Assembly: GCF_030406325.1 (NCBI RefSeq)
Contig: NZ_JAUEQY010000003.1
Location: 62,001-126,000 of the forward strand
Direction: 5' to 3'
Source: Actinomadura sp. DC4
GTDB taxonomy: Bacteria > Actinomycetota > Actinomycetes > Streptosporangiales > Streptosporangiaceae
Length of the DNA stretch: 64,000 nucleotides
Shown here piece after piece: positions 1 to 64,000 of the stretch. The notes below the pieces were generated by a model. It was not told where the DNA came from and searched no databases. It saw nothing but the letters and a program-made list of their open reading frames with translations. Within the stretch, counting starts at the first letter, position 1; each line of letters opens with the position of its first letter. The translations under genes and the position numbers were made by a program.

Positions 1-782
1 TGCTCCGGTTCGACCACCGTGACACCGGCCGGTCCGACTGCGTCGACTTCGCCGCGCGGCCGTACGCCCTCGCGGACATGGCGGCGGACGCGCTGGCCGT
101 TCTGGACAGGTACGAGATCGAGGCCGCGCACGTCGTGGGCGCGTCCCTGGGCGGCGCCATCGCGCAGTGGCTGGCCGTGCACCGGCCCGAGCGGGTCCGC
201 ACCCTGACCTCGATCATGGCCGGGCCGATGGGCCACGACGCCGGTCCCGCGTGGGCGCGGGCCCTCGGCGGGCAGGAGCCCGACCCCGGTGACCTGCCGC
301 CGCCCGCGGCGCGGTTCCTCGCGCACCTCGGCCGCCTGGCGACGATGCCCCGTACGACGCGTGAGGAGATCGTGGCCGCGGATCTGGAGACCTGGCGGGT
401 GCTGTGCGGCGGCGAGGCGGTGCCCTTCGACGAGGACGCCGCGCGCCGGTTCGTCGAGACCGCCTACGACCAGGCGAACGACTACGCCGCGGCCACCAAC
501 CACGACCTGGCCGGACGGCGGATGACCGCCGACCGGCTCGTCCCGCTGTCGTCGATCGCCGCGCCGACGCTGGTCGTGCACGGGTCCGAGGACCCGCTCC
601 GGCCACCGGAGCACGGCGCGGCCGTCGCCGCCGCGATCCCCGGCGCACGGCTGCGGACGATCTCCGCGATGGGCCACGGGTTCTTCTCCCCCGGCCTGCC
701 GCGCCGGGTCGCCGGGCTCGTTCTCGGGCACACGGCCGGGCCTGGTTTGATGCGGAGTCATGAAGGGCTTCGCGAGGCGTGA
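1..782 (+). CDS. Alpha/beta hydrolase, 5' end outside the window
   Basis: This is the C-terminal part of an alpha/beta-fold hydrolase. The frame is open from base 3 and begins with an RFDHRDTGRS stretch, typical of the strand before the nucleophile elbow, so the true start lies upstream of the window. The nucleophile elbow reads VGASLGG (Ser in GxSxG). A late VVHGSEDPL segment supplies the acid Asp, and GHGFF near the end supplies the catalytic His. The triad therefore looks complete. Substrate cannot be told; esterase, lactonase or haloperoxidase-like roles are all possible. Its last 23 bases overlap the next gene, which suggests cotranscription. Confidence 0.85.
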   Translation, partial: LRFDHRDTGRSDCVDFAARPYALADMAADALAVLDRYEIEAAHVVGASLGGAIAQWLAVHRPERVRTLTSIMAGPMGHDAGPAWARALGGQEPDPGDLPPPAARFLAHLGRLATMPRTTREEIVAADLETWRVLCGGEAVPFDEDAARRFVETAYDQANDYAAATNHDLAGRRMTADRLVPLSSIAAPTLVVHGSEDPLRPPEHGAAVAAAIPGARLRTISAMGHGFFSPGLPRRVAGLVLGHTAGPGLMRSHEGLREA

Positions 783-1344
783 GTTCCAGTTGGTCCTGCT
801 CCGCCGCATGACCGACTACCAGCCCGATCTCGTGACCGGCGCGATGCGCTCGCTGTCCGCCACCCGGACCGAGATGCGCGAGGTGAACGCCCGGTGGCAG
901 CGCATCCTACGGTCCACGCGCTTCCCGGCGGGCGAGCGCCGCCTGCGGACGGTGCTCGGCCCGCCGTCCGACGGCGCGGAGCGGCGGATCGGCGAGGTGA
1001 CCTGCCGTACGGCCTGGTGGGAGCTGTCGCTCTGGCCGGACCTGCGGTTCGAGGCGCTGATCGGCCCGGACGGGTCGGTCCTGCACGAGTGGCTGGTACG
1101 GCCGGAGGGCTCGCCGGCGCCCCGGCTGGACGGCGTGGCCGACCTGACCCCGTGGTCGTGCGTCGTCGGCGACGTGGCCGGGCGGTTCGCCCCGGCGGAG
1201 CACCAGGCCGACACCCTGCCGAGCCGGTGGCAGGTCGGATTCTCCGTGCCCGAGGCGGACGGGCCGCCGCGCCCGTACGTCGCGCACTTCGTCTGGGGCC
1301 TGCTCCAGAGCGTGGAGGATCAGGGCACGGCCGCGGCGACCTGA
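760..1344 (+). CDS. Conserved hypothetical protein, 194 aa
   Basis: I do not recognise a family. The protein is soluble, about 194 residues, starting MKGFARREFQ, with a Trp-rich middle (TAWWELSLW) and no signal peptide or membrane segment. The ATG has GGAG five bases upstream and lies inside the end of the preceding hydrolase gene, so the two are probably translationally coupled. A later in-frame ATG at 808 is an alternative start. The 3' end overlaps the convergent hydrolase gene by 25 bp. No function is assigned. Confidence 0.6.
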   Translation: MKGFARREFQLVLLRRMTDYQPDLVTGAMRSLSATRTEMREVNARWQRILRSTRFPAGERRLRTVLGPPSDGAERRIGEVTCRTAWWELSLWPDLRFEALIGPDGSVLHEWLVRPEGSPAPRLDGVADLTPWSCVVGDVAGRFAPAEHQADTLPSRWQVGFSVPEADGPPRPYVAHFVWGLLQSVEDQGTAAAT

Positions 1345-2249
1345 GCGGGGTGGGAGATCAGCGACAGGTGACGCGCGCCGGGGATGATGACCGGGGGCGG
1401 CGCGCCGATCCGCCGGGCGGTCTCCCACGGCGACGAGCGCGGGAACACGTCGTCGTCGGCGCCGAAGACCACCGCCTTGCGTACGGGGAGCCGCGCCAGC
1501 CCCGCCACCCGGCTCGCGGGCAGGCCCACGACGCCGGGGACGTGCCACAGCCCGTGTTCGGCCCCGGCCACCTGGAGCGGGCGCCGCCACCGGTCCACGC
1601 CCGCGCGGTCGAGGCGCGGGCAGGCCGGGCCGCACTGCGAGGCGTAGATCCGGCGGATGATCCAGTCCGAGCGGACCGCGAGCCGCAGCAGGGTCGTCCG
1701 GTACGGGTCGAGCAGCACACTTCGCAGCCCGTCCGCTCCCGCGCCCGCGCCGGTGTCCAGCGCGTCGCCGTCGAGGAGGACCAGCCCGTCGACGCGGCCG
1801 GGCGCCCGCAGCGCCGCCGCGGCCACGACCCCCGCGCCGGTGGAGTGGCCCACGAGGGTGGCGCGGGGCAGGTGCAGGGCGTCGAGGAGGCCGAGGAGCT
1901 GAGTCGCCTGGTGCTCGGCGTCGAAGGGCCCGCGCCGTTCGCTGTACCCCCAGCCGGTCACGTCGAGCGCGTACACGTGGCGGTTCCGGGCGAGCACGTC
2001 CGCGACGCCCTCCCAGGTGTCGGCCGACTCCGCGGCGCCGTGCACCAGGACGACCGGCGGTCCCTGCGTGCCCCAGTGCCGGTAGCGCGTGCGGATCCCG
2101 GCGGCCGAGACGAACTCCAGGCCGGCCGGCTCCCGGGCACGGCCCGCGGTCGCCGCGTTGTAGCCGAAGGAGAACGCGGTGCCGGCGAGGACCAGCGCGA
2201 GCGCGGCGGTGAGCAGCCGCCGCGGCCAGGTCGCGATGAGGAGGCGCAT
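1320..2249 (-). CDS. Membrane-anchored or secreted alpha/beta hydrolase
   Basis: A 309-residue alpha/beta hydrolase with an N-terminal hydrophobic segment (LLTAALALVLAGTAF) after WPRR, which looks like a signal anchor or signal peptide, so the enzyme probably acts outside the membrane. Catalytic landmarks in order are the oxyanion segment VLVHGAAE, the nucleophile elbow VGHSTGAG, an acid in FGADDDVF and His in GARHLSL. The longer upstream reading is Arg-rich and unlike coding sequence, so the ATG at 2249 is preferred. It faces the membrane protein gene divergently and converges on the gene ending at 1344. Confidence 0.85.
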   Translation of the reverse strand: MRLLIATWPRRLLTAALALVLAGTAFSFGYNAATAGRAREPAGLEFVSAAGIRTRYRHWGTQGPPVVLVHGAAESADTWEGVADVLARNRHVYALDVTGWGYSERRGPFDAEHQATQLLGLLDALHLPRATLVGHSTGAGVVAAAALRAPGRVDGLVLLDGDALDTGAGAGADGLRSVLLDPYRTTLLRLAVRSDWIIRRIYASQCGPACPRLDRAGVDRWRRPLQVAGAEHGLWHVPGVVGLPASRVAGLARLPVRKAVVFGADDDVFPRSSPWETARRIGAPPPVIIPGARHLSLISHPAQVAAAVP

Positions 2250-2384
2250 GAGGGCGACCCTGCCGGGCGTACGGGCGGCGCCGCGTCCCCCGGCAGGAGG
2301 CCGGCGCGCTACGCCGCCGGGCGTAGCGCGGACGCCTCCCGACGGGCGATGCCCGTGCCGCCGGCCGGGCGCGAGGATCGGCGC

Positions 2385-3233
2385 ATGCCGCATGAGATCT
2401 GGGCCGGGGCCCGCCGGGTGGAGCGGGTCGTGTACGTGACCGGCGTCGTTCTCATGGTCTCGGGGGTGGTCCACCTCGGCGTGTTCGCGGTGGACGGGGG
2501 CCCGCGGGAGGGGCCGGTCTCGTGGCGGAAGGCGGTCACGTTCGGGCTGTCGTTCGGGCTGACGCTGGTCACGATCGCGTGGGTCTCCTCGTACGTCCGG
2601 CTGAGCGGGCGCGCCCGTACGGTGCTGCTCGGCGCCTTCACCGTCGCCTGCGTGCTCGAGACCGCGCTGGTGACGACGCAGGCGTGGCGGCGCGTGCCGT
2701 CGCACTTCGACCTGGAGACCCCGTTCGACGGCACGGTGGCGCGGACACTCGCCGCGGGCGGGGCGCTGATCGTGGCCGTCATCGCCGCGCTGACCGTCGC
2801 GGCGTTCCGCGCGGCGCCGGGCGTCGCGCCGAGCATGCGCCTGGCCGTGCGGGCCGGGTTCGTCTTCCTGGACGTCGCGCTTCTCATCGGCGTCGTCATG
2901 ATCGTCCGGGGGATGACCGCGGTGTTCGGCGGCGACCAGGAGCGCGCGTACGCCGTGGGCGGCTTCCTCAAGGCGGCGCATGCCGCCACGATGCACGAGA
3001 TCCTCGTGCTCCCCCTCCTCGCCCGGCTCCTCGCCGCGACGGGCCGATCGGAGGCCCGGCGCGTACGCACGGTGACCGCCCTCACCGCTCTGTGCGCGGT
3101 CGCGGCCTCGGCCGTCACGGTCGAGTCGGCGACTGAAATGTCCTCCTCGCTGGTCACCGCGACGCTTTCCGTCCTCATCGCCACCACGGCCCTCACACTC
3201 GCCGAAACGGTGTGGGCCGGATGGCACCATTAG
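2385..3233 (+). CDS. Polytopic membrane protein, about 282 aa
   Basis: The sequence shows about seven hydrophobic segments, e.g. VVYVTGVVLMVSGVVHLGVF, AFTVACVLETALVTT, ALIVAVIAALTVAAF and a long stretch near the C-terminus, so it is an integral membrane protein. No transporter signature is recognised. The start is the ATG at 2385 with GAGG about eight bases upstream; the much longer open frame upstream is antisense to the hydrolase and unlikely to be coding. The gene overlaps the possible longer form of the next gene, so the two may be cotranscribed. Confidence 0.75.
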   Translation: MPHEIWAGARRVERVVYVTGVVLMVSGVVHLGVFAVDGGPREGPVSWRKAVTFGLSFGLTLVTIAWVSSYVRLSGRARTVLLGAFTVACVLETALVTTQAWRRVPSHFDLETPFDGTVARTLAAGGALIVAVIAALTVAAFRAAPGVAPSMRLAVRAGFVFLDVALLIGVVMIVRGMTAVFGGDQERAYAVGGFLKAAHAATMHEILVLPLLARLLAATGRSEARRVRTVTALTALCAVAASAVTVESATEMSSSLVTATLSVLIATTALTLAETVWAGWHH

Positions 3234-3271
3234 GGGGGGACAAGCCCAAGGCGTATGAGAGGGATTTCGCG

Positions 3272-3850
3272 GTGCAAAAGCTCGACATCACCATGCTGAC
3301 CCGTGCCGCGGATGGGCTGCTGGAGCACGCCGAGAGCCCGCGTCACCGGCAATTATTGGAAAACTACCGCCGGCACGCCCTGCTCGAGGTGACCGGACGG
3401 TGGACGCAGATCTTCGCCGAGGACATGACCGTCGAACACCCCGTGTACTACCTCAACATCAACCGTACGAGCGTCACGCTCGACGGCTTCGAGGAGGTCG
3501 TCGCCTTCTACCGGACGCTGACGGACACGGAGAGCAACGTCATCGTGCTCGAGGACGAACAGCTCGCCGTGGCCGACTGGGGGATCGCGTCGGAGTCGAT
3601 GTTCAACACGTACGTGCGCGGCAACGTCATCCCGGACGGGGATCCGGAGCTGCACTACGTCGTGCGCCAGCGCATCGCGATGCACTGGCCGTACGACGAA
3701 CGCGGCCGGCTCATCGGCGAACACGTCTACGAGCACGCCGACCACCTCGAGGTCATCGAGGTGCCGGAATGGGAGTTCATCACCCTGGACGAGGCGCGGG
3801 AGAAGCTCGATCCGCTGATCCGCCCGCTGCCGTCACCGTCCTCGCAGTGA
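3272..3850 (+). CDS. NTF2/SnoaL-like protein
   Basis: About 192 residues with the cone-fold pattern of SnoaL/NTF2-like proteins: an N-terminal helix pair, then a beta-rich part (DMTVEHPVYYLN, NTYVRGNVIP, HYVVRQRIAMHW). Members of this fold are small cyclases, isomerases or ligand binders; the substrate is unknown here. The GTG at 3272 is chosen because a GAGAGGGA ribosome site lies seven bases upstream; an ATG at 3212 in the same frame would overlap the preceding gene. A bidirectional hairpin follows the stop. Confidence 0.7.
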   Translation: MQKLDITMLTRAADGLLEHAESPRHRQLLENYRRHALLEVTGRWTQIFAEDMTVEHPVYYLNINRTSVTLDGFEEVVAFYRTLTDTESNVIVLEDEQLAVADWGIASESMFNTYVRGNVIPDGDPELHYVVRQRIAMHWPYDERGRLIGEHVYEHADHLEVIEVPEWEFITLDEAREKLDPLIRPLPSPSSQ

Positions 3851-3858
3851 CGCCGCCT

Positions 3859-3887
3859 CCCCGGCACGGGCGCGTCCCGCGCCGGGG
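3859..3887. terminator. Bidirectional terminator hairpin
   Basis: CCCCGGCACGGG (3859-3870) pairs with CCCGCGCCGGGG (3876-3887), a 12-bp stem with one mismatch and a CGCGT loop. It sits exactly between two convergent genes. There is no T tract, as is common in high-GC actinobacteria. Confidence 0.65.
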
Positions 3888-3896
3888 GGCATCCGG

Positions 3897-4460
3897 TCAG
3901 CGCCGGGCCGCCGCGCGCCGGTCGAGGATGCCGAGGACGGTTTCGGACCAGCGGATGTTCTCCTGCTCGTAGGCGCGCCCCGCCATCAGGGTGAGGTACG
4001 GGCCGACGCGGTCCGCCTCACTCAGGTACGCGGCCTCGTCGCGGCCGTCCAGCAGGCCGTCGCGCAGGCGATCGTAGAGGTCCAGCCGGCCGCGCGACCG
4101 CTCCAGCCGTACGGTCAGGGCCTTGCGGACCGCGTCCTGGTCGCCGGCGTCCACGGCCTGCAGCTTGACCAGGAGGTCGTCGCGCATCGCCGTCGGCCGC
4201 GCCGGCCGGGCGGTGAACGCGTGGAGCTCCTCGCGGCCGTCCGCGGTGAGCGTGAAGACGCGTTTGTTCGGGCGGCGTCGCTGCTCCACGACGCGCCCGC
4301 TGAGCAGGCCGTCGCGTTCGAGCCGTTCGAGCTCCCGGTAGAGCTGCTGGGGCGTCGCCGACCAGAAGTTGGCCACCGACACGTCGAAGCGTTTGGCCAG
4401 CTGGTAGCCCGAGGCCTCACCCTCCAGCAGCGCGGCGAGAACCGCGTGACGCAATGCCAT
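3897..4460 (-). CDS. PadR-family transcriptional regulator
   Basis: A 187-residue PadR-type repressor. The N-terminal winged helix is intact: LRHAVLAALLEGEASGYQLAKRFD, then ATPQQLYRELERLERDGL, and a wing with RRRPNKRVFTLTADGREEL. The C-terminal helical half (about residues 95-187) is the dimerisation/effector domain of the larger PadR-s1 type. It is divergent from the SnoaL-like gene at 4535. A near-perfect inverted repeat in the 74-bp gap is the likely operator, so the regulator probably controls itself and the SnoaL/DUF2867 pair. Confidence 0.92.
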   Translation of the reverse strand: MALRHAVLAALLEGEASGYQLAKRFDVSVANFWSATPQQLYRELERLERDGLLSGRVVEQRRRPNKRVFTLTADGREELHAFTARPARPTAMRDDLLVKLQAVDAGDQDAVRKALTVRLERSRGRLDLYDRLRDGLLDGRDEAAYLSEADRVGPYLTLMAGRAYEQENIRWSETVLGILDRRAAARR

Positions 4461-4483
4461 CTAGCCGACCGCCGGGGGCGCGA

Positions 4484-4519
4484 TTAGTATCACAAGCACC
4501 TATTCAACTTGTTGACTAA
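4484..4519. promoter_or_regulatory. Candidate PadR operator (inverted repeat)
   Basis: TTAGT (4484-4488) and ACAAG (4492-4496) are mirrored by CTTGT (4508-4512) and ACTAA (4515-4519), with arm gaps of 3 and 2 bases. The dyad lies between the divergent PadR and SnoaL-like genes in an AT-rich island. Binding by the adjacent PadR is inferred. Confidence 0.55.
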
Positions 4520-4534
4520 CCGGGGGATCAAGTC

Positions 4535-4906
4535 ATGCACCCATTCGGCGTGGCCATCGCGGCCGGGGACATGGACGCGGCCATCGCGACGCTCTCCGCG
4601 GACGTCGCCTTCCGCAGCCCGATCGTGTTCCGGCCGTATCAGGGCCGCGAGGCGGTCGGCACGATCCTGCGCGCCGTCGCCCGCGTGTTCGAGGACTTCC
4701 GCTACACGCGCGACATCGGCGACGCCGCCGACCACGCCCTCGTCTTCAGCGCCCGCGTCGGCGGGCGGGAGATCGAGGGGTGCGACTTCCTCCACCTGGC
4801 CGAGGACGGCTCGGTCGCCGAGCTGGTGGTCATGGTCCGCCCGCTCACCGCCGCGAACGCCCTGGCCGAGGCGATGGCGGCCCAGCTCGCCCCGGACGGC
4901 GGGTGA
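4535..4906 (+). CDS. SnoaL/NTF2-like protein, 123 aa
   Basis: A 123-residue single-domain cone-fold protein: an MHPFGVAIAAGDMDAAIATL helix, then SPIVFRPYQGREAV and a C-terminal sheet ending LVVMVRPLTAANAL. This matches the SnoaL-like family, which includes polyketide cyclases and many small unknown enzymes. A GGGGGA motif lies about eight bases before the ATG. It is divergent from PadR and overlaps the next gene by 4 nt (GTGA), so it is probably the first gene of a PadR-controlled two-gene operon. Confidence 0.8.
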   Translation: MHPFGVAIAAGDMDAAIATLSADVAFRSPIVFRPYQGREAVGTILRAVARVFEDFRYTRDIGDAADHALVFSARVGGREIEGCDFLHLAEDGSVAELVVMVRPLTAANALAEAMAAQLAPDGG

Positions 4907-5370
4907 CCGCGCCGCCCTTCCTGGACGAGCACCGGACGGTCGTGGCGGCCGATGCGGAGGAGGTCTGGCGCGCCTTGGTCGAGACACTCGACCGGACCTT
5001 CTCGCGCGCGGGCGGGTACGCCCGGACGGTCCGCTGCGCCGACGCCACGTCCTCCGGGCCGCGGCCGCTCGCCGAGGGATCGACGATCCCCGGGTTCCGC
5101 GTGGCCTCGGCGACCCCGGGGTCGGAGCTGGTCCTCGCCGGCCGGCATCGCTTCTCCGTCTACACGCTGACCTTCCGCCTCGAGGCGGCCGGGGCGGGGC
5201 GGTCGCTGCTGCGTGCGGAGAGCCGGGCCGCCTTCCCTGGCCTGGCCGGCGGCGTGTACCGGCTGCTCGTGGTCGGGACGGGGGGCCACGTGATCGGCGT
5301 CCGCCGGCTGCTCGCGTCCGTCGCCTCCCGCTGCGCACCCGCCTCACCGGCGGGCCCATTGCGCTTTTGA
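4903..5370 (+). CDS. SRPBCC/DUF2867-like protein
   Basis: A 155-residue protein starting at a GTG that overlaps the previous stop (GTGA). The order VVAADAEEVWRALVETLD, then GSTIPGFRVASATPGSEL and RHRFSVYTLTFRLE resembles the START-like/DUF2867 fold, a hydrophobic ligand-binding helix-grip domain. Biochemical role unknown. It is coupled with the SnoaL-like gene under the presumed PadR operator. Confidence 0.7.
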   Translation: MTAPPFLDEHRTVVAADAEEVWRALVETLDRTFSRAGGYARTVRCADATSSGPRPLAEGSTIPGFRVASATPGSELVLAGRHRFSVYTLTFRLEAAGAGRSLLRAESRAAFPGLAGGVYRLLVVGTGGHVIGVRRLLASVASRCAPASPAGPLRF

Positions 5371-5511
5371 TGGGAAATGCTCGGATATGTCTGGTCGCGT
5401 AGCTGACCATATGCGGCCATGGGGTGTTCCCGGCCATTGATCGTGGCCGGTATTGCCCTATAAACGGGGGCGGCAACCGTCATTTCATAAGCCCCCCGGC
5501 GAGGTTCGAGA

Positions 5512-6396
5512 ATGGTCAGCCGTTTTCCGCACAGAGGCCGATCGCCGCGAGGCCATCCCCCAATGACGCCTCCACCCAGGCTGGGACGGCTGAAACGCCC
5601 CGCGGTCTGGTTCGGGGCGTTCGGGACGGCCGTGGTCACCGGCGTCACCATCTCGCTGCTGTCGCTCGGAGGACAGAAGGTGCTGGAGTCCCCCGATCTG
5701 AAAGGGCCGCCGATCAGTGTCCGGTCGATCGTCCTGCAACGCGATGCCGACCTCGCGGGCGACACGTTCGCGTTCGAGAGGCCGCTGGATCTGGCCAAAA
5801 GAGAATTAGACGATATCGACGCCGGCGGCGACCTCGACGGCTGGGCGCGAGAGCACGGGGGCGTCGATGTTCAGATGGTCATGGCACAGGTGGTGCTGGC
5901 CGGCAACCAGAGGGACCCGGTGCGGATACTCGGTATGAAGGCGATCAACCAGTGCCGCCCGCCCCTGACGGGGACGCTGATCGAAAAGCCGACCGGAGGC
6001 GAGGACGACACCGTGCGCCTCGCCTTCGATCTGGACGAGCGGAATCCCGAGGCACGAACCTGGCAGGGCGGAAGCGCCGGGTTCGGCAAGGATTACTTCG
6101 GCGCGAAGACGGTCTCCCTGAAATACAAGGAACAGCAGACGTTCCAGATGATCGGCATCACCCAGCGGCAGTACTGCGAGTTCCACCTTCAGGTCTCGGT
6201 CCTCGCCGGGAAGAGGACAGAGACGGTGCCGGTGACCAACGGAGGCCGACCGTTCAAGGTGACCTCGCTCAGCGGCCGGACATCCGCACCGGACTACTCG
6301 GATTATCAGAAGCTCTATGTCGGGGGTGTCGCGAACACGCTGGGGCATGGCGCGCTCATCCGGGCCGATCCCTCCCGCTACCCGGCGGGCTACTGA
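5512..6396 (+). CDS. Hypothetical membrane-anchored protein
   Basis: 294 residues with one N-terminal transmembrane segment (residues about 32-52, VWFGAFGTAVVTGVTISLLS) followed by a large polar domain containing DTFAFERPLDL and two Cys. This fits a bitopic protein with an extracellular domain. No family recognised. The ATG at 5512 is preceded by GAGG at a seven-base gap; the ATG at 5563 would remove only a basic N-terminal tail. Codon use is less extreme in GC than that of its neighbours. Confidence 0.65.
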   Translation: MVSRFPHRGRSPRGHPPMTPPPRLGRLKRPAVWFGAFGTAVVTGVTISLLSLGGQKVLESPDLKGPPISVRSIVLQRDADLAGDTFAFERPLDLAKRELDDIDAGGDLDGWAREHGGVDVQMVMAQVVLAGNQRDPVRILGMKAINQCRPPLTGTLIEKPTGGEDDTVRLAFDLDERNPEARTWQGGSAGFGKDYFGAKTVSLKYKEQQTFQMIGITQRQYCEFHLQVSVLAGKRTETVPVTNGGRPFKVTSLSGRTSAPDYSDYQKLYVGGVANTLGHGALIRADPSRYPAGY

Positions 6397-6417
6397 TCAC
6401 GATCATCGCGCCATCGG

Positions 6418-7620
6418 TCAGGGGATGAGGACGACCTTGCCCGTGGTGCGGCGGTTCTCCAGGTCGGCGTGGGCGTCGGCGGCGCGGCTGAGCGGATAGC
6501 GGGCGACCAGTGGTACCAGCGCGCCGTCGGCCGCCGCCCGCAGGGCGCGTGCCTGGAGTTCGCGGAGCGAACCGGCGTGGCGGAGCAGCCGGGGGCCGAG
6601 CGCCCAGACGACTGTGGCGGCGTGCCCGATGATGTCGTCGGTCGTGAGACGCGTGGCGGTCCCCGACGACCAGCCGTGCAGCAGGAACATGCCGCCCGGG
6701 GCCAGCAGCTCGAAGGCCCGCCGCCCCACCGTCCCCCCGACCCCGTCGAACACGACGTCGAGCCCGACCCGCCGCCCGGTACCGTCCGGCGAAACGCGAC
6801 GGCGGGGCCGCCCGGCCGCGCCGCCCGCAGCGGCACCTACCGCGTCCCGCCGCCCTGGATCGTGATGGGCGACCCTGGCGCCCGGCTCCGCGACCTGCTG
6901 GACCGAACCCGCCAGAGCGGCGCGTATCACCTCCGGCCACTCCGGGTGGTCATCCGCGACACCCAGGTCCGCGACCTGCCGGGACGCCTCGTCCAGGGCG
7001 GTGCGGACCGTGTCCGGCCAGGTCGGGTCGTGGTGGTCGGCGGCGAGGTCGGCACCCAGTTCCGCGGCCCGCCGGGCCTTCTCCGGGCCGCCCGCCACCC
7101 CGACGACGACCGCACCCCGGCCGCGGAGGGCCTGGACCAGCAGCGCGCCGACGCCGCCCGCCGCCGACGTGACCAGTGCCATGTCCCCGGGGAGCACGTC
7201 CGCCGCGTCGAGGACGCCCAAGGTCGTCGCTCCCGTGGTGACCATCGCCACCGCGGTCTCCGCGGTCATAATTCCGGGGATCTCGTGCAGCGCGCCGGTC
7301 TCCGTCACCGCCCGCTCGGCGTAGCCGCCGTACGACGCCAGTGGAGCGACGACCCGGCGGCCCAGCCAGCTCGACGGGACGCCCGGCCCCAGCTCGCCCA
7401 CGGCGCCGGCGACCTCACCGCCCAGCACGACGGGCAGGTCAGGGGCGAGATGAGGCCCGACGGCGCGGCCGCTTCGCAGCGTCGTCTCGATCAGGTGCAC
7501 GCCCACGGCCTCCGCGTCGATCCGTACCTGGCCCCTGCCCGGCGACGGCGCGGGGACCCGTTCGTACGCCAGGTTCGCCGCGGGGCCGAACTCGTGCAGC
7601 CGCACCGCGTACATGTCCAT
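6418..7620 (-). CDS. Zinc-type MDR oxidoreductase (quinone oxidoreductase-like) with an internal duplication
   Basis: A medium-chain dehydrogenase/reductase of the NADPH:quinone oxidoreductase type. It has the N-terminal GroES-like part (VRLHEFGPAANLAYERVPAP, LGGEVAGAVGELGPGV) and the nucleotide-binding loop TSAAGGVGALLVQALRGRG. No structural-zinc Cys cluster is visible, which fits the quinone reductase branch. Between LGADLAADHHDP and GLDVVFDGVGG, where relatives have about 20 residues, there are about 60 extra residues made of decayed tandem copies of the local helix. ATG 7620 is chosen; 7614 and 7665 are also possible. It is divergent from a secreted protein gene. Confidence 0.85.
   Translation of the reverse strand: MDMYAVRLHEFGPAANLAYERVPAPSPGRGQVRIDAEAVGVHLIETTLRSGRAVGPHLAPDLPVVLGGEVAGAVGELGPGVPSSWLGRRVVAPLASYGGYAERAVTETGALHEIPGIMTAETAVAMVTTGATTLGVLDAADVLPGDMALVTSAAGGVGALLVQALRGRGAVVVGVAGGPEKARRAAELGADLAADHHDPTWPDTVRTALDEASRQVADLGVADDHPEWPEVIRAALAGSVQQVAEPGARVAHHDPGRRDAVGAAAGGAAGRPRRRVSPDGTGRRVGLDVVFDGVGGTVGRRAFELLAPGGMFLLHGWSSGTATRLTTDDIIGHAATVVWALGPRLLRHAGSLRELQARALRAAADGALVPLVARYPLSRAADAHADLENRRTTGKVVLIP
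6790..7041 (-). repeat. Degenerate tandem repeat of about 81 bp inside the oxidoreductase gene
   Basis: Two 27-codon units align without gaps (6880-6960 and 6961-7041) with 53 of 81 bases identical by my count. In protein the units start ADHHDPTWPDTVRTAL and ADDHPEWPEVIRAAL. A third, more decayed unit (AHHDPGRRDAV...) follows towards 6790. The length stays a multiple of three, so the frame is kept. Confidence 0.6.
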
Positions 7621-7778
7621 GACGCCGACGCTAGTGACGCACCGGACCCGCGGGCATCGGGCCAAAGGCCCAGACCCCCTCCCCCGCAGGACCTACGTGG
7701 AACGCCGGGGAACCTCCTGGAACGCCTTCCAGGCAGAGGGCACCCGCGACGGGCGCCCGAGACACCGAGGAGACGACC

Positions 7779-8243
7779 TTGTCCTCCACCACCACACCCC
7801 GCAGGGCGATCCTTGCCGTGACCGGGCTCGCGGCGAGCCTCACCGCGGCGGCCTTCGCGCTCGGCCCGGGGGCCGCGAACAGTGCCACGATCGACCAGAT
7901 GGCCGCCCAGGGCGACATCACGGCCGGCAGCGTGGCCTGCGCCGGACCCTTCGCGGCCGGCCCCAAAGACATCGTCAGCGCCAGCGGCTCGGCCTTCACG
8001 ACCAACGCGCTCGGCGTCCCCGTCGGTGTCGCCGTCGACTGGCAGCTGCGGCGTGGCGACCCGGGCACCGACTTCTTCACCGACGCCGACGTCATCCAGA
8101 CCGCGCACACCGACTTCTTCAGCACCTCCGTCCAGTCCGGGAGCAAGTTCGTCCCGGGCGACTTCTGGGTGTGCGTGAGCTCCCCCGACGCGACCTCCCG
8201 CGCCCACTACAAGATGTTCCTGGGCAACGGCCTGCCGGCGTGA
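7779..8243 (+). CDS. Secreted hypothetical protein
   Basis: A 154-residue exported protein. The N-terminus has basic residues (TPRR), a hydrophobic core (AILAVTGLAASLTAAAFAL) and a likely signal peptidase site around AANSA. The mature part is small, with two Cys that could form a disulfide (VACAG and WVCVS). The start is a TTG at 7779, supported by GAGGAG seven bases upstream. No family recognised. A strong terminator directly follows. Confidence 0.7.
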   Translation: MSSTTTPRRAILAVTGLAASLTAAAFALGPGAANSATIDQMAAQGDITAGSVACAGPFAAGPKDIVSASGSAFTTNALGVPVGVAVDWQLRRGDPGTDFFTDADVIQTAHTDFFSTSVQSGSKFVPGDFWVCVSSPDATSRAHYKMFLGNGLPA

Positions 8244-8249
8244 GCAAGT

Positions 8250-8276
8250 GAGGGTGCGGTCACGGGCCGCACCCTC
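8250..8276. terminator. Perfect 10-bp hairpin between convergent genes
   Basis: GAGGGTGCGG (8250-8259) pairs perfectly with CCGCACCCTC (8267-8276) around a 7-nt loop. It lies between the stop of the secreted protein and the stop of the convergent dienelactone hydrolase gene, so it can serve both. Confidence 0.8.
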
Positions 8277-9081
8277 AGGCGGTCAGGCGCTCACGCAGGA
8301 ACTCCACCATCCGCGTGCGGGCGGCGAGGGCCAGGTGTCCGGGCCGCTCGCGTACCTCGCTGGTCAGCACGGAATGGGCGGACTTGGAGAAGCCGCCGAG
8401 GTTGCCCTTCGAGGAGTCCAGCTCGATGATCTCGAAGGCCCCGCCGAGGCGCTCCTTCAGCGTGGCGAACCGCTCCGGCGGGCAGGCGCGGTCGTCGCTG
8501 AACCGCAGGCCCAGGACGCAGAGGTTCGACCCGGTCGTACGGTCGGCCACGGCGGCGAACTCCTCCTCGGACAGCCCCGGGTCGCGCCTGCGGGCGGCGC
8601 TCACCGGGAACGGCGCCGACGGCTGGCTGAGCACCGGTGCCAGCACGACCTGGTCCACCGCCGCGGCCAGCGCGAACCCGCCCGTGAAGCACATGCCGAT
8701 GACGCCCACACCCGGGCCCGGCGTACGGGCGGCGAGGTCGCGGGCCAGGGCGCGCAGGTAGTCCGCGACCGGGCGGCGGGCGTTGACGGCGAAGGCGCGG
8801 AACTCCGCGGAGACGCATACCCGGGCGATCACTCCGGCCACGTAGCCGGCCGACATCGGTCGGCCCGGGGTGCCGAACAGCGACGGGATCGCGACGGTGT
8901 ACCCCTCCTCGACCAGGTGCTCGGCGAGGCCGAGCACGTCCGGTGAGATGCCGGGGATCTCCGGTACGAGCACCACGCCGGGGCCGGTGCCCTTCTCGTA
9001 CACGTCGTGGGTGATCTCCGCCCCGGTGAACGAGGTGGTCTGCCAGCCGGTGAGATCCGAGGTCGGGGCCGATCCGGTCAC
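8275..9081 (-). CDS. Dienelactone hydrolase family protein
   Basis: 268 residues, alpha/beta hydrolase of the dienelactone hydrolase type. The nucleophile elbow is GMCFTGG with Cys in place of Ser, as in classical dienelactone hydrolases. VLVPEIPG carries the conserved Glu, and the C-terminal KSAHSVLT region would supply the His. Soluble. It starts at GTG 9081, with AAGGAG upstream, and overlaps the preceding oxidoreductase gene by 4 nt. Natural substrate unknown. Confidence 0.87.
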   Translation of the reverse strand: MTGSAPTSDLTGWQTTSFTGAEITHDVYEKGTGPGVVLVPEIPGISPDVLGLAEHLVEEGYTVAIPSLFGTPGRPMSAGYVAGVIARVCVSAEFRAFAVNARRPVADYLRALARDLAARTPGPGVGVIGMCFTGGFALAAAVDQVVLAPVLSQPSAPFPVSAARRRDPGLSEEEFAAVADRTTGSNLCVLGLRFSDDRACPPERFATLKERLGGAFEIIELDSSKGNLGGFSKSAHSVLTSEVRERPGHLALAARTRMVEFLRERLTA

Positions 9082-9482
9082 AGGGGACTCTCCTTATGTT
9101 CCGATGAGGCGGCCCGCAGGGCCATGAACTCCGTGACGCGCAGCCGCTTCAGGACCAGGCGTACGGCGGCGGGGATGTCGTGCTGTGACTCGTCCGCGTA
9201 GACCCGGGGTTCGGCCATGTGGAGGGCGCGCCCGCCCGTCAGCAGGTCACAGCCTCCGGCCGCCAGGACGTTGCGCACCCAGTCCGAGTCCGAGCCGTAC
9301 GGCAGCGCGAGCAGGTAGTCCTCGCCGCCGCGGAACACCATGACCGGGGTGCGGTAGAGACGTCCCGTACGGCGGCCGTGGTGGAGGACCGCGCCGAAAC
9401 CGGGCAGCGCGGACACGGTCCGGCCGATGAGGCGGTTGGCGAACACCCGGTTGAACCGGGCCAGTCGTCTACGCGTCGACAT
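9078..9482 (-). CDS. Deazaflavin (F420)-dependent nitroreductase-family protein
   Basis: A 134-residue protein of the Ddn-like split-barrel family. The characteristic order is present: VLHHGRRTGRLYRTPVMVF, then the Gly-rich GGEDYLLALPYGSDSDWVRNVLAAG. Family members reduce substrates with coenzyme F420H2, so this gene supports an F420-making host. The GGGAG ribosome site and ATG are clear. It overlaps the dienelactone hydrolase gene by 4 nt and forms a two-gene operon. It lies just beyond the 3' end of the RiPP operon and is probably unrelated to it. Confidence 0.87.
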   Translation of the reverse strand: MSTRRRLARFNRVFANRLIGRTVSALPGFGAVLHHGRRTGRLYRTPVMVFRGGEDYLLALPYGSDSDWVRNVLAAGGCDLLTGGRALHMAEPRVYADESQHDIPAAVRLVLKRLRVTEFMALRAASSEHKESPL

Positions 9483-9558
9483 TCCAGCGCTCCCTGCCGG
9501 ACCGGCGAGGCGCCGGCCTCATGATCCGGCCATCATCGCGCCGCCCGGCCGTCCGGCG

Positions 9559-10794
9559 CTACCGGCCACTCGAAGACAGCCGCCGCCGCGAGTACGCCAG
9601 GAAGCCGAGGATCAGCAGCGTCACGCACACCGGCACCACGGCCGCGACCACCGGGCCGGCCCAGCGGTCCAGCGAGACGAACCAGGCCGCGCACAGCGCC
9701 AGGTAGCCGCCGCCCAGGACGATCCCGGCCACCGTGCCGTACACGGAGTAGATCCAGCGGTCGGCGCGTCCGTACGCCAGCCGGCGCGGGTCGCGCCGGA
9801 GGACCAGGCCCGCGTACCGGACCGTCTCGGTGCGCAGCTCGGCGGCGCGCAGCGCGTGGGCGAGCATGTGGTAGCCGTCGAGCTGCAGCAGCGGGACGAG
9901 GTTGAGCCACGCGGTCACGCTGCCGAACACCAGCAGCCCGGCGGCGAGTCCCCGGCTCACGGGGTGCCCGGCCGACAGCGCCCACCACGCCAGCACCGGC
10001 AGCAGCGCGAGCAGGCTCACGAACACGCCCGCGAACGCGGTGGCCACCCGCGCGTGGCGCCGGTGGAAGAGCACGACGTCGTCGGTCTTGCAGTACGGCG
10101 TGAACATCGGGAACCGCCACATGATCCCGATCTCGGGCACCGTTCCGCCGAAGTGCTTGCAGGTCACGCCGTGCGCGGCCTCGTGCAGCGCGGTGATGGC
10201 CCACAGGCAGGCCAGCCCGGCCGGGACGGACAGCCACAGGCCCGCTCCCCCGCGCGCGTCGGCGGACAGCGCGGGCAGGTGGGCGGCGACGAAGACCTCC
10301 AGCGCGACCACCGCGAGGAGCGCCGGGACCACGAACCACGCGCTGTACGCCCAGCGCAGCCGCCGGGCCGCCGCGGCGCACCACGCGTCCGGGTGGAACA
10401 GCGCCCGGCGCCGCCGCATCGGCGAGCGGTCCGCGCGGCTACGTTCGGCGTGCGCGTCGGCGAGGCGGGCCAGCGCCGCCGGGTCCGCGGTGCCGGCCAG
10501 CAGCTGGCGGCCGCCCAGCATGGTGAAGATCTGCGTCCAGTGCGACGCGGCGAGGCGGCGGCCGAAGGCCGCGAGGTACTCGTCGGCGACCTCCGCGAGG
10601 GTGTGGGAGCCGTCGAGCCGGGACATGATGAAGTGCTCGCGTGGCCCGACCCGGTAGAACCATCCCGTACGCGGGTCCTTGACGTGGTGCACGACCGTGC
10701 CGCCCGAGCGCAGGCCGGGCCCGAGCACGACGTCCGCGCGCAGCGCCGGCCGGGCGGCCAGCGCCGCCTCGCTCATCTCCGCCGGTGCGGTCAC
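9559..10794 (-). CDS. M50 (site-2-protease-like) metallopeptidase with an N-terminal PqqD/RRE-like domain
   Basis: 411 residues. The zinc motif HEAAH is at about 204-208 inside a membrane helix, and the second M50 motif LDGYHM is at about 305-310. About six hydrophobic segments make it an integral membrane peptidase. Residues about 38-100 (WFYRVGPREHFIMSRLDGSHTLAEVADEY...) resemble a PqqD-like winged helix, the fold used to grip RiPP leaders. This layout recalls YydH-type peptidases of RiPP clusters. It is the last gene of the RiPP operon and overlaps the small LanB gene by 4 nt. No other protease is in the cluster, so it is the best candidate for leader removal, perhaps coupled to export. 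Confidence 0.87.
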   Translation of the reverse strand: MTAPAEMSEAALAARPALRADVVLGPGLRSGGTVVHHVKDPRTGWFYRVGPREHFIMSRLDGSHTLAEVADEYLAAFGRRLAASHWTQIFTMLGGRQLLAGTADPAALARLADAHAERSRADRSPMRRRRALFHPDAWCAAAARRLRWAYSAWFVVPALLAVVALEVFVAAHLPALSADARGGAGLWLSVPAGLACLWAITALHEAAHGVTCKHFGGTVPEIGIMWRFPMFTPYCKTDDVVLFHRRHARVATAFAGVFVSLLALLPVLAWWALSAGHPVSRGLAAGLLVFGSVTAWLNLVPLLQLDGYHMLAHALRAAELRTETVRYAGLVLRRDPRRLAYGRADRWIYSVYGTVAGIVLGGGYLALCAAWFVSLDRWAGPVVAAVVPVCVTLLILGFLAYSRRRLSSSGR

Positions 10795-11798
10795 GCGCTC
10801 ACCTGCCGCTCCTCGAGCCCGAGGACGGCGCGGCGGTTGACGTAGGCGAGGTAGATCTCGTCCAGGATGCTCGCGCCCAGGCGGTTCGCGGTCATGTGGA
10901 CGTAGGAGCTGAGCAGGATGGGCAGGGCCACGGCCGGGTCGGTGACCGGGCCGTTCCGGAAGCTCAGCTCCCCGGCGCGCGCCAGCGACGTGGCCCGGTC
11001 CCGCAGCAGCAGGCAGTGCTCGGCCCACTCGCGCTCGGCGCCGGCGGCCGAGGCGGGGTCGCGTACGGCGGCGCGGACGCGCAGCAGCCGTTCCTCCAGC
11101 CGGTCGCGCATCCGCTCGAAGCTGCGGTCGAAGGTCTCGTGCTGGTCGGTGCTCGGCTCCTGGTAGGAGGTCTCCCAGAAGATCCGGTAGTTCTCCAGGA
11201 AGGTCGCGACCGCGGCGTCGTCGCGCAGGAACGCGAAGCACAGCGCCATGTCGAGCTGCGCGGTCTGGCCGAGCAGCACCGTGCGCATGTGCATGTTGCC
11301 GGTCGCGAGCAGCCGCAGGACCAGGTCGCTGGAGCGCTCGAAGTGCCACTCCGACAGCGCCATGCCGGCCGGGCCGCCGTAGCGGTCCAGCTCCTGGCGG
11401 TAGGCGATCTCGTGCACGCTGTTGTTGGCCCGGTACGGCATCTCGCCGTCCTCGCCGTACTCGGCGTTCCACCGCTCCTCGCTGTACTCCGCGAGGTACA
11501 TCCGCTTGAACAGCTCGCCGCTGGAGTCGCGGTCCGTCTCGTACAGGGCGGGACGGCGCGCGAGCACCGCCTCCAGCGCCGCGAGGACCTCGGCGCGGAC
11601 CCGGGGCGCGTCCCCGGCACGGGACGGCAGCATCCGCAGCCGTACGTGCGGGCCCTCCAGCCAGTAGCGGATGAAGAACCACCGGTCGACCAGGCCCTCC
11701 TCACGCAGCCGGCGGACCACCGGTGTCACGCCCTCGACCAGGATGGGGTTGGAGTTGGCGGCGTAGAAGACGTGGAAACTCAGCCATTCCGGATTCAC
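10791..11798 (-). CDS. Thiopeptide-type small LanB protein (SpaB_C-like, elimination or cycloaddition)
   Basis: 335 residues matching the stand-alone C-terminal LanB domain of thiopeptide and goadsporin clusters: WLSFHVFYAANSNPILVEGV at the start, then WFFIRYWLEGPHVRLRML and a helical C-terminal half. In split LanBs this domain eliminates glutamate from glutamylated Ser/Thr to give dehydroamino acids; a paralogue makes the thiopeptide pyridine. Only one copy exists here, so I favour the elimination role. GTG 11798 overlaps the stop of the large LanB gene (GTGA), and the two are surely coexpressed. Confidence 0.87.
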   Translation of the reverse strand: MNPEWLSFHVFYAANSNPILVEGVTPVVRRLREEGLVDRWFFIRYWLEGPHVRLRMLPSRAGDAPRVRAEVLAALEAVLARRPALYETDRDSSGELFKRMYLAEYSEERWNAEYGEDGEMPYRANNSVHEIAYRQELDRYGGPAGMALSEWHFERSSDLVLRLLATGNMHMRTVLLGQTAQLDMALCFAFLRDDAAVATFLENYRIFWETSYQEPSTDQHETFDRSFERMRDRLEERLLRVRAAVRDPASAAGAEREWAEHCLLLRDRATSLARAGELSFRNGPVTDPAVALPILLSSYVHMTANRLGASILDEIYLAYVNRRAVLGLEERQVSA

Positions 11799-14497
11799 GG
11801 TGCCTCCGTCCGGACCCCGTCGATCTCGACCGTCAGCTCGGTGACGTAGCCGTGCCCGTCGCGGCTCACGCAGAGCTGCCCGGGGCCGGGCAGCATCTCG
11901 CTCATCACCAGGACGCCGGGGTTGTCGCGGACCATCGCGTCCACCAGCGTGAGGCACAGGTAGGAGTCGAAGTCGACGTAGAGCGGCTTGTACTCCCCCG
12001 ACGCGGGCGTCGTGAGGAAGACGCGGCGCGGCACTCCGTGTTCGCGCCGCCATCGCCGCCACTCCAGGAACCACGCGGCGCCGCCCTCGTCGGGCCGCCG
12101 CCGCGGCACACGGTCGGCGCGCACGCTCCACTGCTGCCGGGACAGGACCACCGAGCCGTACCGCACGCGCGGCAGCCGTACGACGTCCTCCTCCGGCTCG
12201 GGCACGCCGGTGCCGGACCACAGGTCCAGCTGGGCCATGCCGGTGTAGGAGAAGTTCAGCAGCACCTGCTGCACCTCGGGCAGCGCGCCCGGCAACAGGA
12301 AGCCGAGGTAGACCGGGATGACCTCCACGCCCAGCCGCTTGGAGCGCAGGATGAGCCGGTCGGTCGCGGCGTCCTCGCACACCGACAGGTCATCGACGCC
12401 GATCCGCGCCCCGGGCGGGCGGCTGCTGACCTCGCCGGGGCAGACGATCTCGTACTCGGTGACGGCGGGGTGCAGGTTGAGGTTGGTGGCGTCGTAGCCG
12501 CCGGTCAGCTCGGCGAAGACCGCGCCCGGCGGGCACGCCGACCGCAGCACCTCCCGGAGCCGCCCGGCGAGGTCCTCCCCGCCTTCGGCGAACAGGTGCG
12601 CGAAGCGGGAGAACAGCAGCGTCAGGCCGGAGTAGACGCGGTTCACCACGGCCGTCGGCCGCTCGCCGCCGGCGACCTGCAGGAAGTAGGAGCGCGGCTG
12701 CAGCGCACCCAGGTCGTCGGGCAGCGCGTCCGCGATGCGGCCGGGGAACCCGGCGTCCAGGACCAGCTCCTCCGCGTCGCCGGGCAGCGCGCGGTACGCC
12801 TGGGCGAGCCCGTCGGCGACGGCGCGGCGCGCGTCGTCCACCGCGGTCAGCTCCGGCTGCCGGAACCAGTTGTCGTGCGGGGTGTACCCGCCGCCGTCGG
12901 GGAACCGCCGGTGCCGCATCAGCCGCTGGTGGAAGTTGTCGAAGAAGTCACGGTGGAACTCATGGGCGAACGTCAGGAAGTCGTCGCACCGGCCGGTCTC
13001 GCCGTGCCGGATCCGGAAGTACCCCCGGGTGACCAGGCGGCGCAGCACGCTCGTGTCGAAGGCCGGCATCATCGCGCTCAGCCGCCGCAGGTCCGGCAGC
13101 AGCGCCTCGGCCCAGATCCCGGTGTCGGCCGCGGCGTCGGCGGACCGCGGCGCGGTGTCCTCGTACACGAGGGTGGCGGGCGCGGACGCCCCGGCCACGC
13201 CGAGGCCGGCCTGGGCGGCCACGACCTCCTCCCGTACGGCCCCGAGCAGGCGCCGCCGCTCCTCCAGCCCGGCGGTGCCGAAGCGTTCCACGGACGACGC
13301 CACGGCCGCCAGGCGGCCGGCCAGCGTCCGCGCCCACGGGCGGTCCAGCGCCAGCAGCCCGGCGCGGTAGGCGGCGAACGGGTCGGGGTCGTGGATGTCC
13401 AGCTTGAGGACGGGTGTCTCCAGCAGGCCGAGCCGCAGCAGGTGGCCGACGTAGGTCTCGACGTCGGCGCGGTCGCGCTCGACGAGCCCGCAGAGCCGGT
13501 CCACCAGGTCGCGCACGCGTACGGTGCCGTCGCCGGAGACCTCGGCGAGCACGTCGGTGAGCATCCGGCCGGACGGCAGGAAGAACAGCGTCTCGCGCAG
13601 CGGGTCGACCTTCGCCGCCGCCGAGTCCTCGCCGGCCACCCGCGACCGCCGGAGGTAACGCACGACGTCCTCGTGCTCCTGCCAGCCGCCGGTGGCGCGT
13701 ACGGGCAGGTCGGCGCGCAGGAGCGGCTCGGCGAGGATCGCCGCGGAGATCCGGTCGAGCACGGCCATGTTGAGCCGTACGGCGCTGCGCAGGCCCTCGC
13801 CGCCGAGGCGCACGGCCAGCGGCGCGCCCGCACCGGGCCGGAAGGTACCCACGCACACCGAGGTCAGGGTGCTGAACGGGCTCGTCTTGCAGGCCGTGCG
13901 CAGGAGGTACTCCAGCAGGGAGCGCTCCACCCGGCGGGCGCGCTTGCCGGTCTCGCCGAGGTAGCGGTCGGCGTAACGGTCCAGCGAGGGCGAGGAGAGC
14001 TGCAAGCCGAGCCGCAGGCGTGGCTCCCCGGCGAGCTCGTGCAGCGCGCCGCGCCGCGCGCGCAGCTCGGCGGCGAGCACGTCCTCGCCGGTCGCCCGCA
14101 GCTCCTTCAGCCGCCGGGCGCCGTCCACCAGGCGCAGCAACGTGGCCGCGTCGTCCGGGCCGAGTGCGGCGACGGCGGCCGCGACGGCCGGGCCCGCGCG
14201 TACGGGACGCAGGTTGAACACGTCGCGCCGCAGCCCGACGAGCAGCCGCCGTACGGTCTCGTCGGCGCAGCCGCCGACCGCCTCGGTGAGCGGGCCGGAC
14301 AGGCTCTCGCGCGCCGCGACGGCCACGTCCTCGGCGGCGAGGACGTCCTCCGCCCACGCGGCCGTCTCGGGGAAGACGAGGTCCGCCACGGTGTCGAAGG
14401 GCAGCCCGGCGATCCGCAGCATGAACGGCTCGGCGAGACGCCAGTCGTAGGCGGCCCCGGATCGCGTCGGCGGCGTTGCCGTTCCGGTCGGTGACAC
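11795..14497 (-). CDS. Large LanB dehydratase subunit (tRNA-dependent glutamylation domain)
   Basis: 900 residues of the lantibiotic dehydratase N-terminal type. Landmarks include the SSPSLDRYADRYLG region and LLEYLLRTACKTSPFSTLT, the conserved KTSPFST-type segment of the family, then HDNWFRQPELTAVDD. This subunit transfers glutamate from Glu-tRNA to Ser/Thr of the precursor. The elimination half is encoded separately next door, as in thiopeptide and goadsporin clusters. The GTG at 14497 is chosen because TAAGGAG stands at an ideal distance; the longer frame has an Arg/Pro-rich head unlike coding sequence. It is 26 bp from the SagB gene. Confidence 0.9.
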   Translation of the reverse strand: MSPTGTATPPTRSGAAYDWRLAEPFMLRIAGLPFDTVADLVFPETAAWAEDVLAAEDVAVAARESLSGPLTEAVGGCADETVRRLLVGLRRDVFNLRPVRAGPAVAAAVAALGPDDAATLLRLVDGARRLKELRATGEDVLAAELRARRGALHELAGEPRLRLGLQLSSPSLDRYADRYLGETGKRARRVERSLLEYLLRTACKTSPFSTLTSVCVGTFRPGAGAPLAVRLGGEGLRSAVRLNMAVLDRISAAILAEPLLRADLPVRATGGWQEHEDVVRYLRRSRVAGEDSAAAKVDPLRETLFFLPSGRMLTDVLAEVSGDGTVRVRDLVDRLCGLVERDRADVETYVGHLLRLGLLETPVLKLDIHDPDPFAAYRAGLLALDRPWARTLAGRLAAVASSVERFGTAGLEERRRLLGAVREEVVAAQAGLGVAGASAPATLVYEDTAPRSADAAADTGIWAEALLPDLRRLSAMMPAFDTSVLRRLVTRGYFRIRHGETGRCDDFLTFAHEFHRDFFDNFHQRLMRHRRFPDGGGYTPHDNWFRQPELTAVDDARRAVADGLAQAYRALPGDAEELVLDAGFPGRIADALPDDLGALQPRSYFLQVAGGERPTAVVNRVYSGLTLLFSRFAHLFAEGGEDLAGRLREVLRSACPPGAVFAELTGGYDATNLNLHPAVTEYEIVCPGEVSSRPPGARIGVDDLSVCEDAATDRLILRSKRLGVEVIPVYLGFLLPGALPEVQQVLLNFSYTGMAQLDLWSGTGVPEPEEDVVRLPRVRYGSVVLSRQQWSVRADRVPRRRPDEGGAAWFLEWRRWRREHGVPRRVFLTTPASGEYKPLYVDFDSYLCLTLVDAMVRDNPGVLVMSEMLPGPGQLCVSRDGHGYVTELTVEIDGVRTEAP

Positions 14498-14523
14498 CGT
14501 GGATCTCCTTACGTCGCCGGCGC

Positions 14524-16134
14524 TCAGACCAGCCGGTAGTCGAAGTCGGCGGGGTCGGTTCGCTCGTGGCCGAGCAGGAGGAACAGGAAGGTGCGCTCGT
14601 CGGTACGGTCCAGGCCGACGCTCTCGTCGATGGCGATGTTGTCGAAGCCCAGGACCGCGCCGCATCCGACGCCCGCCGCGCAGGCCGCGACGTACGCGGT
14701 CTGGGCGACCGCGCCGACCTCGGAGTTCAGCACCCGGTAGCCCCGGCCGCCGTACAGCCGCAGGCCGGAGTCGAGGTTGGCCGCGATGGCCACCACCGCG
14801 GACACCTGGTCGAGGTTGTAGTTGGTCAGGTAGTACGCCTTCTGCAGGAACGTCCCGACCTCACGCTCCTCGATCGTCCGCAGCCGGTGCCCGCCCGTCT
14901 CGTACGCGTAGGTGCCGGGGGCGAGCCCGTCGACCCGGTTGGCCAGGACGTACAGGCGGGTCAGCGGGGCGTCGGCGCACTTGACGTCGGCGGAGTACCG
15001 CTGCGCGGACGACGCGCCGGCCAGGACGGTCCCGAGCTCCTCCAGGCTCAGCGCCGGCCGCGCGGTGAAGGCGCCGAAGCTGGACCGGCGGCGGCGCAGG
15101 ACGCCGCCCAGGTCGCCGTCGCCGGGTGCCGGGGGCGGCAGCCGCAGGTGCGTGCCGCCGGAGAGCGGCGCGGGCACGACCGCGCTGCCCGCCGCGGCGG
15201 CCGGGCGGGGGCGTACCTGTCCGGCGCTGAGCAGCGTGGCCAGGTGCGCCCGCTCGACCTGCTCGAAGCGCAGGATCTCGGCGGAGCGCTCGAAGAAGGG
15301 CCGTCCGGCCGGCCGTCCCACGCCGGCGGGCCGGGCCGGCCCACCGCCGTTCCACGGCAGCGGCACGACGGCGAGGACGCTCTCGTCCAGGGTCCTCAGG
15401 CCGAGCAGCTCGTTGAGCGGCTCGTCGGCGAACCACAGCGCGCGGTGCAACGGGCGGCCCAGGCCGCGGGCGACCAGCTCCCACGAGCCGAGCATCGCGC
15501 CCGCGTCCTGGGTCACGACGTGGTAGCAGAAGCTGTTGTACTTGTAGGAGTTCTTCCAGAAGCGCACCGAGACCAGCAGAAACTGGTCGGTGCCCGGGTC
15601 CTCGCCGAGCGCCTCGCGGACCCGGCCCGTCACGTCGCCGGTCAGCAGCCGCTCCAGCCCGTGGTGCGCGGTCGAGTAGTGGTAGACGCCCGGCGTCAGC
15701 GGCCCGGAGCCGCCGCTGACCCAGTAGGTCTCCAGCGGGTACATCCCGCCGCCGGAGGCGGTGGCGCGGCCCCACAGCGCGTCCTGGTAGTTGACCCGCG
15801 TGTCGATGTCCTGGTTCCAGCCGATGCGCAGCCGGCGGTCCAGCAGGCCGTACGACAGCCGCAGCAGCGCGGACACCGAGTCGAGGGTCCATGAGGCTCT
15901 CCCGGTGGCGTGGCCGCCGAGCGCGGAGGACACCGGGCCCAGCTCCGGCAGGCCCACCGGCAGCGGCAGCCGGGGCACGCCCAGGTAGGTCTTGTGCTTG
16001 GAGGGCTGGTCCCGCCAGTTCGGCTGGAAGTTCAGCGGCTCCATCGGCACGCGGCCGCGATAGAAGACCGTCTCGGCGTAGTCGCGGATCGTGCGGACCC
16101 GCTCCTCCAGCATCGTCTCCGCCTCCGTGATCAT
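14524..16134 (-). CDS. SagB-type azoline dehydrogenase with two nitroreductase-fold domains
   Basis: 536 residues, FMN-dependent oxidoreductase that converts thiazolines and oxazolines to thiazoles and oxazoles. The N-terminal half (SGGGMYPLETYWVSGG, LTPGVYHYSTAHHGLE, VSVRFWKNSYKY) and the C-terminal half (RRRSSFGAFTARPALSLEELG, RLYVLANRVDGLAPGTYAYE, FLQKAYYLTNYN) each have the SagB fold, so it is a duplicated protein. It starts at ATG 16134, overlapping the YcaO stop by 4 nt. Its presence predicts azoles, not only azolines, in the product. Confidence 0.9.
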   Translation of the reverse strand: MITEAETMLEERVRTIRDYAETVFYRGRVPMEPLNFQPNWRDQPSKHKTYLGVPRLPLPVGLPELGPVSSALGGHATGRASWTLDSVSALLRLSYGLLDRRLRIGWNQDIDTRVNYQDALWGRATASGGGMYPLETYWVSGGSGPLTPGVYHYSTAHHGLERLLTGDVTGRVREALGEDPGTDQFLLVSVRFWKNSYKYNSFCYHVVTQDAGAMLGSWELVARGLGRPLHRALWFADEPLNELLGLRTLDESVLAVVPLPWNGGGPARPAGVGRPAGRPFFERSAEILRFEQVERAHLATLLSAGQVRPRPAAAAGSAVVPAPLSGGTHLRLPPPAPGDGDLGGVLRRRRSSFGAFTARPALSLEELGTVLAGASSAQRYSADVKCADAPLTRLYVLANRVDGLAPGTYAYETGGHRLRTIEEREVGTFLQKAYYLTNYNLDQVSAVVAIAANLDSGLRLYGGRGYRVLNSEVGAVAQTAYVAACAAGVGCGAVLGFDNIAIDESVGLDRTDERTFLFLLLGHERTDPADFDYRLV

Positions 16135-18074
16135 GGGAACGGGTGGGGTCGCGGGTGGAGCCCGGCCGGGCCGTAGCCCGACCCCGGCGGCTGGACCGAG
16201 GACAGCCGGCCGGCGAGGAAGTCGTGCAGGCGCGGATGGTGCAGCACGCGCTGCCGCTGCCAGCCGAAGTCGATCGGGATCAGGCCGGGCGCGATCACGC
16301 TGACCGTGTGGATGCCGACCGCCTCCTGCTCGGGGCACGTCTGGTCGACGACGATCACGTCGCCGCCGAGCGCGGTGAACCGCCCGGTCAGGAAGCGCAC
16401 GTCGTCGGACAGGTCGAGCCCGGCCGGCCGTTCGTCCAGCCAGCCCGCGTACAGCTCCTCCATCGGGCGCGGCGGCGGCCCGTCGAACAGGAAGCCGGCG
16501 TGCCGCGCCATCTCCGGCAGGCCGTACAGACCGGAGTGGTGGGCCAGCTCGTGCACCAGGTCGTAGTCGTCCACCATCGCGGTGAGCTGGGGCCGGCGCG
16601 CGATGACGCGCTCGTCGAAGCCGGGCACGTACGAGGCCGTCTCCGACATGGCCGAGCGCACCGCGTCCTCGGGGTCGAAGCCGGCCCCGGCGCCGAAGCA
16701 GAGCGTGCCCGGCCTGCCGTCGCGGCGCTCGGCCACCGCCATCACGGCGGGCACCGGCAGGTCGGCGCGCATGTCGAACAGCCGCATGCCGTACCCGAGG
16801 CGGGCGATCCGGTCCCGCATGAACCGCACGCGCGGGTCGCGGCAGCTCTCCAGGTCGATCTCCGGCAGGCGCGCGGCGGAGTACCAGCTGAGCAGGAACG
16901 CGTCGCGTTCGAGCAGTTCGAGCATGGCGTGCAGCACGGCCTCCTCGACGCAGCTCCCGCTGGCGCAGCCGTTCGAGCACTCCTGCACGAACTTCTTGTA
17001 CGGCCGCCGGTCGAGGTAGAAGACGAGCTGCTCGGGCACCAGGACCGGCCGTTCGTCGCGGAGGGAGTACCCCCACGTCCAGTGCATCGGGGTGTCCGGG
17101 TCGAACGGCGCGTAGAACTCGGCGTGGTGGGCGTAGAACTCGGGGGCGTACTCCCCGCAGGCGCGCGGGTCGAGCGCGTCCGGGGCGAGGTCGGCGTAGG
17201 TGCCGAAGACGTCGGCGGACCGGGCGCGCGGGAACTGCCCGGCGTAGCGTTCGAGCCCTTCGAGCAGGCCGTACCTCTCGCTGTGCCACAGGCTCTGCGC
17301 CTGCCCGCTCCACCACATCTCGTGGTAGTCGTACCGGCTGCGCACGCGGAAGAAGCCGCTCACCGGGGCGGTCGCGGTGCACTGGTAGGCGGGCAGCAGC
17401 GCGCCGGTCACGGCGCCGCAGACCGGGTTCGCGTACCCGGCGACGGGCAGGTCGAGCTCCTCGACCGACCGCAGCCTGTACTCCGTGGCCGACGGCTTGG
17501 GCCGCGGCTCCAGCCGTACGACGGCCGCCTCGGCGGTGTCGGGCCGGGGCGCGGCGCACCGCGGGCACTCGGAGTCGGCGACGAGCTCTTGCCGGGTGAC
17601 GGTCAGGTCGGCCGGCCGCAGCTCGCGGATCTCCGCGACCGATCCTCCCGTACGCGGGCGATCGGCCATGGCCTCGACGAGCAGGCGGATCGCCTCCAGG
17701 GCGAACGGGCTCAGCCGCGGGTCGACGCCGGCGACGTACGCGTCGAGCCCCTGGTCGATGGCGCCGCGCTCCTCCAGGGGGCGCACGCTCACGAAGCGGC
17801 GCTGCAGGCAGACGACGCAGGGGCGGCCGGCTCCGGTGAAGAGCGGCCCGACGACGACGGTCCCGGTGTAGAGCCGGACCGGCAGGACCGCGCCGGCCTC
17901 GGCGCCGCTCCAGGTCTCGGTGCGGCCGGGCAGCCCGAGCGTGTCGACGTCGACGTACAGCGGGCCGCCGTCCGGCTCGACCGGAAGGCCGCACGCGGCC
18001 AGGTAATCGCGCACCGCCCGGACCGCGGGGTCGACGGCCGCCGGCGCCGTGACGATGCTCGTCGCGCCTGTCAT
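16131..18074 (-). CDS. TOMM cyclodehydratase: E1-like partner domain fused to YcaO
   Basis: 647 residues. The N-terminal ~200 residues are an E1/ThiF-like domain with two CxxC pairs (C86/C89 and C170/C173) that would bind zinc. The rest is a YcaO domain with the family's Glu-rich ATP/Mg segments, e.g. YGLLEGLERYAG and VEEAVLHAMLELLERDA, and a C-terminus ending PHPFP, the Pro-rich tail of azoline-forming YcaOs. It phosphorylates backbone amides using ATP to cyclise Cys, Ser or Thr side chains. ATG 18074 has GGAGGG just upstream. A strong hairpin separates it from the precursor gene. Confidence 0.92.
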   Translation of the reverse strand: MTGATSIVTAPAAVDPAVRAVRDYLAACGLPVEPDGGPLYVDVDTLGLPGRTETWSGAEAGAVLPVRLYTGTVVVGPLFTGAGRPCVVCLQRRFVSVRPLEERGAIDQGLDAYVAGVDPRLSPFALEAIRLLVEAMADRPRTGGSVAEIRELRPADLTVTRQELVADSECPRCAAPRPDTAEAAVVRLEPRPKPSATEYRLRSVEELDLPVAGYANPVCGAVTGALLPAYQCTATAPVSGFFRVRSRYDYHEMWWSGQAQSLWHSERYGLLEGLERYAGQFPRARSADVFGTYADLAPDALDPRACGEYAPEFYAHHAEFYAPFDPDTPMHWTWGYSLRDERPVLVPEQLVFYLDRRPYKKFVQECSNGCASGSCVEEAVLHAMLELLERDAFLLSWYSAARLPEIDLESCRDPRVRFMRDRIARLGYGMRLFDMRADLPVPAVMAVAERRDGRPGTLCFGAGAGFDPEDAVRSAMSETASYVPGFDERVIARRPQLTAMVDDYDLVHELAHHSGLYGLPEMARHAGFLFDGPPPRPMEELYAGWLDERPAGLDLSDDVRFLTGRFTALGGDVIVVDQTCPEQEAVGIHTVSVIAPGLIPIDFGWQRQRVLHHPRLHDFLAGRLSSVQPPGSGYGPAGLHPRPHPFP

Positions 18075-18117
18075 TCGCCCTCCGATCGGCGGTGTCCGAT
18101 GGGCCGGACCATCGTGG

Positions 18118-18149
18118 CCGTCCGTCCCCGCTGACGGGCGGACGGACGG
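18118..18149 (-). promoter_or_regulatory. Hairpin between precursor and YcaO genes, candidate attenuator
   Basis: CCGTCCGTCC (18118-18127) pairs perfectly with GGACGGACGG (18140-18149), a 10-bp GC stem with a 12-nt loop. It lies in the 138-bp gap after the precursor stop. A partial terminator here would give more precursor than enzyme mRNA, a common need in RiPP operons; this role is inferred. Confidence 0.6.
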
Positions 18150-18212
18150 GCACGACGGTGTACCGTTTGCAGTGCTGCACGGAGCGGCCCACGCCCCGTG
18201 CCGCCCAGCGCC

Positions 18213-18383
18213 TTAGCTGGTGCTGGTGCTGCAGGAGCAGCAGCTGCTCGTGCTGCAGGAGCAGCAGCTGGAGCACGAGCAGCTGGAGCTGGACGCGGCC
18301 AGTTCCAGAGCCGGGTCGACGAGCTCCTCGATCTCGAACGTCATGCTCTCCAGCGCGGCGAGCTCGTTCTTGACAGTGGACAT
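18213..18383 (-). CDS. RiPP precursor peptide, 56 aa, with an all-Ser/Cys/Thr core
   Basis: The leader (residues 1-30) is acidic and helical, with LESMTFEIEELVDPALELA, similar in style to thiazolylpeptide precursors, and ends in Ala-Ala. Residues 31-56 contain 15 Ser, 8 Cys and 3 Thr and nothing else, so every core residue is a possible site for cyclodehydration or dehydration. The motif SSCCSCST occurs twice in tandem (residues 38-45 and 46-53). ATG 18383 has a perfect GGGAGG ribosome site six bases upstream; an earlier in-frame ATG at 18401 lacks one. Cleavage is likely near residues 29-31. The gene sits between the ThiF-like and YcaO genes and is flanked by two hairpins. Confidence 0.92.
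   Translation of the reverse strand: MSTVKNELAALESMTFEIEELVDPALELAASSSSCSCSSCCSCSTSSCCSCSTSTS
18225..18272 (-). repeat. 24-bp tandem repeat in the precursor core
   Basis: Two adjacent 24-bp units (18225-18248 and 18249-18272) are identical at 21 of 24 positions and encode the duplicated octapeptide SSCCSCST. One Ser is TCC in one copy and AGC in the other, so the repeat is not brand new. Confidence 0.85.
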
Positions 18384-18417
18384 GTTTGCCTCCCTTCTCA
18401 TCCATCGCCTTGACCTC

Positions 18418-18439
18418 CCGCCGGTCGGCTGGCCGGCGG
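18418..18439 (-). promoter_or_regulatory. Hairpin upstream of the precursor gene
   Basis: CCGCCGG (18418-18424) pairs with CCGGCGG (18433-18439) around an 8-nt loop. It stands between the stop of the ThiF-like gene and the precursor ribosome site. It could end part of the upstream transcription or protect the 5' end of a processed precursor mRNA; no promoter is obvious after it. Confidence 0.4.
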
Positions 18440-18453
18440 TAGCGGGGGAGTCC

Positions 18454-20616
18454 TCAGCCCGGATCGTCGGGCCGCATGGACAGCAGCACGATCCCGGTAC
18501 TGATCGCCGGAACCGCGCGCAGGTCAGCGGTGGTGGTGTCCACGAGATAGGCGTCCAGGCCGTGGGCGGCGAGCGCCGCGACCATCGGCCCGGGGCCGGT
18601 CGGTGTTGCTTCCTCTTGCCGATCGGGTGATTCGTCTCCGCAGGCGCCCTCGGTCAGCGCCGTACGGGGGTCGAAGTCGGCGGGCAGGGTGCCGCCGAGG
18701 TCGGCGGGCACGCCTTCGGCCGCCATCGTCTGCGCCTGCCCGAGCACGTCGCGCAGCGCGGCGCGCAACGCCTCGCCCGGTGACGCTCCCGCGCCGACCG
18801 CCCAGACCGGGTCCTCCTCCAGCACGGCCAGCACCGCGTACGCGGGACGCGCGCCGGGCAGGGCGTAGACGCGGACGCGACGGCCGAGGTGTCCGAGACT
18901 GACCTGGGCGAACCTCCCCTCTTCGTCACGCTCGACCGTTTCGGGCGGCAGCTCATGCGCCGAGGCGGTGCCGCGCACCGCGGCGAGCAGGCCGCGGTAG
19001 GCGAGCGCGTCCGCGAGGCCCGCGGCGAGCACCTCCGTGCGCGACCCGCCGGCGGCGCTCCCGGCCGCGACGCGCTCGAACCGGGCGTCGCGGTTGACCG
19101 AGGTGAGCGGGTACGCCGCGGCCTGCGGCACCAGCACGCGCTCGCCGGTGGCCACGGCGACCGCGGGCACGTACGGGCGCGGCGCGTCACCGGCCGGGGC
19201 GACACCGCTCCAGGTCAGCAGGCCGGCGTCGGGGATGACGCGGTGGCCCTCGGCGGTCAGCCGGGCCGGGGTGCCGGCCACGACGTCGGACCGGTTCGCG
19301 AAGGTGCCAGCGTACCAGGCCAGCGCCGACCGCACGGCCGCGACCCGGGCCTGCAGGAACGTCTCGGGGTGGTAGGCGGTGATCGTACGGGGGCCGCGGG
19401 CCACCTCGCCCGAGCCGGCCACCCGGACCCGGCCGATCTTGAGCGGGATCTGCTCCAGCGCCTCGTCGGCCCAGGCGGACAGCACGCCGATCCGCGGTGA
19501 GATCAGCGGCCGCACGCGCTCGAAGGTCTCCTCGTCGGTGGCGTCCTCCGGCTCGGCGGCCGGCGGAAGCGCGAGGTCGCGGCACAGGGGGCAGGCGGGG
19601 TGGGGCAGGAGCGGCTCGCGTACGGACTCCAGCGTCGTGGCGTCCTGCACGATGACGTGCCGCTCGTCGGCGGCCGTGAACTGCCCGGAGAAGAGGCGGA
19701 ACGTCTCGAGCGCGGCGGCGTTGCCGATCATCGCGGGCACCGTGCCGGTGGCCGGTGTGGACCGCTCCACGGCCTCGCCGAGCGCGAGCTCGCGCCAGAG
19801 GTCCGCGGCGAGCCCCGCGTCGCCGTTCGCGGCCAGCCGGAGCTGGGCGCAGAGCCAGCAGGGTCCGGTGGTCGTGCCGGTCAGCGGGCCGAGTACGACG
19901 CGCTCGCCGGTCACCACGACCGGCAGCAGGCGCGCGTGCGACCCGGCGGCGTCGCGCAGCCGCCGGCTGACCGCGAGGAGTTCGCCCAGCCCGTCGCCCT
20001 CGGCCGCGAAGATCACCACGTCGTAGTCCGGCCAGGGCACGTCGGCGGCGCGCGCGGTGAGGGTGACCGGCAGGCCCTCGGCCGCGTCCTCCAGTGCGCC
20101 GGTCACGTCGGTGCCGTCGCGCGGCGTGACGTAGTCGACCTCGGCCATGCCGTTGCGGACCAGGCCCTGGACGGCGGCGGTCAACACCGGCGCCGAGCCC
20201 GCGACGAGCGCCCGCGCGGAGCGGAACCGGCCGAACCGGACCGCGGGCGAGTCACCGCCGGCGGCGAAGTGCTCGATGAGGTTGATCTGCGGCCGGAACC
20301 GCGTCAGGACCGCCTCCGGCAGCCCCGCGTCGGCGGCGGGCGGCACGTCGCGCACGAAGCCCTGCGCCAGGAGTGCGCCGGTCAGGCGCAGCACGGTCTG
20401 CCGCTGGCCGTCGCTCAGGCCGTCGCAGAGCTCACCGACGCTGACCTCGCCGTTCATGCGCGGGCCCAGAATCGAGATCCACTGGTAGGCGAGCTTGCCC
20501 TTCAGCACGCAGGCGGTCTCGGAATGCCGGAGATAAACGCCCGTCTCGACGCGCAGAAACACCGCGTCATTGCGCAGCCGCGGCCTGATCTCCAGCAGCT
20601 CGGAGTCCGTCGCCAT
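18454..20616 (-). CDS. ThiF-like cyclodehydratase partner (F protein) with RRE and a pseudo-YcaO domain
   Basis: 720 residues, first gene of the RiPP operon. Residues about 9-90 (RPRLRNDAVFLRVETGVYLR...) look like the winged-helix leader-binding RRE of ocin-ThiF-like proteins. The middle is an E1/ThiF-like domain with zinc CxxC pairs C253/C256 and C342/C345. From about residue 370 (LISPRIGVLSAW) to the end the layout copies a YcaO domain, but the ATP/Mg glutamates are gone: QARVAAVRSALAWYAG stands where active YcaOs read like EGLERYAG, and the Pro-rich tail is absent. It probably captures the leader and activates the fused YcaO, as F proteins do. Confidence 0.85.
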   Translation of the reverse strand: MATDSELLEIRPRLRNDAVFLRVETGVYLRHSETACVLKGKLAYQWISILGPRMNGEVSVGELCDGLSDGQRQTVLRLTGALLAQGFVRDVPPAADAGLPEAVLTRFRPQINLIEHFAAGGDSPAVRFGRFRSARALVAGSAPVLTAAVQGLVRNGMAEVDYVTPRDGTDVTGALEDAAEGLPVTLTARAADVPWPDYDVVIFAAEGDGLGELLAVSRRLRDAAGSHARLLPVVVTGERVVLGPLTGTTTGPCWLCAQLRLAANGDAGLAADLWRELALGEAVERSTPATGTVPAMIGNAAALETFRLFSGQFTAADERHVIVQDATTLESVREPLLPHPACPLCRDLALPPAAEPEDATDEETFERVRPLISPRIGVLSAWADEALEQIPLKIGRVRVAGSGEVARGPRTITAYHPETFLQARVAAVRSALAWYAGTFANRSDVVAGTPARLTAEGHRVIPDAGLLTWSGVAPAGDAPRPYVPAVAVATGERVLVPQAAAYPLTSVNRDARFERVAAGSAAGGSRTEVLAAGLADALAYRGLLAAVRGTASAHELPPETVERDEEGRFAQVSLGHLGRRVRVYALPGARPAYAVLAVLEEDPVWAVGAGASPGEALRAALRDVLGQAQTMAAEGVPADLGGTLPADFDPRTALTEGACGDESPDRQEEATPTGPGPMVAALAAHGLDAYLVDTTTADLRAVPAISTGIVLLSMRPDDPG

Positions 20617-20710
20617 ACCGTCAGCACTCCCGTTCCAAGGGGGCGAAACATTGGTAAAGCAAATCGAAACCCCGAGAATGACCGCCCATTCCTCTGATCG
20701 TGACGGACGA

Positions 20711-20739
20711 ACACTAACTCACGACCGCATATGGGTCAA
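20711..20739 (-). promoter_or_regulatory. Predicted promoter of the RiPP operon
   Basis: Read on the minus strand: -35 TTGACC (20739-20734), 17-bp spacer, -10 TAGTGT (20716-20711). Transcription would begin near 20704, about 88 nt before the ATG at 20616. The match to the housekeeping consensus is good. Confidence 0.55.
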
Positions 20740-20777
20740 TACCGTTATTTAACTCGTAAAGCCGCAGGTCAACGGAG

Positions 20778-20834
20778 AGATAGGGGTAAAGGTCGCGAAT
20801 AGATAGGGGCTTGATAGGAGCTTAATAGGGGGTA
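20778..20834. repeat. Direct repeats with 11-bp period upstream of the RiPP promoter
   Basis: AGATAGGGGCT, TGATAGGAGCT and TAATAGGGGGT start at 20801, 20812 and 20823, exactly 11 bp apart, and AGATAGGGG also occurs at 20778. A 7-bp core plus 4-bp gap on one helix face is the layout bound by SARP/OmpR-type activators. The repeats lie about 40-95 bp upstream of the RiPP -35 box. The binding protein is not in the window. Confidence 0.6.
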
Positions 20835-21131
20835 CCAATTTTCATCTATTCCCTACCACTTAAGCATGATTTACGCTCGGTGATCGGCACTTGCACCATG
20901 CACGGTCTGAACTGGGGAGACACCGTCACCGGCGGCACGGCGGCAGGGCACACCTCGTTGACGCTCCGTATTCTTCGGGCCGACCGCTGACGACGATTAC
21001 TTCCATCATGCTCGAACACCGTTGTATTCTGCCCTTGACATTTCCGGTGACGGCCGTTCTCCCGGCAGGCCTTCGGTTCCCGCCGAGTGAGGGGAAGAAG
21101 TCACGCTGCGAATTGGGAGACCCCTACTCGG

Positions 21132-21602
21132 ATGACGGATGGTCAGAGATCTACCGGCGACACCGCGATGCTGAGCGTCGCACTCGACGAGGCGCGCGCC
21201 GGATACGCCGAGGGCGGCGTCCCGGTCGGCGCCGCCCTGTTCTCCGCCGACGGCACGCTCCTCGGGCGGGGGCGCAACCGCAGAGTGCAGGACGGCGATC
21301 CCTCCACGCACGGCGAGACCGCGGCCTTCCGCGCCGCGGGCCGCCGCCCCTCCTACCGCGGCACGACCATGACGACGACGCTCTCCCCCTGCTGGTACTG
21401 CAGCGGGCTGATCCTGCAGTTCGGCATCTCCCGGGTGGTCGTCGGCGAGGCCCGTACGTTCGAGGGCCGGCACGAGTGGCTGGCCGGGCACGGCGTCGAG
21501 GTCGTCATCCTCGACAACGCCGAGTGCGCCGACCTGATGACGGCCTTCGTCCGCGAGCAGCCCCGGCTCTGGCAGGAGGACATCGGCGCGGTGAGCGGAT
21601 GA
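21132..21602 (+). CDS. Cytosine/nucleoside deaminase family protein
   Basis: 156 residues with both zinc motifs of the cytidine deaminase-like fold: HGETAAF (His and the proton-shuttle Glu) and PCWYCSG (PCxxC). Size and motif spacing fit the yeast-type cytosine deaminase and tRNA-adenosine-deaminase relatives, acting on a free base or nucleoside rather than on tRNA. ATG 21132 is used; GTG 21087 is the longest alternative, and M14 (21171) is also possible. The stop overlaps the oxygenase start by 4 nt. Confidence 0.85.
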   Translation: MTDGQRSTGDTAMLSVALDEARAGYAEGGVPVGAALFSADGTLLGRGRNRRVQDGDPSTHGETAAFRAAGRRPSYRGTTMTTTLSPCWYCSGLILQFGISRVVVGEARTFEGRHEWLAGHGVEVVILDNAECADLMTAFVREQPRLWQEDIGAVSG

Positions 21603-22558
21603 GCGCCGTCCCGGTCATCGACCTGCGGGCCTGGTTCGACGGCGACCGGGCCGACCGCGAGCGGGTGGCGGCACGGGTCGACGCCGCGCTGTCCGAGATC
21701 GGCTTCCTCGTGGTCACCGGGCACGGCGTGCCGGCCGGGCCCCGCGAGCGGATCCGGGAGGCGGCCGGCCGGTTCTTCGCCCTGCCGGAGGAGGTCAAGG
21801 CGCGATACGCCGCGACGGTCGGCGAGCGCGGATGGCTGCCACCGGGAGTCGAGGCCAACGGCTACGCCGAGGGCACGCCGACGCCGCCCGACCTGAAGGA
21901 GACGTTCGCGGCCGGCGCCGACCGGCCCACCGGCGACGCGGCCATCGACGCGGAGTGGTTCCAGCCCAACGTGTGGCCCGCCGAGGAGCCCGAGCTGGAG
22001 CCGCTCGTGGTCGACCACCTGGCCCGGATGCGCGCGCTCGCCGGCGAGCTGCTCGTGATCTGCGCCGCCGCCCTCGGCCTCGCGCCCGACTTCTTCACCT
22101 CGCGGGCCGGCCACCCGTCCTACACGCTCAACATCAACCGCTATCCGCCGCTGTCCCGCCTCGGCCCGCCCGAGCCCGGCCAGTTCCGGATCGGCCCGCA
22201 CACCGACTTCGGCACCGTGACCGTCCTCGACCGGCAGGACGGCGTCGGCGGCCTGCAGGTCCACACCCCGGAGGGCGGGTGGGCGAACGCCCCGTTCGTC
22301 GAGGACTCCTTCACCATCAACACGGGTGACCTGCTGGCCCGCTGGACCGGCGACCGCTGGCGCTCGGGCCGCCACCGGGTGCTGCCGCCCGACCCGAGCG
22401 CCCCTGACGAGGAGCTCCTCTCCCTCGTCTACTTCTACGAGTGCGACCCCGGCGCGGTGATCGAGTCGCTCGGGCCGCCCGTCGGCCGGGTGGCCCACCC
22501 GCCGGTACGCGCGTCCGAGTTCCTGCTCGAACGGCTCGACGCCATCACCCTGCGCTGA
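21599..22558 (+). CDS. 2OG-Fe(II) oxygenase, isopenicillin N synthase family
   Basis: 319 residues with the DIOX_N start (VPVIDLRAWF, SEIGFLVVTGHGVP) and a C-terminal jelly-roll. The iron ligands are His and Asp in GPHTDFGTVTVL and His in SGRHRVLPP; the 2-oxoglutarate-binding Arg follows within that last region, though the usual RxS is altered. It catalyses a hydroxylation, desaturation or ring closure on an unknown small molecule. It is translationally coupled to the deaminase (ATGA). As a RiPP neighbour it could be a tailoring enzyme, but nothing proves this. Confidence 0.87.
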   Translation: MSAVPVIDLRAWFDGDRADRERVAARVDAALSEIGFLVVTGHGVPAGPRERIREAAGRFFALPEEVKARYAATVGERGWLPPGVEANGYAEGTPTPPDLKETFAAGADRPTGDAAIDAEWFQPNVWPAEEPELEPLVVDHLARMRALAGELLVICAAALGLAPDFFTSRAGHPSYTLNINRYPPLSRLGPPEPGQFRIGPHTDFGTVTVLDRQDGVGGLQVHTPEGGWANAPFVEDSFTINTGDLLARWTGDRWRSGRHRVLPPDPSAPDEELLSLVYFYECDPGAVIESLGPPVGRVAHPPVRASEFLLERLDAITLR

Positions 22559-22651
22559 GTCCTCCCCGCGTACGGATTTAGGAACCGGGCAGGAACGCAT
22601 CGCGTCTCAGGCACGTAGGGGGTGTTCGCCGACCTTTTTCCCGTGAGGACC

Positions 22652-24241
22652 ATGGAGACTCTCTGCCAGAACGACCTCGTCCGGAAGGCGACCGGTGTCA
22701 CGCTGATCGTGGCGTCACTGGTCTACGCGGCCTGGCTCGCCGCGGACCTGCGATCCGACGACCTCTGGCTCTCCCTTCCCTTCCTGCTGGCGAACTCGTT
22801 CCTGATCTGCCTGCTGTTCGTCACGGTCCACAACAACTGGCGCCGCCTCCCGCTCGCGGTCGCCGCGCCCGCGCCGTTCGCCGAGCCGCGGGTGGCCGTC
22901 CTCGTCCCGACCCTCAACGAGCCGCCGGGAATGGTGCGCCGGACGCTGGAGAGCGTCCTCGCCCAGGACTGGCCCCACGACCGGCTCGTCGTGATCGTGG
23001 GCGACGACGGGCACCGCCCGGCCGTACGGGCCATGGTCGAGGACCTCCAGCGGAGTCACCCGGCGGTCCTCCTGCACTACCACCTGCCGCCGCGCCGGCA
23101 CACGCCCGCGCGGCGCGGTGACGCCAAGGACGGCAACCTCAACTCCATGCTCGGCCTCGTCGCCCGTGAGGCGATCGCCTTCGTCGAGACCCGTGACGCC
23201 GACGACCTCGTCGGCGACCCGCGCTTCCTGCGCCACACGGTCGGCCATCTCGTGCGCCATCCCGACGTGGCGTACGTGCAGACGGTCAAGGACTGCCTGG
23301 TCAGCCCCGGCGACCCGTTCGGCAACCGGCGGCGGTTCTTCTACCGGGGCATCATGCTCTCGCGCGCCGCGGCCGGCGCCGCCTTCCCCTGCGGCAGCGG
23401 GCTCGTGTGGCGGCGGGCGGACCTGGAGGCGATCGGCGGGTTCCCCACGTGGAACCTCGTCGAGGACCTCTACTCCGGATACCTCGCGCTGCAGCACGGC
23501 ATGCGCGGCGCCTACCTGCCGATCGACGGCGCGGTCGGCCAGGTCGCGCCCGAGGACCTCCCCAACGTGTACAAGCAGCTCGGCACCTGGGCGATGGACA
23601 CCATGCGGATCTTCTTCTGGAGGTCGCCGCTGACCACGCGGGGGCTGACGTTCCGGCAGCGGCTGCAGTTCCTGGAGGTCGGGCTCTTCTACCTGTCCAG
23701 CATCCCGACGCTGGTGCTGATCCTTACCCCCGCGTGCTGCCTGCTGTTCGACGTCCGGCTGTTCCAGGACCACGTCGTCGCGCACGTCGTCTACTCCACC
23801 GGCTACGTCCTGCTGCTCGCCGCGTACATGTTCGTCCTCGGCAACGGCACGTCGTGGCGGGAGGTGCTGCGCGCCAAGCAGATGTGGGTGGGCCTGATGT
23901 TCGTCCACAGCGGCGCCTGCCTGCGGGCGCTCTGGTACGGGCCGCGCCGCAAACCGGCGTACCGCGTGACGCGCAAGGTCCAGCGGGCCGGCCTCTACCT
24001 CAAGGAGGTCGCGCCGCACCTCGCGCTGGTCGCGCTCTTCGCCGCCGCGATCGTGCGCCACCTCCTGCTGCCGGCCTCCGGGCGCGCGCTCGACCGGTTC
24101 GACCTGGGGTCGGTCTTCTGGGTGGTCGACTACGGCATCCTGCTGTTCGCCTTCATCCGGCGCAGCTGGTTCGGACTGGGCCGTACGGGGCAGGCGGAGC
24201 CGGAGATGGAGACGATCATGGAAAACGCGGCGAAGGGTTAG
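22652..24241 (+). CDS. Membrane glycosyltransferase family 2 (cellulose-synthase-like)
   Basis: About 529 residues. Two N-terminal membrane segments are followed by a GT-A domain: VLVPTLNEPPGMVRRTLESV, VIVGDDGH, the DxD-like TRDADDLVG, and EDLYSGYLAL with the catalytic Asp. KQLGTWAMDT stands where processive enzymes have QxxRW. Four or more membrane segments close the protein. It should polymerise or transfer sugars from a nucleotide donor across the membrane. ATG 22652 has GAGG nearby; GTG 22622 is an alternative. Only 2 bp separate it from the kinase gene. Confidence 0.87.
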   Translation: METLCQNDLVRKATGVTLIVASLVYAAWLAADLRSDDLWLSLPFLLANSFLICLLFVTVHNNWRRLPLAVAAPAPFAEPRVAVLVPTLNEPPGMVRRTLESVLAQDWPHDRLVVIVGDDGHRPAVRAMVEDLQRSHPAVLLHYHLPPRRHTPARRGDAKDGNLNSMLGLVAREAIAFVETRDADDLVGDPRFLRHTVGHLVRHPDVAYVQTVKDCLVSPGDPFGNRRRFFYRGIMLSRAAAGAAFPCGSGLVWRRADLEAIGGFPTWNLVEDLYSGYLALQHGMRGAYLPIDGAVGQVAPEDLPNVYKQLGTWAMDTMRIFFWRSPLTTRGLTFRQRLQFLEVGLFYLSSIPTLVLILTPACCLLFDVRLFQDHVVAHVVYSTGYVLLLAAYMFVLGNGTSWREVLRAKQMWVGLMFVHSGACLRALWYGPRRKPAYRVTRKVQRAGLYLKEVAPHLALVALFAAAIVRHLLLPASGRALDRFDLGSVFWVVDYGILLFAFIRRSWFGLGRTGQAEPEMETIMENAAKG

Positions 24242-24243
24242 AA

Positions 24244-25314
24244 ATGCCGACGAGACTCTATTCCGAGCGCCTCGGCCCGATATCGGACCGGCAGCTCCAG
24301 GCCGCTCTCGACCGCTTCGACCTGGGCCGGCTCATCGCGGCCGAACCGGTCCCGCACGGGCACTTCGGGCAGAACCTCTTCGTACGCAGCACCGCAGGGG
24401 AACACGTGCTGCGCGGCAACCCGTCCTTCGCCGCGCAGTTCGGCGCCGAGGGCTTCGCGGTGCGGCTGCTGTCCGAGCGCACCCGGGTGCCGGTCCCGAC
24501 GCCGTACCGGATCGACCCGGCCACCGGCGTCTTCGGCTGGAGCTACGTCATCATGCCGCGGATGCCCGGACTCCAGCCGTCCGCCCCGGAGGTACGCGGG
24601 CGCCTGGACGCCGCCGCCCGGCAGGAGATCGCGCGTGCCCTCGGCGGCAACCTCGCGGAGATGCACTCGGTGACCTCCGACAGTCCCGGCCGCTTCGACG
24701 CCCGTACGGGAGAGCTCGGCCCGCTGGAGCCGGCGGACGAGTCGGCCTGGACGCCGCGGAGCCGGTTCACCGGCCCACCTGTCACCGGCGTCCCGTACGC
24801 CCGCTGGGTGAGCGACCGGATCAAGAGCCGGCTCACGCTGGCCTGCGGGCACAACCGGACCGCGACCACCGCCGGTGACCTCGCCTGGGTGCGCGCCCTC
24901 CTGACCGAGGGCGCCGAAGCGCTGGCCGAGCCGTTCCGGCCGTGCCTGGTCATGGAGGACTACAAGGAGGGCAACCTCGTGGTCGCCCAGGACGGCGGGC
25001 GGTGGCGGGTCAGCGGGGTGTTCGACCTGGCCGAGTCCTACTTCGGCGACGGCGAGGCCGACCTCGCGCGTACGGTCTGCTCCTACCTCGATGAGGACCC
25101 GGACCTGGCGCGCGCGTTCCTGGACGCCTACGTCACCGCTCATCCTCCGCGCGCGGGCTTCGCCGAGCGCACGACGGCCTACCTTCTGCTCGACCGGGCG
25201 CTGCTGTGGGAGTTCTTCCAGCGCAACGGCCTGAGCTGGTGGCCGGAGTCCTGGACCTTCCGCGCGTGGGCCGAGCGCTACCTCTCCCTCATGGAGCCCG
25301 TCCTGCCCGCGTGA
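24244..25314 (+). CDS. APH-type phosphotransferase family protein
   Basis: 356 residues of the aminoglycoside phosphotransferase/choline kinase fold. The catalytic loop reads VMEDYKEGNLVV, with Asp and Asn in the HxDxxxxN positions but Glu replacing the usual His. The metal-binding Asp is in GVFDLAE. N-terminal GHFGQNLFV is the nucleotide loop. It phosphorylates a small hydroxylated substrate that cannot be named. Coupling with the glycosyltransferase suggests a sugar, lipid-sugar or glycoside. Confidence 0.82.
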   Translation: MPTRLYSERLGPISDRQLQAALDRFDLGRLIAAEPVPHGHFGQNLFVRSTAGEHVLRGNPSFAAQFGAEGFAVRLLSERTRVPVPTPYRIDPATGVFGWSYVIMPRMPGLQPSAPEVRGRLDAAARQEIARALGGNLAEMHSVTSDSPGRFDARTGELGPLEPADESAWTPRSRFTGPPVTGVPYARWVSDRIKSRLTLACGHNRTATTAGDLAWVRALLTEGAEALAEPFRPCLVMEDYKEGNLVVAQDGGRWRVSGVFDLAESYFGDGEADLARTVCSYLDEDPDLARAFLDAYVTAHPPRAGFAERTTAYLLLDRALLWEFFQRNGLSWWPESWTFRAWAERYLSLMEPVLPA

Positions 25315-26251
25315 CCTCAGCCGGGCTCGCGGGCTCCTCGGCTGCGCGCGTCTCGGCGGGGCGCCGGGACAGGTAGACGCCGACGAGGCAGAGCAGGCCG
25401 CCGCCGAGGGCGGGCAGGGCCGGCACCTCGCCGAGCAGCGTCCAGCCGAGCAGGATCGCGATCGGCGGCACGAGGTAGGTCGTCGTGCCGAGCCGCCCGG
25501 CGCTCGACCGGGCCAGCGCGTACGCCCAGGTGGTGAAGGCCAGCGCGGTCGGCATCACGCCGAGGTAGACGACCAGCGCGACGGTCTGGGGGCGGGCGTC
25601 CGACAGGTCGCCGGCCAGGCCCGGCCCGTACGGCAGGCAGACGACCGCGCCGATCGTGCAGGACAGCCAGGTCACGTGCAGGGCCGAGGCGTCCCTGAGC
25701 AGCGGTTTCTGCACCACGACGCTGATCGCGTACGCGACGGCGGCCACGACGCACAGCACCGAGCCCCACGCGTCGGCGCGCCCGCCCGAGGAGCTCGACA
25801 TGCCGATCACGACGACGCCGGCGAAGGAGATCAGCAGGCCGCCGACCAGCGGCCGGGGGAAGCCCTCGCGCAACACCGCCCCGGCCAGGACGGCGACGAG
25901 GAGGGGGCCGATGTTGACCAGCATCGCGGCGGTCCCGGCGTCGACGTGCCGCTCGGCCTCGTTGAGCGTCACGTTGTACAGGCCGAACCACAGCACCCCG
26001 CAGGTCACGAGCCGCGGCCAGGCGCTCCACCGGATCGGGGGGACCGCGCCCTTCCCGCGCCGGGCGAGGACCACCGCGCCGAGCACCGCGCTGCCGACGA
26101 GCAACCGGCCGAGCGACAGCTCCCCCGCCGACAGATCGCGGCCGACCCGCCGGATCGCCACGAAGGCCGACGCCCACAGCAGGACGGTGACCAGGATCGC
26201 CACGAGCGGGAGCGTGCGTGTACGCCGCGACGGCGCGGGTTCAATCGTCAT
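25289..26251 (-). CDS. EamA/DMT-family transporter
   Basis: 320 residues with ten predicted membrane helices and two EamA repeats: LLWASAFVAIRRVGRDLSAGELSLGRLLVG in the first, VVQKPLLRDASALHVTWLSC in the second, and TYLVPPIAILLGWTLLGEVP near the end. Such proteins export amino acids or other metabolites. The 3' end overlaps the convergent kinase gene by 26 bp. Confidence 0.92.
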   Translation of the reverse strand: MTIEPAPSRRTRTLPLVAILVTVLLWASAFVAIRRVGRDLSAGELSLGRLLVGSAVLGAVVLARRGKGAVPPIRWSAWPRLVTCGVLWFGLYNVTLNEAERHVDAGTAAMLVNIGPLLVAVLAGAVLREGFPRPLVGGLLISFAGVVVIGMSSSSGGRADAWGSVLCVVAAVAYAISVVVQKPLLRDASALHVTWLSCTIGAVVCLPYGPGLAGDLSDARPQTVALVVYLGVMPTALAFTTWAYALARSSAGRLGTTTYLVPPIAILLGWTLLGEVPALPALGGGLLCLVGVYLSRRPAETRAAEEPASPAEVTRAGRAP

Positions 26252-26329
26252 AGGCCCGAACCTACGGGTGGCAAATTTCGGCCGCTATCGAATATTCGCC
26301 CGTGGACGTCCTCCGCCGATAATCAGAGG

Positions 26330-27229
26330 ATGGACTCAGCGCAGCGGCTCGGTCTGTCCCCCGAATGGTCGCATCGCCTGGACGGTGTGGCCCCCGTCAA
26401 GCCACGGCTGCCGGCGCCCGGCGTGCTCGACCGGCTCGCCGTGGCGCCCGACGACGCCGCCGAGATCCGCGCGGGCTGGCCGTCCGACGAGTGGCCGGAG
26501 GAGCTTTCCTGGCTGCTCGGACGCGTCGTCGCCCTGGTGGGGGCGAACCTCGGCGGCGCGGGCTGGCTCGTGCCGGGCCCCTGGCTCCCGCGCGGGCTCG
26601 GACCGGACTGGAAGCACTTCTACGTCTATGTGTACCTCGCACTGCTGGAGGACGCGCTCGCCTACCACGCGCGGCGCGGCATCTCCGAGGAGGTCTCCTG
26701 GGCGACCCTCGCCGACCTGGGCCGCAACCTCGCCATCGACCGCCGGATGAACGGCGAGGGCTGGTCGGTGATGCTCCAGTGGCTGACTCTGCACGTACGC
26801 GGCGGACTCTACGAGCTCGGGCGGCTGCAGTACCAGCGGGCGCGGGAAGGCCGGCTGGCCCTGCACATCCCCCGATCCGGGCCGCTCACCCCGCAGGCGT
26901 GCGACGCGTCGCTGGAGCTCGCGCGCCCGTTCTTCAAGCGGCACTTCCCGAACGAGTCCTACGAGTCGGCGTCGTGCGGCTCGTGGCTGCTCGACCCGAT
27001 GCTCGCCGAATACCTCCCGCCGGGGTCCAACCTCCTGCGCTTCCAGCGCCGCTTCGAACTGCAGCCGGGCGGGGAGGACGCCGTCGACGACATCATGCAC
27101 TTCGTGTTCGGCACGCACACGACACCGCTGGACGGTCTCCGGGCCGAGACCTCACTCCAGCGGGCGGTGCTCGCCCACCTGCGGGCGGGTGGCCGCTGGC
27201 AACGCCGCACGGGCGTGCTCGCGCTGTAG
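26330..27229 (+). CDS. Acyltransferase-domain protein (DUF5596-type)
   Basis: 299 residues. The C-terminal two thirds carry patterns I know from actinobacterial proteins annotated as acyltransferase-domain (DUF5596) proteins with a GNAT-like fold: FYVYVYLALLEDALAYH, EEVSWATLADLGRNLAIDR, RGGLYELGRLQYQR, CGSWLLDPMLAEYLPPGSN and a TSLQRAV close. ATG 26330 has AGAGG just upstream. Acyl donor and acceptor are unknown. It is divergent from the EamA transporter. Confidence 0.7.
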   Translation: MDSAQRLGLSPEWSHRLDGVAPVKPRLPAPGVLDRLAVAPDDAAEIRAGWPSDEWPEELSWLLGRVVALVGANLGGAGWLVPGPWLPRGLGPDWKHFYVYVYLALLEDALAYHARRGISEEVSWATLADLGRNLAIDRRMNGEGWSVMLQWLTLHVRGGLYELGRLQYQRAREGRLALHIPRSGPLTPQACDASLELARPFFKRHFPNESYESASCGSWLLDPMLAEYLPPGSNLLRFQRRFELQPGGEDAVDDIMHFVFGTHTTPLDGLRAETSLQRAVLAHLRAGGRWQRRTGVLAL

Positions 27230-27232
27230 CTC

Positions 27233-28222
27233 TCAGCCGTCCTCGTCGATGAGGTCCCAGGTGCGGAGTTCGTCGGTCTCGCCGGTGAGCGGCGGGTCGG
27301 GGTCGTGGTCGGAGGGCCGTGGCGGCTCCGGGCCGTCGGGCCCGATGCGCACGGCGGTCTCGACGCGGATGATCCGGAAGCGGCGCCCCGCGACGCGTAC
27401 CTGGTGCACGCGGTCCTCGTCCAGGCGCTGGGCCGCCTGCCGGTAGGCCACGAGCTCCTCGTCGGAAGGTTCCAACAGCACCGGCACGATCTCCCGGAAG
27501 TAGGTGGCCAGGGCGCGGCGCGCGTCATGCGGGGAGGGGATCGCGCCCGTCTGGGCCGGCCAGTGCCCGTCCTTCTCCTCCGCGACGGCGAACCTCGGCG
27601 CCAGCACCGCGAGCCTCGGGTGGCTGGTCAGCGCCTGCTGGGCGTCGCGGGTGATGTCGGCGGGCACCATCGCTCCCCGGGGGACGGCCTCCCACCGCTC
27701 CCCCAGCAGCCCGGCGCCGCCCGGCGTCTCACCCGGGCCCAGCACGCCGGCGGTCATCTTCTCGAAGATGCCGTGCCGGGCGGTGCGGTCGGTGTCGGGG
27801 TCGGTGGAGCGCGGCGGCTCGGGGCCGGTCAGCCCGTACCGGAAGAACCGGTCCGCCCGTACGACGCGGAACCGGCGGCCGGCCACGACGAGTTCGTCGA
27901 GCCGCTCGTGCTCCAGCAGCGCCGACGCCGCCCAGTACATCTCGCGCTCGCTCGCGGGGATCGCCCGGCGGCGGGCCAGGATCCGGAACCACCAGCCGAG
28001 CCCGTCGCGCGCGGCCTGCGGCGTCGTGTCGGTCATGGTGCTCATCAGCCAGCCCGCGCCGGTCTGCTCCATCACCCCGAAGGTCGGGCCGAACCACAGC
28101 GTCGCCGGATGCGTCCGCTGCGCCCGGAGTGCCGCGAATCGCTCCGACCCGGCCACCTCCGCCGCCGACCATGGGAGATCACTGGAAAGAGCCGTGCCAT
28201 CACTACCTGTCACGTTCCACAT
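27233..28222 (-). CDS. DUF5954-like protein made of two similar halves
   Basis: 329 residues, soluble. Residues about 70-150 and 230-310 repeat the same pattern: VVAGRRFRVVRADRFFRYG...GPEPPRSTDPD versus RVAGRRFRIIRVETAVRIG...GPEPPRPSDHD. This is an internal duplication and matches my memory of DUF5954 proteins of Streptomyces and relatives, whose function is unknown. The ATG lies inside an inverted repeat (CACGTT 28211-28216, AACGTG 28228-28233), and the ribosome site is weak. Confidence 0.7.
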   Translation of the reverse strand: MWNVTGSDGTALSSDLPWSAAEVAGSERFAALRAQRTHPATLWFGPTFGVMEQTGAGWLMSTMTDTTPQAARDGLGWWFRILARRRAIPASEREMYWAASALLEHERLDELVVAGRRFRVVRADRFFRYGLTGPEPPRSTDPDTDRTARHGIFEKMTAGVLGPGETPGGAGLLGERWEAVPRGAMVPADITRDAQQALTSHPRLAVLAPRFAVAEEKDGHWPAQTGAIPSPHDARRALATYFREIVPVLLEPSDEELVAYRQAAQRLDEDRVHQVRVAGRRFRIIRVETAVRIGPDGPEPPRPSDHDPDPPLTGETDELRTWDLIDEDG

Positions 28223-28294
28223 ACTGCAACGTGACGCCTCGCCGCCGCAGGGATTCGCGAGACATGGCGGACACGACGGCCGCCACGACGCCGG

Positions 28295-29134
28295 TCAGTA
28301 GACGGACACGCCGTACGCGCTGAGGACCTCCAGGATCGGCTGGAAGTACGAGACGCCGCCGGAGGTGCAGTTGCCGGTGCCGCCGGACAGCAGGCCGAGC
28401 AGGATGGTCCCGTCGTACAGGGGGGCGCCGCTGTCGCCGGGCTCGCTGCAGATGGTGGTCCGGATCAGGCCGCTCACGGTGCCCTCGGCATAGTTGACCG
28501 TGGCGTTCAGCGCCGTGACGGTGCCGCAGTGGACGCCGGTCGTGCTGCCGCGCATGCAGACGTGCTCACCGACGTAGGCGTTGGCCGCGGAGGTGATGTC
28601 CTGGCTCCCGACGGCCCCCTCGTGGATCACCGTTCCGGTGTAGCGGACAAGAGAGTAGTCATCGCTCGGGAAGCGGCTGCCGACGGTGGTGCCGATGAGC
28701 ACTCCGCCGACCGTCCTCCAGGTGGTCGCGACCGTCCCGCAGTGCCCCGCGGTGATGAGGTAGTAGGTGGCGCCGCCGACGACGTTCGCGCCGAGGGTGC
28801 AGCGGTACACGCCGTTGCCGATGATGGGGTCTCCGCCGCTGAGCCGCAGGCCGAGCGTTCCCGCGACGCGCTCGACGCGTACGCCGTGAGAGGCCGCGAC
28901 GGCCCTGAGCCGGCCGAGGCGCGCGCCGGTGACCGTGCCGTCCGCGACGGCCACGACCGCGTGCGACCTCGGGTCGACCAGCCACACGGTGCCGGTGATC
29001 GCGGTCTGCGCGCTCAGGGTACGGGCGACCGTCTGGGGATCGGCCGCCGCAACCGTCGCGCGGGCGGTCGCCGGGGTGAGCAGCAGGCTCGCGACGAGCG
29101 CGGCGATTCCCCTCCGGCGAATGTGTGGTCTCAC
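28295..29134 (-). CDS. Secreted S1-family serine protease (streptogrisin/alpha-lytic type)
   Basis: 279 residues: signal peptide ([21 protein letters not shown]), a short pro-region up to about residue 95, then a chymotrypsin-fold domain. The triad is His in LITAGHCG, Asp in DDYSLVRY and Ser in [10 protein letters not shown]. Cys pairs such as YRCTLG/GHCG fit the usual disulfides. GTG 29134 has GGAGG at a good distance. The pro-region is shorter than in streptogrisins. It is divergent from the ABC transporter operon. Confidence 0.9.
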
Positions 29135-29392
29135 GCGTCCTCCAAGGGATCGGCACGCGCGGCGAGGTGCGCATGTCCGGCACATTCTGAATAGCCGTTC
29201 AGGTGGCGTACAGCCTTTCCTTCTGGCCGGTTCGGGCCAGGTCGCAGCGGTCGGCGGAAAGGCGAATTCCGGTCAGTGCGGGGTGGGGTAAGCCGTACTC
29301 GCGGTCCTCGTGGCGGCACGATCGATTCGCCGGCCGATGAAGATCAGGATGAGGTCCTGTCAATTTCCTCGCATCGAGAAAGGGACAGAATC

Positions 29393-30127
29393 GTGGATCA
29401 TACGATCGAGGTACGCGGGCTGACGAAGCACTACCGGTCCACGCTCGCGGTCGACGCGCTCTCCTTCGACGTCGCTCCCGGGGCCGTGACCGGCTTTCTC
29501 GGCCCGAACGGCGCGGGCAAGTCGACCGCCATGCGGATGATCCTGGGCCTGGACGCCCCGGACGCCGGGCACGCGCGGATCGGCGGGCGCCGTTATCGCG
29601 AGCTGCGCCGGCCGCTGCGCGAGGTCGGCGCCCTCCTGGAGGCCAAGGCGTTCCATCCCGGCCGGTCCGCCGCCGCCCACCTGACCGCGCTCGCCGCCGC
29701 GAACGACATCCCGCGCTCGCGGGTGGCCGAGGTGCTGGAGCTGGTCGGACTGGAGGGGGCCGCACGGCGGCGGGCCGGGAGGTTCTCGCTCGGCATGGCG
29801 CAGCGGCTGGGGCTGGCCGCCGCGCTGATCGGCGACCCCGGCGTCCTCGTCCTCGACGAGCCGGTCAACGGCCTGGACCCGGAGGGCATCCACTGGCTCC
29901 GGTCGCTGCTCCGCTCGCTGGCGGCCGAGGGCCGCACGGTCTTCGTCTCCAGCCACCTGATCGGCGAGATGGCCCTGACCGCCGACCGCCTGGTGGTGAT
30001 CGGCGCGGGCCGGCTGGTGGCCGACACCTCGGTCGCCGAACTCTCCGCGCGGTACGGCTCGCTCGAGACCGCGTTCCTGTCCCTGACGTCGGCCGGCGTC
30101 GAATACCGCGGAAAGGCCGCCTCATGA
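29393..30127 (+). CDS. ABC transporter ATP-binding protein
   Basis: 244 residues with Walker A GPNGAGKST, a Q-loop region, signature RFSLGMAQRLGLA and Walker B VLVLDEPVNGLDPEG, followed by the H-loop SSHLIGEM. It belongs to the drug/bacitracin-type exporters whose permease is a separate ABC-2 protein. GTG 29393 has AAAGGGA upstream. It overlaps the permease start by 4 nt. Confidence 0.93.
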   Translation: MDHTIEVRGLTKHYRSTLAVDALSFDVAPGAVTGFLGPNGAGKSTAMRMILGLDAPDAGHARIGGRRYRELRRPLREVGALLEAKAFHPGRSAAAHLTALAAANDIPRSRVAEVLELVGLEGAARRRAGRFSLGMAQRLGLAAALIGDPGVLVLDEPVNGLDPEGIHWLRSLLRSLAAEGRTVFVSSHLIGEMALTADRLVVIGAGRLVADTSVAELSARYGSLETAFLSLTSAGVEYRGKAAS

Positions 30128-30858
30128 CTCTCTTTTCCTCCGCGTGCCGGATGGAGTGGATCAAACTCCGCAGCCTGCGCTCGACCTGGTGGACGCTCGC
30201 GTTCACCGTCGCGGGCGCGATCGGAGTCGCCGTCGCCGTCGGCGTGAACACGAAGAACGCGTCCGGTGACCTGACGAACAACGCGCTGGCCGGCATCGCC
30301 CCGGGCCTGCTGATCATCGGCGTCCTCGGCGTGCTGACGATGACGAGCGAGTACTCGTCTGGAATGATCCGCGCGACGCTGGCCGCCGTACCGGCCCGCC
30401 CGGCGCTGCTCGCCGCCAAGGCGGCCGTCTTCGGCCTGATCACGCTGGTCCTGGGCGAGGCGACCGCGTTCCTCGCGTTCGTGGTGGGCGGGATGGCGTT
30501 GCCGTCGCGGGTCACGCCCCCGTCCTTCGGCGACCCGGGCGTGCTGCGGGCGGTCGTGCTGTCGGGAGCCGGCTTCTGCCTGGTCGGCCTGTTCGGCCTG
30601 GGCCTGGGCGCCATCATCCGCCACTCGGCCGCCGCCCTGGCGACGTACGCCGGCGCCGTGTTCGTCGCCGGCCAGCTGCTGGCGGTGACCCCGTCGGCGG
30701 CCCGCTGGGTGCCGCTGGCCATCGTGGGCGACTCGCTCGCCGACTCCCGCCCGACCGCCACCGGCCTGCCCCCCTGGACCGGCCTGGGAGTCCTGTCCCT
30801 GTACGCGGTGGTGACCCTCGCGGTGGGCGCCTGGCTCCTCGTCCGCCGCGACGCCTGA
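30124..30858 (+). CDS. ABC-2 type permease
   Basis: 244 residues with six hydrophobic segments and the ABC-2 beginning MEWIKLRSLRSTWWTLAFTV, followed by MTSEYSSGMIRATLAAVPARP, the coupling-helix region. It pairs with the preceding ATPase as a two-gene exporter, possibly for a peptide or lipid. It lies 9 kb from the RiPP operon, so a role in its export is only a possibility. Confidence 0.9.
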   Translation: MTLFSSACRMEWIKLRSLRSTWWTLAFTVAGAIGVAVAVGVNTKNASGDLTNNALAGIAPGLLIIGVLGVLTMTSEYSSGMIRATLAAVPARPALLAAKAAVFGLITLVLGEATAFLAFVVGGMALPSRVTPPSFGDPGVLRAVVLSGAGFCLVGLFGLGLGAIIRHSAAALATYAGAVFVAGQLLAVTPSAARWVPLAIVGDSLADSRPTATGLPPWTGLGVLSLYAVVTLAVGAWLLVRRDA

Positions 30859-30864
30859 CCTCGG

Positions 30865-30880
30865 TGGCCCGTCGGGGCCA
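30865..30880 (+). terminator. Short hairpin after the ABC permease gene
   Basis: TGGCCC (30865-30870) pairs perfectly with GGGCCA (30875-30880) around a GTCG loop, seven bases after the stop. No T tract follows. It plausibly ends the two-gene ABC operon. Confidence 0.4.
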
Positions 30881-30891
30881 GGCCGCGCGGC

Positions 30892-31049
30892 GTGACGGAA
30901 TTCGACGCGATCGCCGGTTCGTTCTGGGACGACGACCTCCCCGGCGTCCGGCGCTGTCCCTGGCGCCGGACTTCCGGTCCTTCGTCGAGGGCCTGAGGGA
31001 TTCCCGAGGACTGCCGGCAACGTACGGACCTCGCGCGGCGTCTGACTGA
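30892..31049 (+). other. Possible frameshifted small ORF before the NACHT gene
   Basis: From GTG 30892 one frame reads MTEFDAIAGSFWDDDLPG and then stops at 30994-30996. The next frame continues plausibly as ALSLAPDFRSFVEGLRDSRG to a stop at 31047-31049. Joined by a one-step frameshift near 30945 they would give a small protein of about 50 residues. This may be a broken gene or chance; no family is recognised. Confidence 0.25.
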
Positions 31050-31076
31050 TGGGCGCAGCGAGGAAAGGACGTCGCA

Positions 31077-33830
31077 GTGGGATTCGTCGACCAGATCGCG
31101 GTCGAGGTGTTGGCCGACGTCATCGCCGCCACCGGGCGCCGGATCGGGGTCTCGGCGTCGGCGTTGCGCGCGGGCCGCTCGGAGGACCTGGCGGTGGCAC
31201 GGTGGTTCGACACGTACCGCCTCACCGAGAACCTGCCCGGCCTGCCCTCCGACGAGGCCTTGGGGGCTCTGCTCCAGGGTGACGAGCTCCAGGCGGCGGT
31301 GCACGAACTTCTCGCGGCGCGGCTGACGGACGCGCCCGAGGCCGACCTCGCCCGGGTCCGGGACGTGTTCGAGCTGACCACCGGCGCGCCCTCAGTGGCG
31401 GGAGAGCTGTTCGACTACTACGACGGTGAGATCTGCACGCTGGTGGGACGGCTCTCGGAGTCCGGCCTGCTGGGTCAGGTCCGCTCGGAGGCGCTGTCGG
31501 CCCGGATCATCTCGGTCCTCCACGCGATCGAACGCCACACGGCGGCGCTCCGTACGCGCCCGGGCCGGGAGACCGAGGCGAGCTTCCTGGCCCGCTACCG
31601 GCGGCACCTGACCGAGCACCACGGCCAGATCGACCCGCCCGACTTCGACCGCCGCCGCCGCGTCCCCATCGCCGACCTGTACGTTCCGCCGGCCGTCATC
31701 GGCGACTCCCGCGAGATCGATCTGTGGACGCTCGACGAGGAGATCGACCGCACCGTACTGCTGGGCGATCCCGGCGCGGGCAAGACCACGGCGAGCAACG
31801 TGCTCATGAACCACCACGCCGAGGACGCCGCCCGGAGGGTCCCGTTCCTGGTGACCCTGCGCGACCTCGCCGCCCAGGACCCGCCGGAGCGTTCGGTCGC
31901 CGCCTACGTCGAGCACCGTCTTGAGGCGTTCTACCAGTGCCCCGCTCCGCCCGGACTCGTCGCCCACCTGCTGCTGTCCGGCCGCGCTCTGGTGATCTTC
32001 GACGGCCTGGACGAACTGGTCGACCCGCGTCGCCGGGTGGACGTGACGACGATCATCGAACGCTTCGGCACGGAGTATCCGCTCGCGCCCGTCCTCGTGA
32101 CCTCCCGGCTCGTCGGGTACGACCAGGCCCGGCTGGACGACCGGCACTTCCGGTGTCATCGGATCGCGGCCTTCACCGAGGAGAAGGTCGGCGAGTACGT
32201 GCGGAAGTGGTTCGCCCAGGAGCGGGAGATCACCTCCGACGAGGCGGAGCGCTGGGCCGCGGCCTTCATGACGGAGAGCGAGGCCGTCCCGGACCTGCGC
32301 GCCAACCCGCTGATGCTCGCCCTGATGTGCATCCTGTACCGGGGCGAGGGGTCACTGCCCCGCAACCGCGCCGAGGTGTACGAACGGTGCGCCAAGCTGC
32401 TGTTCCACAAGTGGGACGCCCGGCGGCACATCCACGTCGACCTCCAGGCCGGGCACCTGCTGGAGCCGACGCTGGGCCACCTCGCCCACTGGCTCTTCAC
32501 CCGTGACGAGGCCCAGGCCGCCGTGCCGGAACGCGAACTGGTCGACGAGACGGCCAGGGTGCTGCTGGAGTACGGCTTCGAGCCCGAGGTCCAGGCGCGC
32601 GCGGCGGCCGAGGAGTTCGTGGAGTTCTGCCGCGGCCGGATGTGGGTGTTCAGCGACGTCGGCACCACCGCCGCGGGCGAGCCGCTCTACGCGTTCACCC
32701 ACCGCACCTTCATGGAGTACTTCGCCGCCTCACATCTGGCCTACACGAGCGACACCCCCGAGGATCTCGCCCGCCTCATCGCCCCTCACGTGGAGCGCGA
32801 CGCGTGGGAGGTCGTCGGCGAGCTGGCAGTGCAGATCAAGGCCCGCACCACCAGACTGGGCGCCGATCGTGTTTACACCACGCTGCTCGACCATCCCGGC
32901 GGTTGGGGTGGCAGCCTCCTGTTCCTCGCCGGGAGCCTGCGGTCGATCACGCCGACACCCTCGACCGTTCGCACCCTCGCCCGGCAGATCTTCGATCGTC
33001 TCGCCGCCGGTGACATGGATGATCCGGAAGCGTACGGGCCGCTGGTTCTGCTGCTCCATGACGGCGTCGCCTACAGGGAGGTCGTCAACGAGGCGCTCCG
33101 GGGCAAGGCGACCCGGCTGGTCGAATCAGCGGATCCGGCCGTCCGCCTGACAGGCCTTCGCCTTGCCGTTTTCTTCTACAACGGCAGCATGCCCCAGTCC
33201 GAGTTCTGGGAAGCACGCAGAGCGGAGAACATCCAGATCTACGCGGACGCGATCGTCGACGCCGCCGAACGCGACGGTGCCATGGCGAAGATCGCGGTCG
33301 ATGCCGGCCTGCTCACGACGAAAGAGGCCCTGGAGATGCCACGCGGCCTGTTCCTCGCCATCGAGAGGGGTCCTTTCGGAATCTACGGGCAAGGCTGGCC
33401 CAGCTTGGCGTTCATCGTGGCTTCGCGCTCTTGGGAGGCCCGCGACTCCATTACGCCTGTCGGGAGACACATACTCGCGCACCCCGACCCTCCCTATGTG
33501 ACCGAGAACGTGGAGCCTTGGCACACCGGCCCCGTCGACCAGGCAGTGGGAATCAAGCTGAGACCCGACTCAGTGGCCTATCTCGGTTCCGGAGTCTGCC
33601 TGCTCATCAGCAGTGAAGCGATGGCGGCGATGCCGGACGGCCGGCCGGAAGATCTCCTCGGGCCGTTCTCCGCACTGCATCCCTATATCGCCCGCAGGCT
33701 GGGAGACACCTCCGTTCGGGAGCTGCCCGAGCTGCCGATCCCCGGGGTGTTCCGGCGACTGTTCCGGGACTGGGCGGACCGCAAGGTGGACTTCGTCGGT
33801 CAGGAGTCCTCGGGAGGGGCGGCGGTGTAG
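31077..33830 (+). CDS. NACHT-domain NTPase, bacterial NLR-like
   Basis: 917 residues in three parts. Residues 1-200 are a helical N-terminal domain of the kind found on bacterial NACHT proteins. The NACHT module follows, with Walker A LLGDPGAGKTT (about 228-238), Walker B LVIFDGLDEL (about 305-314), sensor VLVTSRLVGY, and the winged-helix region LRANPLMLALMCILYR then FTHRTFMEYFAASHLA. Residues about 600-917 form a helical C-terminal sensor-like region without clear repeats. Several bNACHT proteins protect against phage. GTG 31077 follows AGGAAAGGA. No nuclease, TIR or other fused effector is visible, and no partner gene is adjacent. Confidence 0.87.
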   Translation: MGFVDQIAVEVLADVIAATGRRIGVSASALRAGRSEDLAVARWFDTYRLTENLPGLPSDEALGALLQGDELQAAVHELLAARLTDAPEADLARVRDVFELTTGAPSVAGELFDYYDGEICTLVGRLSESGLLGQVRSEALSARIISVLHAIERHTAALRTRPGRETEASFLARYRRHLTEHHGQIDPPDFDRRRRVPIADLYVPPAVIGDSREIDLWTLDEEIDRTVLLGDPGAGKTTASNVLMNHHAEDAARRVPFLVTLRDLAAQDPPERSVAAYVEHRLEAFYQCPAPPGLVAHLLLSGRALVIFDGLDELVDPRRRVDVTTIIERFGTEYPLAPVLVTSRLVGYDQARLDDRHFRCHRIAAFTEEKVGEYVRKWFAQEREITSDEAERWAAAFMTESEAVPDLRANPLMLALMCILYRGEGSLPRNRAEVYERCAKLLFHKWDARRHIHVDLQAGHLLEPTLGHLAHWLFTRDEAQAAVPERELVDETARVLLEYGFEPEVQARAAAEEFVEFCRGRMWVFSDVGTTAAGEPLYAFTHRTFMEYFAASHLAYTSDTPEDLARLIAPHVERDAWEVVGELAVQIKARTTRLGADRVYTTLLDHPGGWGGSLLFLAGSLRSITPTPSTVRTLARQIFDRLAAGDMDDPEAYGPLVLLLHDGVAYREVVNEALRGKATRLVESADPAVRLTGLRLAVFFYNGSMPQSEFWEARRAENIQIYADAIVDAAERDGAMAKIAVDAGLLTTKEALEMPRGLFLAIERGPFGIYGQGWPSLAFIVASRSWEARDSITPVGRHILAHPDPPYVTENVEPWHTGPVDQAVGIKLRPDSVAYLGSGVCLLISSEAMAAMPDGRPEDLLGPFSALHPYIARRLGDTSVRELPELPIPGVFRRLFRDWADRKVDFVGQESSGGAAV

Positions 33831-34438
33831 GCGGCCGTGGTGCGGTCGGCCGCCGCGCGGGCGGTCTCCTCGTCCGCGCCGCCGGCGATGTCCGCCTCGG
33901 CCCAGGCCTCGCTGCTCAGCGTCATGAAGCGGCGGCCCTCCTCCGACGACGCCCACGCCATCGCCTCCGCAGGGTCGGCCTGCTCGCCCGACGACAGGTG
34001 CAGGGTCAGGCCCATCAGGCCCATCTCCCAGCCGATGCCGACCGCGCCCGGTCCGAACTGCTCCCAGTGGTCGTCGACGTGCGCGATGTGCTGGAGTTCG
34101 AAGCGGGTCCCGGACGACTCCGGCACCAGGCGGACCTCGATCCAGCTCGTCTGGCCGCCGAACTCCCACGTCGCCGCGAAGCCCTTCGGCGGGTCGCAGC
34201 TGGAGATCGTGCCGCCCGCGTTGCCCTCCAGCTGGAACCGGCCCCCGAGCCTCAGATCTCCCGACACCGGCAGGAACCAGCGCCGGATGCGGTCCGGCGA
34301 CGTGCACGCCTCCCACAGATCTTCCGGGGTCGTGTCGTAGACCCGGCTGATCGTCACCGTGCGGGCCTCGCCCGCCTCCAGGACCCGGTCGCCGACCGTA
34401 CGGCTCACCGAGTTGATCTGCGACGTCACATCGATCAT
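33800..34438 (-). CDS. SRPBCC/AHSA1-like protein
   Basis: 212 residues with the Aha1-like helix-grip fold: RVYDTTPEDLWEACTSPDRIRRWFLPV, LRLGGRFQLEGNAGG and GFAATWEFGG. AHSA1-like proteins bind hydrophobic ligands and often pair with ArsR regulators. ATG 34438 is preferred because AGGGAGA lies six bases upstream; ATG 34453 would overlap the ArsR stop by 4 nt. The C-terminus overlaps the convergent NACHT gene by 31 bp. Confidence 0.85.
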   Translation of the reverse strand: MIDVTSQINSVSRTVGDRVLEAGEARTVTISRVYDTTPEDLWEACTSPDRIRRWFLPVSGDLRLGGRFQLEGNAGGTISSCDPPKGFAATWEFGGQTSWIEVRLVPESSGTRFELQHIAHVDDHWEQFGPGAVGIGWEMGLMGLTLHLSSGEQADPAEAMAWASSEEGRRFMTLSSEAWAEADIAGGADEETARAAADRTTAAYTAAPPEDS

Positions 34439-34449
34439 CAGGTTCTCCC

Positions 34450-34773
34450 TCATCGTTGCCGCCGGCCCCGGGCGATCTCCGTCTCCAGCGCGTCCAGGTG
34501 CGGCGTCCAGTAGCGCCGGAAGCGTTCGAGCCACTCGTCGACCTCCCGCAGCGGCGACGCGTTCACCGCGTAGAGCCGGCGGGTGCCCTCCGGGCGTACG
34601 GTCGCGAAGCCGGCCTCCCGCAGGACCTTCAGGTGCTGTGACACCGCCGGCTGCGAGATGCCGAACTCCTCCTGGATGACCGCGCAGACCGCGCCGGAGG
34701 TCCGCTCACCCGCGGCGAGCAGTTCCAGGATGCGGCGCCGCACAGGGTCGCCGAGTACGTCGAACGCGTGCAC
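34450..34773 (-). CDS. ArsR-family transcriptional regulator
   Basis: 107-residue winged helix: FDVLGDPVRRRILELLAAGERTSGAV, recognition helix region ISQPAVSQHLKVLREAGFATVRPEGTRRLYAV and the C-terminal dimer helix ending in FRRYWTPHLDAL. No metal-binding CxC is present, so it belongs to the metal-free ArsR class that controls AHSA1-like neighbours. GTG 34773 lies only a few bases after the predicted transcription start, so the message is probably leaderless. A 14-bp palindrome over its -35 box is the likely autoregulatory operator. Confidence 0.92.
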   Translation of the reverse strand: MHAFDVLGDPVRRRILELLAAGERTSGAVCAVIQEEFGISQPAVSQHLKVLREAGFATVRPEGTRRLYAVNASPLREVDEWLERFRRYWTPHLDALETEIARGRRQR

Positions 34774-34781
34774 GCGACAGA

Positions 34782-34810
34782 AACTAACGGCAACGACTTA
34801 TATAAGTCAA
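34782..34810 (-). promoter_or_regulatory. Promoter and palindromic operator of the first ArsR gene
   Basis: On the minus strand: -35 TTGACT (34810-34805), 17-bp spacer, -10 TTAGTT (34787-34782). The perfect palindrome GACTTATATAAGTC (34795-34808) covers the end of the -35 and the spacer, an ideal repression site. The predicted start point is about 34775, next to GTG 34773. Confidence 0.7.
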
Positions 34811-35583
34811 GTCTTAAAGAGCACGTCGCTCACCAGGCCGAAGTGGTCCGACGCCCACACCTCGCCCACCGGCGTACGGAAGGCCACCTCCGTGTGCACC
34901 GGTTCGGCGCCGGTGAAGACGTAGTCGATCCGGCGCGACGGCACCCGGGCCCGCCGCGCGTAGTCGTTGACGCGCGAGAACGTCTCTCCGGCCGACCCGT
35001 CACCGCCCCAGGCCCACGCGTCCGCGAAGCAGACGTTCTCCCCGTCGACGGAGTGCAGGCCGCGCAGGTACCGGATCTCGTCGGAGTCCGGCTCGGCGTT
35101 GAAATCGCCCATGATGACCGGCGGCAGCCCGTCCGCGAGCGAGGCGACCCGCGCCGCGATGAACCGCACCTGCGCCAGCCGGGCCGCGCCGTGGTCGCCC
35201 TCCCAGTCCAGATGGGTGACGAAGACGGGCAGGTCGCCCGCCTCGGTCGCCACCCGCGCGTACAGCAGCACCCGCGGCTCGATCCCCGGCGCCGTCGGCA
35301 GCGGGTACGTGCGGTGCGAGCGGATCGGCAGGCTGCTCAGCAGCGCGTTGCCCTGGACGCCGGTGCGCAGGGTGGCCGCCGGGGAGTAGGCCACCTCGTA
35401 CCCGAGCGACTCGGCGATCTCCTCCGCCTGGCACGTGCCGGGCGGCTCGTCGCGCATCACCTCCTGCAACCCCACCAGCCGGGGCGACAGCCGGCCGAGC
35501 TCGGCCCGGATCAGGCCGAGGCGTTCCGGCCACGGCCCGTTCCGGCCCCAGAGGTTGAGCGTGGCGACGCGCAGCGTCGTCAT
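34807..35583 (-). CDS. Endonuclease/exonuclease/phosphatase family protein
   Basis: 258 residues of the EEP (DNase I-like) fold. Motifs in order are RVATLNLWGRNG (Asn), LVGLQEVM (metal-binding Glu), THLDWEGDHGA (His), VIMGDFNAEP (Asp, Asn), RRIDYVF and SDHFGLV (catalytic Asp-His). Substrate could be nucleic acid, a phosphoinositide or another phosphodiester. It overlaps the GH38 gene by 4 nt as the last gene of a three-gene operon, so it may act on a glycan-linked phosphodiester; this is an inference from position. Confidence 0.9.
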   Translation of the reverse strand: MTTLRVATLNLWGRNGPWPERLGLIRAELGRLSPRLVGLQEVMRDEPPGTCQAEEIAESLGYEVAYSPAATLRTGVQGNALLSSLPIRSHRTYPLPTAPGIEPRVLLYARVATEAGDLPVFVTHLDWEGDHGAARLAQVRFIAARVASLADGLPPVIMGDFNAEPDSDEIRYLRGLHSVDGENVCFADAWAWGGDGSAGETFSRVNDYARRARVPSRRIDYVFTGAEPVHTEVAFRTPVGEVWASDHFGLVSDVLFKT

Positions 35584-38500
35584 CCGGACCCGCGCAGCCG
35601 CAGCGTCAGGACCTGGAACGGGCGCAGCTCGACCGGCACGGTCCCGTCGGCGGCCACCTCGACCGCAGAGTCCTCGACCGGCCGTTCCAGCAGGTCGGTG
35701 ACCTGCGCCCCCGCGAGAGGGAACGACGCGCGCAGCCGTGTACCGGCCCGCCCGCCGAGCGACTCGTACAGGCGGACGACCACGTCGCCGGACCGGTCGT
35801 CGGCGAGCTTGATCGACTCGATCGAGGCGGCGTCACCCTCGACGCCGACCAGCGGCGTCGTCGCCGGGCCCGAGCCCGCGGCGACCCGCAGCGGCAGGTT
35901 GAGCGCGTACCCGCCGGCGACGGTGTCGGCCACGGTCGCGCCGGGCAGCAGCACGTACGTCATGCGGTGCCGGCCCTGGTCGGCCTCTGGGTCGGGGCTG
36001 CGCGGCGCGCGTACGACGCTGTAGCGGGCGGTCGTCGTCGTGCCGCCGTCCGCACGGGTCGTACGGGTGACGTCGTGGCCGTAGGAGGCGTCGTTGAGCA
36101 GCGCGACGCCGTAGCCCGCCTCGGCCAGGTGGATCCAGCGGTGGCAGGAGGTCTCGAACCGGGCGGAGTCCCAGCTCGTGTTCGTGTGCGTGGACCGGAA
36201 GACGTGGCCGAACTGGATCTCGGCGGCCGTACGGTCCGCGTGCACGTCGAGCGGGAACGCGATCTTGAGGATGCGCTCACGCTCGTGCCAGTCGATCTCG
36301 TTGGCGATCCGCACGCCCGCGCCGCCCGCGGCGACCGTGATCGTCTGCTCGATCCGCGACGCGCCGAACGAGCGCACCACGCGTACCGACGCGACGAGCG
36401 GCCCGCGGTCGAGGACGGTGACCTCGTCGGCCTCGGTGAGGTCGGTGTGACGGCGCCGGTAGTGCCGGTCGATGTCCCAGGCGTCCCAGTGGTTCGGCAG
36501 GTCGTCGTGGAGCTGGAGCAGGTTGCCGCGCGCGCCGGGCGCCAGCACCTCGCGGCCGGCCGTCAGGTCGCGGACGGAGGCCAAGAGCCCGTCGCCGTCG
36601 ACCTCGACCCGGACCAGGCCGTTGTCGAGCACGTGTCCCCGCGGCGTCTCGGCCACCGTGACCGGCGCGGGCGGGTCGGCGGCCTCGATCGGCGCCGACC
36701 CCGAGCCCGCCACCTCGGCGAAGGCCGCGCTCGACCCGTCGGCGAGCGTCTGGGCCCGCGGTCCCGCGGTCACCGAGGACGGCAGCGTCACGACCTCGGC
36801 GCGCCGGCGCGGGCTGGTGTTGAACACCCGCCCCGGCCCGTTCTCGCCCGCGAGCGCGGCCTGGGCGGCACCGATGATCTCCTCCAGCTCGGCCCGTACG
36901 GTCGCGTAGGTCGCCTCGGCCTGCCGGTGCACCCAGGCGATCGAGCTGCCCGGCAGGATGTCGTGGAACTGGTGCAGCAGCACGATCTTCCACAGCCGGT
37001 CGAAGTCCTCGTAGGGGTAGTCGAGCCCGGCGGTGACCGCGGCGGTCGCCGACCACAGCTCGGCCTCCCGCAGCAGGTGCTCGCTGCGCCGGTTGCCCGC
37101 CTTCGTCCGCGCCTGGCTCGTGTAGGTGGCGCGGTGCAGCTCCAGGTAGAGCTCGCCGGACCAGACGGCGGCGTCGGGGTACTCCGCGCGGGCCGCGGCG
37201 AAGAAGGCGTCCGGGTGCTCGACCACGACCTTCGGCGACCCTTCGAGGTCGCGCAGCCGCCGCGCCCTCTCCAGCATCTCCCGGGTCGGGCCGCCACCGC
37301 CGTCGCCGTGGCCGAACGGCAGCAGCGAACGGGTGCCGCCGCCCTTGTCGGCGTAGTTGCGCACCGCGTGCGCGAGCTCGCTCCCGTGGAACGTGCCGTT
37401 GTAGGTGTCGGCGGGCGGGAAGTGGGTGTAGATCCGGGTGCCGTCGATGCCCTCCCACCAGAACGTGTGGTGGGGGAACTTGTTCGTCTGGTTCCAGGAG
37501 ATCTTCTGGGTGAGGAACCACTCGTTGCCCGCCAGCACCGCGAGCTGCGGGTACGCCGCGGTGTAGCCGAAGGAGTCGGGCAGCCACACACCCCGGGTCT
37601 CCACGCCGAACTCATCGAGGAAGAACCGCTTGCCGTGGACGAGCTGGCGGGCGAGGGCCTCACCGCCCGGCAGGTTGCCGTCCGCCTCGACCCACATGCC
37701 GCCGACCGGCGCCCACTGCCCGGCCTTGGCCGCCTCCTGCATGCGCCGGAAGACCTCCGGATAGCGGTCGCGCACCCAGGCGTACTGCTGCGCCTGCGAG
37801 CAGGAGAAGACCAGCTCGGGGTAGTCCTTGGCGAGCGCGGTGACGTTCGCGAACGTCCGCGCGGTCTTGCGCTGGGTCTCCCGCAGCGGCCACAGCCAGG
37901 CGCTGTCGATGTGGGCGTGGCCGGTGCCGGAGATGACGTGGGCGCTGGCGTGCGCGGGCCGGGCCAGCACCTCCGCGAGCGCGTTGCGCGCCTGGGCGGC
38001 GGTGCCGGCGACGTCGTGGATGTCGAGCCGGTCCAGCATGCGTTCGAGGGCGCGCAGGATCTCGTGCCGGCGCGGGTCGTCGGTGTGCAGCTCGCGCATC
38101 AGCTCCGAGAGCACCTCGGTGTCGAGCCGCAGGTGCCAGACGTCCTCGTCGAGCACGGCCAGCTCGGCGGAGCCGAACCGGTAGAGCGGGTCGTCCCCGG
38201 CGGTGGCCTTGTCGCCCAGCGGCGTCGGGACGAAGCCGTTGCCGAGGATGTCGGGGTTGGCGGCCATCTCGACCAGCAGGCCGACCCGCTCGCCGCCCGC
38301 CGCGTCGCCGCTGACCGGGACGTACTGGTTGAGCGGCTCGACGCCCTTGATCGGGCGGCCGTCCAGGTCGTACACGAGTCCCTCGGCCTCGAAGCCGGGC
38401 CCGCGCCCGGTGAAGCCGATGTCGATCACGGCCTCGACGCGGCGGCCCGCCCACTCGGCCGGCACCGTCGCCGTCGCCCGCAGCCAGCTCGTGGACCAGG

Positions 38501-38693
38501 CGCGGCCCCACGGAGTCCCGGGCTCGAACGGGACGTACGCCGCGGTCAGCGCCTCGGTGACCGGCACCGGCTCGTCCGGAACGTGCCAGACCTCGAGCGC
38601 CATCGGGTGCCGCGCCGCGTACGTCGCGGGCACGATGCGTTCCCGCAGCACCCGGTCCAGCCGATCCTCGACCTGCCTGCGATCGTCGTGCAT
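35580..38693 (-). CDS. Alpha-mannosidase, GH38
   Basis: 1037 residues, full GH38 length. An N-terminal accessory domain of about 250 residues precedes the catalytic barrel: GTGHAHIDSAWLWPLRET (zinc-binding HxHxD-type motif), EADGNLPGGEAL and the nucleophile region WLPDSFGYTAAYPQL. A helical three-bundle and large beta-sandwich C-terminal domains follow. No signal peptide, so cytosolic. It removes alpha-linked mannose. It overlaps both neighbours, the GH4 gene (1 nt) and the EEP gene (4 nt). This is the first of two GH38 enzymes in the window. Confidence 0.94.
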   Translation of the reverse strand: MHDDRRQVEDRLDRVLRERIVPATYAARHPMALEVWHVPDEPVPVTEALTAAYVPFEPGTPWGRAWSTSWLRATATVPAEWAGRRVEAVIDIGFTGRGPGFEAEGLVYDLDGRPIKGVEPLNQYVPVSGDAAGGERVGLLVEMAANPDILGNGFVPTPLGDKATAGDDPLYRFGSAELAVLDEDVWHLRLDTEVLSELMRELHTDDPRRHEILRALERMLDRLDIHDVAGTAAQARNALAEVLARPAHASAHVISGTGHAHIDSAWLWPLRETQRKTARTFANVTALAKDYPELVFSCSQAQQYAWVRDRYPEVFRRMQEAAKAGQWAPVGGMWVEADGNLPGGEALARQLVHGKRFFLDEFGVETRGVWLPDSFGYTAAYPQLAVLAGNEWFLTQKISWNQTNKFPHHTFWWEGIDGTRIYTHFPPADTYNGTFHGSELAHAVRNYADKGGGTRSLLPFGHGDGGGGPTREMLERARRLRDLEGSPKVVVEHPDAFFAAARAEYPDAAVWSGELYLELHRATYTSQARTKAGNRRSEHLLREAELWSATAAVTAGLDYPYEDFDRLWKIVLLHQFHDILPGSSIAWVHRQAEATYATVRAELEEIIGAAQAALAGENGPGRVFNTSPRRRAEVVTLPSSVTAGPRAQTLADGSSAAFAEVAGSGSAPIEAADPPAPVTVAETPRGHVLDNGLVRVEVDGDGLLASVRDLTAGREVLAPGARGNLLQLHDDLPNHWDAWDIDRHYRRRHTDLTEADEVTVLDRGPLVASVRVVRSFGASRIEQTITVAAGGAGVRIANEIDWHERERILKIAFPLDVHADRTAAEIQFGHVFRSTHTNTSWDSARFETSCHRWIHLAEAGYGVALLNDASYGHDVTRTTRADGGTTTTARYSVVRAPRSPDPEADQGRHRMTYVLLPGATVADTVAGGYALNLPLRVAAGSGPATTPLVGVEGDAASIESIKLADDRSGDVVVRLYESLGGRAGTRLRASFPLAGAQVTDLLERPVEDSAVEVAADGTVPVELRPFQVLTLRLRGSG

Positions 38694-40048
38694 CAGCGCT
38701 CCGCCTTCCCGCCTAGGTATCCGAGCTGAGGAAAGTCCGTCTCGAACCGTTCGAGCAGCCGCCGGGCCACCGTGACCGAGTCGACCAGCGGGTGGATCGC
38801 GAGCGCGCGCAGCGCGGCGGACCGCGAGCCGGTCGTGGCCGCCTCCAGGACCGCGCGCTCGACCGCCTTGACCGAGGTGACCAGGCCCAGCGCGTGGTCC
38901 GCGAGCGGCGCGGCGGCGAGGGGCCGCGCGCCGTTGGCGTCGACGAAGCAGGGCACCTCGACGACGGCGTCGTCGTCGAGCCCGGCGAGGGCGCCGCGGT
39001 TGCGCACGTTGAGGATCAGGGTGGTGCGCTCGTCGTGGGCGATCGCGCGCATCAGCGCGAGCGCGACGTTCTCGTAGCCGCCGGAGTCCATGTCGCAGGA
39101 CGCGCGCTCGCCGGCGCCCGCGGCCTCGCGGTTCTCCGCCATGTAGGTGCTCTCGCGCGCCGACCGGGTGCTCTCCCAGTCCGCCAGCGCGGAGCCGGGG
39201 GTGTCGGGCGTACGGGCGTAGAAGTCGCGCTGCTGGTCGAGGACGAGCGCGCCGCGGGTCTGCGGCGCGGCGCGCAGGGCGGCCACCGCGTCCCGGTTGA
39301 AGTAGTAGTAGTGCAGGTACTCATTGGGCACCGCGCCGATCGCGCGCAGCCACTCCCCGCCGAACAGCCGCCCCTCCTCGAAGGAGGAGAGGGCCGCGTC
39401 GTCCGTGAGCAGGTCCGGCAGCACGTCCCGGCCGTCGACGCGTACGGCGCGCAGCCAGCCGAGGTGGTTGAGGCCCGCGTAGTCGAACCAGGCACGGTCC
39501 GGGTCGACCCCGAGGGCGGCGGCCACGCGGCGGCCCATCCCGATCGGGGAGTCGCAGATGCCGATCACGCGGTCGCCGAGGTGACGCGACATGGCCTCGG
39601 TGACCAGGCCGGCCGGGTTGGTGAAGTTGATGACCCAAGCTCCGGGGGCGAGCGCGCCGACCCGGCGGGCGATCTCGACGGTGACGGGGACCGTGCGCAG
39701 GCCGTACGCGACGCCCCCCGCGCCGACGGTCTCCTGGCCGAGCACGCCCTCGTCGAGCGGGCCGCGTTCGTCGGCCGCCCGGCCGTCCAGCCCGCCGACC
39801 CGGATCGCGGAGAACACGAAGTCGGTGCCGGCGAGCGCCTCGTCCAGGTCGGTGGTGACGCTGACCCGCGGGGGGTCCGGATGGCCGGCCGCCTGCTCGG
39901 CGAGCACCTGGCCGATCACCGCGATCCGCGCCGGGTCCGGGTCGTACAGGACCACCTCGGTGACGCGGCCCTCGCCGCGATCGGCCAGAAGAGCCCGGTG
40001 GACCAGGGGGACGCGGAAGCCGCCGCCGCCGAGAATGGTCAGTCTCAC
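38693..40048 (-). CDS. 6-phospho-beta-glucosidase-type GH4 glycosidase
   Basis: 451 residues. The Rossmann start LTILGGGGFRVPLVHRAL binds NAD. SAIRVGGLDGRAADER, NFTNPAGLVTEAMSR and GICDSPIGMG (metal-binding Cys) and GLNHLGW (His) are GH4 hallmarks. GH4 uses NAD and a divalent metal in a redox-elimination mechanism; the sequence type resembles 6-phospho-beta-glucosidases. GTG 40048 starts exactly at the Rossmann strand; the longer frame has no convincing start. It leads the GH4-GH38-EEP operon. Confidence 0.9.
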   Translation of the reverse strand: MRLTILGGGGFRVPLVHRALLADRGEGRVTEVVLYDPDPARIAVIGQVLAEQAAGHPDPPRVSVTTDLDEALAGTDFVFSAIRVGGLDGRAADERGPLDEGVLGQETVGAGGVAYGLRTVPVTVEIARRVGALAPGAWVINFTNPAGLVTEAMSRHLGDRVIGICDSPIGMGRRVAAALGVDPDRAWFDYAGLNHLGWLRAVRVDGRDVLPDLLTDDAALSSFEEGRLFGGEWLRAIGAVPNEYLHYYYFNRDAVAALRAAPQTRGALVLDQQRDFYARTPDTPGSALADWESTRSARESTYMAENREAAGAGERASCDMDSGGYENVALALMRAIAHDERTTLILNVRNRGALAGLDDDAVVEVPCFVDANGARPLAAAPLADHALGLVTSVKAVERAVLEAATTGSRSAALRALAIHPLVDSVTVARRLLERFETDFPQLGYLGGKAER

Positions 40049-40141
40049 GTCTCGGTCACCGCCAGGGCCGGCTCGTACCGGTGGACCCGAAGCATGCGAG
40101 CACGGTAGCGCACACTCGATCACGCTCCCAGGAGCGCGTGC

Positions 40142-40735
40142 CTATCCTCCGGCGGCCGGCCGGAAGGTGCGGACCTGCGCGCCGTTCGCGCCCGTGGCGG
40201 CGGAGACCAGCTCGAAGCCGCGCAGGCCTCCGTCGTCGGGAAAGATCGTCTTTCCGCCGCCGAGCAGCACCGGCATGGTCATGAGGACGAGCTCGTCGGC
40301 CAGGCCCTCGCGCAGGAGGGCGCGTACGAGGGTGGGGCTGCCCATGACGACCAGGTCGCCGCCGCCGGTCGCGCGCAGCTCGCGGACACGGGCGAGGGCC
40401 TCGTCGCCGGGGATTCGTGTGGTGTTCCAGGTCAGCTCGGCGTCGCCGAGCGTCCGCGAGACGACGTACTTCGGGATGGCGTTCATCCGGTCGGCGAACG
40501 GGTCGCCGGCCCGCTCGGGCCACGCCGCGGCCATTCCCTGCCACGTACGGCGCCCGTACAGCAGGGCCTCGGCGCCGGTCAGCGCGCCGGTGAAGGCGCC
40601 GCCGACCACCTCCGGGTCGAAGTACGGGTGGCTCCAGCCGCCGTGGGCGAAACCGCCGTCGGTGTCCTCGTCGGGGCCGCCGGGGGCCTGGACGACGCCG
40701 TCCAGGCTGATGAACTCGGTGATGACGATGCGCAT
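40142..40735 (-). CDS. Dihydrofolate reductase-like (RibD_C) protein
   Basis: 197 residues of the RibD C-terminal/DHFR-like family: ITEFISLDGVVQAPGGPDED, LLYGRRTWQGMAAAW, KYVVSRTL, GGGDLVVMGSPTLVRALL and DELVLMTMPVLLGGGKTIF. This is a large family of NADPH-binding proteins of mostly unknown substrate, not true folate reductases. It follows the ArsR-SRPBCC pair by 19 bp and is the third gene of that operon. Confidence 0.92.
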   Translation of the reverse strand: MRIVITEFISLDGVVQAPGGPDEDTDGGFAHGGWSHPYFDPEVVGGAFTGALTGAEALLYGRRTWQGMAAAWPERAGDPFADRMNAIPKYVVSRTLGDAELTWNTTRIPGDEALARVRELRATGGGDLVVMGSPTLVRALLREGLADELVLMTMPVLLGGGKTIFPDDGGLRGFELVSAATGANGAQVRTFRPAAGG

Positions 40736-40754
40736 GCTCTCTCCTCGTCGCGTT

Positions 40755-41486
40755 TCAGCCGAAGCGCTCGGCGGTCCAGGCGTCCCACGCGGCCTGCTCG
40801 TCGTGGCCCGCGAAGTTCTGGTGGCCCATGACGAGGGCGTCGCCGCGGTCGGTGCCGGAGTGGATGAACCGGTAGAGGCCCGCGTCCGTGCGTACGCCCA
40901 GGTTGACGGGCAGGTTCTGGTAGAAGACGACGCCGGCGGAGCCGTCCGGCAGGCGGACGTCGTCGCCCTCGGTCACGTCCGGCGTGACGCCGAGCGACTC
41001 GGTGACGATCTTCCAGACGGCGTCAGAGCCGCCCGCGCCGGGCCGGAAGACGGTGGCGACCGAGGGCGTACGGCCGGCGAAGTGGGCGAGATACTGCCTG
41101 AGGGTCTCCAGGTAGATGGGCCAGCCGGCCTTCATCGCCTCGAACTCGGTCTCCCAGTCGTCGCCGAGCATGCCGCTCTGCACGAGACGGAGCACGGTCG
41201 ACCCTTCGCCGCGGCCCTCGATGAGGTACTCGAACGCCATGAACCGGCCGTCGGGCGTCTCGGCGCCACGGGTCGCGAGACGGGCGCCCGGCTCGTACGC
41301 GGTGATCGTGGCCTGCTCGGTGTGGCCCATCATCGTGAGGTTCGCCGGGCCGCCGGCCTCCGAGCCGAGCTCGGTGCGGCCCATGAACCAGGAGTCGACG
41401 CCCGGTCCGGTCGCGATCGCCTCCCAGACCTGCCCGGGGGTGGCCTCGAACTCGATCTCGTCGTTCAGCTCGAACGGGTGGGTCAT
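40755..41486 (-). CDS. SRPBCC (AHSA1-like) protein
   Basis: 243 residues with an N-terminal helix-grip domain (IEFEATPGQVWEAIATGPGVDSWF, LIEGRGEGSTVLRLVQSGM) and a C-terminal extension of about 90 residues. Coupled to the ArsR gene by a 4-nt overlap (ATGA). Ligand unknown. This is the same pairing seen at 33.8-34.8 kb, but with a longer protein. Confidence 0.85.
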   Translation of the reverse strand: MTHPFELNDEIEFEATPGQVWEAIATGPGVDSWFMGRTELGSEAGGPANLTMMGHTEQATITAYEPGARLATRGAETPDGRFMAFEYLIEGRGEGSTVLRLVQSGMLGDDWETEFEAMKAGWPIYLETLRQYLAHFAGRTPSVATVFRPGAGGSDAVWKIVTESLGVTPDVTEGDDVRLPDGSAGVVFYQNLPVNLGVRTDAGLYRFIHSGTDRGDALVMGHQNFAGHDEQAAWDAWTAERFG

Positions 41487-42061
41487 GACGCTTCCTTCAT
41501 GCTGGGGTGGACGGCGACGACGATCCGGTGGTCGCGGCCGTTCTCTGTGTGGTATTTCGACACCAGGGCGGTGACGGCCCCGGAGAGCTCCTGTACGAAC
41601 GCGGCCCGGTCGGCGGCCGAGGCGAACCGCACCTCACCGTCGATCGCGAAGGTCGCGAGGCGCTTGCGGGCCTTGGCGGCGCCGGTGATGAGCGCGCCCA
41701 TGTCTCTGACCAGCCGGACCGCGACGGCCAGCAGCCAGCTCGCGGACAGCTGGTCCGGGGCGCGGTCCGGGTCGGGCGCGACGGAGGCCAGCACGGCCGG
41801 CGAGATCACGTAGGAGGCGGCGGTCGCCCGCATGATGCGCTCGTTGACGTTGCCCTTGCGGCGCTCCTCGATCATCTCGACGAGCCCGTGCGCCTCGAGG
41901 GTCTTCAGGTGGTAGTTGACCTTCTGCCGGGGCAGGCCGACCTTGGCGGCCAGCATGGTCGCGGAACCGGGCTCGCTGAGCTCGGCCAGCAGCCGGGCCC
42001 GGATGGGGTCCAGCGAGACCTCGGCGGCGGCCGGGTCCTCGATCACGGCGATGTCCTGCAT
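41483..42061 (-). CDS. ArsR-like winged-helix regulator
   Basis: 192 residues. The helix-turn-helix is LLAELSEPGSATMLAAKVGLPRQKVNYHLKTLEAHGLVEM, followed by a wing rich in charges and a C-terminal helical domain. ATG 42061 is chosen over TTG 42085 because the predicted -10 box ends seven bases before it, which makes a leaderless mRNA and places 42085 upstream of the start point. It heads the operon with SRPBCC and DHFR-like genes. A 16-bp palindrome across the -35 suggests autoregulation. Confidence 0.88.
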   Translation of the reverse strand: MQDIAVIEDPAAAEVSLDPIRARLLAELSEPGSATMLAAKVGLPRQKVNYHLKTLEAHGLVEMIEERRKGNVNERIMRATAASYVISPAVLASVAPDPDRAPDQLSASWLLAVAVRLVRDMGALITGAAKARKRLATFAIDGEVRFASAADRAAFVQELSGAVTALVSKYHTENGRDHRIVVAVHPSMKEAS

Positions 42062-42068
42062 GCCGGCA

Positions 42069-42098
42069 AAGCTAGCAGCCGACAAATTATTTTGTCAA
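42069..42098 (-). promoter_or_regulatory. Promoter and palindromic operator of the second ArsR gene
   Basis: On the minus strand: -35 TTGACA (42098-42093), 18-bp spacer, -10 TAGCTT (42074-42069), then ATG at 42061. GACAAATTATTTTGTC (42081-42096) is an inverted repeat with perfect 6-bp arms that overlaps the -35. The site also stands upstream of the plus-strand ArsR remnant at 42128. Confidence 0.7.
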
Positions 42099-42127
42099 GA
42101 ATACTCTGTTTTTCGGTGAGGTCACGG

Positions 42128-42751
42128 ATGGCCGTTGGACCTGGCGTTCTCGGAGCCACAGACGACGGCAACCGCCGGCCACTGCGGTCGCGACCCAAGG
42201 GAGCGACGGCCCCCGGGCGCGGGGGCCGCGAGCCAGGCCGGCGTGGCGGCGGACAGTGGCCGGACGTCTTTCGTGCGGTCGCCGATCCGACCCGGCGTGC
42301 GGTGCTGGAGGTGCTGACGCAGGCGGGGGAGCTCACCGTTACCGAGCTCGCCGGCCGGCTCGACGTCGGGCTGCCGATGCTCTCCCGGCACCTGGCCGTG
42401 CTCCGCGAGGCGGGGCTGGTGAGCGAGCGCCGGGCGGGACGTCACCGCGTCTACGGCGTCCGGCCCGCGCCGTTGCGGGAGCTGTTCGACTGAGCCTCGC
42501 TGCTCAGCGGCTTCTGGGCCGAGCGGGTCCAGGGGTTGCACGCCTACCTGGACCGGCGAGCCGAAGACGCCGCCGCCGGGAACGCCTCCGCCGAGGCCGT
42601 CCCGCCCCCGCAGGGCGCCTCCCCCGCAACCACCTCCCCTGAGACCGGCTCACCCCAGAGTGCCTCCCCTCACAGCACCTCCTTCGAGAACGCCTCCACC
42701 GATGCCGAGACCGACCGACCGCGGACCGGAGACTCCGACGATGCGACGTGA
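42128..42751 (+). pseudogene. ArsR-family regulator interrupted by an in-frame TGA
   Basis: ATG 42128 (GGTGAGG upstream) begins a frame whose residues 52-121 are a clear ArsR domain: FRAVADPTRRAVLEVLTQAGELTVTEL, MLSRHLAVLREAGLVSERRAG, PLRELFD. A TGA at 42491-42493 then stops it. The same frame reopens at once with ASLLSGFWAERVQGLHAYLDRR, which is the usual C-terminal ArsR helix, and runs to 42751. Relatives normally have Trp (TGG) about where the TGA is. The tail is a Ser/Thr/Pro-rich linker. It is either a nonsense mutation or a sequencing error; the 121-residue product would lack the dimer helix. Confidence 0.75.
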
Positions 42752-42896
42752 CCTGACCATCCAGACCGACCTGCCCCACTCCCCCGCCGTCGTGTGGCAG
42801 GCGCTCACCGATCCCGTGGCCCTGGCCGAATGGCTCATGCCGGTCGAGGACTTCGCGCCCGTCGTGGGGCGGACCGAAACCCGGGAGACCGCATGA
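42741..42896 (+). pseudogene. Truncated SRPBCC (AHSA1-like) gene
   Basis: ATG 42741 opens MRRDLTIQTDLPHSPAVVWQ and continues LTDPVALAEWLMPVEDFAPVVG, the first ~45 residues of an AHSA1-like domain. The frame then ends after TETRETA, while relatives need about 100 more residues. This suggests an internal deletion. Overlap with the ArsR tail (11 nt) and with the next ORF (4 nt) preserves an old operon order. Confidence 0.65.
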
Positions 42897-43006
42897 GCGG
42901 CATCGCGTTCCGTACCGAACTGGCCAGGGAGCGCGACGCCGTACGCCTCCGCGTCCCCGCCGATCTCGCCCCGGACCTCGGCACCGCGCGCCTGGTCCCC
43001 GTGTGA
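42893..43006 (+). CDS. N-terminal piece of a split DUF1905/YdeI-like protein
   Basis: 37 residues (MSGIAFRTELARERDAVRLR...) that match the first strand pair of DUF1905 proteins. It starts at an ATGA overlap and ends in a GTGA overlap with the next ORF. The second ORF continues exactly where this one stops, so together they form one domain. Either a frameshift split the gene, or two coupled ORFs produce a two-chain protein. Confidence 0.55.
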   Translation: MSGIAFRTELARERDAVRLRVPADLAPDLGTARLVPV

Positions 43007-43332
43007 TCACGATCAACGCCCATCGTGTACGGGCGACCCTGCACAAGATGGGCGGCACCTACGTGACGGCGGTGAGCAACGCCGTCCGGCAGGACGCGGG
43101 CGTCACCGCCGGCGACACCGTCGAGGTCACGATCGAACCGGACACCGACGAGCCGGACGTCGAGGTACCCGCCGATCTCGCCGCAGCCCTCGCCGAGGCC
43201 GCGGTGACGGAGGTGTTCGGCCGGCTCACGCCGTTCCGCCGCCGCGAGATGGTCGACGCCGTGGTCTCCGCCAAGAAGGCCGACACCCGCGCCCGGCGCG
43301 TCGGACAGGCGGTGGCGCGACTCGCCGGGTGA
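43003..43332 (+). CDS. C-terminal part of the split DUF1905/YdeI-like protein
   Basis: 109 residues: ITINAHRVRATLHKMGGTYV, AGVTAGDTVEVTIEPDTD, VEVPADLAAALAEA and a C-terminal YdeI-like helical tail with KKADTRARRVGQAV. This is the bulk of a DUF1905 plus bacteriocin-resistance YdeI/OmpD-associated-type domain. It lacks the first strands, which the ORF at 42893 supplies in another frame. Start GTG 43003 overlaps the previous stop. Confidence 0.7.
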   Translation: MITINAHRVRATLHKMGGTYVTAVSNAVRQDAGVTAGDTVEVTIEPDTDEPDVEVPADLAAALAEAAVTEVFGRLTPFRRREMVDAVVSAKKADTRARRVGQAVARLAG

Positions 43333-43527
43333 GCCCCGGCAGGTACCGGAATTCCGTTGACTCCCGACCGGAACCCCCGCCGTACGCGCTATCGTCGCCC
43401 CGTGCCCGCGGCCCGCGCGGTGGGGCCGGGGGCCGGCCGGCGACGCGGTGATCGGGTGGCGCGAAACCTTCCATGATCGCTGTTTTCCGTTGACGGCGCC
43501 CTGCCGCCCGATGATCCTTGGGAGATC

Positions 43528-44130
43528 ATGAATTCCGACGCTACGTCCCAGTGGCCTCCGCCGGCCAAGAGCACCGACTCCGTACGGCGCAAGGTGGTCG
43601 ACGTCGCCGCGGAGTTAATGCGCGGGGCTCCCGCTGCGGTCGGCGCCTCCTCCGCCCCGGTGTTCGGCGGGGACTCCTCCGACCAGTCCGCCATGAACCT
43701 CTACCTCGCTCTGCTGATGGACCAGCTCCCGGTCTACGCGCGTACGCTGATCGACCTGGAGTCGCGGGTCGGTGAGGGCAGCGTCGAGCAGAACCTCATC
43801 CCGGCCGGTCTGGCGACGATCCAGTTCTACTGTGAGATCCTGGCCGCGAAGGTCAGTGTGTTCACCAAGCCGGACCAGCTCGTCCAGCTCCGGCAGGGGC
43901 TCCGATCCCGCGACATGGGACCCCAGGCCGGCTACACGCGCGTCGCCGCGTACCTCGGTGAAGAGCGCCGGCTGGGCCGGATCGCGGCCGACGTCGACTG
44001 CGACGCCGCCGCGCAGCTGCTGGTCGGCGCCTGCCTCAACTACGCGTTCACCAAGATGCTCCTGGACGACGTCCCGCCGCGTGAGCCGTTCGTCGAGCGG
44101 GCCGTACGCGGTCTGCGCCTCTGCCCCTGA
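43528..44130 (+). CDS. TetR-like regulator lacking most of the helix-turn-helix
   Basis: 200 residues. RRKVVDVAAELMRG is a good TetR first helix, but the next 40 residues expected for helices 2 and 3 (the DNA-binding turn) are replaced by a short Ala/Ser-rich stretch (GAPAAVGASSAPVFGG). From MNLYLALLMDQLPVYARTL on, the protein follows the TetR ligand-binding domain, with YTRVAAYLGEERRLGRI and AAQLLVGACLNYAFTKML. It may be a deletion product or a ligand-binding protein without DNA contact. ATG 43528 is preceded by TTGGGAG. Confidence 0.7.
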   Translation: MNSDATSQWPPPAKSTDSVRRKVVDVAAELMRGAPAAVGASSAPVFGGDSSDQSAMNLYLALLMDQLPVYARTLIDLESRVGEGSVEQNLIPAGLATIQFYCEILAAKVSVFTKPDQLVQLRQGLRSRDMGPQAGYTRVAAYLGEERRLGRIAADVDCDAAAQLLVGACLNYAFTKMLLDDVPPREPFVERAVRGLRLCP

Positions 44131-44139
44131 GCGAGGCGG

Positions 44140-44436
44140 TCAGCCGCCCGCCATGGCCCCGACCACGAGAAACGGCTCGGCCCCGCTCACCACGGGCGGG
44201 GGCAGCGGCGCGTCCGGAGGGTCGTGGGACAGGTCCCGTTCGCAGGCGTAGAACCGTACGAACGCCCGGCGGCGCCCGGTGGCGTGGTCGCGAATCGTCC
44301 CGCGCAGCATCGGGAAACGCTCCTCCAGGGCGTCCAGGACCGCGCGCTGGGTGGCTTCTCCCTCGATCCGCAGCTCCACCTCGGCGCCCGCGCGTGCGAG
44401 CGCCCGCAGATGGGCCGGGAGCACGACGCGGATCAT
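44140..44436 (-). CDS. MoaD/ThiS-family sulfur-carrier-like protein
   Basis: 98 residues of the ubiquitin-like fold: [39 protein letters not shown] and a C-terminus ending VVGAMAGG, a Gly-Gly tail as needed for thiocarboxylation. It overlaps the BNR-repeat protein gene by 4 nt. This pairing of a MoaD-like protein with a BNR/WD40-like protein is, to my knowledge, common in actinobacteria and not explained. Confidence 0.88.
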
Positions 44437-45548
44437 GACAGCGTCTGGACTTCGACGGAGAGTACGGCCGGCAGGTCCCGTACGATCGGCGCCCAGTTGT
44501 CGCCGGCGTCGGGTGAGACGTACACCTGCCCGCCGGTCGTACCGAAGTAGACCCCGCAGGAGTCCAGCGAGTCGACGGCCATCGCGTCCCGCAGCACGTT
44601 GACGTAGCAGTTCTCCTGCGGCAGGCCGCTCGTCAGCGCCTCCCACTCGCCGCCGCCCGTACGGCTGCGGTAGACGCGCAGCCGCCCCTCCGGCGGATAG
44701 TGCTCGGAGTCGCTCTTGATCGGCACGACGTAGACGGTGTCGGGCTCGTGCGCGTGCACCGCGATCGGGAAGCCGAAGTCCGACGGCAGGTCGCCGCTGA
44801 CCTCCCGCCAGGACCCGCCCCCGTCGTCGCTGCGCATCACGTCCCAGTGCTTCTGCATGTAGAGCGTCTCCGGGCGGGCCGGGTGCATCGCGAGCCGGTG
44901 GACGCAGTGGCCGACCTCGGCGTCCTCGTCCGGGATGCCCTCGGAGCGCAGGCCGCGGTTGGCGGGGCGCCACGTCTCTCCGGCGTCGTCGGTACGGAAC
45001 ACGCCCGCGGCCGAGATCGCGGCGTACATCCGGGCGGGGTCGGTCGGGTGCAGCACGATCGTGTGCAGGCACATCCCTCCGGCGCCGGGCTGCCACGACG
45101 GGCCGGAGCCGTGACCGCGCAGGCCGGACAGCTCCTGCCAGGTGCCGCCTCCGTCGACCGAGCGGAACAGGGCGGCGTCCTCGACCCCGGCGTAGATCGT
45201 GTCGGGGTCGGCGGGAGAGGGTTCGAGGTGCCAGACCCGGGCGAACTCCCAGGGATGCGGCGTCCCGTCGTACCACTGGTGGGTGCCGGGCACGCCGTCG
45301 TACCGGAAGTCGTTGCCGACCATCTCCCAGGTCGCGCCGGCGTCGTCGGACCGCTGGATCACCTGCCCGAACCAGCCGGTGGACTGGGCGGCGTACAGCC
45401 GCGACGGCTCGGCCGGCGACCCGGTGAAGTGGTAGATCTCCCAGCCGCCGAAGTGCGGGCCGCTGACGTCCCACGTCTCCCGTGCCGCGTCCGACGTCAG
45501 GATGAACGCGCCCTTGCGCGTACCGACCAGGACCCGTACTCCGCTCAT
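44433..45548 (-). CDS. BNR/sialidase-like beta-propeller protein
   Basis: 371 residues with repeated Asp-box motifs of beta-propellers: [60 protein letters not shown] and [11 protein letters not shown]. It has no signal peptide and lacks the Arg triad needed for true sialidase activity as far as I can see. Function unknown. ATG 45548 has a GGAGC site. Divergent from the MocR gene. Confidence 0.85.
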
Positions 45549-45770
45549 CCGATGCTCCGTTCGTCCGGTGGCCCGCCGGTCGCGGCCCTCACCGGGGTCC
45601 GACCGGCGCGGGGCGCGCAATTCATCGGTCCTCGCCCGCGAATCTTCCGGCCGCGGACGGCCGCGGCCCCGTCCGTGCCATGGTGAGGCACTGGGCCCGG
45701 CCGGCGGCCGACCCGGCGGACAACCGGCGTGGCGGGTCGGCGAGGCTGGTGTCGTGGAGGTGAGGCGGCG

Positions 45771-47189
45771 GTGACCGGTTCGGGGCTGGACCTGCATCTC
45801 GACCTATCCGCGGACTCCGGCGGAGTCGGGCGGGCGCTGGAGCTCGCGCTGCGCGAGGCGGTGCGGTCGGGCCGGCTCGCGGCCGGGGCACGGCTGCCCG
45901 GGAGCCGGAGCCTCGCCGCCGATCTGGGCATGTCGCGCGGCACGGTCGTCCAGGTGTACGCCCAGCTCACCGCCGAGGGATGGCTGGTCGGTACGCCCGG
46001 TTCGGGAACGCGCGTCGCCGACCTGCCGCCGTGTTTCCCCGCCGACGAACCGTCTCGGCGGGACCCGCACAGCCCGGTGCCGGGCCGCCGGCAGGACGCG
46101 ACCGGCGGGCTCGACCTGCGGCCGGGGCGGCCCGACCTGAGCGCGTTCCCGCGTACGGCCTGGGCGTCCAGCGTCCGCCGGGCCGTCTCGGCGGCGGACC
46201 CCGCCGCGTTCGGCTACGGCGACCCGGGCGGTCTCGCGGAGCTGCGGACGGTCGTGGCGGAGTACGTGTCCCGTACGCGCGGAGTGCGGGCGGACGCCGG
46301 GTCGGTGGTGATCACGGCCGGGTTCTCCGCCGGGCTGGCGCTGCTGGCCCGTACGTTCCGGCGGCTCGGGGCGGCGCGGATGGCGATCGAGGACCCGTGC
46401 CTCCAGCGCCATCGCGAGCTGGTGCGCGCCGCCGGGCTGCGGGTGGACCCACTGCTCGTCGACGCGGACGGCGCGGACCCTTCCGCCCTGGGCGACGGCG
46501 GCGCGGCCCTGCTCACGCCCGCGCACCAGCATCCCCGGGGCGTGGTGCTGGCGCCCCGGCGCCGTACGGCCTTCGTCGAGTGGGCCCGGCGGAACGACGG
46601 CTACCTCATCGAGGACGACTACGACGGCGAGTTCCGCTACGACCGCCAGCCGGTCGGCGCGATCCAGGCGCTCGCCCCCGACCGCGTCGTGTTCGGCGGC
46701 ACCACGGGCAAGGCGCTCGCCCCCGGCATGCGGATCGGCTGGCTGGTCGTGCCCCCGGCGCTGCGCGAACCGCTGCTGGACAGCATCGAGGAGACCTCCT
46801 CGGCGGTCCCGGCGGTGAACCAGCTCGCCCTGGCCGACCTGATCGCGCGCGGCGACTACGACCGGCACATCCGCCGGATCCGGCTGGTGTACCGGCGCCG
46901 CCGTACGGAACTGGCACGACGGCTGGCCACGGTGACCCCGACGCCACTGGAGGGCGTGTCGGCGGGACTGCACGCGCTGCTGCCGGTCGCCTCCCCCGAA
47001 CACGAACGGAACCTGGTCACGGCCGGCGAACGCGCCGGTCTGCGCCTGCAGGGCCTGCACGTGTCGGGCTACTGGCACGCGCCGGCGGGCCGCCCTGCCG
47101 CGCTGATCCTCGGCTACGCCACCCCGCCGCCCCACGCCTGGCGCGCCTCCCTGGACCTGCTCACCGGCCTCATCCGGGCGAACGGCTGA
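45771..47189 (+). CDS. MocR/PdxR-family regulator (GntR HTH fused to aminotransferase)
   Basis: 472 residues. Residues about 10-85 form a GntR winged helix ([36 protein letters not shown]). From about 115 on it is a fold-type-I aminotransferase domain with [36 protein letters not shown] and the PLP lysine in [16 protein letters not shown]. Such proteins sense PLP or an amino compound. GTG 45771 follows GGAGGTGAGG. The target could be the divergent BNR/MoaD pair or itself. Confidence 0.93.
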
Positions 47190-47200
47190 CCCCGCGGGCC

Positions 47201-47214
47201 GGCGGCGAGCCGCC
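47201..47214 (+). terminator. Short GC hairpin after the MocR gene
   Basis: GGCGGC (47201-47206) and GCCGCC (47209-47214) are complementary and lie 11 bases after the MocR stop. The loop is small, so only the outer pairs would form. Weak candidate. Confidence 0.3.
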
Positions 47215-47394
47215 CAAACGCCGTGGGTGGTCCGTCCGTCTGGACCGGACGTGAGGAGAACGCCATGGCGAGCGAACGCTCGGCGGTGGTCAGGGACCAC
47301 TGGCGCGGTATGACTGAGATCACGTCACATCGACGTCGTCCCCAACCTCTTATCCGGTGCGTCGCTTCAGTAGGACAACGGAAAGAGGGACGAG

Positions 47395-47799
47395 ATGACG
47401 ATCGATCTGGACGCACAGGTGAACGCCGTCCATGCCGTGTTCGACGCGACCTCCAGCGCCTGGGCGCGCGGCGACGCGGACGCGTTCACCGACTGGTACG
47501 CCGAGGAGGCGTCGGTGATCCTGCCCGGTTTCGCGCTGCTCGGCAGGGCCCACGTACGGGCGGGCATGGCGGCCGCCTTCGTCGGGGCGCTGGAGGGGTC
47601 CAGGCGCCTGCACGTCGTACGGGACGTGCGGTTCCTCGGCGCGGACACGGCCCTCGTGGTCACCCGGAGCGTCACGGTCCTCCCCGGCGAGGCCGAGCCC
47701 GAGCCCGCTCCGGAGCTGGCGACCTGGGTGCTCTCCCTGCACGACGGCCGCTGGCTCGTCGAGGCGTACCACAGCTGCCCCGCACCCGCGGAGACGTGA
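47395..47799 (+). CDS. SgcJ/EcaC-like small protein (SnoaL-like fold)
   Basis: 134 residues: DAQVNAVHAVFDATSSAWARGDADAFTDWYAEEASVILPG, then GRAHVRAGMAAAF, FLGADTALVVTRSVTVL and WVLSLHDGRWLVEAYHSC. This is the DUF4440/SnoaL-like pattern of the SgcJ/EcaC family, found in secondary metabolism but also outside it. GAAAGAGGGA precedes the ATG. It converges on the NYN gene with a 3-bp gap. Confidence 0.85.
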   Translation: MTIDLDAQVNAVHAVFDATSSAWARGDADAFTDWYAEEASVILPGFALLGRAHVRAGMAAAFVGALEGSRRLHVVRDVRFLGADTALVVTRSVTVLPGEAEPEPAPELATWVLSLHDGRWLVEAYHSCPAPAET

Positions 47800-47802
47800 T
47801 CC

Positions 47803-48573
47803 TCACACGTCGCCGGCGGCCCTCCGCGGGCGTTTGTCGCGGGCATAGATGATCCCCGGCTTCCCGTCACCGGGGCTGCGGCGGGCGAGCTCGAACAGCG
47901 TCGTCGCCGCCATCAGGTCGCTGAGCTTGGCGTAGCCGTAGTTGCGGGAGTCGAAGTCGGGCCGCTGCTTGGTGATGATGTGGCCCACGGTCGCCAGGGC
48001 GGCCCAGCCGTCGTCGTCGGACGCGGCCTCGACGGCGTTGCCGAGCTGGTTCATCAGCGCGGTGTCGCCCTTGAGCTTCGCGGCCAGGGTGCGTGGCGTC
48101 GGGGCCGCCGCGCCGGCGGGCGCGGCGGCGCTCGGCACCAGGTTCTCGATGTAGATGAACTTGTCGCACGCGGCGACGAAGGGCTTGGGCGTCTTGCGCT
48201 CGCCGAACCCGTACACGGTCAGGCCCGACTCGCGGATCCGCGCGGCCAGGCGGGTGAAGTCGCTGTCGCTGGAGACGATGCAGAAGCCGTCGAAACGCCC
48301 GGAGTACAGCAGGTCCATGGCGTCGATGACCATCGCCGCGTCGGTGGCGTTCTTCCCGGTGGTGTAGGCGAACTGCTGGATCGGCTGGATCGACTGGGTG
48401 AGCAGCTGGTCCTTCCAGCCCCGCAGGCTCGTGCCGGTCCAGTCGCCGTACGCGCGCTTGACGTGGGCGGTCCCGTACTTGGCGACCTCGGCGAGCAACC
48501 CCTCGGTGATCGCGGGCTGCGCGTTGTCCGCGTCGATGAGCACCGCGAGCTTGGCGGCGTTCTCGGTGACCAT
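47803..48573 (-). CDS. NYN-domain protein with C-terminal OST-HTH/LOTUS domain
   Basis: 256 residues. The N-terminal NYN (PIN-like) nuclease domain has acidic residues at AVLIDADNAQP, KNATDAAMVIDAMDLL and VSSDSDFTRLAARI, as in LabA/DUF88 proteins. Residues about 165-240 form an OST-HTH/LOTUS-type RNA-binding domain (LMNQLGNAVEAASDDDGWAAL, NYGYAKLSDLMAA). It is likely an RNase or RNA-binding regulator. ATG 48573 has AGGAG upstream. Confidence 0.9.
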   Translation of the reverse strand: MVTENAAKLAVLIDADNAQPAITEGLLAEVAKYGTAHVKRAYGDWTGTSLRGWKDQLLTQSIQPIQQFAYTTGKNATDAAMVIDAMDLLYSGRFDGFCIVSSDSDFTRLAARIRESGLTVYGFGERKTPKPFVAACDKFIYIENLVPSAAAPAGAAAPTPRTLAAKLKGDTALMNQLGNAVEAASDDDGWAALATVGHIITKQRPDFDSRNYGYAKLSDLMAATTLFELARRSPGDGKPGIIYARDKRPRRAAGDV

Positions 48574-48708
48574 GCTGCTGCTCCTGCCGGCCGTGGATGG
48601 GACGCGGTCCAGTGTGCCGGTCGCGCCGCCCTGCCCGGGAACCGGTACACCGGATCGTGCACCAAGTGGTCTAGTGATCTGGACCGGTACGCTCCTAGCC
48701 TCACGAAT

Positions 48709-49098
48709 ATGCCTACAAAATCGGTTCTGACCACCCTCCTGCACGAGACGCCGCCGCGGATACCCGACGGCGCGGAGGTCATGACGGTGACGGTCGAGCT
48801 GCCGCCCGGCGACCCGGGCACGCCTCCGCACCGGCACAGCGGCCCCGTCTTCGGCTACGTGCTCACCGGCGAGATCGTCTTCGAGCTCGAGGGAGAGCCC
48901 GAACGGGTGATCCACGCGGGCGAGGCGTTCTGGGAGCCGGGCGGCGACGTGATCCACTACCAGGCGGGCAACAAGTCCGCGGAGCAGTGGAGCCGCTTCG
49001 TCGTCGTGATGCTGGGCGTGCCGGGCGAACCCATGCTCACCCTCGTGTCCGAGGCCGAACTCCGGGAGCGCCGCCCGCTCCGTGCGGGGAGGGCCTGA
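48709..49098 (+). CDS. Cupin-domain protein
   Basis: 129 residues with the two cupin motifs: PGTPPHRHSGPVFGYVLTGEIVFELEG and GEAFWEPGGDVIHYQAGN, which supply His and Glu ligands for a metal. A TAGCCT box seven bases before the ATG suggests a leaderless transcript, though the -35 is weak. It overlaps the next gene by 1 nt (TGATG), so the two are an operon. Activity unknown. Confidence 0.88.
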   Translation: MPTKSVLTTLLHETPPRIPDGAEVMTVTVELPPGDPGTPPHRHSGPVFGYVLTGEIVFELEGEPERVIHAGEAFWEPGGDVIHYQAGNKSAEQWSRFVVVMLGVPGEPMLTLVSEAELRERRPLRAGRA

Positions 49099-49949
49099 TG
49101 CACGTCTTCGTCGCCGGAGGCACCGGCGTCCTCGGCCGGCGGATCGTCCCGCTGCTGATCGGCCGGGGTCATCGGGTCACGGCGCTGACGCGGAGCACCG
49201 AGGCCGGCGCGTCCCTGCTCGCGGCGGGCGCCGTACCCGCCCTCGCGGACGTCTACGACGTCGAGGCGCTCGCCCGCGCCGTACGCGTCGCCGCCCCGGA
49301 CGTGGTGATGCACCAGCTCACCGACCTGGGCGCGGGCGACCTGGCGGCGAACGCGCTGATGCGCGTGGCGGGGACCCGCAACCTGGTCAACGCCGCGCTC
49401 TCGGCCGGCGTGCGCCGCGTCGTCGCGCAGAGCATCGCGTGGGCGTACGAGGCGGGCGAGAAGCCGGCGGACGAGGCGACGCCGCTGGACCTGTTCGCGC
49501 CGGAACCGCGCCGCACGACCATCGCGGGCGTGGTCGCGCTGGAGTCGGCCGTACGGGAACTGCCGGAGTGGGTGGTGCTGAGGTACGGGCTGTTGTACGG
49601 CCGGGGGACCTGGTACGCCTCGGACGGCCTCATGGCCGACCGGGCGCGGGCCGGCCGGCTGGTGGCCGAGCGGGACGTGAGCGGTTTCGTGCACGCGGAC
49701 GACGCCGCCGAGGCGGCCGTGGAGGCGCTGACCTGGCCCTCGGGCGCGGTGAACGTCTGCGACGACGAGCCCGCGGCGGGGCTGGAGTGGCTGCCGGAGT
49801 TCTGCGCGGCGGTCGGCGCCCCGCCACCGCCGCACTCGGAGGTGGAACGCCGCGGCTGGGCCCGCGGCGCGGCCAACGACCACGCCCGCGACGGCCTGCG
49901 CTGGATCCCGGCCCACCCCACCTGGCGCTTGGGCTTCCCGGAGCTGTGA
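49098..49949 (+). CDS. NAD(P)-dependent epimerase/dehydratase-like protein
   Basis: 283 residues, atypical short-chain dehydrogenase. The Rossmann loop is VFVAGGTGVLGRRIVPLL; MHQLTDLG, a SIAWAYEAG segment and VVLRYGLLYGRGTWY follow. The catalytic YxxxK is not obvious, so it may be a NmrA-like or degenerate epimerase. GGGGAGGG lies before the ATG. Coupled to the cupin gene. Confidence 0.87.
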   Translation: MHVFVAGGTGVLGRRIVPLLIGRGHRVTALTRSTEAGASLLAAGAVPALADVYDVEALARAVRVAAPDVVMHQLTDLGAGDLAANALMRVAGTRNLVNAALSAGVRRVVAQSIAWAYEAGEKPADEATPLDLFAPEPRRTTIAGVVALESAVRELPEWVVLRYGLLYGRGTWYASDGLMADRARAGRLVAERDVSGFVHADDAAEAAVEALTWPSGAVNVCDDEPAAGLEWLPEFCAAVGAPPPPHSEVERRGWARGAANDHARDGLRWIPAHPTWRLGFPEL

Positions 49950-50028
49950 GTCTGGTTGCGTACGCCGGAGGTTCAGGTCATCATCGGAGCATGATCTCCT
50001 TCAGGAAGGGCGTCGACGCCCTCGCGCG

Positions 50029-50877
50029 TTGATCGCGCCCGCGCGGCGCGATGACGCCGCCGTTGTCACCGTACGAGGCAGAAGCACTCACGAACGGTGG
50101 CAGGAAGCCTCCAAGATCCGGCAGGAATGGCTCGACCACGGCCTGTCCACGCAGCCGGCCGACCGGCGGACCGCCGAACGCAACCTGACCGCCGTCTACG
50201 CCCGGATCTCTCGCCCCCGGCCCCGATTCGTGTGGGTCTCCTCTCCCCGTGAGGCTCTCGGGCTCGTCGCGGGCCTGCCCACTCTCGACCAGCTCTACGG
50301 GTGGGTCCGGGACCCTCGCCCGCGGGGGAAACCGCCACTGGCCAGTGACCTGGCACTGCTCATATCCCGGCTGCGCGCCGAGCTCAGCGCCGGCGTCTCC
50401 CATCCCGACCCCGAACTGTCCTCGGCGCGGAAGAGCAAGGAGCTCCGGGCAGAACTGCCGCCGCTGAGGGCCCTCGAGGCGGGCGTCCCGCTGGGCGTCG
50501 TGCTGCACCAGGGAATCCGCGTCGCGCTGCACCGGAGCCTGGCCGCCGGCTTCCGCGGGCCGGTCCTCGCGGCGCTGGCCGGGAACGAGCCCGTCCCGGT
50601 GTGCTGGTACGGGCAGCAGGACGCGTCGTGGGTCGGCTACTACGACGCCCTGCACCGGCTCGGCCTGGCGACGTACGGACCGGACGCGTTCGACCACCTG
50701 GGCCACTGGGCGGCACTGGCACGCTCCTGCGGCTGGTGGTGGCCGGGCGAGGACGTGTGCGTCGTGACGGAACGCCCTGAGTCGGCCGGCACCGAACCGG
50801 TCCGGGGCACCTGGCACGACGAGGTCCGCCTCAACGAAGTCCGCTACCGCGACGGCTGGCACCCGCGGCTGACATGA
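50029..50877 (+). CDS. DUF6745-like protein, possibly with a frameshifted start
   Basis: 282 residues. STQPADRRTAERNLTAVYARI near the N-terminus and LARSCGWWWPGEDVCVVTERPE with HDEVRLNEVRYRDGWHP at the end match the pattern I know as DUF6745, a family of unknown function. The TTG start at 50029 is weak. Another frame from ATG 50051 reads MTPPLSPYEAEALTN, which looks like a more natural N-terminus, so a frameshift near 50100 is possible. Confidence 0.7.
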   Translation: MIAPARRDDAAVVTVRGRSTHERWQEASKIRQEWLDHGLSTQPADRRTAERNLTAVYARISRPRPRFVWVSSPREALGLVAGLPTLDQLYGWVRDPRPRGKPPLASDLALLISRLRAELSAGVSHPDPELSSARKSKELRAELPPLRALEAGVPLGVVLHQGIRVALHRSLAAGFRGPVLAALAGNEPVPVCWYGQQDASWVGYYDALHRLGLATYGPDAFDHLGHWAALARSCGWWWPGEDVCVVTERPESAGTEPVRGTWHDEVRLNEVRYRDGWHPRLT

Positions 50878-50878
50878 C

Positions 50879-50925
50879 CCAGGGGCAGGCCGGTACGAGC
50901 CGGTCTCGTGCCGGCCTGCCCCTGG
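50879..50925. terminator. Very strong 21-bp bidirectional terminator
   Basis: The arm at 50879-50899 pairs with 50905-50925 over 21 bp with one G-U wobble and a 5-nt loop (CCGGT). The inner part reads GGCCGGTACGAG against CTCGTGCCGGCC. It separates the convergent DUF6745-like and unknown genes. Confidence 0.88.
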
Positions 50926-50946
50926 CGGGCACCCGCCGCGGCGTTC

Positions 50947-51867
50947 TCAGCATGGCCGTGTCGGCCGGCACTGGGACTCACCGGATCGGCGCACAGGAGT
51001 ACAAGTGCTGGTGATGCCGGTCGGCCGGCTCACCGTAGATTCTTCGCCAGACCCGATGTCCGGCTCTTCTATATGGATCGCCAGGTCGTGTCCATTGGCC
51101 TGAACCTGATCGACCACGTCTCGCCATACGGACCGAGCTTGGCGCGCAGAGGCAGGCGTCGCCCTGAAGTTCTGGCTCAGTTCGGGCGTGACGTGCTCAG
51201 GAAGTTCGATGACCGGCCTGGAGAATGGGGCCTCGCCAGGTCGCGCGGGTACGAAACTGAACGGGTCGTCCGAACGGTCTTGATAGGTGACGCCGCGGTA
51301 CAGCTGAGCCGCAGTACCCCGGCGGAGGGTCTCCAATGTCGCGAGGCGGAAGGCGTCGGAAACGCCCAGCTCATGGTCATTAAGGCCGACCTCGTAGGGC
51401 GTCCGCGATTCGACCACCAGCACCGTGTCCAACACGAATTTCCAGTTCAGCCGAGATCCGAACAGGACGATCGAACCCGGCGCCAGCCGCTGCAGCACGG
51501 TAGGCGCTCCCACGTGGCTGAACTGCCGGCAGTTGCTGTAGAGGAATGCCGATCCGAACACGTATGGGTCGGTGTTCTGTCGCGGACCTGGTGTCCGCGG
51601 CCGGTCCAGGAATGGCTCGTGCAGGAATCGCGGACACGAAGCCGCTGGATCCGGGAAGCGATCCACGATGCGCGACTGCGCTTCCCACTCACCCCAGAAA
51701 CAGACCACTCCAGTATGCGGTTTTCCACCTGAGTCGAGGTATCGCCCTCGGGCTCGTAAGAACTTGCGGCGATGCTCGCCTGTATTCCATCCCATCACCG
51801 GCTCAGGTCCGGGAAAGTGTTCGCCCCCGGGGTGAAGAAACTGAACGATCTTTATACCGTCGACCAC
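50947..51867 (-). CDS. Unrecognised protein, about 306 aa, compositionally distinct
   Basis: GTG 51867 with AGGTGA upstream opens VVDGIKIVQFLHPGGEHFPG. WNTGEHRRKFLRARGRYLD, VVCFWGEWEAQSRIVDRFPD, FLHEPFLDRP, GPRQNTDPYVFGSAFLYSNCRQ and LAPGSIVLFGSRLNWKFVLDTVLVV follow. The Trp/Gly/Asn-rich blocks suggest a real conserved family, but I cannot name it. No signal peptide or membrane segment. Base composition is clearly less GC-rich than its neighbours, with many AT-ending codons, so recent transfer is likely. The longer upstream frame is antisense to the sugar kinase gene. Confidence 0.65.
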   Translation of the reverse strand: MVDGIKIVQFLHPGGEHFPGPEPVMGWNTGEHRRKFLRARGRYLDSGGKPHTGVVCFWGEWEAQSRIVDRFPDPAASCPRFLHEPFLDRPRTPGPRQNTDPYVFGSAFLYSNCRQFSHVGAPTVLQRLAPGSIVLFGSRLNWKFVLDTVLVVESRTPYEVGLNDHELGVSDAFRLATLETLRRGTAAQLYRGVTYQDRSDDPFSFVPARPGEAPFSRPVIELPEHVTPELSQNFRATPASARQARSVWRDVVDQVQANGHDLAIHIEEPDIGSGEESTVSRPTGITSTCTPVRRSGESQCRPTRPC

Positions 51868-51983
51868 TTGATCACCTCGGCCCGCACGATCGAACAGCAG
51901 CACTCTGCCGTCGCGCTCTCGATTATGCCCCCGGCGCGAACACGTCCTACCGGGCAAATAGCCAAGGCCCGACGGCTGCCGGC

Positions 51984-52946
51984 CTAAGCCGGACGGGCGT
52001 CGCGGAAGGACTGGCGTACGGCTGGGGAGGAGACCGTGGCGCCGACGTCGTCCAGGCCGAGCAGTGCCGCGCCCGTTACCGGTGGGGCGTCGACGACGAC
52101 CAGGTCGAACTCCACCTCCAGCTCCGGCGCGGCCGTGCGGACCGCGGTCAGGAACCGGCCCGCCGGGTCGGCGAACAGGCCGCCGCCCAGGACCAGGGTC
52201 CAGGCTCCGCCGCCACCCAGCCGCCGGCGGGCCGTGCGGGCCGTCACCGCGACCTCCCCGGCCAGCTCGCCCACCACCGACGCCGCCACCGGGTCGCCCG
52301 CCCGTGCCTGGTCCAGGACCAAAGGGACCAGCACCGAAAGGTCGGTCGGTTCTCCGTGAAGCAGGCGTTCCGCCACCGCACGTACGGACGGCACGGACAA
52401 CCGGGCCAGGACCGCCTCGCGCAGAGTGGTGTCCGGGCCACGGCCGTCCTCGGCTCGGGCGGCGGCCCGTACGACCTCGCGTGCCAGGTGGTCCCCGGCC
52501 CCGCTGAGGTCGCCGGTCTGCCAGCCCAGCGACGGGAACTCGTACCGCCGCGCGCCGGTACGCGCCACGCACTTCAGGCCCGCGCCGCACACGACGCCGA
52601 CGGCCGGGGTCTCGGCCGCGGCGCCCAGGCGCAGCAGCGCCCACGCGTCGTTGCCCACCGACACCGACGCGAAGAGGCCGAGGGCCTCCAGCGCCGCGCG
52701 CCGCGACTCCACCTGCCACGGCACGTCCGCCCCGGCTAGGTAGCAGGACGCGTGCGCCGAGGACAGGTCACGCCCCCGCGCCGCCGAAGTGGCCAGCCCG
52801 CCGATGAGGAGGGCGGCCTGCGACGGGCCGATCGCGCTGCCCGGGCCCCGTACCCACGACACCAGCTCCCCCGCCGAGGTCAGCAGCGCGACGTCGGTCT
52901 TGGAGTTTCCACCGTCCACCGCCACGACCAAGCCGCCGGCGATCAT
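51984..52946 (-). CDS. N-acetylglucosamine kinase-type sugar kinase (BadF/BadG ATPase family)
   Basis: 320 residues of the ASKHA fold: VVAVDGGNSKTDVALL (phosphate 1), GAGLKCVAR (phosphate 2), a FPSLGWQTGDLSGAGDHLAREVV region and LVLGGGLFAD (adenosine). The family includes GlcNAc kinases; substrate may be GlcNAc or a related hexose. It is the last gene of the glycan operon and overlaps the GH1 gene by 4 nt. Confidence 0.88.
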   Translation of the reverse strand: MIAGGLVVAVDGGNSKTDVALLTSAGELVSWVRGPGSAIGPSQAALLIGGLATSAARGRDLSSAHASCYLAGADVPWQVESRRAALEALGLFASVSVGNDAWALLRLGAAAETPAVGVVCGAGLKCVARTGARRYEFPSLGWQTGDLSGAGDHLAREVVRAAARAEDGRGPDTTLREAVLARLSVPSVRAVAERLLHGEPTDLSVLVPLVLDQARAGDPVAASVVGELAGEVAVTARTARRRLGGGGAWTLVLGGGLFADPAGRFLTAVRTAAPELEVEFDLVVVDAPPVTGAALLGLDDVGATVSSPAVRQSFRDARPA

Positions 52947-54268
52947 GCCTCCGCGCCCGGCTCGACCACCGCGCCGGCGGCGATGACCCGGGCGTAGTAA
53001 CGCGCGCTGTCCTTGACGCGCCGCGTCTGCGTGGACCGGTCGACGTGGATCAGGCCGAACCGCTGCCCGTACCCCTCGGCCCACTCCAGGTTGTCCAGGA
53101 GCGACCAGTGCAGGTACCCGAGCACCCGCGCCCCGGCGTCCATCGCCCGGGTGAGAGCGAGGAGGTGCCGGTGCAGGGCGAGGGTCCGCCCGGTGTCGCG
53201 TACGCGGCCGTCCGCGTCCGGCCCGGCGTTCCACACGCCGCCGTTCTCGGTGATCAGCAGCGGGACGTCGTAGTCGCGGTGCAGCCGCGTGAGCAGGTCC
53301 TCGAAGGCGAAAGGGACGTCCTCCCAGCCGCTGTCGGTGACCGGTACGCCCTCCTGCGCGGGCAGGACCCGCCAGGGCAGGCCGTCCTGCGGCGCCGCGG
53401 CGACGAGGCGGCGCGTGTAGTAGTTCACGCCGATGAGGTCGGGGCGGGCGCCGATGATCTCCAGATCGCCGGGGCGCACCCAGTCGAGCGGACCGACGAG
53501 CCGCTCGAACAGCGAGGACGTGTCCGCCGGGTACTCCCCGCGCAGCACCGGATCCAGGAACCAACGGTTCGTGTACCCGTCCGAGGCCCAGGACGCCGCC
53601 GCGTCGGCCGGGGTCGCCGGATAGGTCGGGAACAGGCTCAGCGGGATGCCCGCCCGCGCCTCCGGACGGCGCGCGCGGATACGCGACATCGCCAGCCCGT
53701 GCGCGAGCAGCAGATGGTGCGCGACCAGCACGGACGTGCGGAGGTCCCGCTCTCCCGGCGCGTGCAGGCCGAGGCGGTAGCCCAGCACCGAGACCACCCA
53801 CGGCTCGTTGACGGTGAGCCAGGTGCCGACCCGGTCGCCGAACGCGGCGAGGCAGACGTCGGTGTAGTCGGCGAAGGCGTCCGCCGTCGCGCGCGCGGTC
53901 CAGCCGCCGCGGTCCTGCAGCGCCTGGGGAAGGTCCCAGTGGTAGAGCGTCGGCACGGGCGTGACGCCGCGTTCGAGCAGGCCGTCGATCATCCGGTCGT
54001 AGTGGGCCAGCCCGGCCGGGTTCACCGCGCCGGTGCCGCCGGGGACGATCCGGGGCCAGGCGAGGGAGAAGCGGTAGGCGTTCATGCCCAGGCCCGCCAT
54101 CAGGTCGGCGTCGGCGGGCCACCGATGGTAGTGGTCGCAGGCCACCTCACCGGAGCCGGCGAAGGTGTCCCAGATCGACGGGGCGCGGCCGTCCTCGGCC
54201 ACCGCGCCCTCGACCTGGTACGCCGACGTCGCGGCTCCCCACAGGAACCCGGGCGGGAACGCGCTCAC
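52943..54268 (-). CDS. Beta-glucosidase, GH1
   Basis: 441 residues, full GH1 barrel: FPPGFLWGAATSAYQVEGA, YRFSLAWPRIVP, YHWDLPQALQDRGGW, acid/base Glu in LTVNEPWVVS, YYTRRLV, nucleophile Glu in LLITENGG and LHWSLLDNLEWAEGY. Cytosolic. It hydrolyses beta-linked glucosides or mannosides taken up by the ABC system. GTG 54268 overlaps the upstream gene (GTGA). Confidence 0.95.
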   Translation of the reverse strand: MSAFPPGFLWGAATSAYQVEGAVAEDGRAPSIWDTFAGSGEVACDHYHRWPADADLMAGLGMNAYRFSLAWPRIVPGGTGAVNPAGLAHYDRMIDGLLERGVTPVPTLYHWDLPQALQDRGGWTARATADAFADYTDVCLAAFGDRVGTWLTVNEPWVVSVLGYRLGLHAPGERDLRTSVLVAHHLLLAHGLAMSRIRARRPEARAGIPLSLFPTYPATPADAAASWASDGYTNRWFLDPVLRGEYPADTSSLFERLVGPLDWVRPGDLEIIGARPDLIGVNYYTRRLVAAAPQDGLPWRVLPAQEGVPVTDSGWEDVPFAFEDLLTRLHRDYDVPLLITENGGVWNAGPDADGRVRDTGRTLALHRHLLALTRAMDAGARVLGYLHWSLLDNLEWAEGYGQRFGLIHVDRSTQTRRVKDSARYYARVIAAGAVVEPGAEA

Positions 54269-56121
54269 CAGTCGGTCCCCGGGAGGTCCAGCGCGGCCTC
54301 GCAGCCGAGCAGCAGGACGCCGACGCTCCACGCGTGGGAGAGCGTGAGCAGCATCCCCTTCGCCTGGAAGCACGCGGTCTGGTAATACCGCTCGCTGACC
54401 ATTCCCTTGTAGGCGTTGAAGTCGCCGTCCGTACGGGCGACGAACTGCCGGAAGCACGCGAGGGTCTCCCGCGTCCGCTCCAGGTAGTGGGCGTCGCCGG
54501 TGGCACGGGCGAGCTCGGCCATCTCCGGCACGCAGATCAGCCCGTACGCGTGCAGGTGCTGGTTGCTCGGCGAGGCCTGGTCCGCGCCCCGGCTGCGGAA
54601 GCCGTACGCGCCCAGGAGCGTGTGCTCGTCGAACCGCACGTCGTAGCCGTAGCGGAAGGTCAGCATCCAGTCGGCGGCGCGGCGGGCCAGGTCCAGCCAG
54701 CGGTCGTCCTCGGTGGCCCGCCACAGCGCGACGTACGCCAGGATCGCGACGTAGCCGTCCTCGGAGGTCGGCGCGAGGTCGACGTCCTCGGGCGCGCCGT
54801 GCAGGAACTCCTCGTGCACGAAGTGCGCGTAGTGCTCGCCGCCGCGCAGCGCGGCCTCCAGGTAGGCCGAATCCAGGTCGCGCGCCTCGGCGAGCGCCGC
54901 GACCCAGGCCAGCCCGGCCGACCCCGCGCGCGACAGCACGCGGCCGTCGTCGGCGTGCAGCAGGCCGCCGAGGTCGCCGTCGGCGTTCTGGCCCTTCACC
55001 GCGACGTCGAGGTTGCTCTTCACCGCGTGCACCCAGCTGGGATGCGGCACCCCGGCGGCTTGCTCGGCGGTGACCGCCCGGTGCAGGAACAGGGTCGCCT
55101 CGGCGAGTGTACGGGCGTGCAGGCCACCGGGGACCGGGGTCCAGCTCTGACCCCAGCCCTCGCGCGCCGTCCACTGGCCCCAGAACGTGCCCGACGGGGC
55201 GAGGTTGGCGCAAATATGGTCGATGACGGCCGCGCCGGCCGCCGCCTGGTCCGCGTCGCCCCGGCGGCGCGCGTGCGCCAGCAGCGCGTGGGCGTACGGG
55301 ATGCCGCTCACCCAGGCGACGTGCATCGCGCCCCGGTCGCCCAGGCCGTGGACGTTGTCGTTGAACTCCCGGTCGAAGGCGGCCGTCTCCAGCAGCACCG
55401 CCGGATCGGCGCGGTAGTGCCAGCGGTACAGGCCGTACGCGGCGAGATCGGCCGCCTCGGCCACCCCGACCCAGGGCCGCAGCGGCTCGGTGGCCGAGCG
55501 GGCGTGGCGCTCGCGCAGCACCGGCGCGTACGCGTGCCGGTCGGCGGGCAGCCGGTAGACGCACAGCTCGACGGTGTGCCGCTCCCCCGGCTCCCAGACG
55601 TGCGTCTCCTCCAGCGGCGGGGACGGCTCGGCGTGGCCGGTGTAGCTGACCGGCGCCTCGCGGTAGGGGAACTCCGCGTGCAGGCGCGCGGTGTCCCCGT
55701 CGAGGGCGAAGCCGATCCCGGTCAGGCCGAGGGAGCTGTGCTCGTCCACGGCCAGGGCGAGGCCGCCCGCGTCTCCCCAGGCGAACACGGCCGTCGTCGC
55801 GGCGCGGTCCGCGCGGAAGCTCCACGCGGAAGACACCAGCCGCTCCGGGTCGGCCGTACGGGCGAAGCGCGGGTAGAGCCGGCCGTTGCCCTCGGGCCGG
55901 TTCTCGCCGTAGAAGAGCCCGGGGATCAGCCAGTACGGGTCGGCGGCGGGCAGGCCCGCCGACACGCGCAGCCGCGCCTCGGCCGGCGCGGACCCCCGGT
56001 ACGCCGCGGTGATCGTGACCACGACGCCTCCGGCGGGGGTCTCCCCGGCCGCGCGGTCCACCCGGACGTCGAACACCTCCGGGTCCAGCCCGGCGACGTC
56101 CAGGTCGATCCCGGAGGTCAT
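54265..56121 (-). CDS. Alpha/alpha-toroid glycan-active protein of unknown specificity
   Basis: 618 residues. An N-terminal beta-rich part of about 220 residues is followed by a helical barrel with repeated patterns such as AYGLYRWHYRADPAVLLETAAFDREFND, GGEHYAHFVHEEFL, ATEDDRWLDLARRAADWML and ATGDAHYLERTRETL. These resemble (alpha/alpha)6 glycosidases or epimerases. I cannot assign a GH family. Its place between GH38 and GH1, with 4-nt overlaps on both sides, shows it acts on the same glycan. No signal peptide. Confidence 0.75.
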   Translation of the reverse strand: MTSGIDLDVAGLDPEVFDVRVDRAAGETPAGGVVVTITAAYRGSAPAEARLRVSAGLPAADPYWLIPGLFYGENRPEGNGRLYPRFARTADPERLVSSAWSFRADRAATTAVFAWGDAGGLALAVDEHSSLGLTGIGFALDGDTARLHAEFPYREAPVSYTGHAEPSPPLEETHVWEPGERHTVELCVYRLPADRHAYAPVLRERHARSATEPLRPWVGVAEAADLAAYGLYRWHYRADPAVLLETAAFDREFNDNVHGLGDRGAMHVAWVSGIPYAHALLAHARRRGDADQAAAGAAVIDHICANLAPSGTFWGQWTAREGWGQSWTPVPGGLHARTLAEATLFLHRAVTAEQAAGVPHPSWVHAVKSNLDVAVKGQNADGDLGGLLHADDGRVLSRAGSAGLAWVAALAEARDLDSAYLEAALRGGEHYAHFVHEEFLHGAPEDVDLAPTSEDGYVAILAYVALWRATEDDRWLDLARRAADWMLTFRYGYDVRFDEHTLLGAYGFRSRGADQASPSNQHLHAYGLICVPEMAELARATGDAHYLERTRETLACFRQFVARTDGDFNAYKGMVSERYYQTACFQAKGMLLTLSHAWSVGVLLLGCEAALDLPGTDW

Positions 56122-58610
56122 GCGAGGTCGTCCGGCGAGGTCAGCGGGCCTTCCAGCAGGTCGGTCTCGACCACGGGCTCGTCGCGGTCGTCGGGGACGA
56201 ACAGCGTCTTGATCTCGTGCGGCTCGAACTCGGCGAGCACCGTGCGCCGCAGGAACGGCAGGTGCAGGGTCGCCGTACCGGCCACGCCGTCCGTCTCGTA
56301 GCCGCGGACGACATAGCCGTCGCCGTCCTCGGCCCGCTTGAGCACGGTGATCACGACGTTGCCCGCGTCGCGTACCTCGCCGAAGGACCGGTGCCGGAGC
56401 ATCGGGCCGTCGTGGAAGGACTCCAGCAGCGCGACCGGCCGCTGGTCGAGCTCGGCGGCGGCCCGCGCCGTGCCGGCCTCCCGCCGGTCGCCGGCGTGCG
56501 GCAGCAGCCGGTACGTGAACCGCTGCACGCCCTGGTCCATCGCCTCGTAGTCGCCGTCCTCGGGCAGCGGCTGCGGGGTGTGCCAGGCGTACGGGGGGCT
56601 GCGCAGCGCGGTCAGGCCGATGTCGCCGTCGGCCACGTCACAGCCGTACTTGGCGTCGTTGAGCACCGACAGCCCGGCCCCCGCGCCCGAGACGTCGATC
56701 CAGGTGTGGCTGACCGTCTCGTGGCCGTCGGTGGTGCGCTCGATGTGGCCGTACGGGATGGCGTGCGTCGCGGTGACGCCGGTCAGGCCGGTCGGGAAGC
56801 GCAGCTTGAGCATCTTCAGCCGTTCGTGCCAGTCGATCGTGACCCGGACCTCCAGGTACCGCGCGTCCCGTGACAGCACGAGGTCCTCCCGCAGCCGGGA
56901 GGCGCCGTACTCGCTGTCGATCCGCAGCACCTGGCGTACCGGGCCGTTCTCCAGCAGACACACCGACGTCGGCGTGAACCGGCCGATCACGTCCCGGTAC
57001 GAGACGACGCCGTGGCCCCAGGTGTCGGTCGGGTCGTCCAGCACGGCGGCGTGCGCGCCGTCGCCGGCCAGGTTCGCGCCGGTGGCCTTGTGGACCAGGG
57101 CGGACAGCCATCCGGTACCGGGGTCGACCTCGACGCGCAGGTGCTCGTTCTCCAGCACCGTGCCGTCGCCCGCGACCGCGACGGCGGCGTTGTCGCCGTA
57201 CAGCCGGTAGAGGCGATAGCCGAGCGGCGGCAGCTCCACCGGCACCACGAGCAGGCGGCGCCCGCCGGTCAGCGTGGAGGACCGTGCCACCTGCACGGGC
57301 ATGCGGCGGCCGGCGTCGTCCACGGCCACGACGGCGCCGTCGCCCAGCCGGCTCCCGAACTCCACCTCGACCGTGGTCTCCACCGGCCAGGGGTGCGGGT
57401 TGAACACCGCGAGCGGCGCCATGCCCTCCTCGGCCGGGATCGCGATCTGACGGCTGATGCTCTGGATCGCGCGGTTCTGCAGGCGGGCCGCGATCGAGCG
57501 CGCCTCGCCGAGCTGGTCGCGGGCGTCGTCGTACGCGGCGGGCAGCGCGGTGCCGGCGGCGGTGTCGTGGAAGTGGTTGAGCAGGACCTGGCGCCAGGCC
57601 CGCTCGAACTGGTCGGTCACGGCCGGCATCCCGGCCACCGCGCCGGCGACCGCGGTCCACTTCTCGGCGGCCTGGAGCGCGTGCTCGGTCCGGCGGATCT
57701 GCCGCTTGATGCCCGAGTGCGCGGAGTAGCAGCCGACGCCGTGGGGCTGGATCTCGCCGGTGTACTCCGGCAGGTCGCCGGCCGCGGCGGCCGCGTCGAA
57801 GAACGCCTCGACCGTGGAGAACACCATCCGCGGGAACTGGTCGCTGCCGTTCAGCTCGTGGATACTGTCGATGTTGGCCCGCGTCGGGCCGCCGCCGTGG
57901 TTGCCGACGCCGTAGAAGCACATCAGCGGGTCGGTGGTGTGCGGGAGCTGGGCCAGCGCCTTGCCGACGTGCACGCCCAGGTGACCGGCGGGACCGCAGT
58001 ACTCATGCGGGATCCGGTACGTCAGCACCTGCGAGCCGTCGGCCGCCCGCCACCAGAACGTCGGTCCCGGCAGCTCGGCCTCCTGCGGCTGCGGGCGCAT
58101 GAAGACGTAGCTGTCCATGCCGGACTTCAGCAGGAGCTGGGGAATCATGGCGTTCTGCCCGAACGGGTCGACGTTGCAGCCGACCGAGGCCATCACCCCG
58201 AACCGGTCGGCGAGGAATCGCTGGGAGTACAGCGCGTGCCGTACGAACCCCTCGCCGCCGGGGATGTTGCAGTCCGGCTCGACCCACCAGCCGCCGACGA
58301 TCTCGAACCGGCCCGCGCGCACCTGCTCGCGCAGCTCGGCGAACAGCGCGGGGTCGTGCTCCTCGATCCAGGCGAGGTAGGCGACGGAGTCGCAGGTGAA
58401 GACGAAGTCCGGGTACTCCTTGATCCGGTCGAGGGCGGCGCGGAACGTCGCGCGCGCCTCCTGGTAGCCCTCCTGCCACGGCCACAGCCACACCGCGTCG
58501 ATGTGCGCGTTGCCGATCATGTGCAGGGGGCCACGCGTGGCCCGGCCGGCGGGGGGTGCCGGGCGGTTCGCGGGTCCGCGCCGGGAATCAGGCGGTTGCG
58601 CGCTGGTCAT
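56118..58610 (-). CDS. Alpha-mannosidase, GH38 (second copy, shorter)
   Basis: 830 residues, about 200 shorter than the first GH38 because it lacks the N-terminal accessory domain. The catalytic part begins HMIGNAHIDAVWLWPWQEGYQEAR, then GWWVEPDCNIPGGEGFVRH, VDPFGQNAMIPQLL and NHGGGPTRANI. A beta-sandwich C-terminus follows. It cleaves alpha-mannosides in the cytosol. ATG 58610 is used; the ribosome site is weak (AAGGA at about 12 bases). Confidence 0.93.
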   Translation of the reverse strand: MTSAQPPDSRRGPANRPAPPAGRATRGPLHMIGNAHIDAVWLWPWQEGYQEARATFRAALDRIKEYPDFVFTCDSVAYLAWIEEHDPALFAELREQVRAGRFEIVGGWWVEPDCNIPGGEGFVRHALYSQRFLADRFGVMASVGCNVDPFGQNAMIPQLLLKSGMDSYVFMRPQPQEAELPGPTFWWRAADGSQVLTYRIPHEYCGPAGHLGVHVGKALAQLPHTTDPLMCFYGVGNHGGGPTRANIDSIHELNGSDQFPRMVFSTVEAFFDAAAAAGDLPEYTGEIQPHGVGCYSAHSGIKRQIRRTEHALQAAEKWTAVAGAVAGMPAVTDQFERAWRQVLLNHFHDTAAGTALPAAYDDARDQLGEARSIAARLQNRAIQSISRQIAIPAEEGMAPLAVFNPHPWPVETTVEVEFGSRLGDGAVVAVDDAGRRMPVQVARSSTLTGGRRLLVVPVELPPLGYRLYRLYGDNAAVAVAGDGTVLENEHLRVEVDPGTGWLSALVHKATGANLAGDGAHAAVLDDPTDTWGHGVVSYRDVIGRFTPTSVCLLENGPVRQVLRIDSEYGASRLREDLVLSRDARYLEVRVTIDWHERLKMLKLRFPTGLTGVTATHAIPYGHIERTTDGHETVSHTWIDVSGAGAGLSVLNDAKYGCDVADGDIGLTALRSPPYAWHTPQPLPEDGDYEAMDQGVQRFTYRLLPHAGDRREAGTARAAAELDQRPVALLESFHDGPMLRHRSFGEVRDAGNVVITVLKRAEDGDGYVVRGYETDGVAGTATLHLPFLRRTVLAEFEPHEIKTLFVPDDRDEPVVETDLLEGPLTSPDDLA

Positions 58611-58648
58611 GGGGGGAGGTCGTTCCTTCCGGTGAAGAGGGCCGGGCG

Positions 58649-59230
58649 TCAGGTGGAGGCGGCCCAGCGGTCGATGTGCTCGCTGAGCAGGTGCAGCAGC
58701 AGGACGTGGGCCTCCTGGACCCGGGCGGTACGGCCCGAGGCCACGGCGAGGACCCGGTCGGCGTGCTCGGCCGCCGGTCCCCCGCCCGGGTGCGCCTGCC
58801 CGGTGAACAGCACCGTCAGCGCGCCGGCCTTGCGGCCCGCGTGCAGCCCGGCGACGACGTTGGGGGAACGGCCGCTGCTGGTGAACGCGACGACGACGTC
58901 GTCCGGCCGGGCCAGCGCGGTGACCTGGCGGGAGAAGACGTCGTCGAAGGAGTAGTCGTTGCCGACGCAGGTCGTCACGGTCGGGTCGGTGGACAGCGCC
59001 ACGGCGGCGAGCGGGCGGCGCTCGCGGCAGTAACGGCCGATCAGCTCGCCGGCCAGGTGCTGGGCGTCGGCGGCCGAGCCGCCGTTGCCGAAGGAGTAGA
59101 CGACGCCGCCGCGCTCCAGCCGGGCGGCGATCTCCTCCCCGAGCGAATCGACGCCGGGGACGAGGCCGCGGACCGACTCGATCACGGCGAGATGCTCGTC
59201 GAGATGCTGGACGAGTGGCTGGTCGTTCAT
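58649..59230 (-). CDS. SIS-domain sugar-phosphate isomerase (GmhA-like)
   Basis: 193 residues: an N-terminal helix pair, then GGVVYSFGNGGSAADAQHLAGELIGRY, the sugar phosphate loop of GmhA-like isomerases, and VVVAFTSSGRSPNVVAGLHAG. These enzymes isomerise aldose and ketose phosphates. In this operon it may isomerise the phosphosugar made by the kinases. It overlaps the ROK gene by 4 nt. Confidence 0.9.
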   Translation of the reverse strand: MNDQPLVQHLDEHLAVIESVRGLVPGVDSLGEEIAARLERGGVVYSFGNGGSAADAQHLAGELIGRYCRERRPLAAVALSTDPTVTTCVGNDYSFDDVFSRQVTALARPDDVVVAFTSSGRSPNVVAGLHAGRKAGALTVLFTGQAHPGGGPAAEHADRVLAVASGRTARVQEAHVLLLHLLSEHIDRWAAST

Positions 59231-60192
59231 TGGCTTTCTCCGAGGTGGTGGAAGGCCGAGGCCGCGGCGCCGACGACACCGACGGCGTCGCCGTGCGAGG
59301 ACAGCTCGACGCGGGCGGCGGCGCCGGCCGGGCGCATGGCCTGGGACAGCGCGGCGTGGCGGACCGGCAGCAGGAGGGCGTCTCCCGCGCGGGTCACGCC
59401 GCCGCCGAGGATGACGAGCTCGGGCTCGACCACGTTGATCATGACCGCGACCGCGCGGCCGAGGGCGGCGGTGGTCTCGTCCCACAGGCGCCTGGCCAGG
59501 GGGTCGCCCCGGCCGGCGTGCGCGGAGACGGTCTCGGCGGTCACCGCCGGGACCTCGCGCATCGAGGAGGCCTCGCCCGTGGCGAGCGCCTCCGCCGCGC
59601 GGCGGGCGATCGAGCTGCCCGAGGCGTACGCCTCGATGCATCCGCGCTGGCCACAGCCGCAGACGCGGCCGTTCCAGTCGATGATCACGTGGCCGAACTC
59701 CCCGCCGTTGCCGGCCGCGCCGGTGTGCAGCCGGCCGTCGAGGATGACGCCGCCGCCGACGCCGGTGGACACGGTGAGATAGAGCATGTGCCGTACGTCG
59801 CCCCAGGGCCCGTGGCGGTACTCCCCGAGCACGGCGGCGGTGGCGTCGTTCTCCAGGAAGACCGGCCGGGCGTACGCGGACCGGACCAGGTCGACGATGG
59901 GCACGTCGTCCCAGCCGGGCAGGCCGGGCGGCCCGTGCACCCGCCCGGTCGCCGGGTCGAGCGGGCCCCCGCAGCCGATGCCGACCGCGGCCATGTCCGC
60001 CGCGGCGCACCCGGCGGCGGTCAGCGCCTCGCGGCCCAGGTCGAGCAGGCGCGCGACGACCGCGTCCGGCCCCTCCCCGACCCTGGTCGGCGTCCGTACG
60101 AAGGACCGTACGTCGCCGGTCTCGCCCACCACACCGGCGGCGAGCTTGGTGCCGCCGATGTCGAGGGCGAGCACGTGATCCCCGAGTGACAC
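59227..60192 (-). CDS. ROK-family sugar kinase
   Basis: 321 residues: LALDIGGTKLAAGVVG (ATP loop), GCGGPLDPATG, LENDATAAVLGEYRHG (catalytic Asp), STGVGGGVI and the ROK zinc motif GCGQRGCIEAYASG. No N-terminal helix-turn-helix, so it is an enzyme and not a repressor. Likely a glucose, mannose or related hexose kinase. GTG 60192 follows the permease stop by 2 nt. Confidence 0.93.
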   Translation of the reverse strand: MSLGDHVLALDIGGTKLAAGVVGETGDVRSFVRTPTRVGEGPDAVVARLLDLGREALTAAGCAAADMAAVGIGCGGPLDPATGRVHGPPGLPGWDDVPIVDLVRSAYARPVFLENDATAAVLGEYRHGPWGDVRHMLYLTVSTGVGGGVILDGRLHTGAAGNGGEFGHVIIDWNGRVCGCGQRGCIEAYASGSSIARRAAEALATGEASSMREVPAVTAETVSAHAGRGDPLARRLWDETTAALGRAVAVMINVVEPELVILGGGVTRAGDALLLPVRHAALSQAMRPAGAAARVELSSHGDAVGVVGAAASAFHHLGESQ

Positions 60193-60194
60193 GG

Positions 60195-61124
60195 TCAGCC
60201 CTTCCGGCCCGTCGTGGCGATGCCGTCGATGATGTGCCGCTGCGCGAAGGCGAAGATCACGATCATGGGAATGGTCGCGATCAGACTGGCCGCCGAGATG
60301 ATCTCCCAGTGGTGCTCGCCGCCGTTGCCGAAGGTGTCGATGACCGACTTGAGGCCGCGCGGCATGGTGAACAGGGAGCTGTTCTGCAGGTAGATCAGCG
60401 GTTTGAGCAGGTCGTTCCAGCTCGCCTGGATCTCGAAGATGAACACGATCGCCAGGGCCGGCCGGGCGAGCGGCAGGGCGATGCGCCAGAACAGGCCGAA
60501 GAAGCCGCAGCCGTCGACGCGCGCCGCCTCGAACAGCTCCCGTGGCAGCGACAGGAAGAACTGCCGCAGCAGGAAGATGTAGAACGCCGAGCCGAAGATG
60601 TTCTGCGCCCAGAGCGGCACCTGGGTCCCGGTCAGGCCGATCTTGTTCCAGATCAGGTAGACCGGGATCATCGTGACCGCCTGCGGCAGCATCATCGTCG
60701 CCAGCACCAGCCCGAACAGGAAGTTGCGCCCGGGGAACCGGAAGTAGGCGAACCCGAAGGCGACGACGGCGCTGCTGATCGTGACGGTCGTGGCGGCGGC
60801 GATGCCCACCATCGCGCTGTTGCCGAGCCAGGTCAGCATCGCGCCGTAGTGCCAGACGTCGGCGAAGTTGGCCGGCCGCCAGTGGTGCGGGATCAGCGCG
60901 TTGTCGAACACGTCCGTACGCGGCTTGAACGACGCGCTGACCAGCCACAGGAACGGATAGGTGAACAGCACGCCGGCGAGCGCGAGCACGATGAGGTACG
61001 GCGTGCGCCTCCAGATCGGCCGATGGTCGCGGCGGCCCGTACCGGGCGGCGCGGCCTTGGCCCTCTTCGTCACCGGGCCTTCGGAGGCCGGTGTCGCGGT
61101 CAGCCCCGCGGGAGAAGTCGCCAT
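60195..61124 (-). CDS. Carbohydrate ABC permease, MalG type
   Basis: 309 residues with six membrane segments and the EAA coupling loop EAARVDGCGFFGLFWRIALPLARP. It ends in a basic tail (TTGRKG). It forms the inner-membrane channel with the MalF-type permease next door. No ATPase gene is in the operon, so a shared MsiK-like ATPase elsewhere is expected, as is usual in actinobacteria. Confidence 0.94.
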   Translation of the reverse strand: MATSPAGLTATPASEGPVTKRAKAAPPGTGRRDHRPIWRRTPYLIVLALAGVLFTYPFLWLVSASFKPRTDVFDNALIPHHWRPANFADVWHYGAMLTWLGNSAMVGIAAATTVTISSAVVAFGFAYFRFPGRNFLFGLVLATMMLPQAVTMIPVYLIWNKIGLTGTQVPLWAQNIFGSAFYIFLLRQFFLSLPRELFEAARVDGCGFFGLFWRIALPLARPALAIVFIFEIQASWNDLLKPLIYLQNSSLFTMPRGLKSVIDTFGNGGEHHWEIISAASLIATIPMIVIFAFAQRHIIDGIATTGRKG

Positions 61125-61125
61125 G

Positions 61126-62067
61126 TCAGTCCCTCTCCCCCTCGTAGTAGACGAACCGGCGTGAGACGCGCACCTGGATCGCCGTGACGATCATGATCAC
61201 GATGAACAGCAGCCAGGCCAGCGCGGAGGCGTAGCCCATGTGCAGGAAGCCGAACGCCTGCTGGAACAGGTAGATCACGTAGAACAGCGCGGCGTCATTG
61301 GAGTAAGTGGTGTTCTGCTGACCCCCGAAGAACATCGTGTACGCCTGGTCGAACATCTGCAGGGCGTAGATGGTCTGGACGATCAGGGTGAAGAACAGCG
61401 CACCGCTGATCATCGGGAGCGTGATCCGGCGGAATCTCATCCACGCGCCCGCGCCGTCGAGCGAGGCGGCCTCGTACAGCTCCTTCGGCACCTGGCGCAG
61501 CGCCGCGAGGTAGATCACGACCATCCCGCCGACGCCCCACAGCATCGTGATGGCCAGGCCCGGCTTGACCCAGGCGGTGTCGGTCGTCCAGTTCGGGCCG
61601 TTGATCCCCACCAGGTGAAGCGTGCGGTTGAGCAGCCCCTGGTTGCCGTTGAGCAGCAGCAGGAACAGCGCTCCCGCGGCCACCGGCGGCGTCATGACCG
61701 GCAGATAGAAGATCGTCCGGAAGAACCCCGACGCGCGGCCCACCCGGTTGAGGACCATCGCCAGGCCCAGCGCGACGGCCATCGCGGCCGGCACGTACAT
61801 CACAGCGTAGATGAGCGTGTTCGCGAGCGCCTTGGCGACCTTCGGGTCCGACACGAGCTGCCGGTAGTTGTCCCAGCCGACGTTCTTCGGCGAGCTGATG
61901 GCGTTGTAGTCGGTGAATGACAGCACCAGGCTGGCGATCATCGGGCCCAGGGTGAAGACCAGGAACCCGATGATCCAGATGCCGATGAAGCCGTACGCGG
62001 CGCGGGCCTCCCGGCGCTGGTTGCCGCTCCGCGTACGCCTCCGTCCGGGCAGGGCCAGTGCCGCCAT
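61126..62067 (-). CDS. Carbohydrate ABC permease, MalF type
   Basis: 313 residues with six membrane segments and the EAA loop EAASLDGAGAWMRFRRITLPMISG. LGPMIASLVLSFTDYN near the first helix is typical of sugar permeases. It overlaps the binding-protein gene by 1 nt and is 1 nt from the MalG-type gene. Confidence 0.94.
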   Translation of the reverse strand: MAALALPGRRRTRSGNQRREARAAYGFIGIWIIGFLVFTLGPMIASLVLSFTDYNAISSPKNVGWDNYRQLVSDPKVAKALANTLIYAVMYVPAAMAVALGLAMVLNRVGRASGFFRTIFYLPVMTPPVAAGALFLLLLNGNQGLLNRTLHLVGINGPNWTTDTAWVKPGLAITMLWGVGGMVVIYLAALRQVPKELYEAASLDGAGAWMRFRRITLPMISGALFFTLIVQTIYALQMFDQAYTMFFGGQQNTTYSNDAALFYVIYLFQQAFGFLHMGYASALAWLLFIVIMIVTAIQVRVSRRFVYYEGERD

Positions 62068-63422
62068 CACTTGACCGCGCTGAACGCCTTGGCGGCCTCG
62101 GTCTGCGCCTGCCGCATCGCCGCGTCGGGCTTTTGCTGGCCGGACAGCGCCCGGTTGACCGCGTCGGTCCAGGCGGTCTTGATCTCGCTGCCGGCCTTGG
62201 ACGGGGCGATGCTGAAGGCGTACTCGTTGGAGGCGTAGTAGTTCTGGATCGCCGCGTCGAAGCCGGTCTGGCCGGGCTTGACGTACTTCGCCTTGACCTG
62301 CGCGTCGGCGGCCGGGTTGCCGGTCCACAGGCCGGTGAAGATCGACTTGTTCTTCTCCACCGTCGCCTCGCGCGCCCCGGCGGCCTTGAGCCAGGTCTCG
62401 GTGGCGGTCATGACCTTCATCCAGTTGACGGCCGCCGCCGGGTTCTTGGCGCCCTTGGGCAGGCACCAAGCGCTGCCATTGGAGAAGCTGATCGGTTTGC
62501 CCTGCTTGTCGGTGAACGCCGCCGACTCCAGCTCCAGCTTGGGCGTCGCCTGGACGAGGACGTTGACGTACCAGCCCTCCCAGGGGAAGGCGCCGGCCTG
62601 GTCCTTCTTGAACTCGTTGCCGGAGCCGAACAGGTCCCAGGTGTCACGGAAGGCCTTGAACCTCGACCAGCCGCCCTGCTCGTCCACGAGGCTGAGGGCG
62701 TAGGTGAGGGCCTCGATGACGCGGGGGTCGGCGAGGTTCGGGGAGCCGTCGGCGTTGACCAGGTCCGCGCCGTTGGCCTTGGCCCACAGCGGAAGGAACT
62801 CCGGCAGCTTCGGGTCGAAGCCGATCCGGGAGATCTTGCCGCCGCCGGCCTTGTACAGCTTGACCGCGTTGGTGTGCAGCCTGTCCCAGTCGGTGGTGCC
62901 GAGGTCGGCCGCCGTCAGCCCGGCGTCCTGCAGCGCCTCGCCGTTCATGAGGATGTTGCGAGTGTCGTAGAACTCGGGGATGCCGTAGACCTTGCCGTCG
63001 ATGGTCACCTCGTGCAGCGCCGCCGGCCGGTAGGCCCCCGTCTTGATCCCGGCGGAGTCCAGGTGGTCGTCCAGGGGCTGGATGGCGCCCTTGGCGGCGT
63101 AGGTGCCGACGAGGCCCCGGTCGAGGTACACCAGGTCCGGCGGGTTGCCGCTGGCGACCGCCGAAAGGAACTGCTGCGGGTCGAAGTCGCCCTCGTTGAT
63201 CTTGAGCCCGACCTTCGGGTAGGCGCTCTTGAAGGCGTCGATGCGCGCCTGCCCCACGTCGTCGGGCTTGCCGAAGCCCTGCGTGGACAACGTTCCGGTG
63301 TCGCCCTTTGACGCACCGCCGCCACCGCTGCCGCTCGTGCCGCTGACACCGCCACAGGCGCTCGTCACGCCGAGGGCGAGCGCCCCTGCCGAGCCGGCCA
63401 GAAAACCGCGTCGGGTGATCAT
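62067..63422 (-). CDS. Extracellular sugar-binding lipoprotein of an ABC transporter
   Basis: 451 residues, family 1 solute-binding protein. MITRRGFLAGSAGALALG has twin arginines, and VTSACGG supplies a lipobox Cys, so it is a Tat-type lipoprotein. A Gly/Ser-rich linker follows. The mature fold has DLVYLDRGLVGTYAAKGAIQPLDDHL and GIPEFYDTRNILMNGEALQDAGL. ATG 63422 is chosen since GAGGAG is at the right distance; GTG 63428 is two codons upstream. It is the first gene of the glycan operon, with about 140 nt of leader. Confidence 0.94.
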   Translation of the reverse strand: MITRRGFLAGSAGALALGVTSACGGVSGTSGSGGGGASKGDTGTLSTQGFGKPDDVGQARIDAFKSAYPKVGLKINEGDFDPQQFLSAVASGNPPDLVYLDRGLVGTYAAKGAIQPLDDHLDSAGIKTGAYRPAALHEVTIDGKVYGIPEFYDTRNILMNGEALQDAGLTAADLGTTDWDRLHTNAVKLYKAGGGKISRIGFDPKLPEFLPLWAKANGADLVNADGSPNLADPRVIEALTYALSLVDEQGGWSRFKAFRDTWDLFGSGNEFKKDQAGAFPWEGWYVNVLVQATPKLELESAAFTDKQGKPISFSNGSAWCLPKGAKNPAAAVNWMKVMTATETWLKAAGAREATVEKNKSIFTGLWTGNPAADAQVKAKYVKPGQTGFDAAIQNYYASNEYAFSIAPSKAGSEIKTAWTDAVNRALSGQQKPDAAMRQAQTEAAKAFSAVK

Positions 63423-63540
63423 GCGCACTCCTCACAACCAAGGCGAATGTTCGAGCCAGGCGTGAAGAATACGTCGTGACCTGGGGAAATCGGTCAATCG
63501 GCATCACGGGCACGCGGGGAACCAGGCCCAGAACATCGAA

Positions 63541-63597
63541 TGTGGCATCGTTACCACAATGCGGTGCACGTTATTTTCGGCCCAGAGGCGCTGTCAA
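63541..63597 (-). promoter_or_regulatory. Promoter and LacI-type operator of the glycan operon
   Basis: On the minus strand: -35 TTGACA (63597-63592), 18-bp spacer, -10 TAACGT (63573-63568), with transcription starting near 63561. TGTGGCATCGTTACCACA (63541-63558), a near-palindrome with a central CG, is a typical LacI-family operator and lies at about +4 to +21, where a bound repressor blocks initiation. The adjacent LacI-type gene is the likely binder. Confidence 0.78.
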
Positions 63598-63629
63598 GAG
63601 GGGAATTTCGGACCGGCGACTACGGGCGG

Positions 63630-64000
63630 TCAGCTCGACGGGGAGACGGCGACGCCGCCGGGCCCGGGCCCGGCCAGGGAGATCACGGCGCCGGGCGGCG
63701 CGGTCGAGCCGCGGAAGGTGACGGACGGCTCGATGTAACGCACCGTGGCCTGGCCGTCGGCCGAACCGGCGATGCGGTCCACGACCAGCCGGGCGCAGGC
63801 GCGGCCGAGGTCGTCGGTGTGCTGGTCGACGGTGGTGATGCCCGGCGAGACCATCGACATCCACGGCACGTCGTCGAAGGCGACCAGGGACAGGTCGTCC
63901 GGGATCCGCCGGCCGGCCCGCTGGAGCGCCTGGAACGCGCCCTCGGCGAGCATGTTGTTCGCGGCGAACAGCGCCGTGACGTCGGGACGGCGGGCGAGCA
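63630..64000 (-). CDS. LacI-family regulator, 5' end outside the window
   Basis: Only the C-terminal ~120 residues are present, open to the window end: LFAANNMLAEGAFQALQRAGRRIPDDLSLVAFDDVPWMSMVSPGITTVDQHTDDLGRAC, the sugar-binding lobe of LacI/PurR proteins. The DNA-binding domain lies beyond base 64000. It stops 33 bp before the -35 of the glycan operon in the same direction, so it is a local regulator of that operon. Confidence 0.92.
   Translation of the reverse strand, partial: LARRPDVTALFAANNMLAEGAFQALQRAGRRIPDDLSLVAFDDVPWMSMVSPGITTVDQHTDDLGRACARLVVDRIAGSADGQATVRYIEPSVTFRGSTAPPGAVISLAGPGPGGVAVSPSS

Follow-up and report, generated by a model that had tools for sequence, protein, structure and literature searches.

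The operon and its neighbourhood

The window analysed here, a stretch of 64,000 nucleotides from Actinomadura sp. DC4 (contig NZ_JAUEQY010000003.1, positions 62,001 to 126,000), contains an operon of seven genes, all on the minus strand, which encode in order an F protein, a precursor peptide, a YcaO protein, a double SagB protein, a LanB glutamylation protein, a LanB elimination-type protein and an M50 protease (Table 1). The YcaO protein exceeded the cut-off of TIGR03604, and both it and the F protein exceeded that of TIGR03882; together with the adjacent precursor gene, this is the gene set of an azol(in)e-containing RiPP (TOMM/LAP). The operon also combines a split LanB with azole enzymes and has no pyridine synthase, the combination by which a goadsporin-type LAP is recognized.

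Table 1. Features of the operon, with positions in the window.
Feature	Position	Strand	Evidence
F protein (leader-binding, ThiF-like), YcaO-like C-terminal region	18454..20616	minus	TIGR03882 68.2 bits (cut-off 36.9)
Ribosome-binding site GGGAGG	18389..18394	minus	sequence
Precursor peptide gene, 56 aa	18213..18383	minus	ORF, ribosome-binding site, homologues at same spot in related operons
Leader, 30 residues, TFEIEEL motif common to relatives	18294..18383	minus	leader identity
Core, 26 residues, S/C/T only, with an 8-residue unit repeated in tandem (core positions 8-23)	18216..18293	minus	same sequence in L088; at least 20/26 in 20 distinct cores
Strong stem-loop in the gap from the precursor to the YcaO gene	18110..18157	minus	z-score -2.71 for 138-nt gap; 2/200 shuffles as stable
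YcaO cyclodehydratase, N-terminal E1-like/leader-binding-type region	16131..18074	minus	TIGR03604 299.6 bits (cut-off 219.25); TIGR03882 86.6; PF02624
SagB-type dehydrogenase, two nitroreductase-like domains	14524..16134	minus	TIGR03605 151.9 bits (cut-off 78.4), two stretches; PF00881 at 347-523
LanB glutamylation protein (TbtB/GodF-like), predicted start GTG 14497	11795..14497	minus	PF04738 154 bits; PDB 6ec7 E 8.8e-36
LanB elimination-type protein (TbtC/GodG-like), 335 aa	10791..11798	minus	PF14028 160.9 bits; NF045556 100 bits (cut-off 325)
Intramembrane M50-type protease, 405 aa, predicted start	9559..10776	minus	NF041824 118.5 bits over 23-392; HEAAH + LDG motifs

The F protein scored 99.6 bits against TIGR03693, the named F-protein model, which is below the cut-off of 561.9, and its residues 419-704 matched PF02624 with 43.9 bits. 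The YcaO protein ends in PHPFP; azoline-forming YcaO proteins carry a proline-rich motif at this end. The M50 protein has HEAAH and LDG motifs, which we take to be marks of an M50-type protease, and it matches the daptide protease model NF041824 over its full length with a score below the cut-off of 300. On this score it is a homologue of the daptide M50 leader protease and not a member of that family. Strong local hairpins like that between the precursor and YcaO genes occur at the same gap in all eight relatives that were folded (without shuffle control), and the structure possibly raises the level of precursor over enzyme mRNA.

We found no gene for transport or immunity within the operon, and the nearest ABC pair, an ATPase and a membrane protein, is at 29276-30858 (+). 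Of the 37 related loci compared, 20 have an ATPase like that of the window in the vicinity of the operon, ABC ATPases being common in general. Divergent from the operon are genes for a 2-oxoglutarate/Fe(II) oxygenase (20891-22558, +) and a family 2 glycosyltransferase (22622-24241, +); these two had no counterparts in the 37 related loci and are probably unrelated to it. A 917-aa protein with a NACHT domain (31077-33830, +) is possibly a defence or signalling protein. A PHROGs search of three neighbours gave zero matches. A piece of the F protein gene recurs elsewhere in the assembly (G000 contig C78, about 372713-372892, L033), where 187 bases are 92% identical to window positions 20061-20247; this reflects either a partial duplication or the assembly itself.

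The precursor gene

The precursor ORF runs from an ATG at 18383 to a stop codon at 18215-18213 and has 56 codons, with the ribosome-binding site of Table 1 upstream of its ATG. A second in-frame ATG, farther upstream at 18401, would yield 62 aa; we prefer the 56-aa start because a ribosome-binding site is present and the length agrees with the leaders of relatives. Residues 31-56 are SSSSCSCSSCCSCSTSSCCSCSTSTS, and our recount gave the same 15 Ser, 8 Cys and 3 Thr that had been reported in a sequence-only reading of this DNA. The range assigned to the core in that reading, 18213-18305, comprises the stop codon, the core itself and four leader residues. The frame and start, which it had named as points on which its interpretation could fail, are upheld by the ribosome-binding site, the leader length and the homologues. 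Core positions 8-15 and 16-23 are two copies of SSCCSCST.

A Pfam scan of the precursor gave zero matches. It scored 14.2 bits against TIGR03892 (cut-off 25) and 21 bits against NF033400 (cut-off 30), and thus lies near, and under, the thresholds of these models. The sequence-only reading had proposed to look for homologous cores by TIGR03892-like leader similarity, and the precursors collected here by leader type do include such cores. In leader type the peptide resembles the "thiazolylpeptide-type bacteriocin" precursors that TIGR03892/NF033400 describe (NCBI). Four of the eight relatives' precursors tested pass a curated cut-off of TIGR03892/NF033400, and for the precursor of L088 neither model gave a match up to E 0.1.

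The core DNA is a GC-rich near-repeat of AGC, TGC and TCC codons, as would be seen if a low-complexity stretch were translated by chance in one frame. We rejected such a repeat-driven artefact, to which we give next to no probability. It is in effect refuted by the homologues, in which the core protein is kept through synonymous codon change, and it does not account for the ribosome-binding site and operon position of the gene. In addition, the precursor core is the sole S/C/T-only run of at least 12 residues in the six frames of the window, whereas 60 copies of the window simulated with a third-order Markov model had longest runs of 6 to 11, and never above 11. The related loci amount to 2.14 Mb, some contigs being present twice, and 140 of their 142 S/C/T-only runs of at least 18 fall within listed precursors. 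We also discounted the plus-strand ORFs that cover the core as genes, given their overlap with the conserved ORF on the minus strand.

Relatives and distribution

Of 297 genomes of the same family, 27 (counting that of the window) had a YcaO match at E <= 1e-80, with one such match in the window's assembly. The F protein was found in one of eight genomes of the genus (its own) and, at E <= 1e-40, in 14 of 394 genomes of the class; a first F-protein scan for further relatives found none. With a YcaO alignment as query, a scan at E <= 1e-3 picked out 352 stretches that hold a relative, some of them possibly of thiopeptide type, and the best 80 of these gave 78 loci, which belong to Streptomyces, Actinacidiphila, Micromonospora, Saccharothrix, Kribbella, Actinomadura, Nocardiopsis, Jiangella and others, with two relatives in Ktedonobacteria (L125 and L127). 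Twelve loci of a second set of 37 related loci share sequence with the 78-locus set, which inflates combined locus counts and leaves distinct-peptide counts unaffected.

All six enzymes are encoded in 50 of the 78 loci (best 80 of 352 stretches), on one strand and in the order F, YcaO, SagB, LanB, LanB, M50. The other 28 are without at least one enzyme, mostly on short contigs or stretches, with genes either side of the stretch, or in a layout with two YcaO proteins. A precursor was recognized in 50 of the same 78 loci, with one to eight per locus, and lies between the F and YcaO genes in 33, while 16 of the 50 complete operons from these best 80 stretches had no precursor recognized by the filter. 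Leader searches of the 28 precursor-less loci turned up a single doubtful ORF each in L133 and L141. Streptomyces albidoflavus NRRL B-1271 has the operon (L150) on one contig and a YcaO gene with a precursor (L129) on another, so a precursor may lie elsewhere in the genome.

In the YcaO tree, from which row L102 was left out owing to an internal stop, the window groups with six Streptomycetaceae rows (support 100/96), whereas its genome is itself placed in the family of Acrocarpospora. This difference in placement hints at transfer.

Several loci differ in layout. At least eight different precursors are encoded in one operon of Acrocarpospora macrocephala (L103, 5509-9680, on the same contig as L047), and several of their cores are interrupted by Trp, Tyr, Met or Pro, whereas cores elsewhere are uniformly S/C/T. 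Eight loci (L128, L130, L136, L137, L143, L147, L111 and L117) have the two-YcaO layout, with a second YcaO and precursors apart from the F-YcaO-SagB-LanB-M50 operon; this second YcaO may make a different modification. Most loci among L090-L101 and L106 (Micromonospora) and L107-L109 (Kribbella and a Streptomyces-labelled record) have three precursor types side by side, ending in sequences like STSSCG, STGCGGG and SSSCSSTS, which may form a multi-component product.

Conservation of the core

We collected 120 distinct leader-type precursors, leaving out a peptide from thiopeptide locus L078 that had passed the leader filter. S/C/T-only runs of at least 20 residues occur in 77 of them and runs of at least 26 in 42, the longest being 34 (Candidatus Stackebrandtia, L139), and CSTSSCC is present in 72. 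The rarity that had been attributed to the core is not borne out by these numbers and we rejected the idea that it is unique, since the same or similar cores are found in relatives: judged by these peptides, the striking S/C/T-only core is typical of a whole family and not peculiar to this strain.

The window core is letter-identical in L088 from Streptomyces acidipaludis, whose YcaO is 60% identical to that of the window. Compared with L053, 25 of 26 core residues are the same, 12 of the 25 shared residues are encoded by other codons, with four AGY/TCN Ser switches, and the leader is identical at 15 of 30 positions; for L122 the core is also the same at 25 of 26, with 12 other codons, five AGY/TCN switches and a leader identity of 14/30. 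Leader identity ranges from 11 to 21 of 30 in relatives whose core is the same at 20 or more of 26 positions. Since the core is identical to that of L088 and is kept through synonymous codon changes relative to L053 while the leader diverges, it is, by sequence comparison, under purifying selection.

To describe the exchanges we used 20 distinct cores from 37 loci, some counted twice; these related sequences were preselected at a core identity of at least 20/26, so that the numbers are biased toward conservation while the contrast between kinds of position stays. Sixteen core positions are invariant. Of the 260 cells at the 13 inner Ser positions two differ, one being Ala and the other Gly, whereas the 11 Cys/Thr positions are changed in 24 of 220 cells, always to Cys, Thr or Ser, and position 21 is Cys in nine cores, Thr in nine and Ser in two. 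The exchange of Cys and Thr at fixed sites suggests that these are ring positions, at which ring type weighs more than side chain. Six core Ser stand immediately before Cys, and the fixed Ser may become dehydroalanine by analogy with carnazolamide. Overall the data suggest an ordered pattern of azoles at Cys and Thr with dehydroalanine or Ser between them.

Alternative modification schemes

We interpret the locus as a RiPP operon for a goadsporin-like linear azole/dehydroalanine peptide and not a thiopeptide, a reading that rests on the genes, their families and the conserved core and to which we assign a probability of roughly 0.78. Thiopeptides require a second, TbtD-type protein, and the operon has one elimination-type, PF14028-like protein. 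Against the pyridine synthase model NF045556 its score of 100 bits compares with 435-465 bits for three TbtD-type controls and 71-92 for four TbtC-type controls (L066, L077, L079 and L080), all from thiopeptide-type loci; the proteins of L053 and L060, further members of the family, scored 100 and 108. TIGR03891 gave 99.3 bits for the window protein and no match for the three TbtD-type controls, and by BLAST the window protein is nearer to the TbtC-type than to the TbtD-type proteins of L066, L077, L078 and L079. The whole assembly (98.3% complete, 101 contigs) had no NF045556 match over the cut-off, the best being 98.9 bits, and its sole other PF14028 match is inside a 1144-codon frame that is probably a fused LanB. 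By these measures the operon's only elimination-type protein resembles TbtC and not the pyridine synthase TbtD. A thiopeptide, for which this protein or an enzyme elsewhere would carry out the [4+2] cycloaddition to give a pyridine macrocycle, could still appeal to TbtD being its only solved-structure match (5wa3, E 4.5e-6), to an NF045556 score a little above both its TIGR03891 score and the TbtC-type controls, to core ends that look like thiopeptide CCSCS segments and to the homologous YcaO, LanB and F proteins in thiopeptide loci L066 and L077-L081. However, that NF045556 score is far under the cut-off and in line with the TbtC-type controls, and among 65 loci with any elimination-type match (from the best 80 of 352 stretches) only L117 has a TbtD-best region, which is beside a second YcaO. 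The conserved protease also speaks against a thiopeptide, as thiopeptide cyclisation is described as itself the leader removal step (PMC10885120). We consequently rejected this reading as improbable on the model scores, BLAST and the assembly-wide search.

The LanB proteins and a core of only Ser, Thr and Cys would also suit a class I lanthipeptide, or a hybrid, formed by addition of Cys thiols to dehydroalanines, but this is very improbable: the Pfam scan of the neighbours revealed no LanC cyclase, the split LanB is similar to enzymes of azole pathways, and YcaO, F protein and SagB occur in all 50 complete operons (best 80 of 352 stretches). A scheme with more to commend it, although we think it unlikely, is that only Cys is modified, to eight thiazoles, with most Ser and Thr unchanged and the invariance of Ser reflecting solubility, spacing or enzyme recognition. 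In carnazolamide azoles are reported to form from just 8 of 20 Ser/Thr/Cys (PMC10676384), and the Cys-to-Ser and Cys-to-Thr exchanges at core positions 7, 11, 13 and 21 could be tolerated ring losses. On the other hand, both LanB halves are kept in the 50 complete operons from the best 80 of 352 stretches, and the recurring exchange of Cys and Thr at position 21, which takes two nucleotides, would fit equivalent rings better than random loss.

Proposed pathway and product

For the goadsporin-like linear peptide that we favour, the F protein would hold the leader while YcaO forms azolines from Cys, probably from Thr and perhaps also from a few Ser; the double SagB protein would oxidise these azolines to azoles. 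The glutamylation protein would then transfer Glu from tRNA to Ser and Thr as an ester, and its removal by the elimination protein would leave dehydroalanine or dehydrobutyrine. We expect the order to be that of goadsporin, in which azoles are reported to form before the dehydroalanines that depend on them (PMC5303826), with leader removal last. The membrane M50 protease, whose daptide counterpart is described as removing the leader (PMC10036551), would cut near the Ala-Ala/Ser boundary and may aid product release.

The likely product has an azole at each of the eight Cys and probably at the three Thr, with dehydroalanine or unmodified Ser between; in carnazolamide, too, dehydroalanines are described as placed before azoles (PMC10676384). 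The unmodified free core has a computed mass of 2450.71 Da, from which each azole would take 20.03 and each dehydration 18.01. Eight thiazoles alone would thus give 2290.50, and dehydroalanine in addition at the six Ser that immediately precede Cys 2182.43; the predicted neutral mass is 2230.42 with 11 azoles, and down to 1960.26 if 15 dehydroalanines are added to these. A fixed, almost fully unsaturated product, in which all 11 Cys/Thr become rings (eight thiazoles, three methyloxazoles) and most of the 15 Ser become dehydroalanine, is a more tentative proposal that we consider rather doubtful. If true, it would be a ribosomal azole/dehydroalanine oligomer with hardly any ordinary residue left; residue identity would matter as ring type and not as side chain, and the exact order would be the same in different orders of Actinomycetota, with a relative also in Ktedonobacteria. 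The most probable role of the product, judged solely from goadsporin and at about even odds, is that of a developmental signal or an antibacterial agent directed at related actinobacteria.

The sequence-only reading had placed the precursor in a YcaO/F protein/SagB pathway, with which the operon neighbours and family models agree, and had allowed for dehydroamino acids from Ser and Thr, a possibility strengthened by the split LanB dehydratase also encoded here. Its near-continuous conjugated polyazole chain is conceivable but not indicated, in that the conservation points to an alternation of azole-type and Ser positions; such alternation leaves amide links and does not imply unbroken conjugation. 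Directly joined thiazoles would be expected only from the two CC pairs.

Comparison with known systems

Goadsporin (GodA, GodD-GodH) shares with the window operon the azole enzymes and split LanB, a leader of about 30 residues, a linear product (predicted for the window) and the lack of a pyridine synthase, as far as it is described in PMC5303826 and PMC4603692. It differs in that the window has a cyclodehydratase reliant on a separate F protein, a double dehydrogenase and a 26-residue core of S/C/T only. Leader removal, which is attributed to the ABC transporter-peptidase GodB in goadsporin, is probably by the M50 protease here; among the neighbouring ORFs scanned with Pfam there was neither a GodB-type ABC transporter-peptidase nor a GodH-type N-acetyltransferase. 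Thiopeptides of the thiomuracin/GE2270 type have in common with the window the F protein, YcaO, SagB and TbtB- and TbtC-like proteins, but the window has no pyridine synthase, its leader is without the GHGM..GAS end of L077-L081, and a protease is present.

The sequence-only reading had contrasted the core with known thiopeptides and goadsporin, a comparison that was too narrow, as long S/C/T runs are published for cytolysins, coryneazolisins and telomestatin (PMC4603692; PMC5469769). Cytolysins are reported to have a Gly followed by at least 10 heterocyclisable residues, and coryneazolisin cores 10 such residues, an Ile and then 5-7 more (PMC4603692). Coryneazolisins also resemble the window in pairing YcaO with a LanB-like dehydratase with no [4+2] enzyme; they are described with two D (YcaO) proteins in addition to the core Ile, whereas the window operon has one YcaO and an F protein (PMC4603692). 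The telomestatin precursor TlsC has a core of C, T and S only, CTTSSSSS, all of which is cyclised, but this is eight residues long and the product is macrocyclic, with no LanB reported in the description available (PMC5469769). Dehydrazoles, such as carnazolamide, likewise have dehydroalanines before azoles on a Ser/Thr/Cys-rich core, and differ in their reported DUF4135 LanM-type dehydratase and nitrile-hydratase-type leader (PMC10676384).

In the open-licence literature, judged mostly by title and abstract, we recognized no description of this operon family, also when looking for the core motif and for the names of the models. Individual parts are shared with goadsporin, thiopeptides, coryneazolisins, cytolysins and telomestatin. 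If our interpretation is right, these operons would represent a large, apparently undescribed group of actinobacterial RiPPs in which the whole core is substrate for ring formation or dehydration, and in which the order of Ser, Cys and Thr is nearly letter-for-letter the same between lineages whose enzymes are about 45-60% identical. The family would make it testable how YcaO and LanB share out Ser and Thr without other residues as guides, and the conserved order of the core would point to a conserved target or signal.
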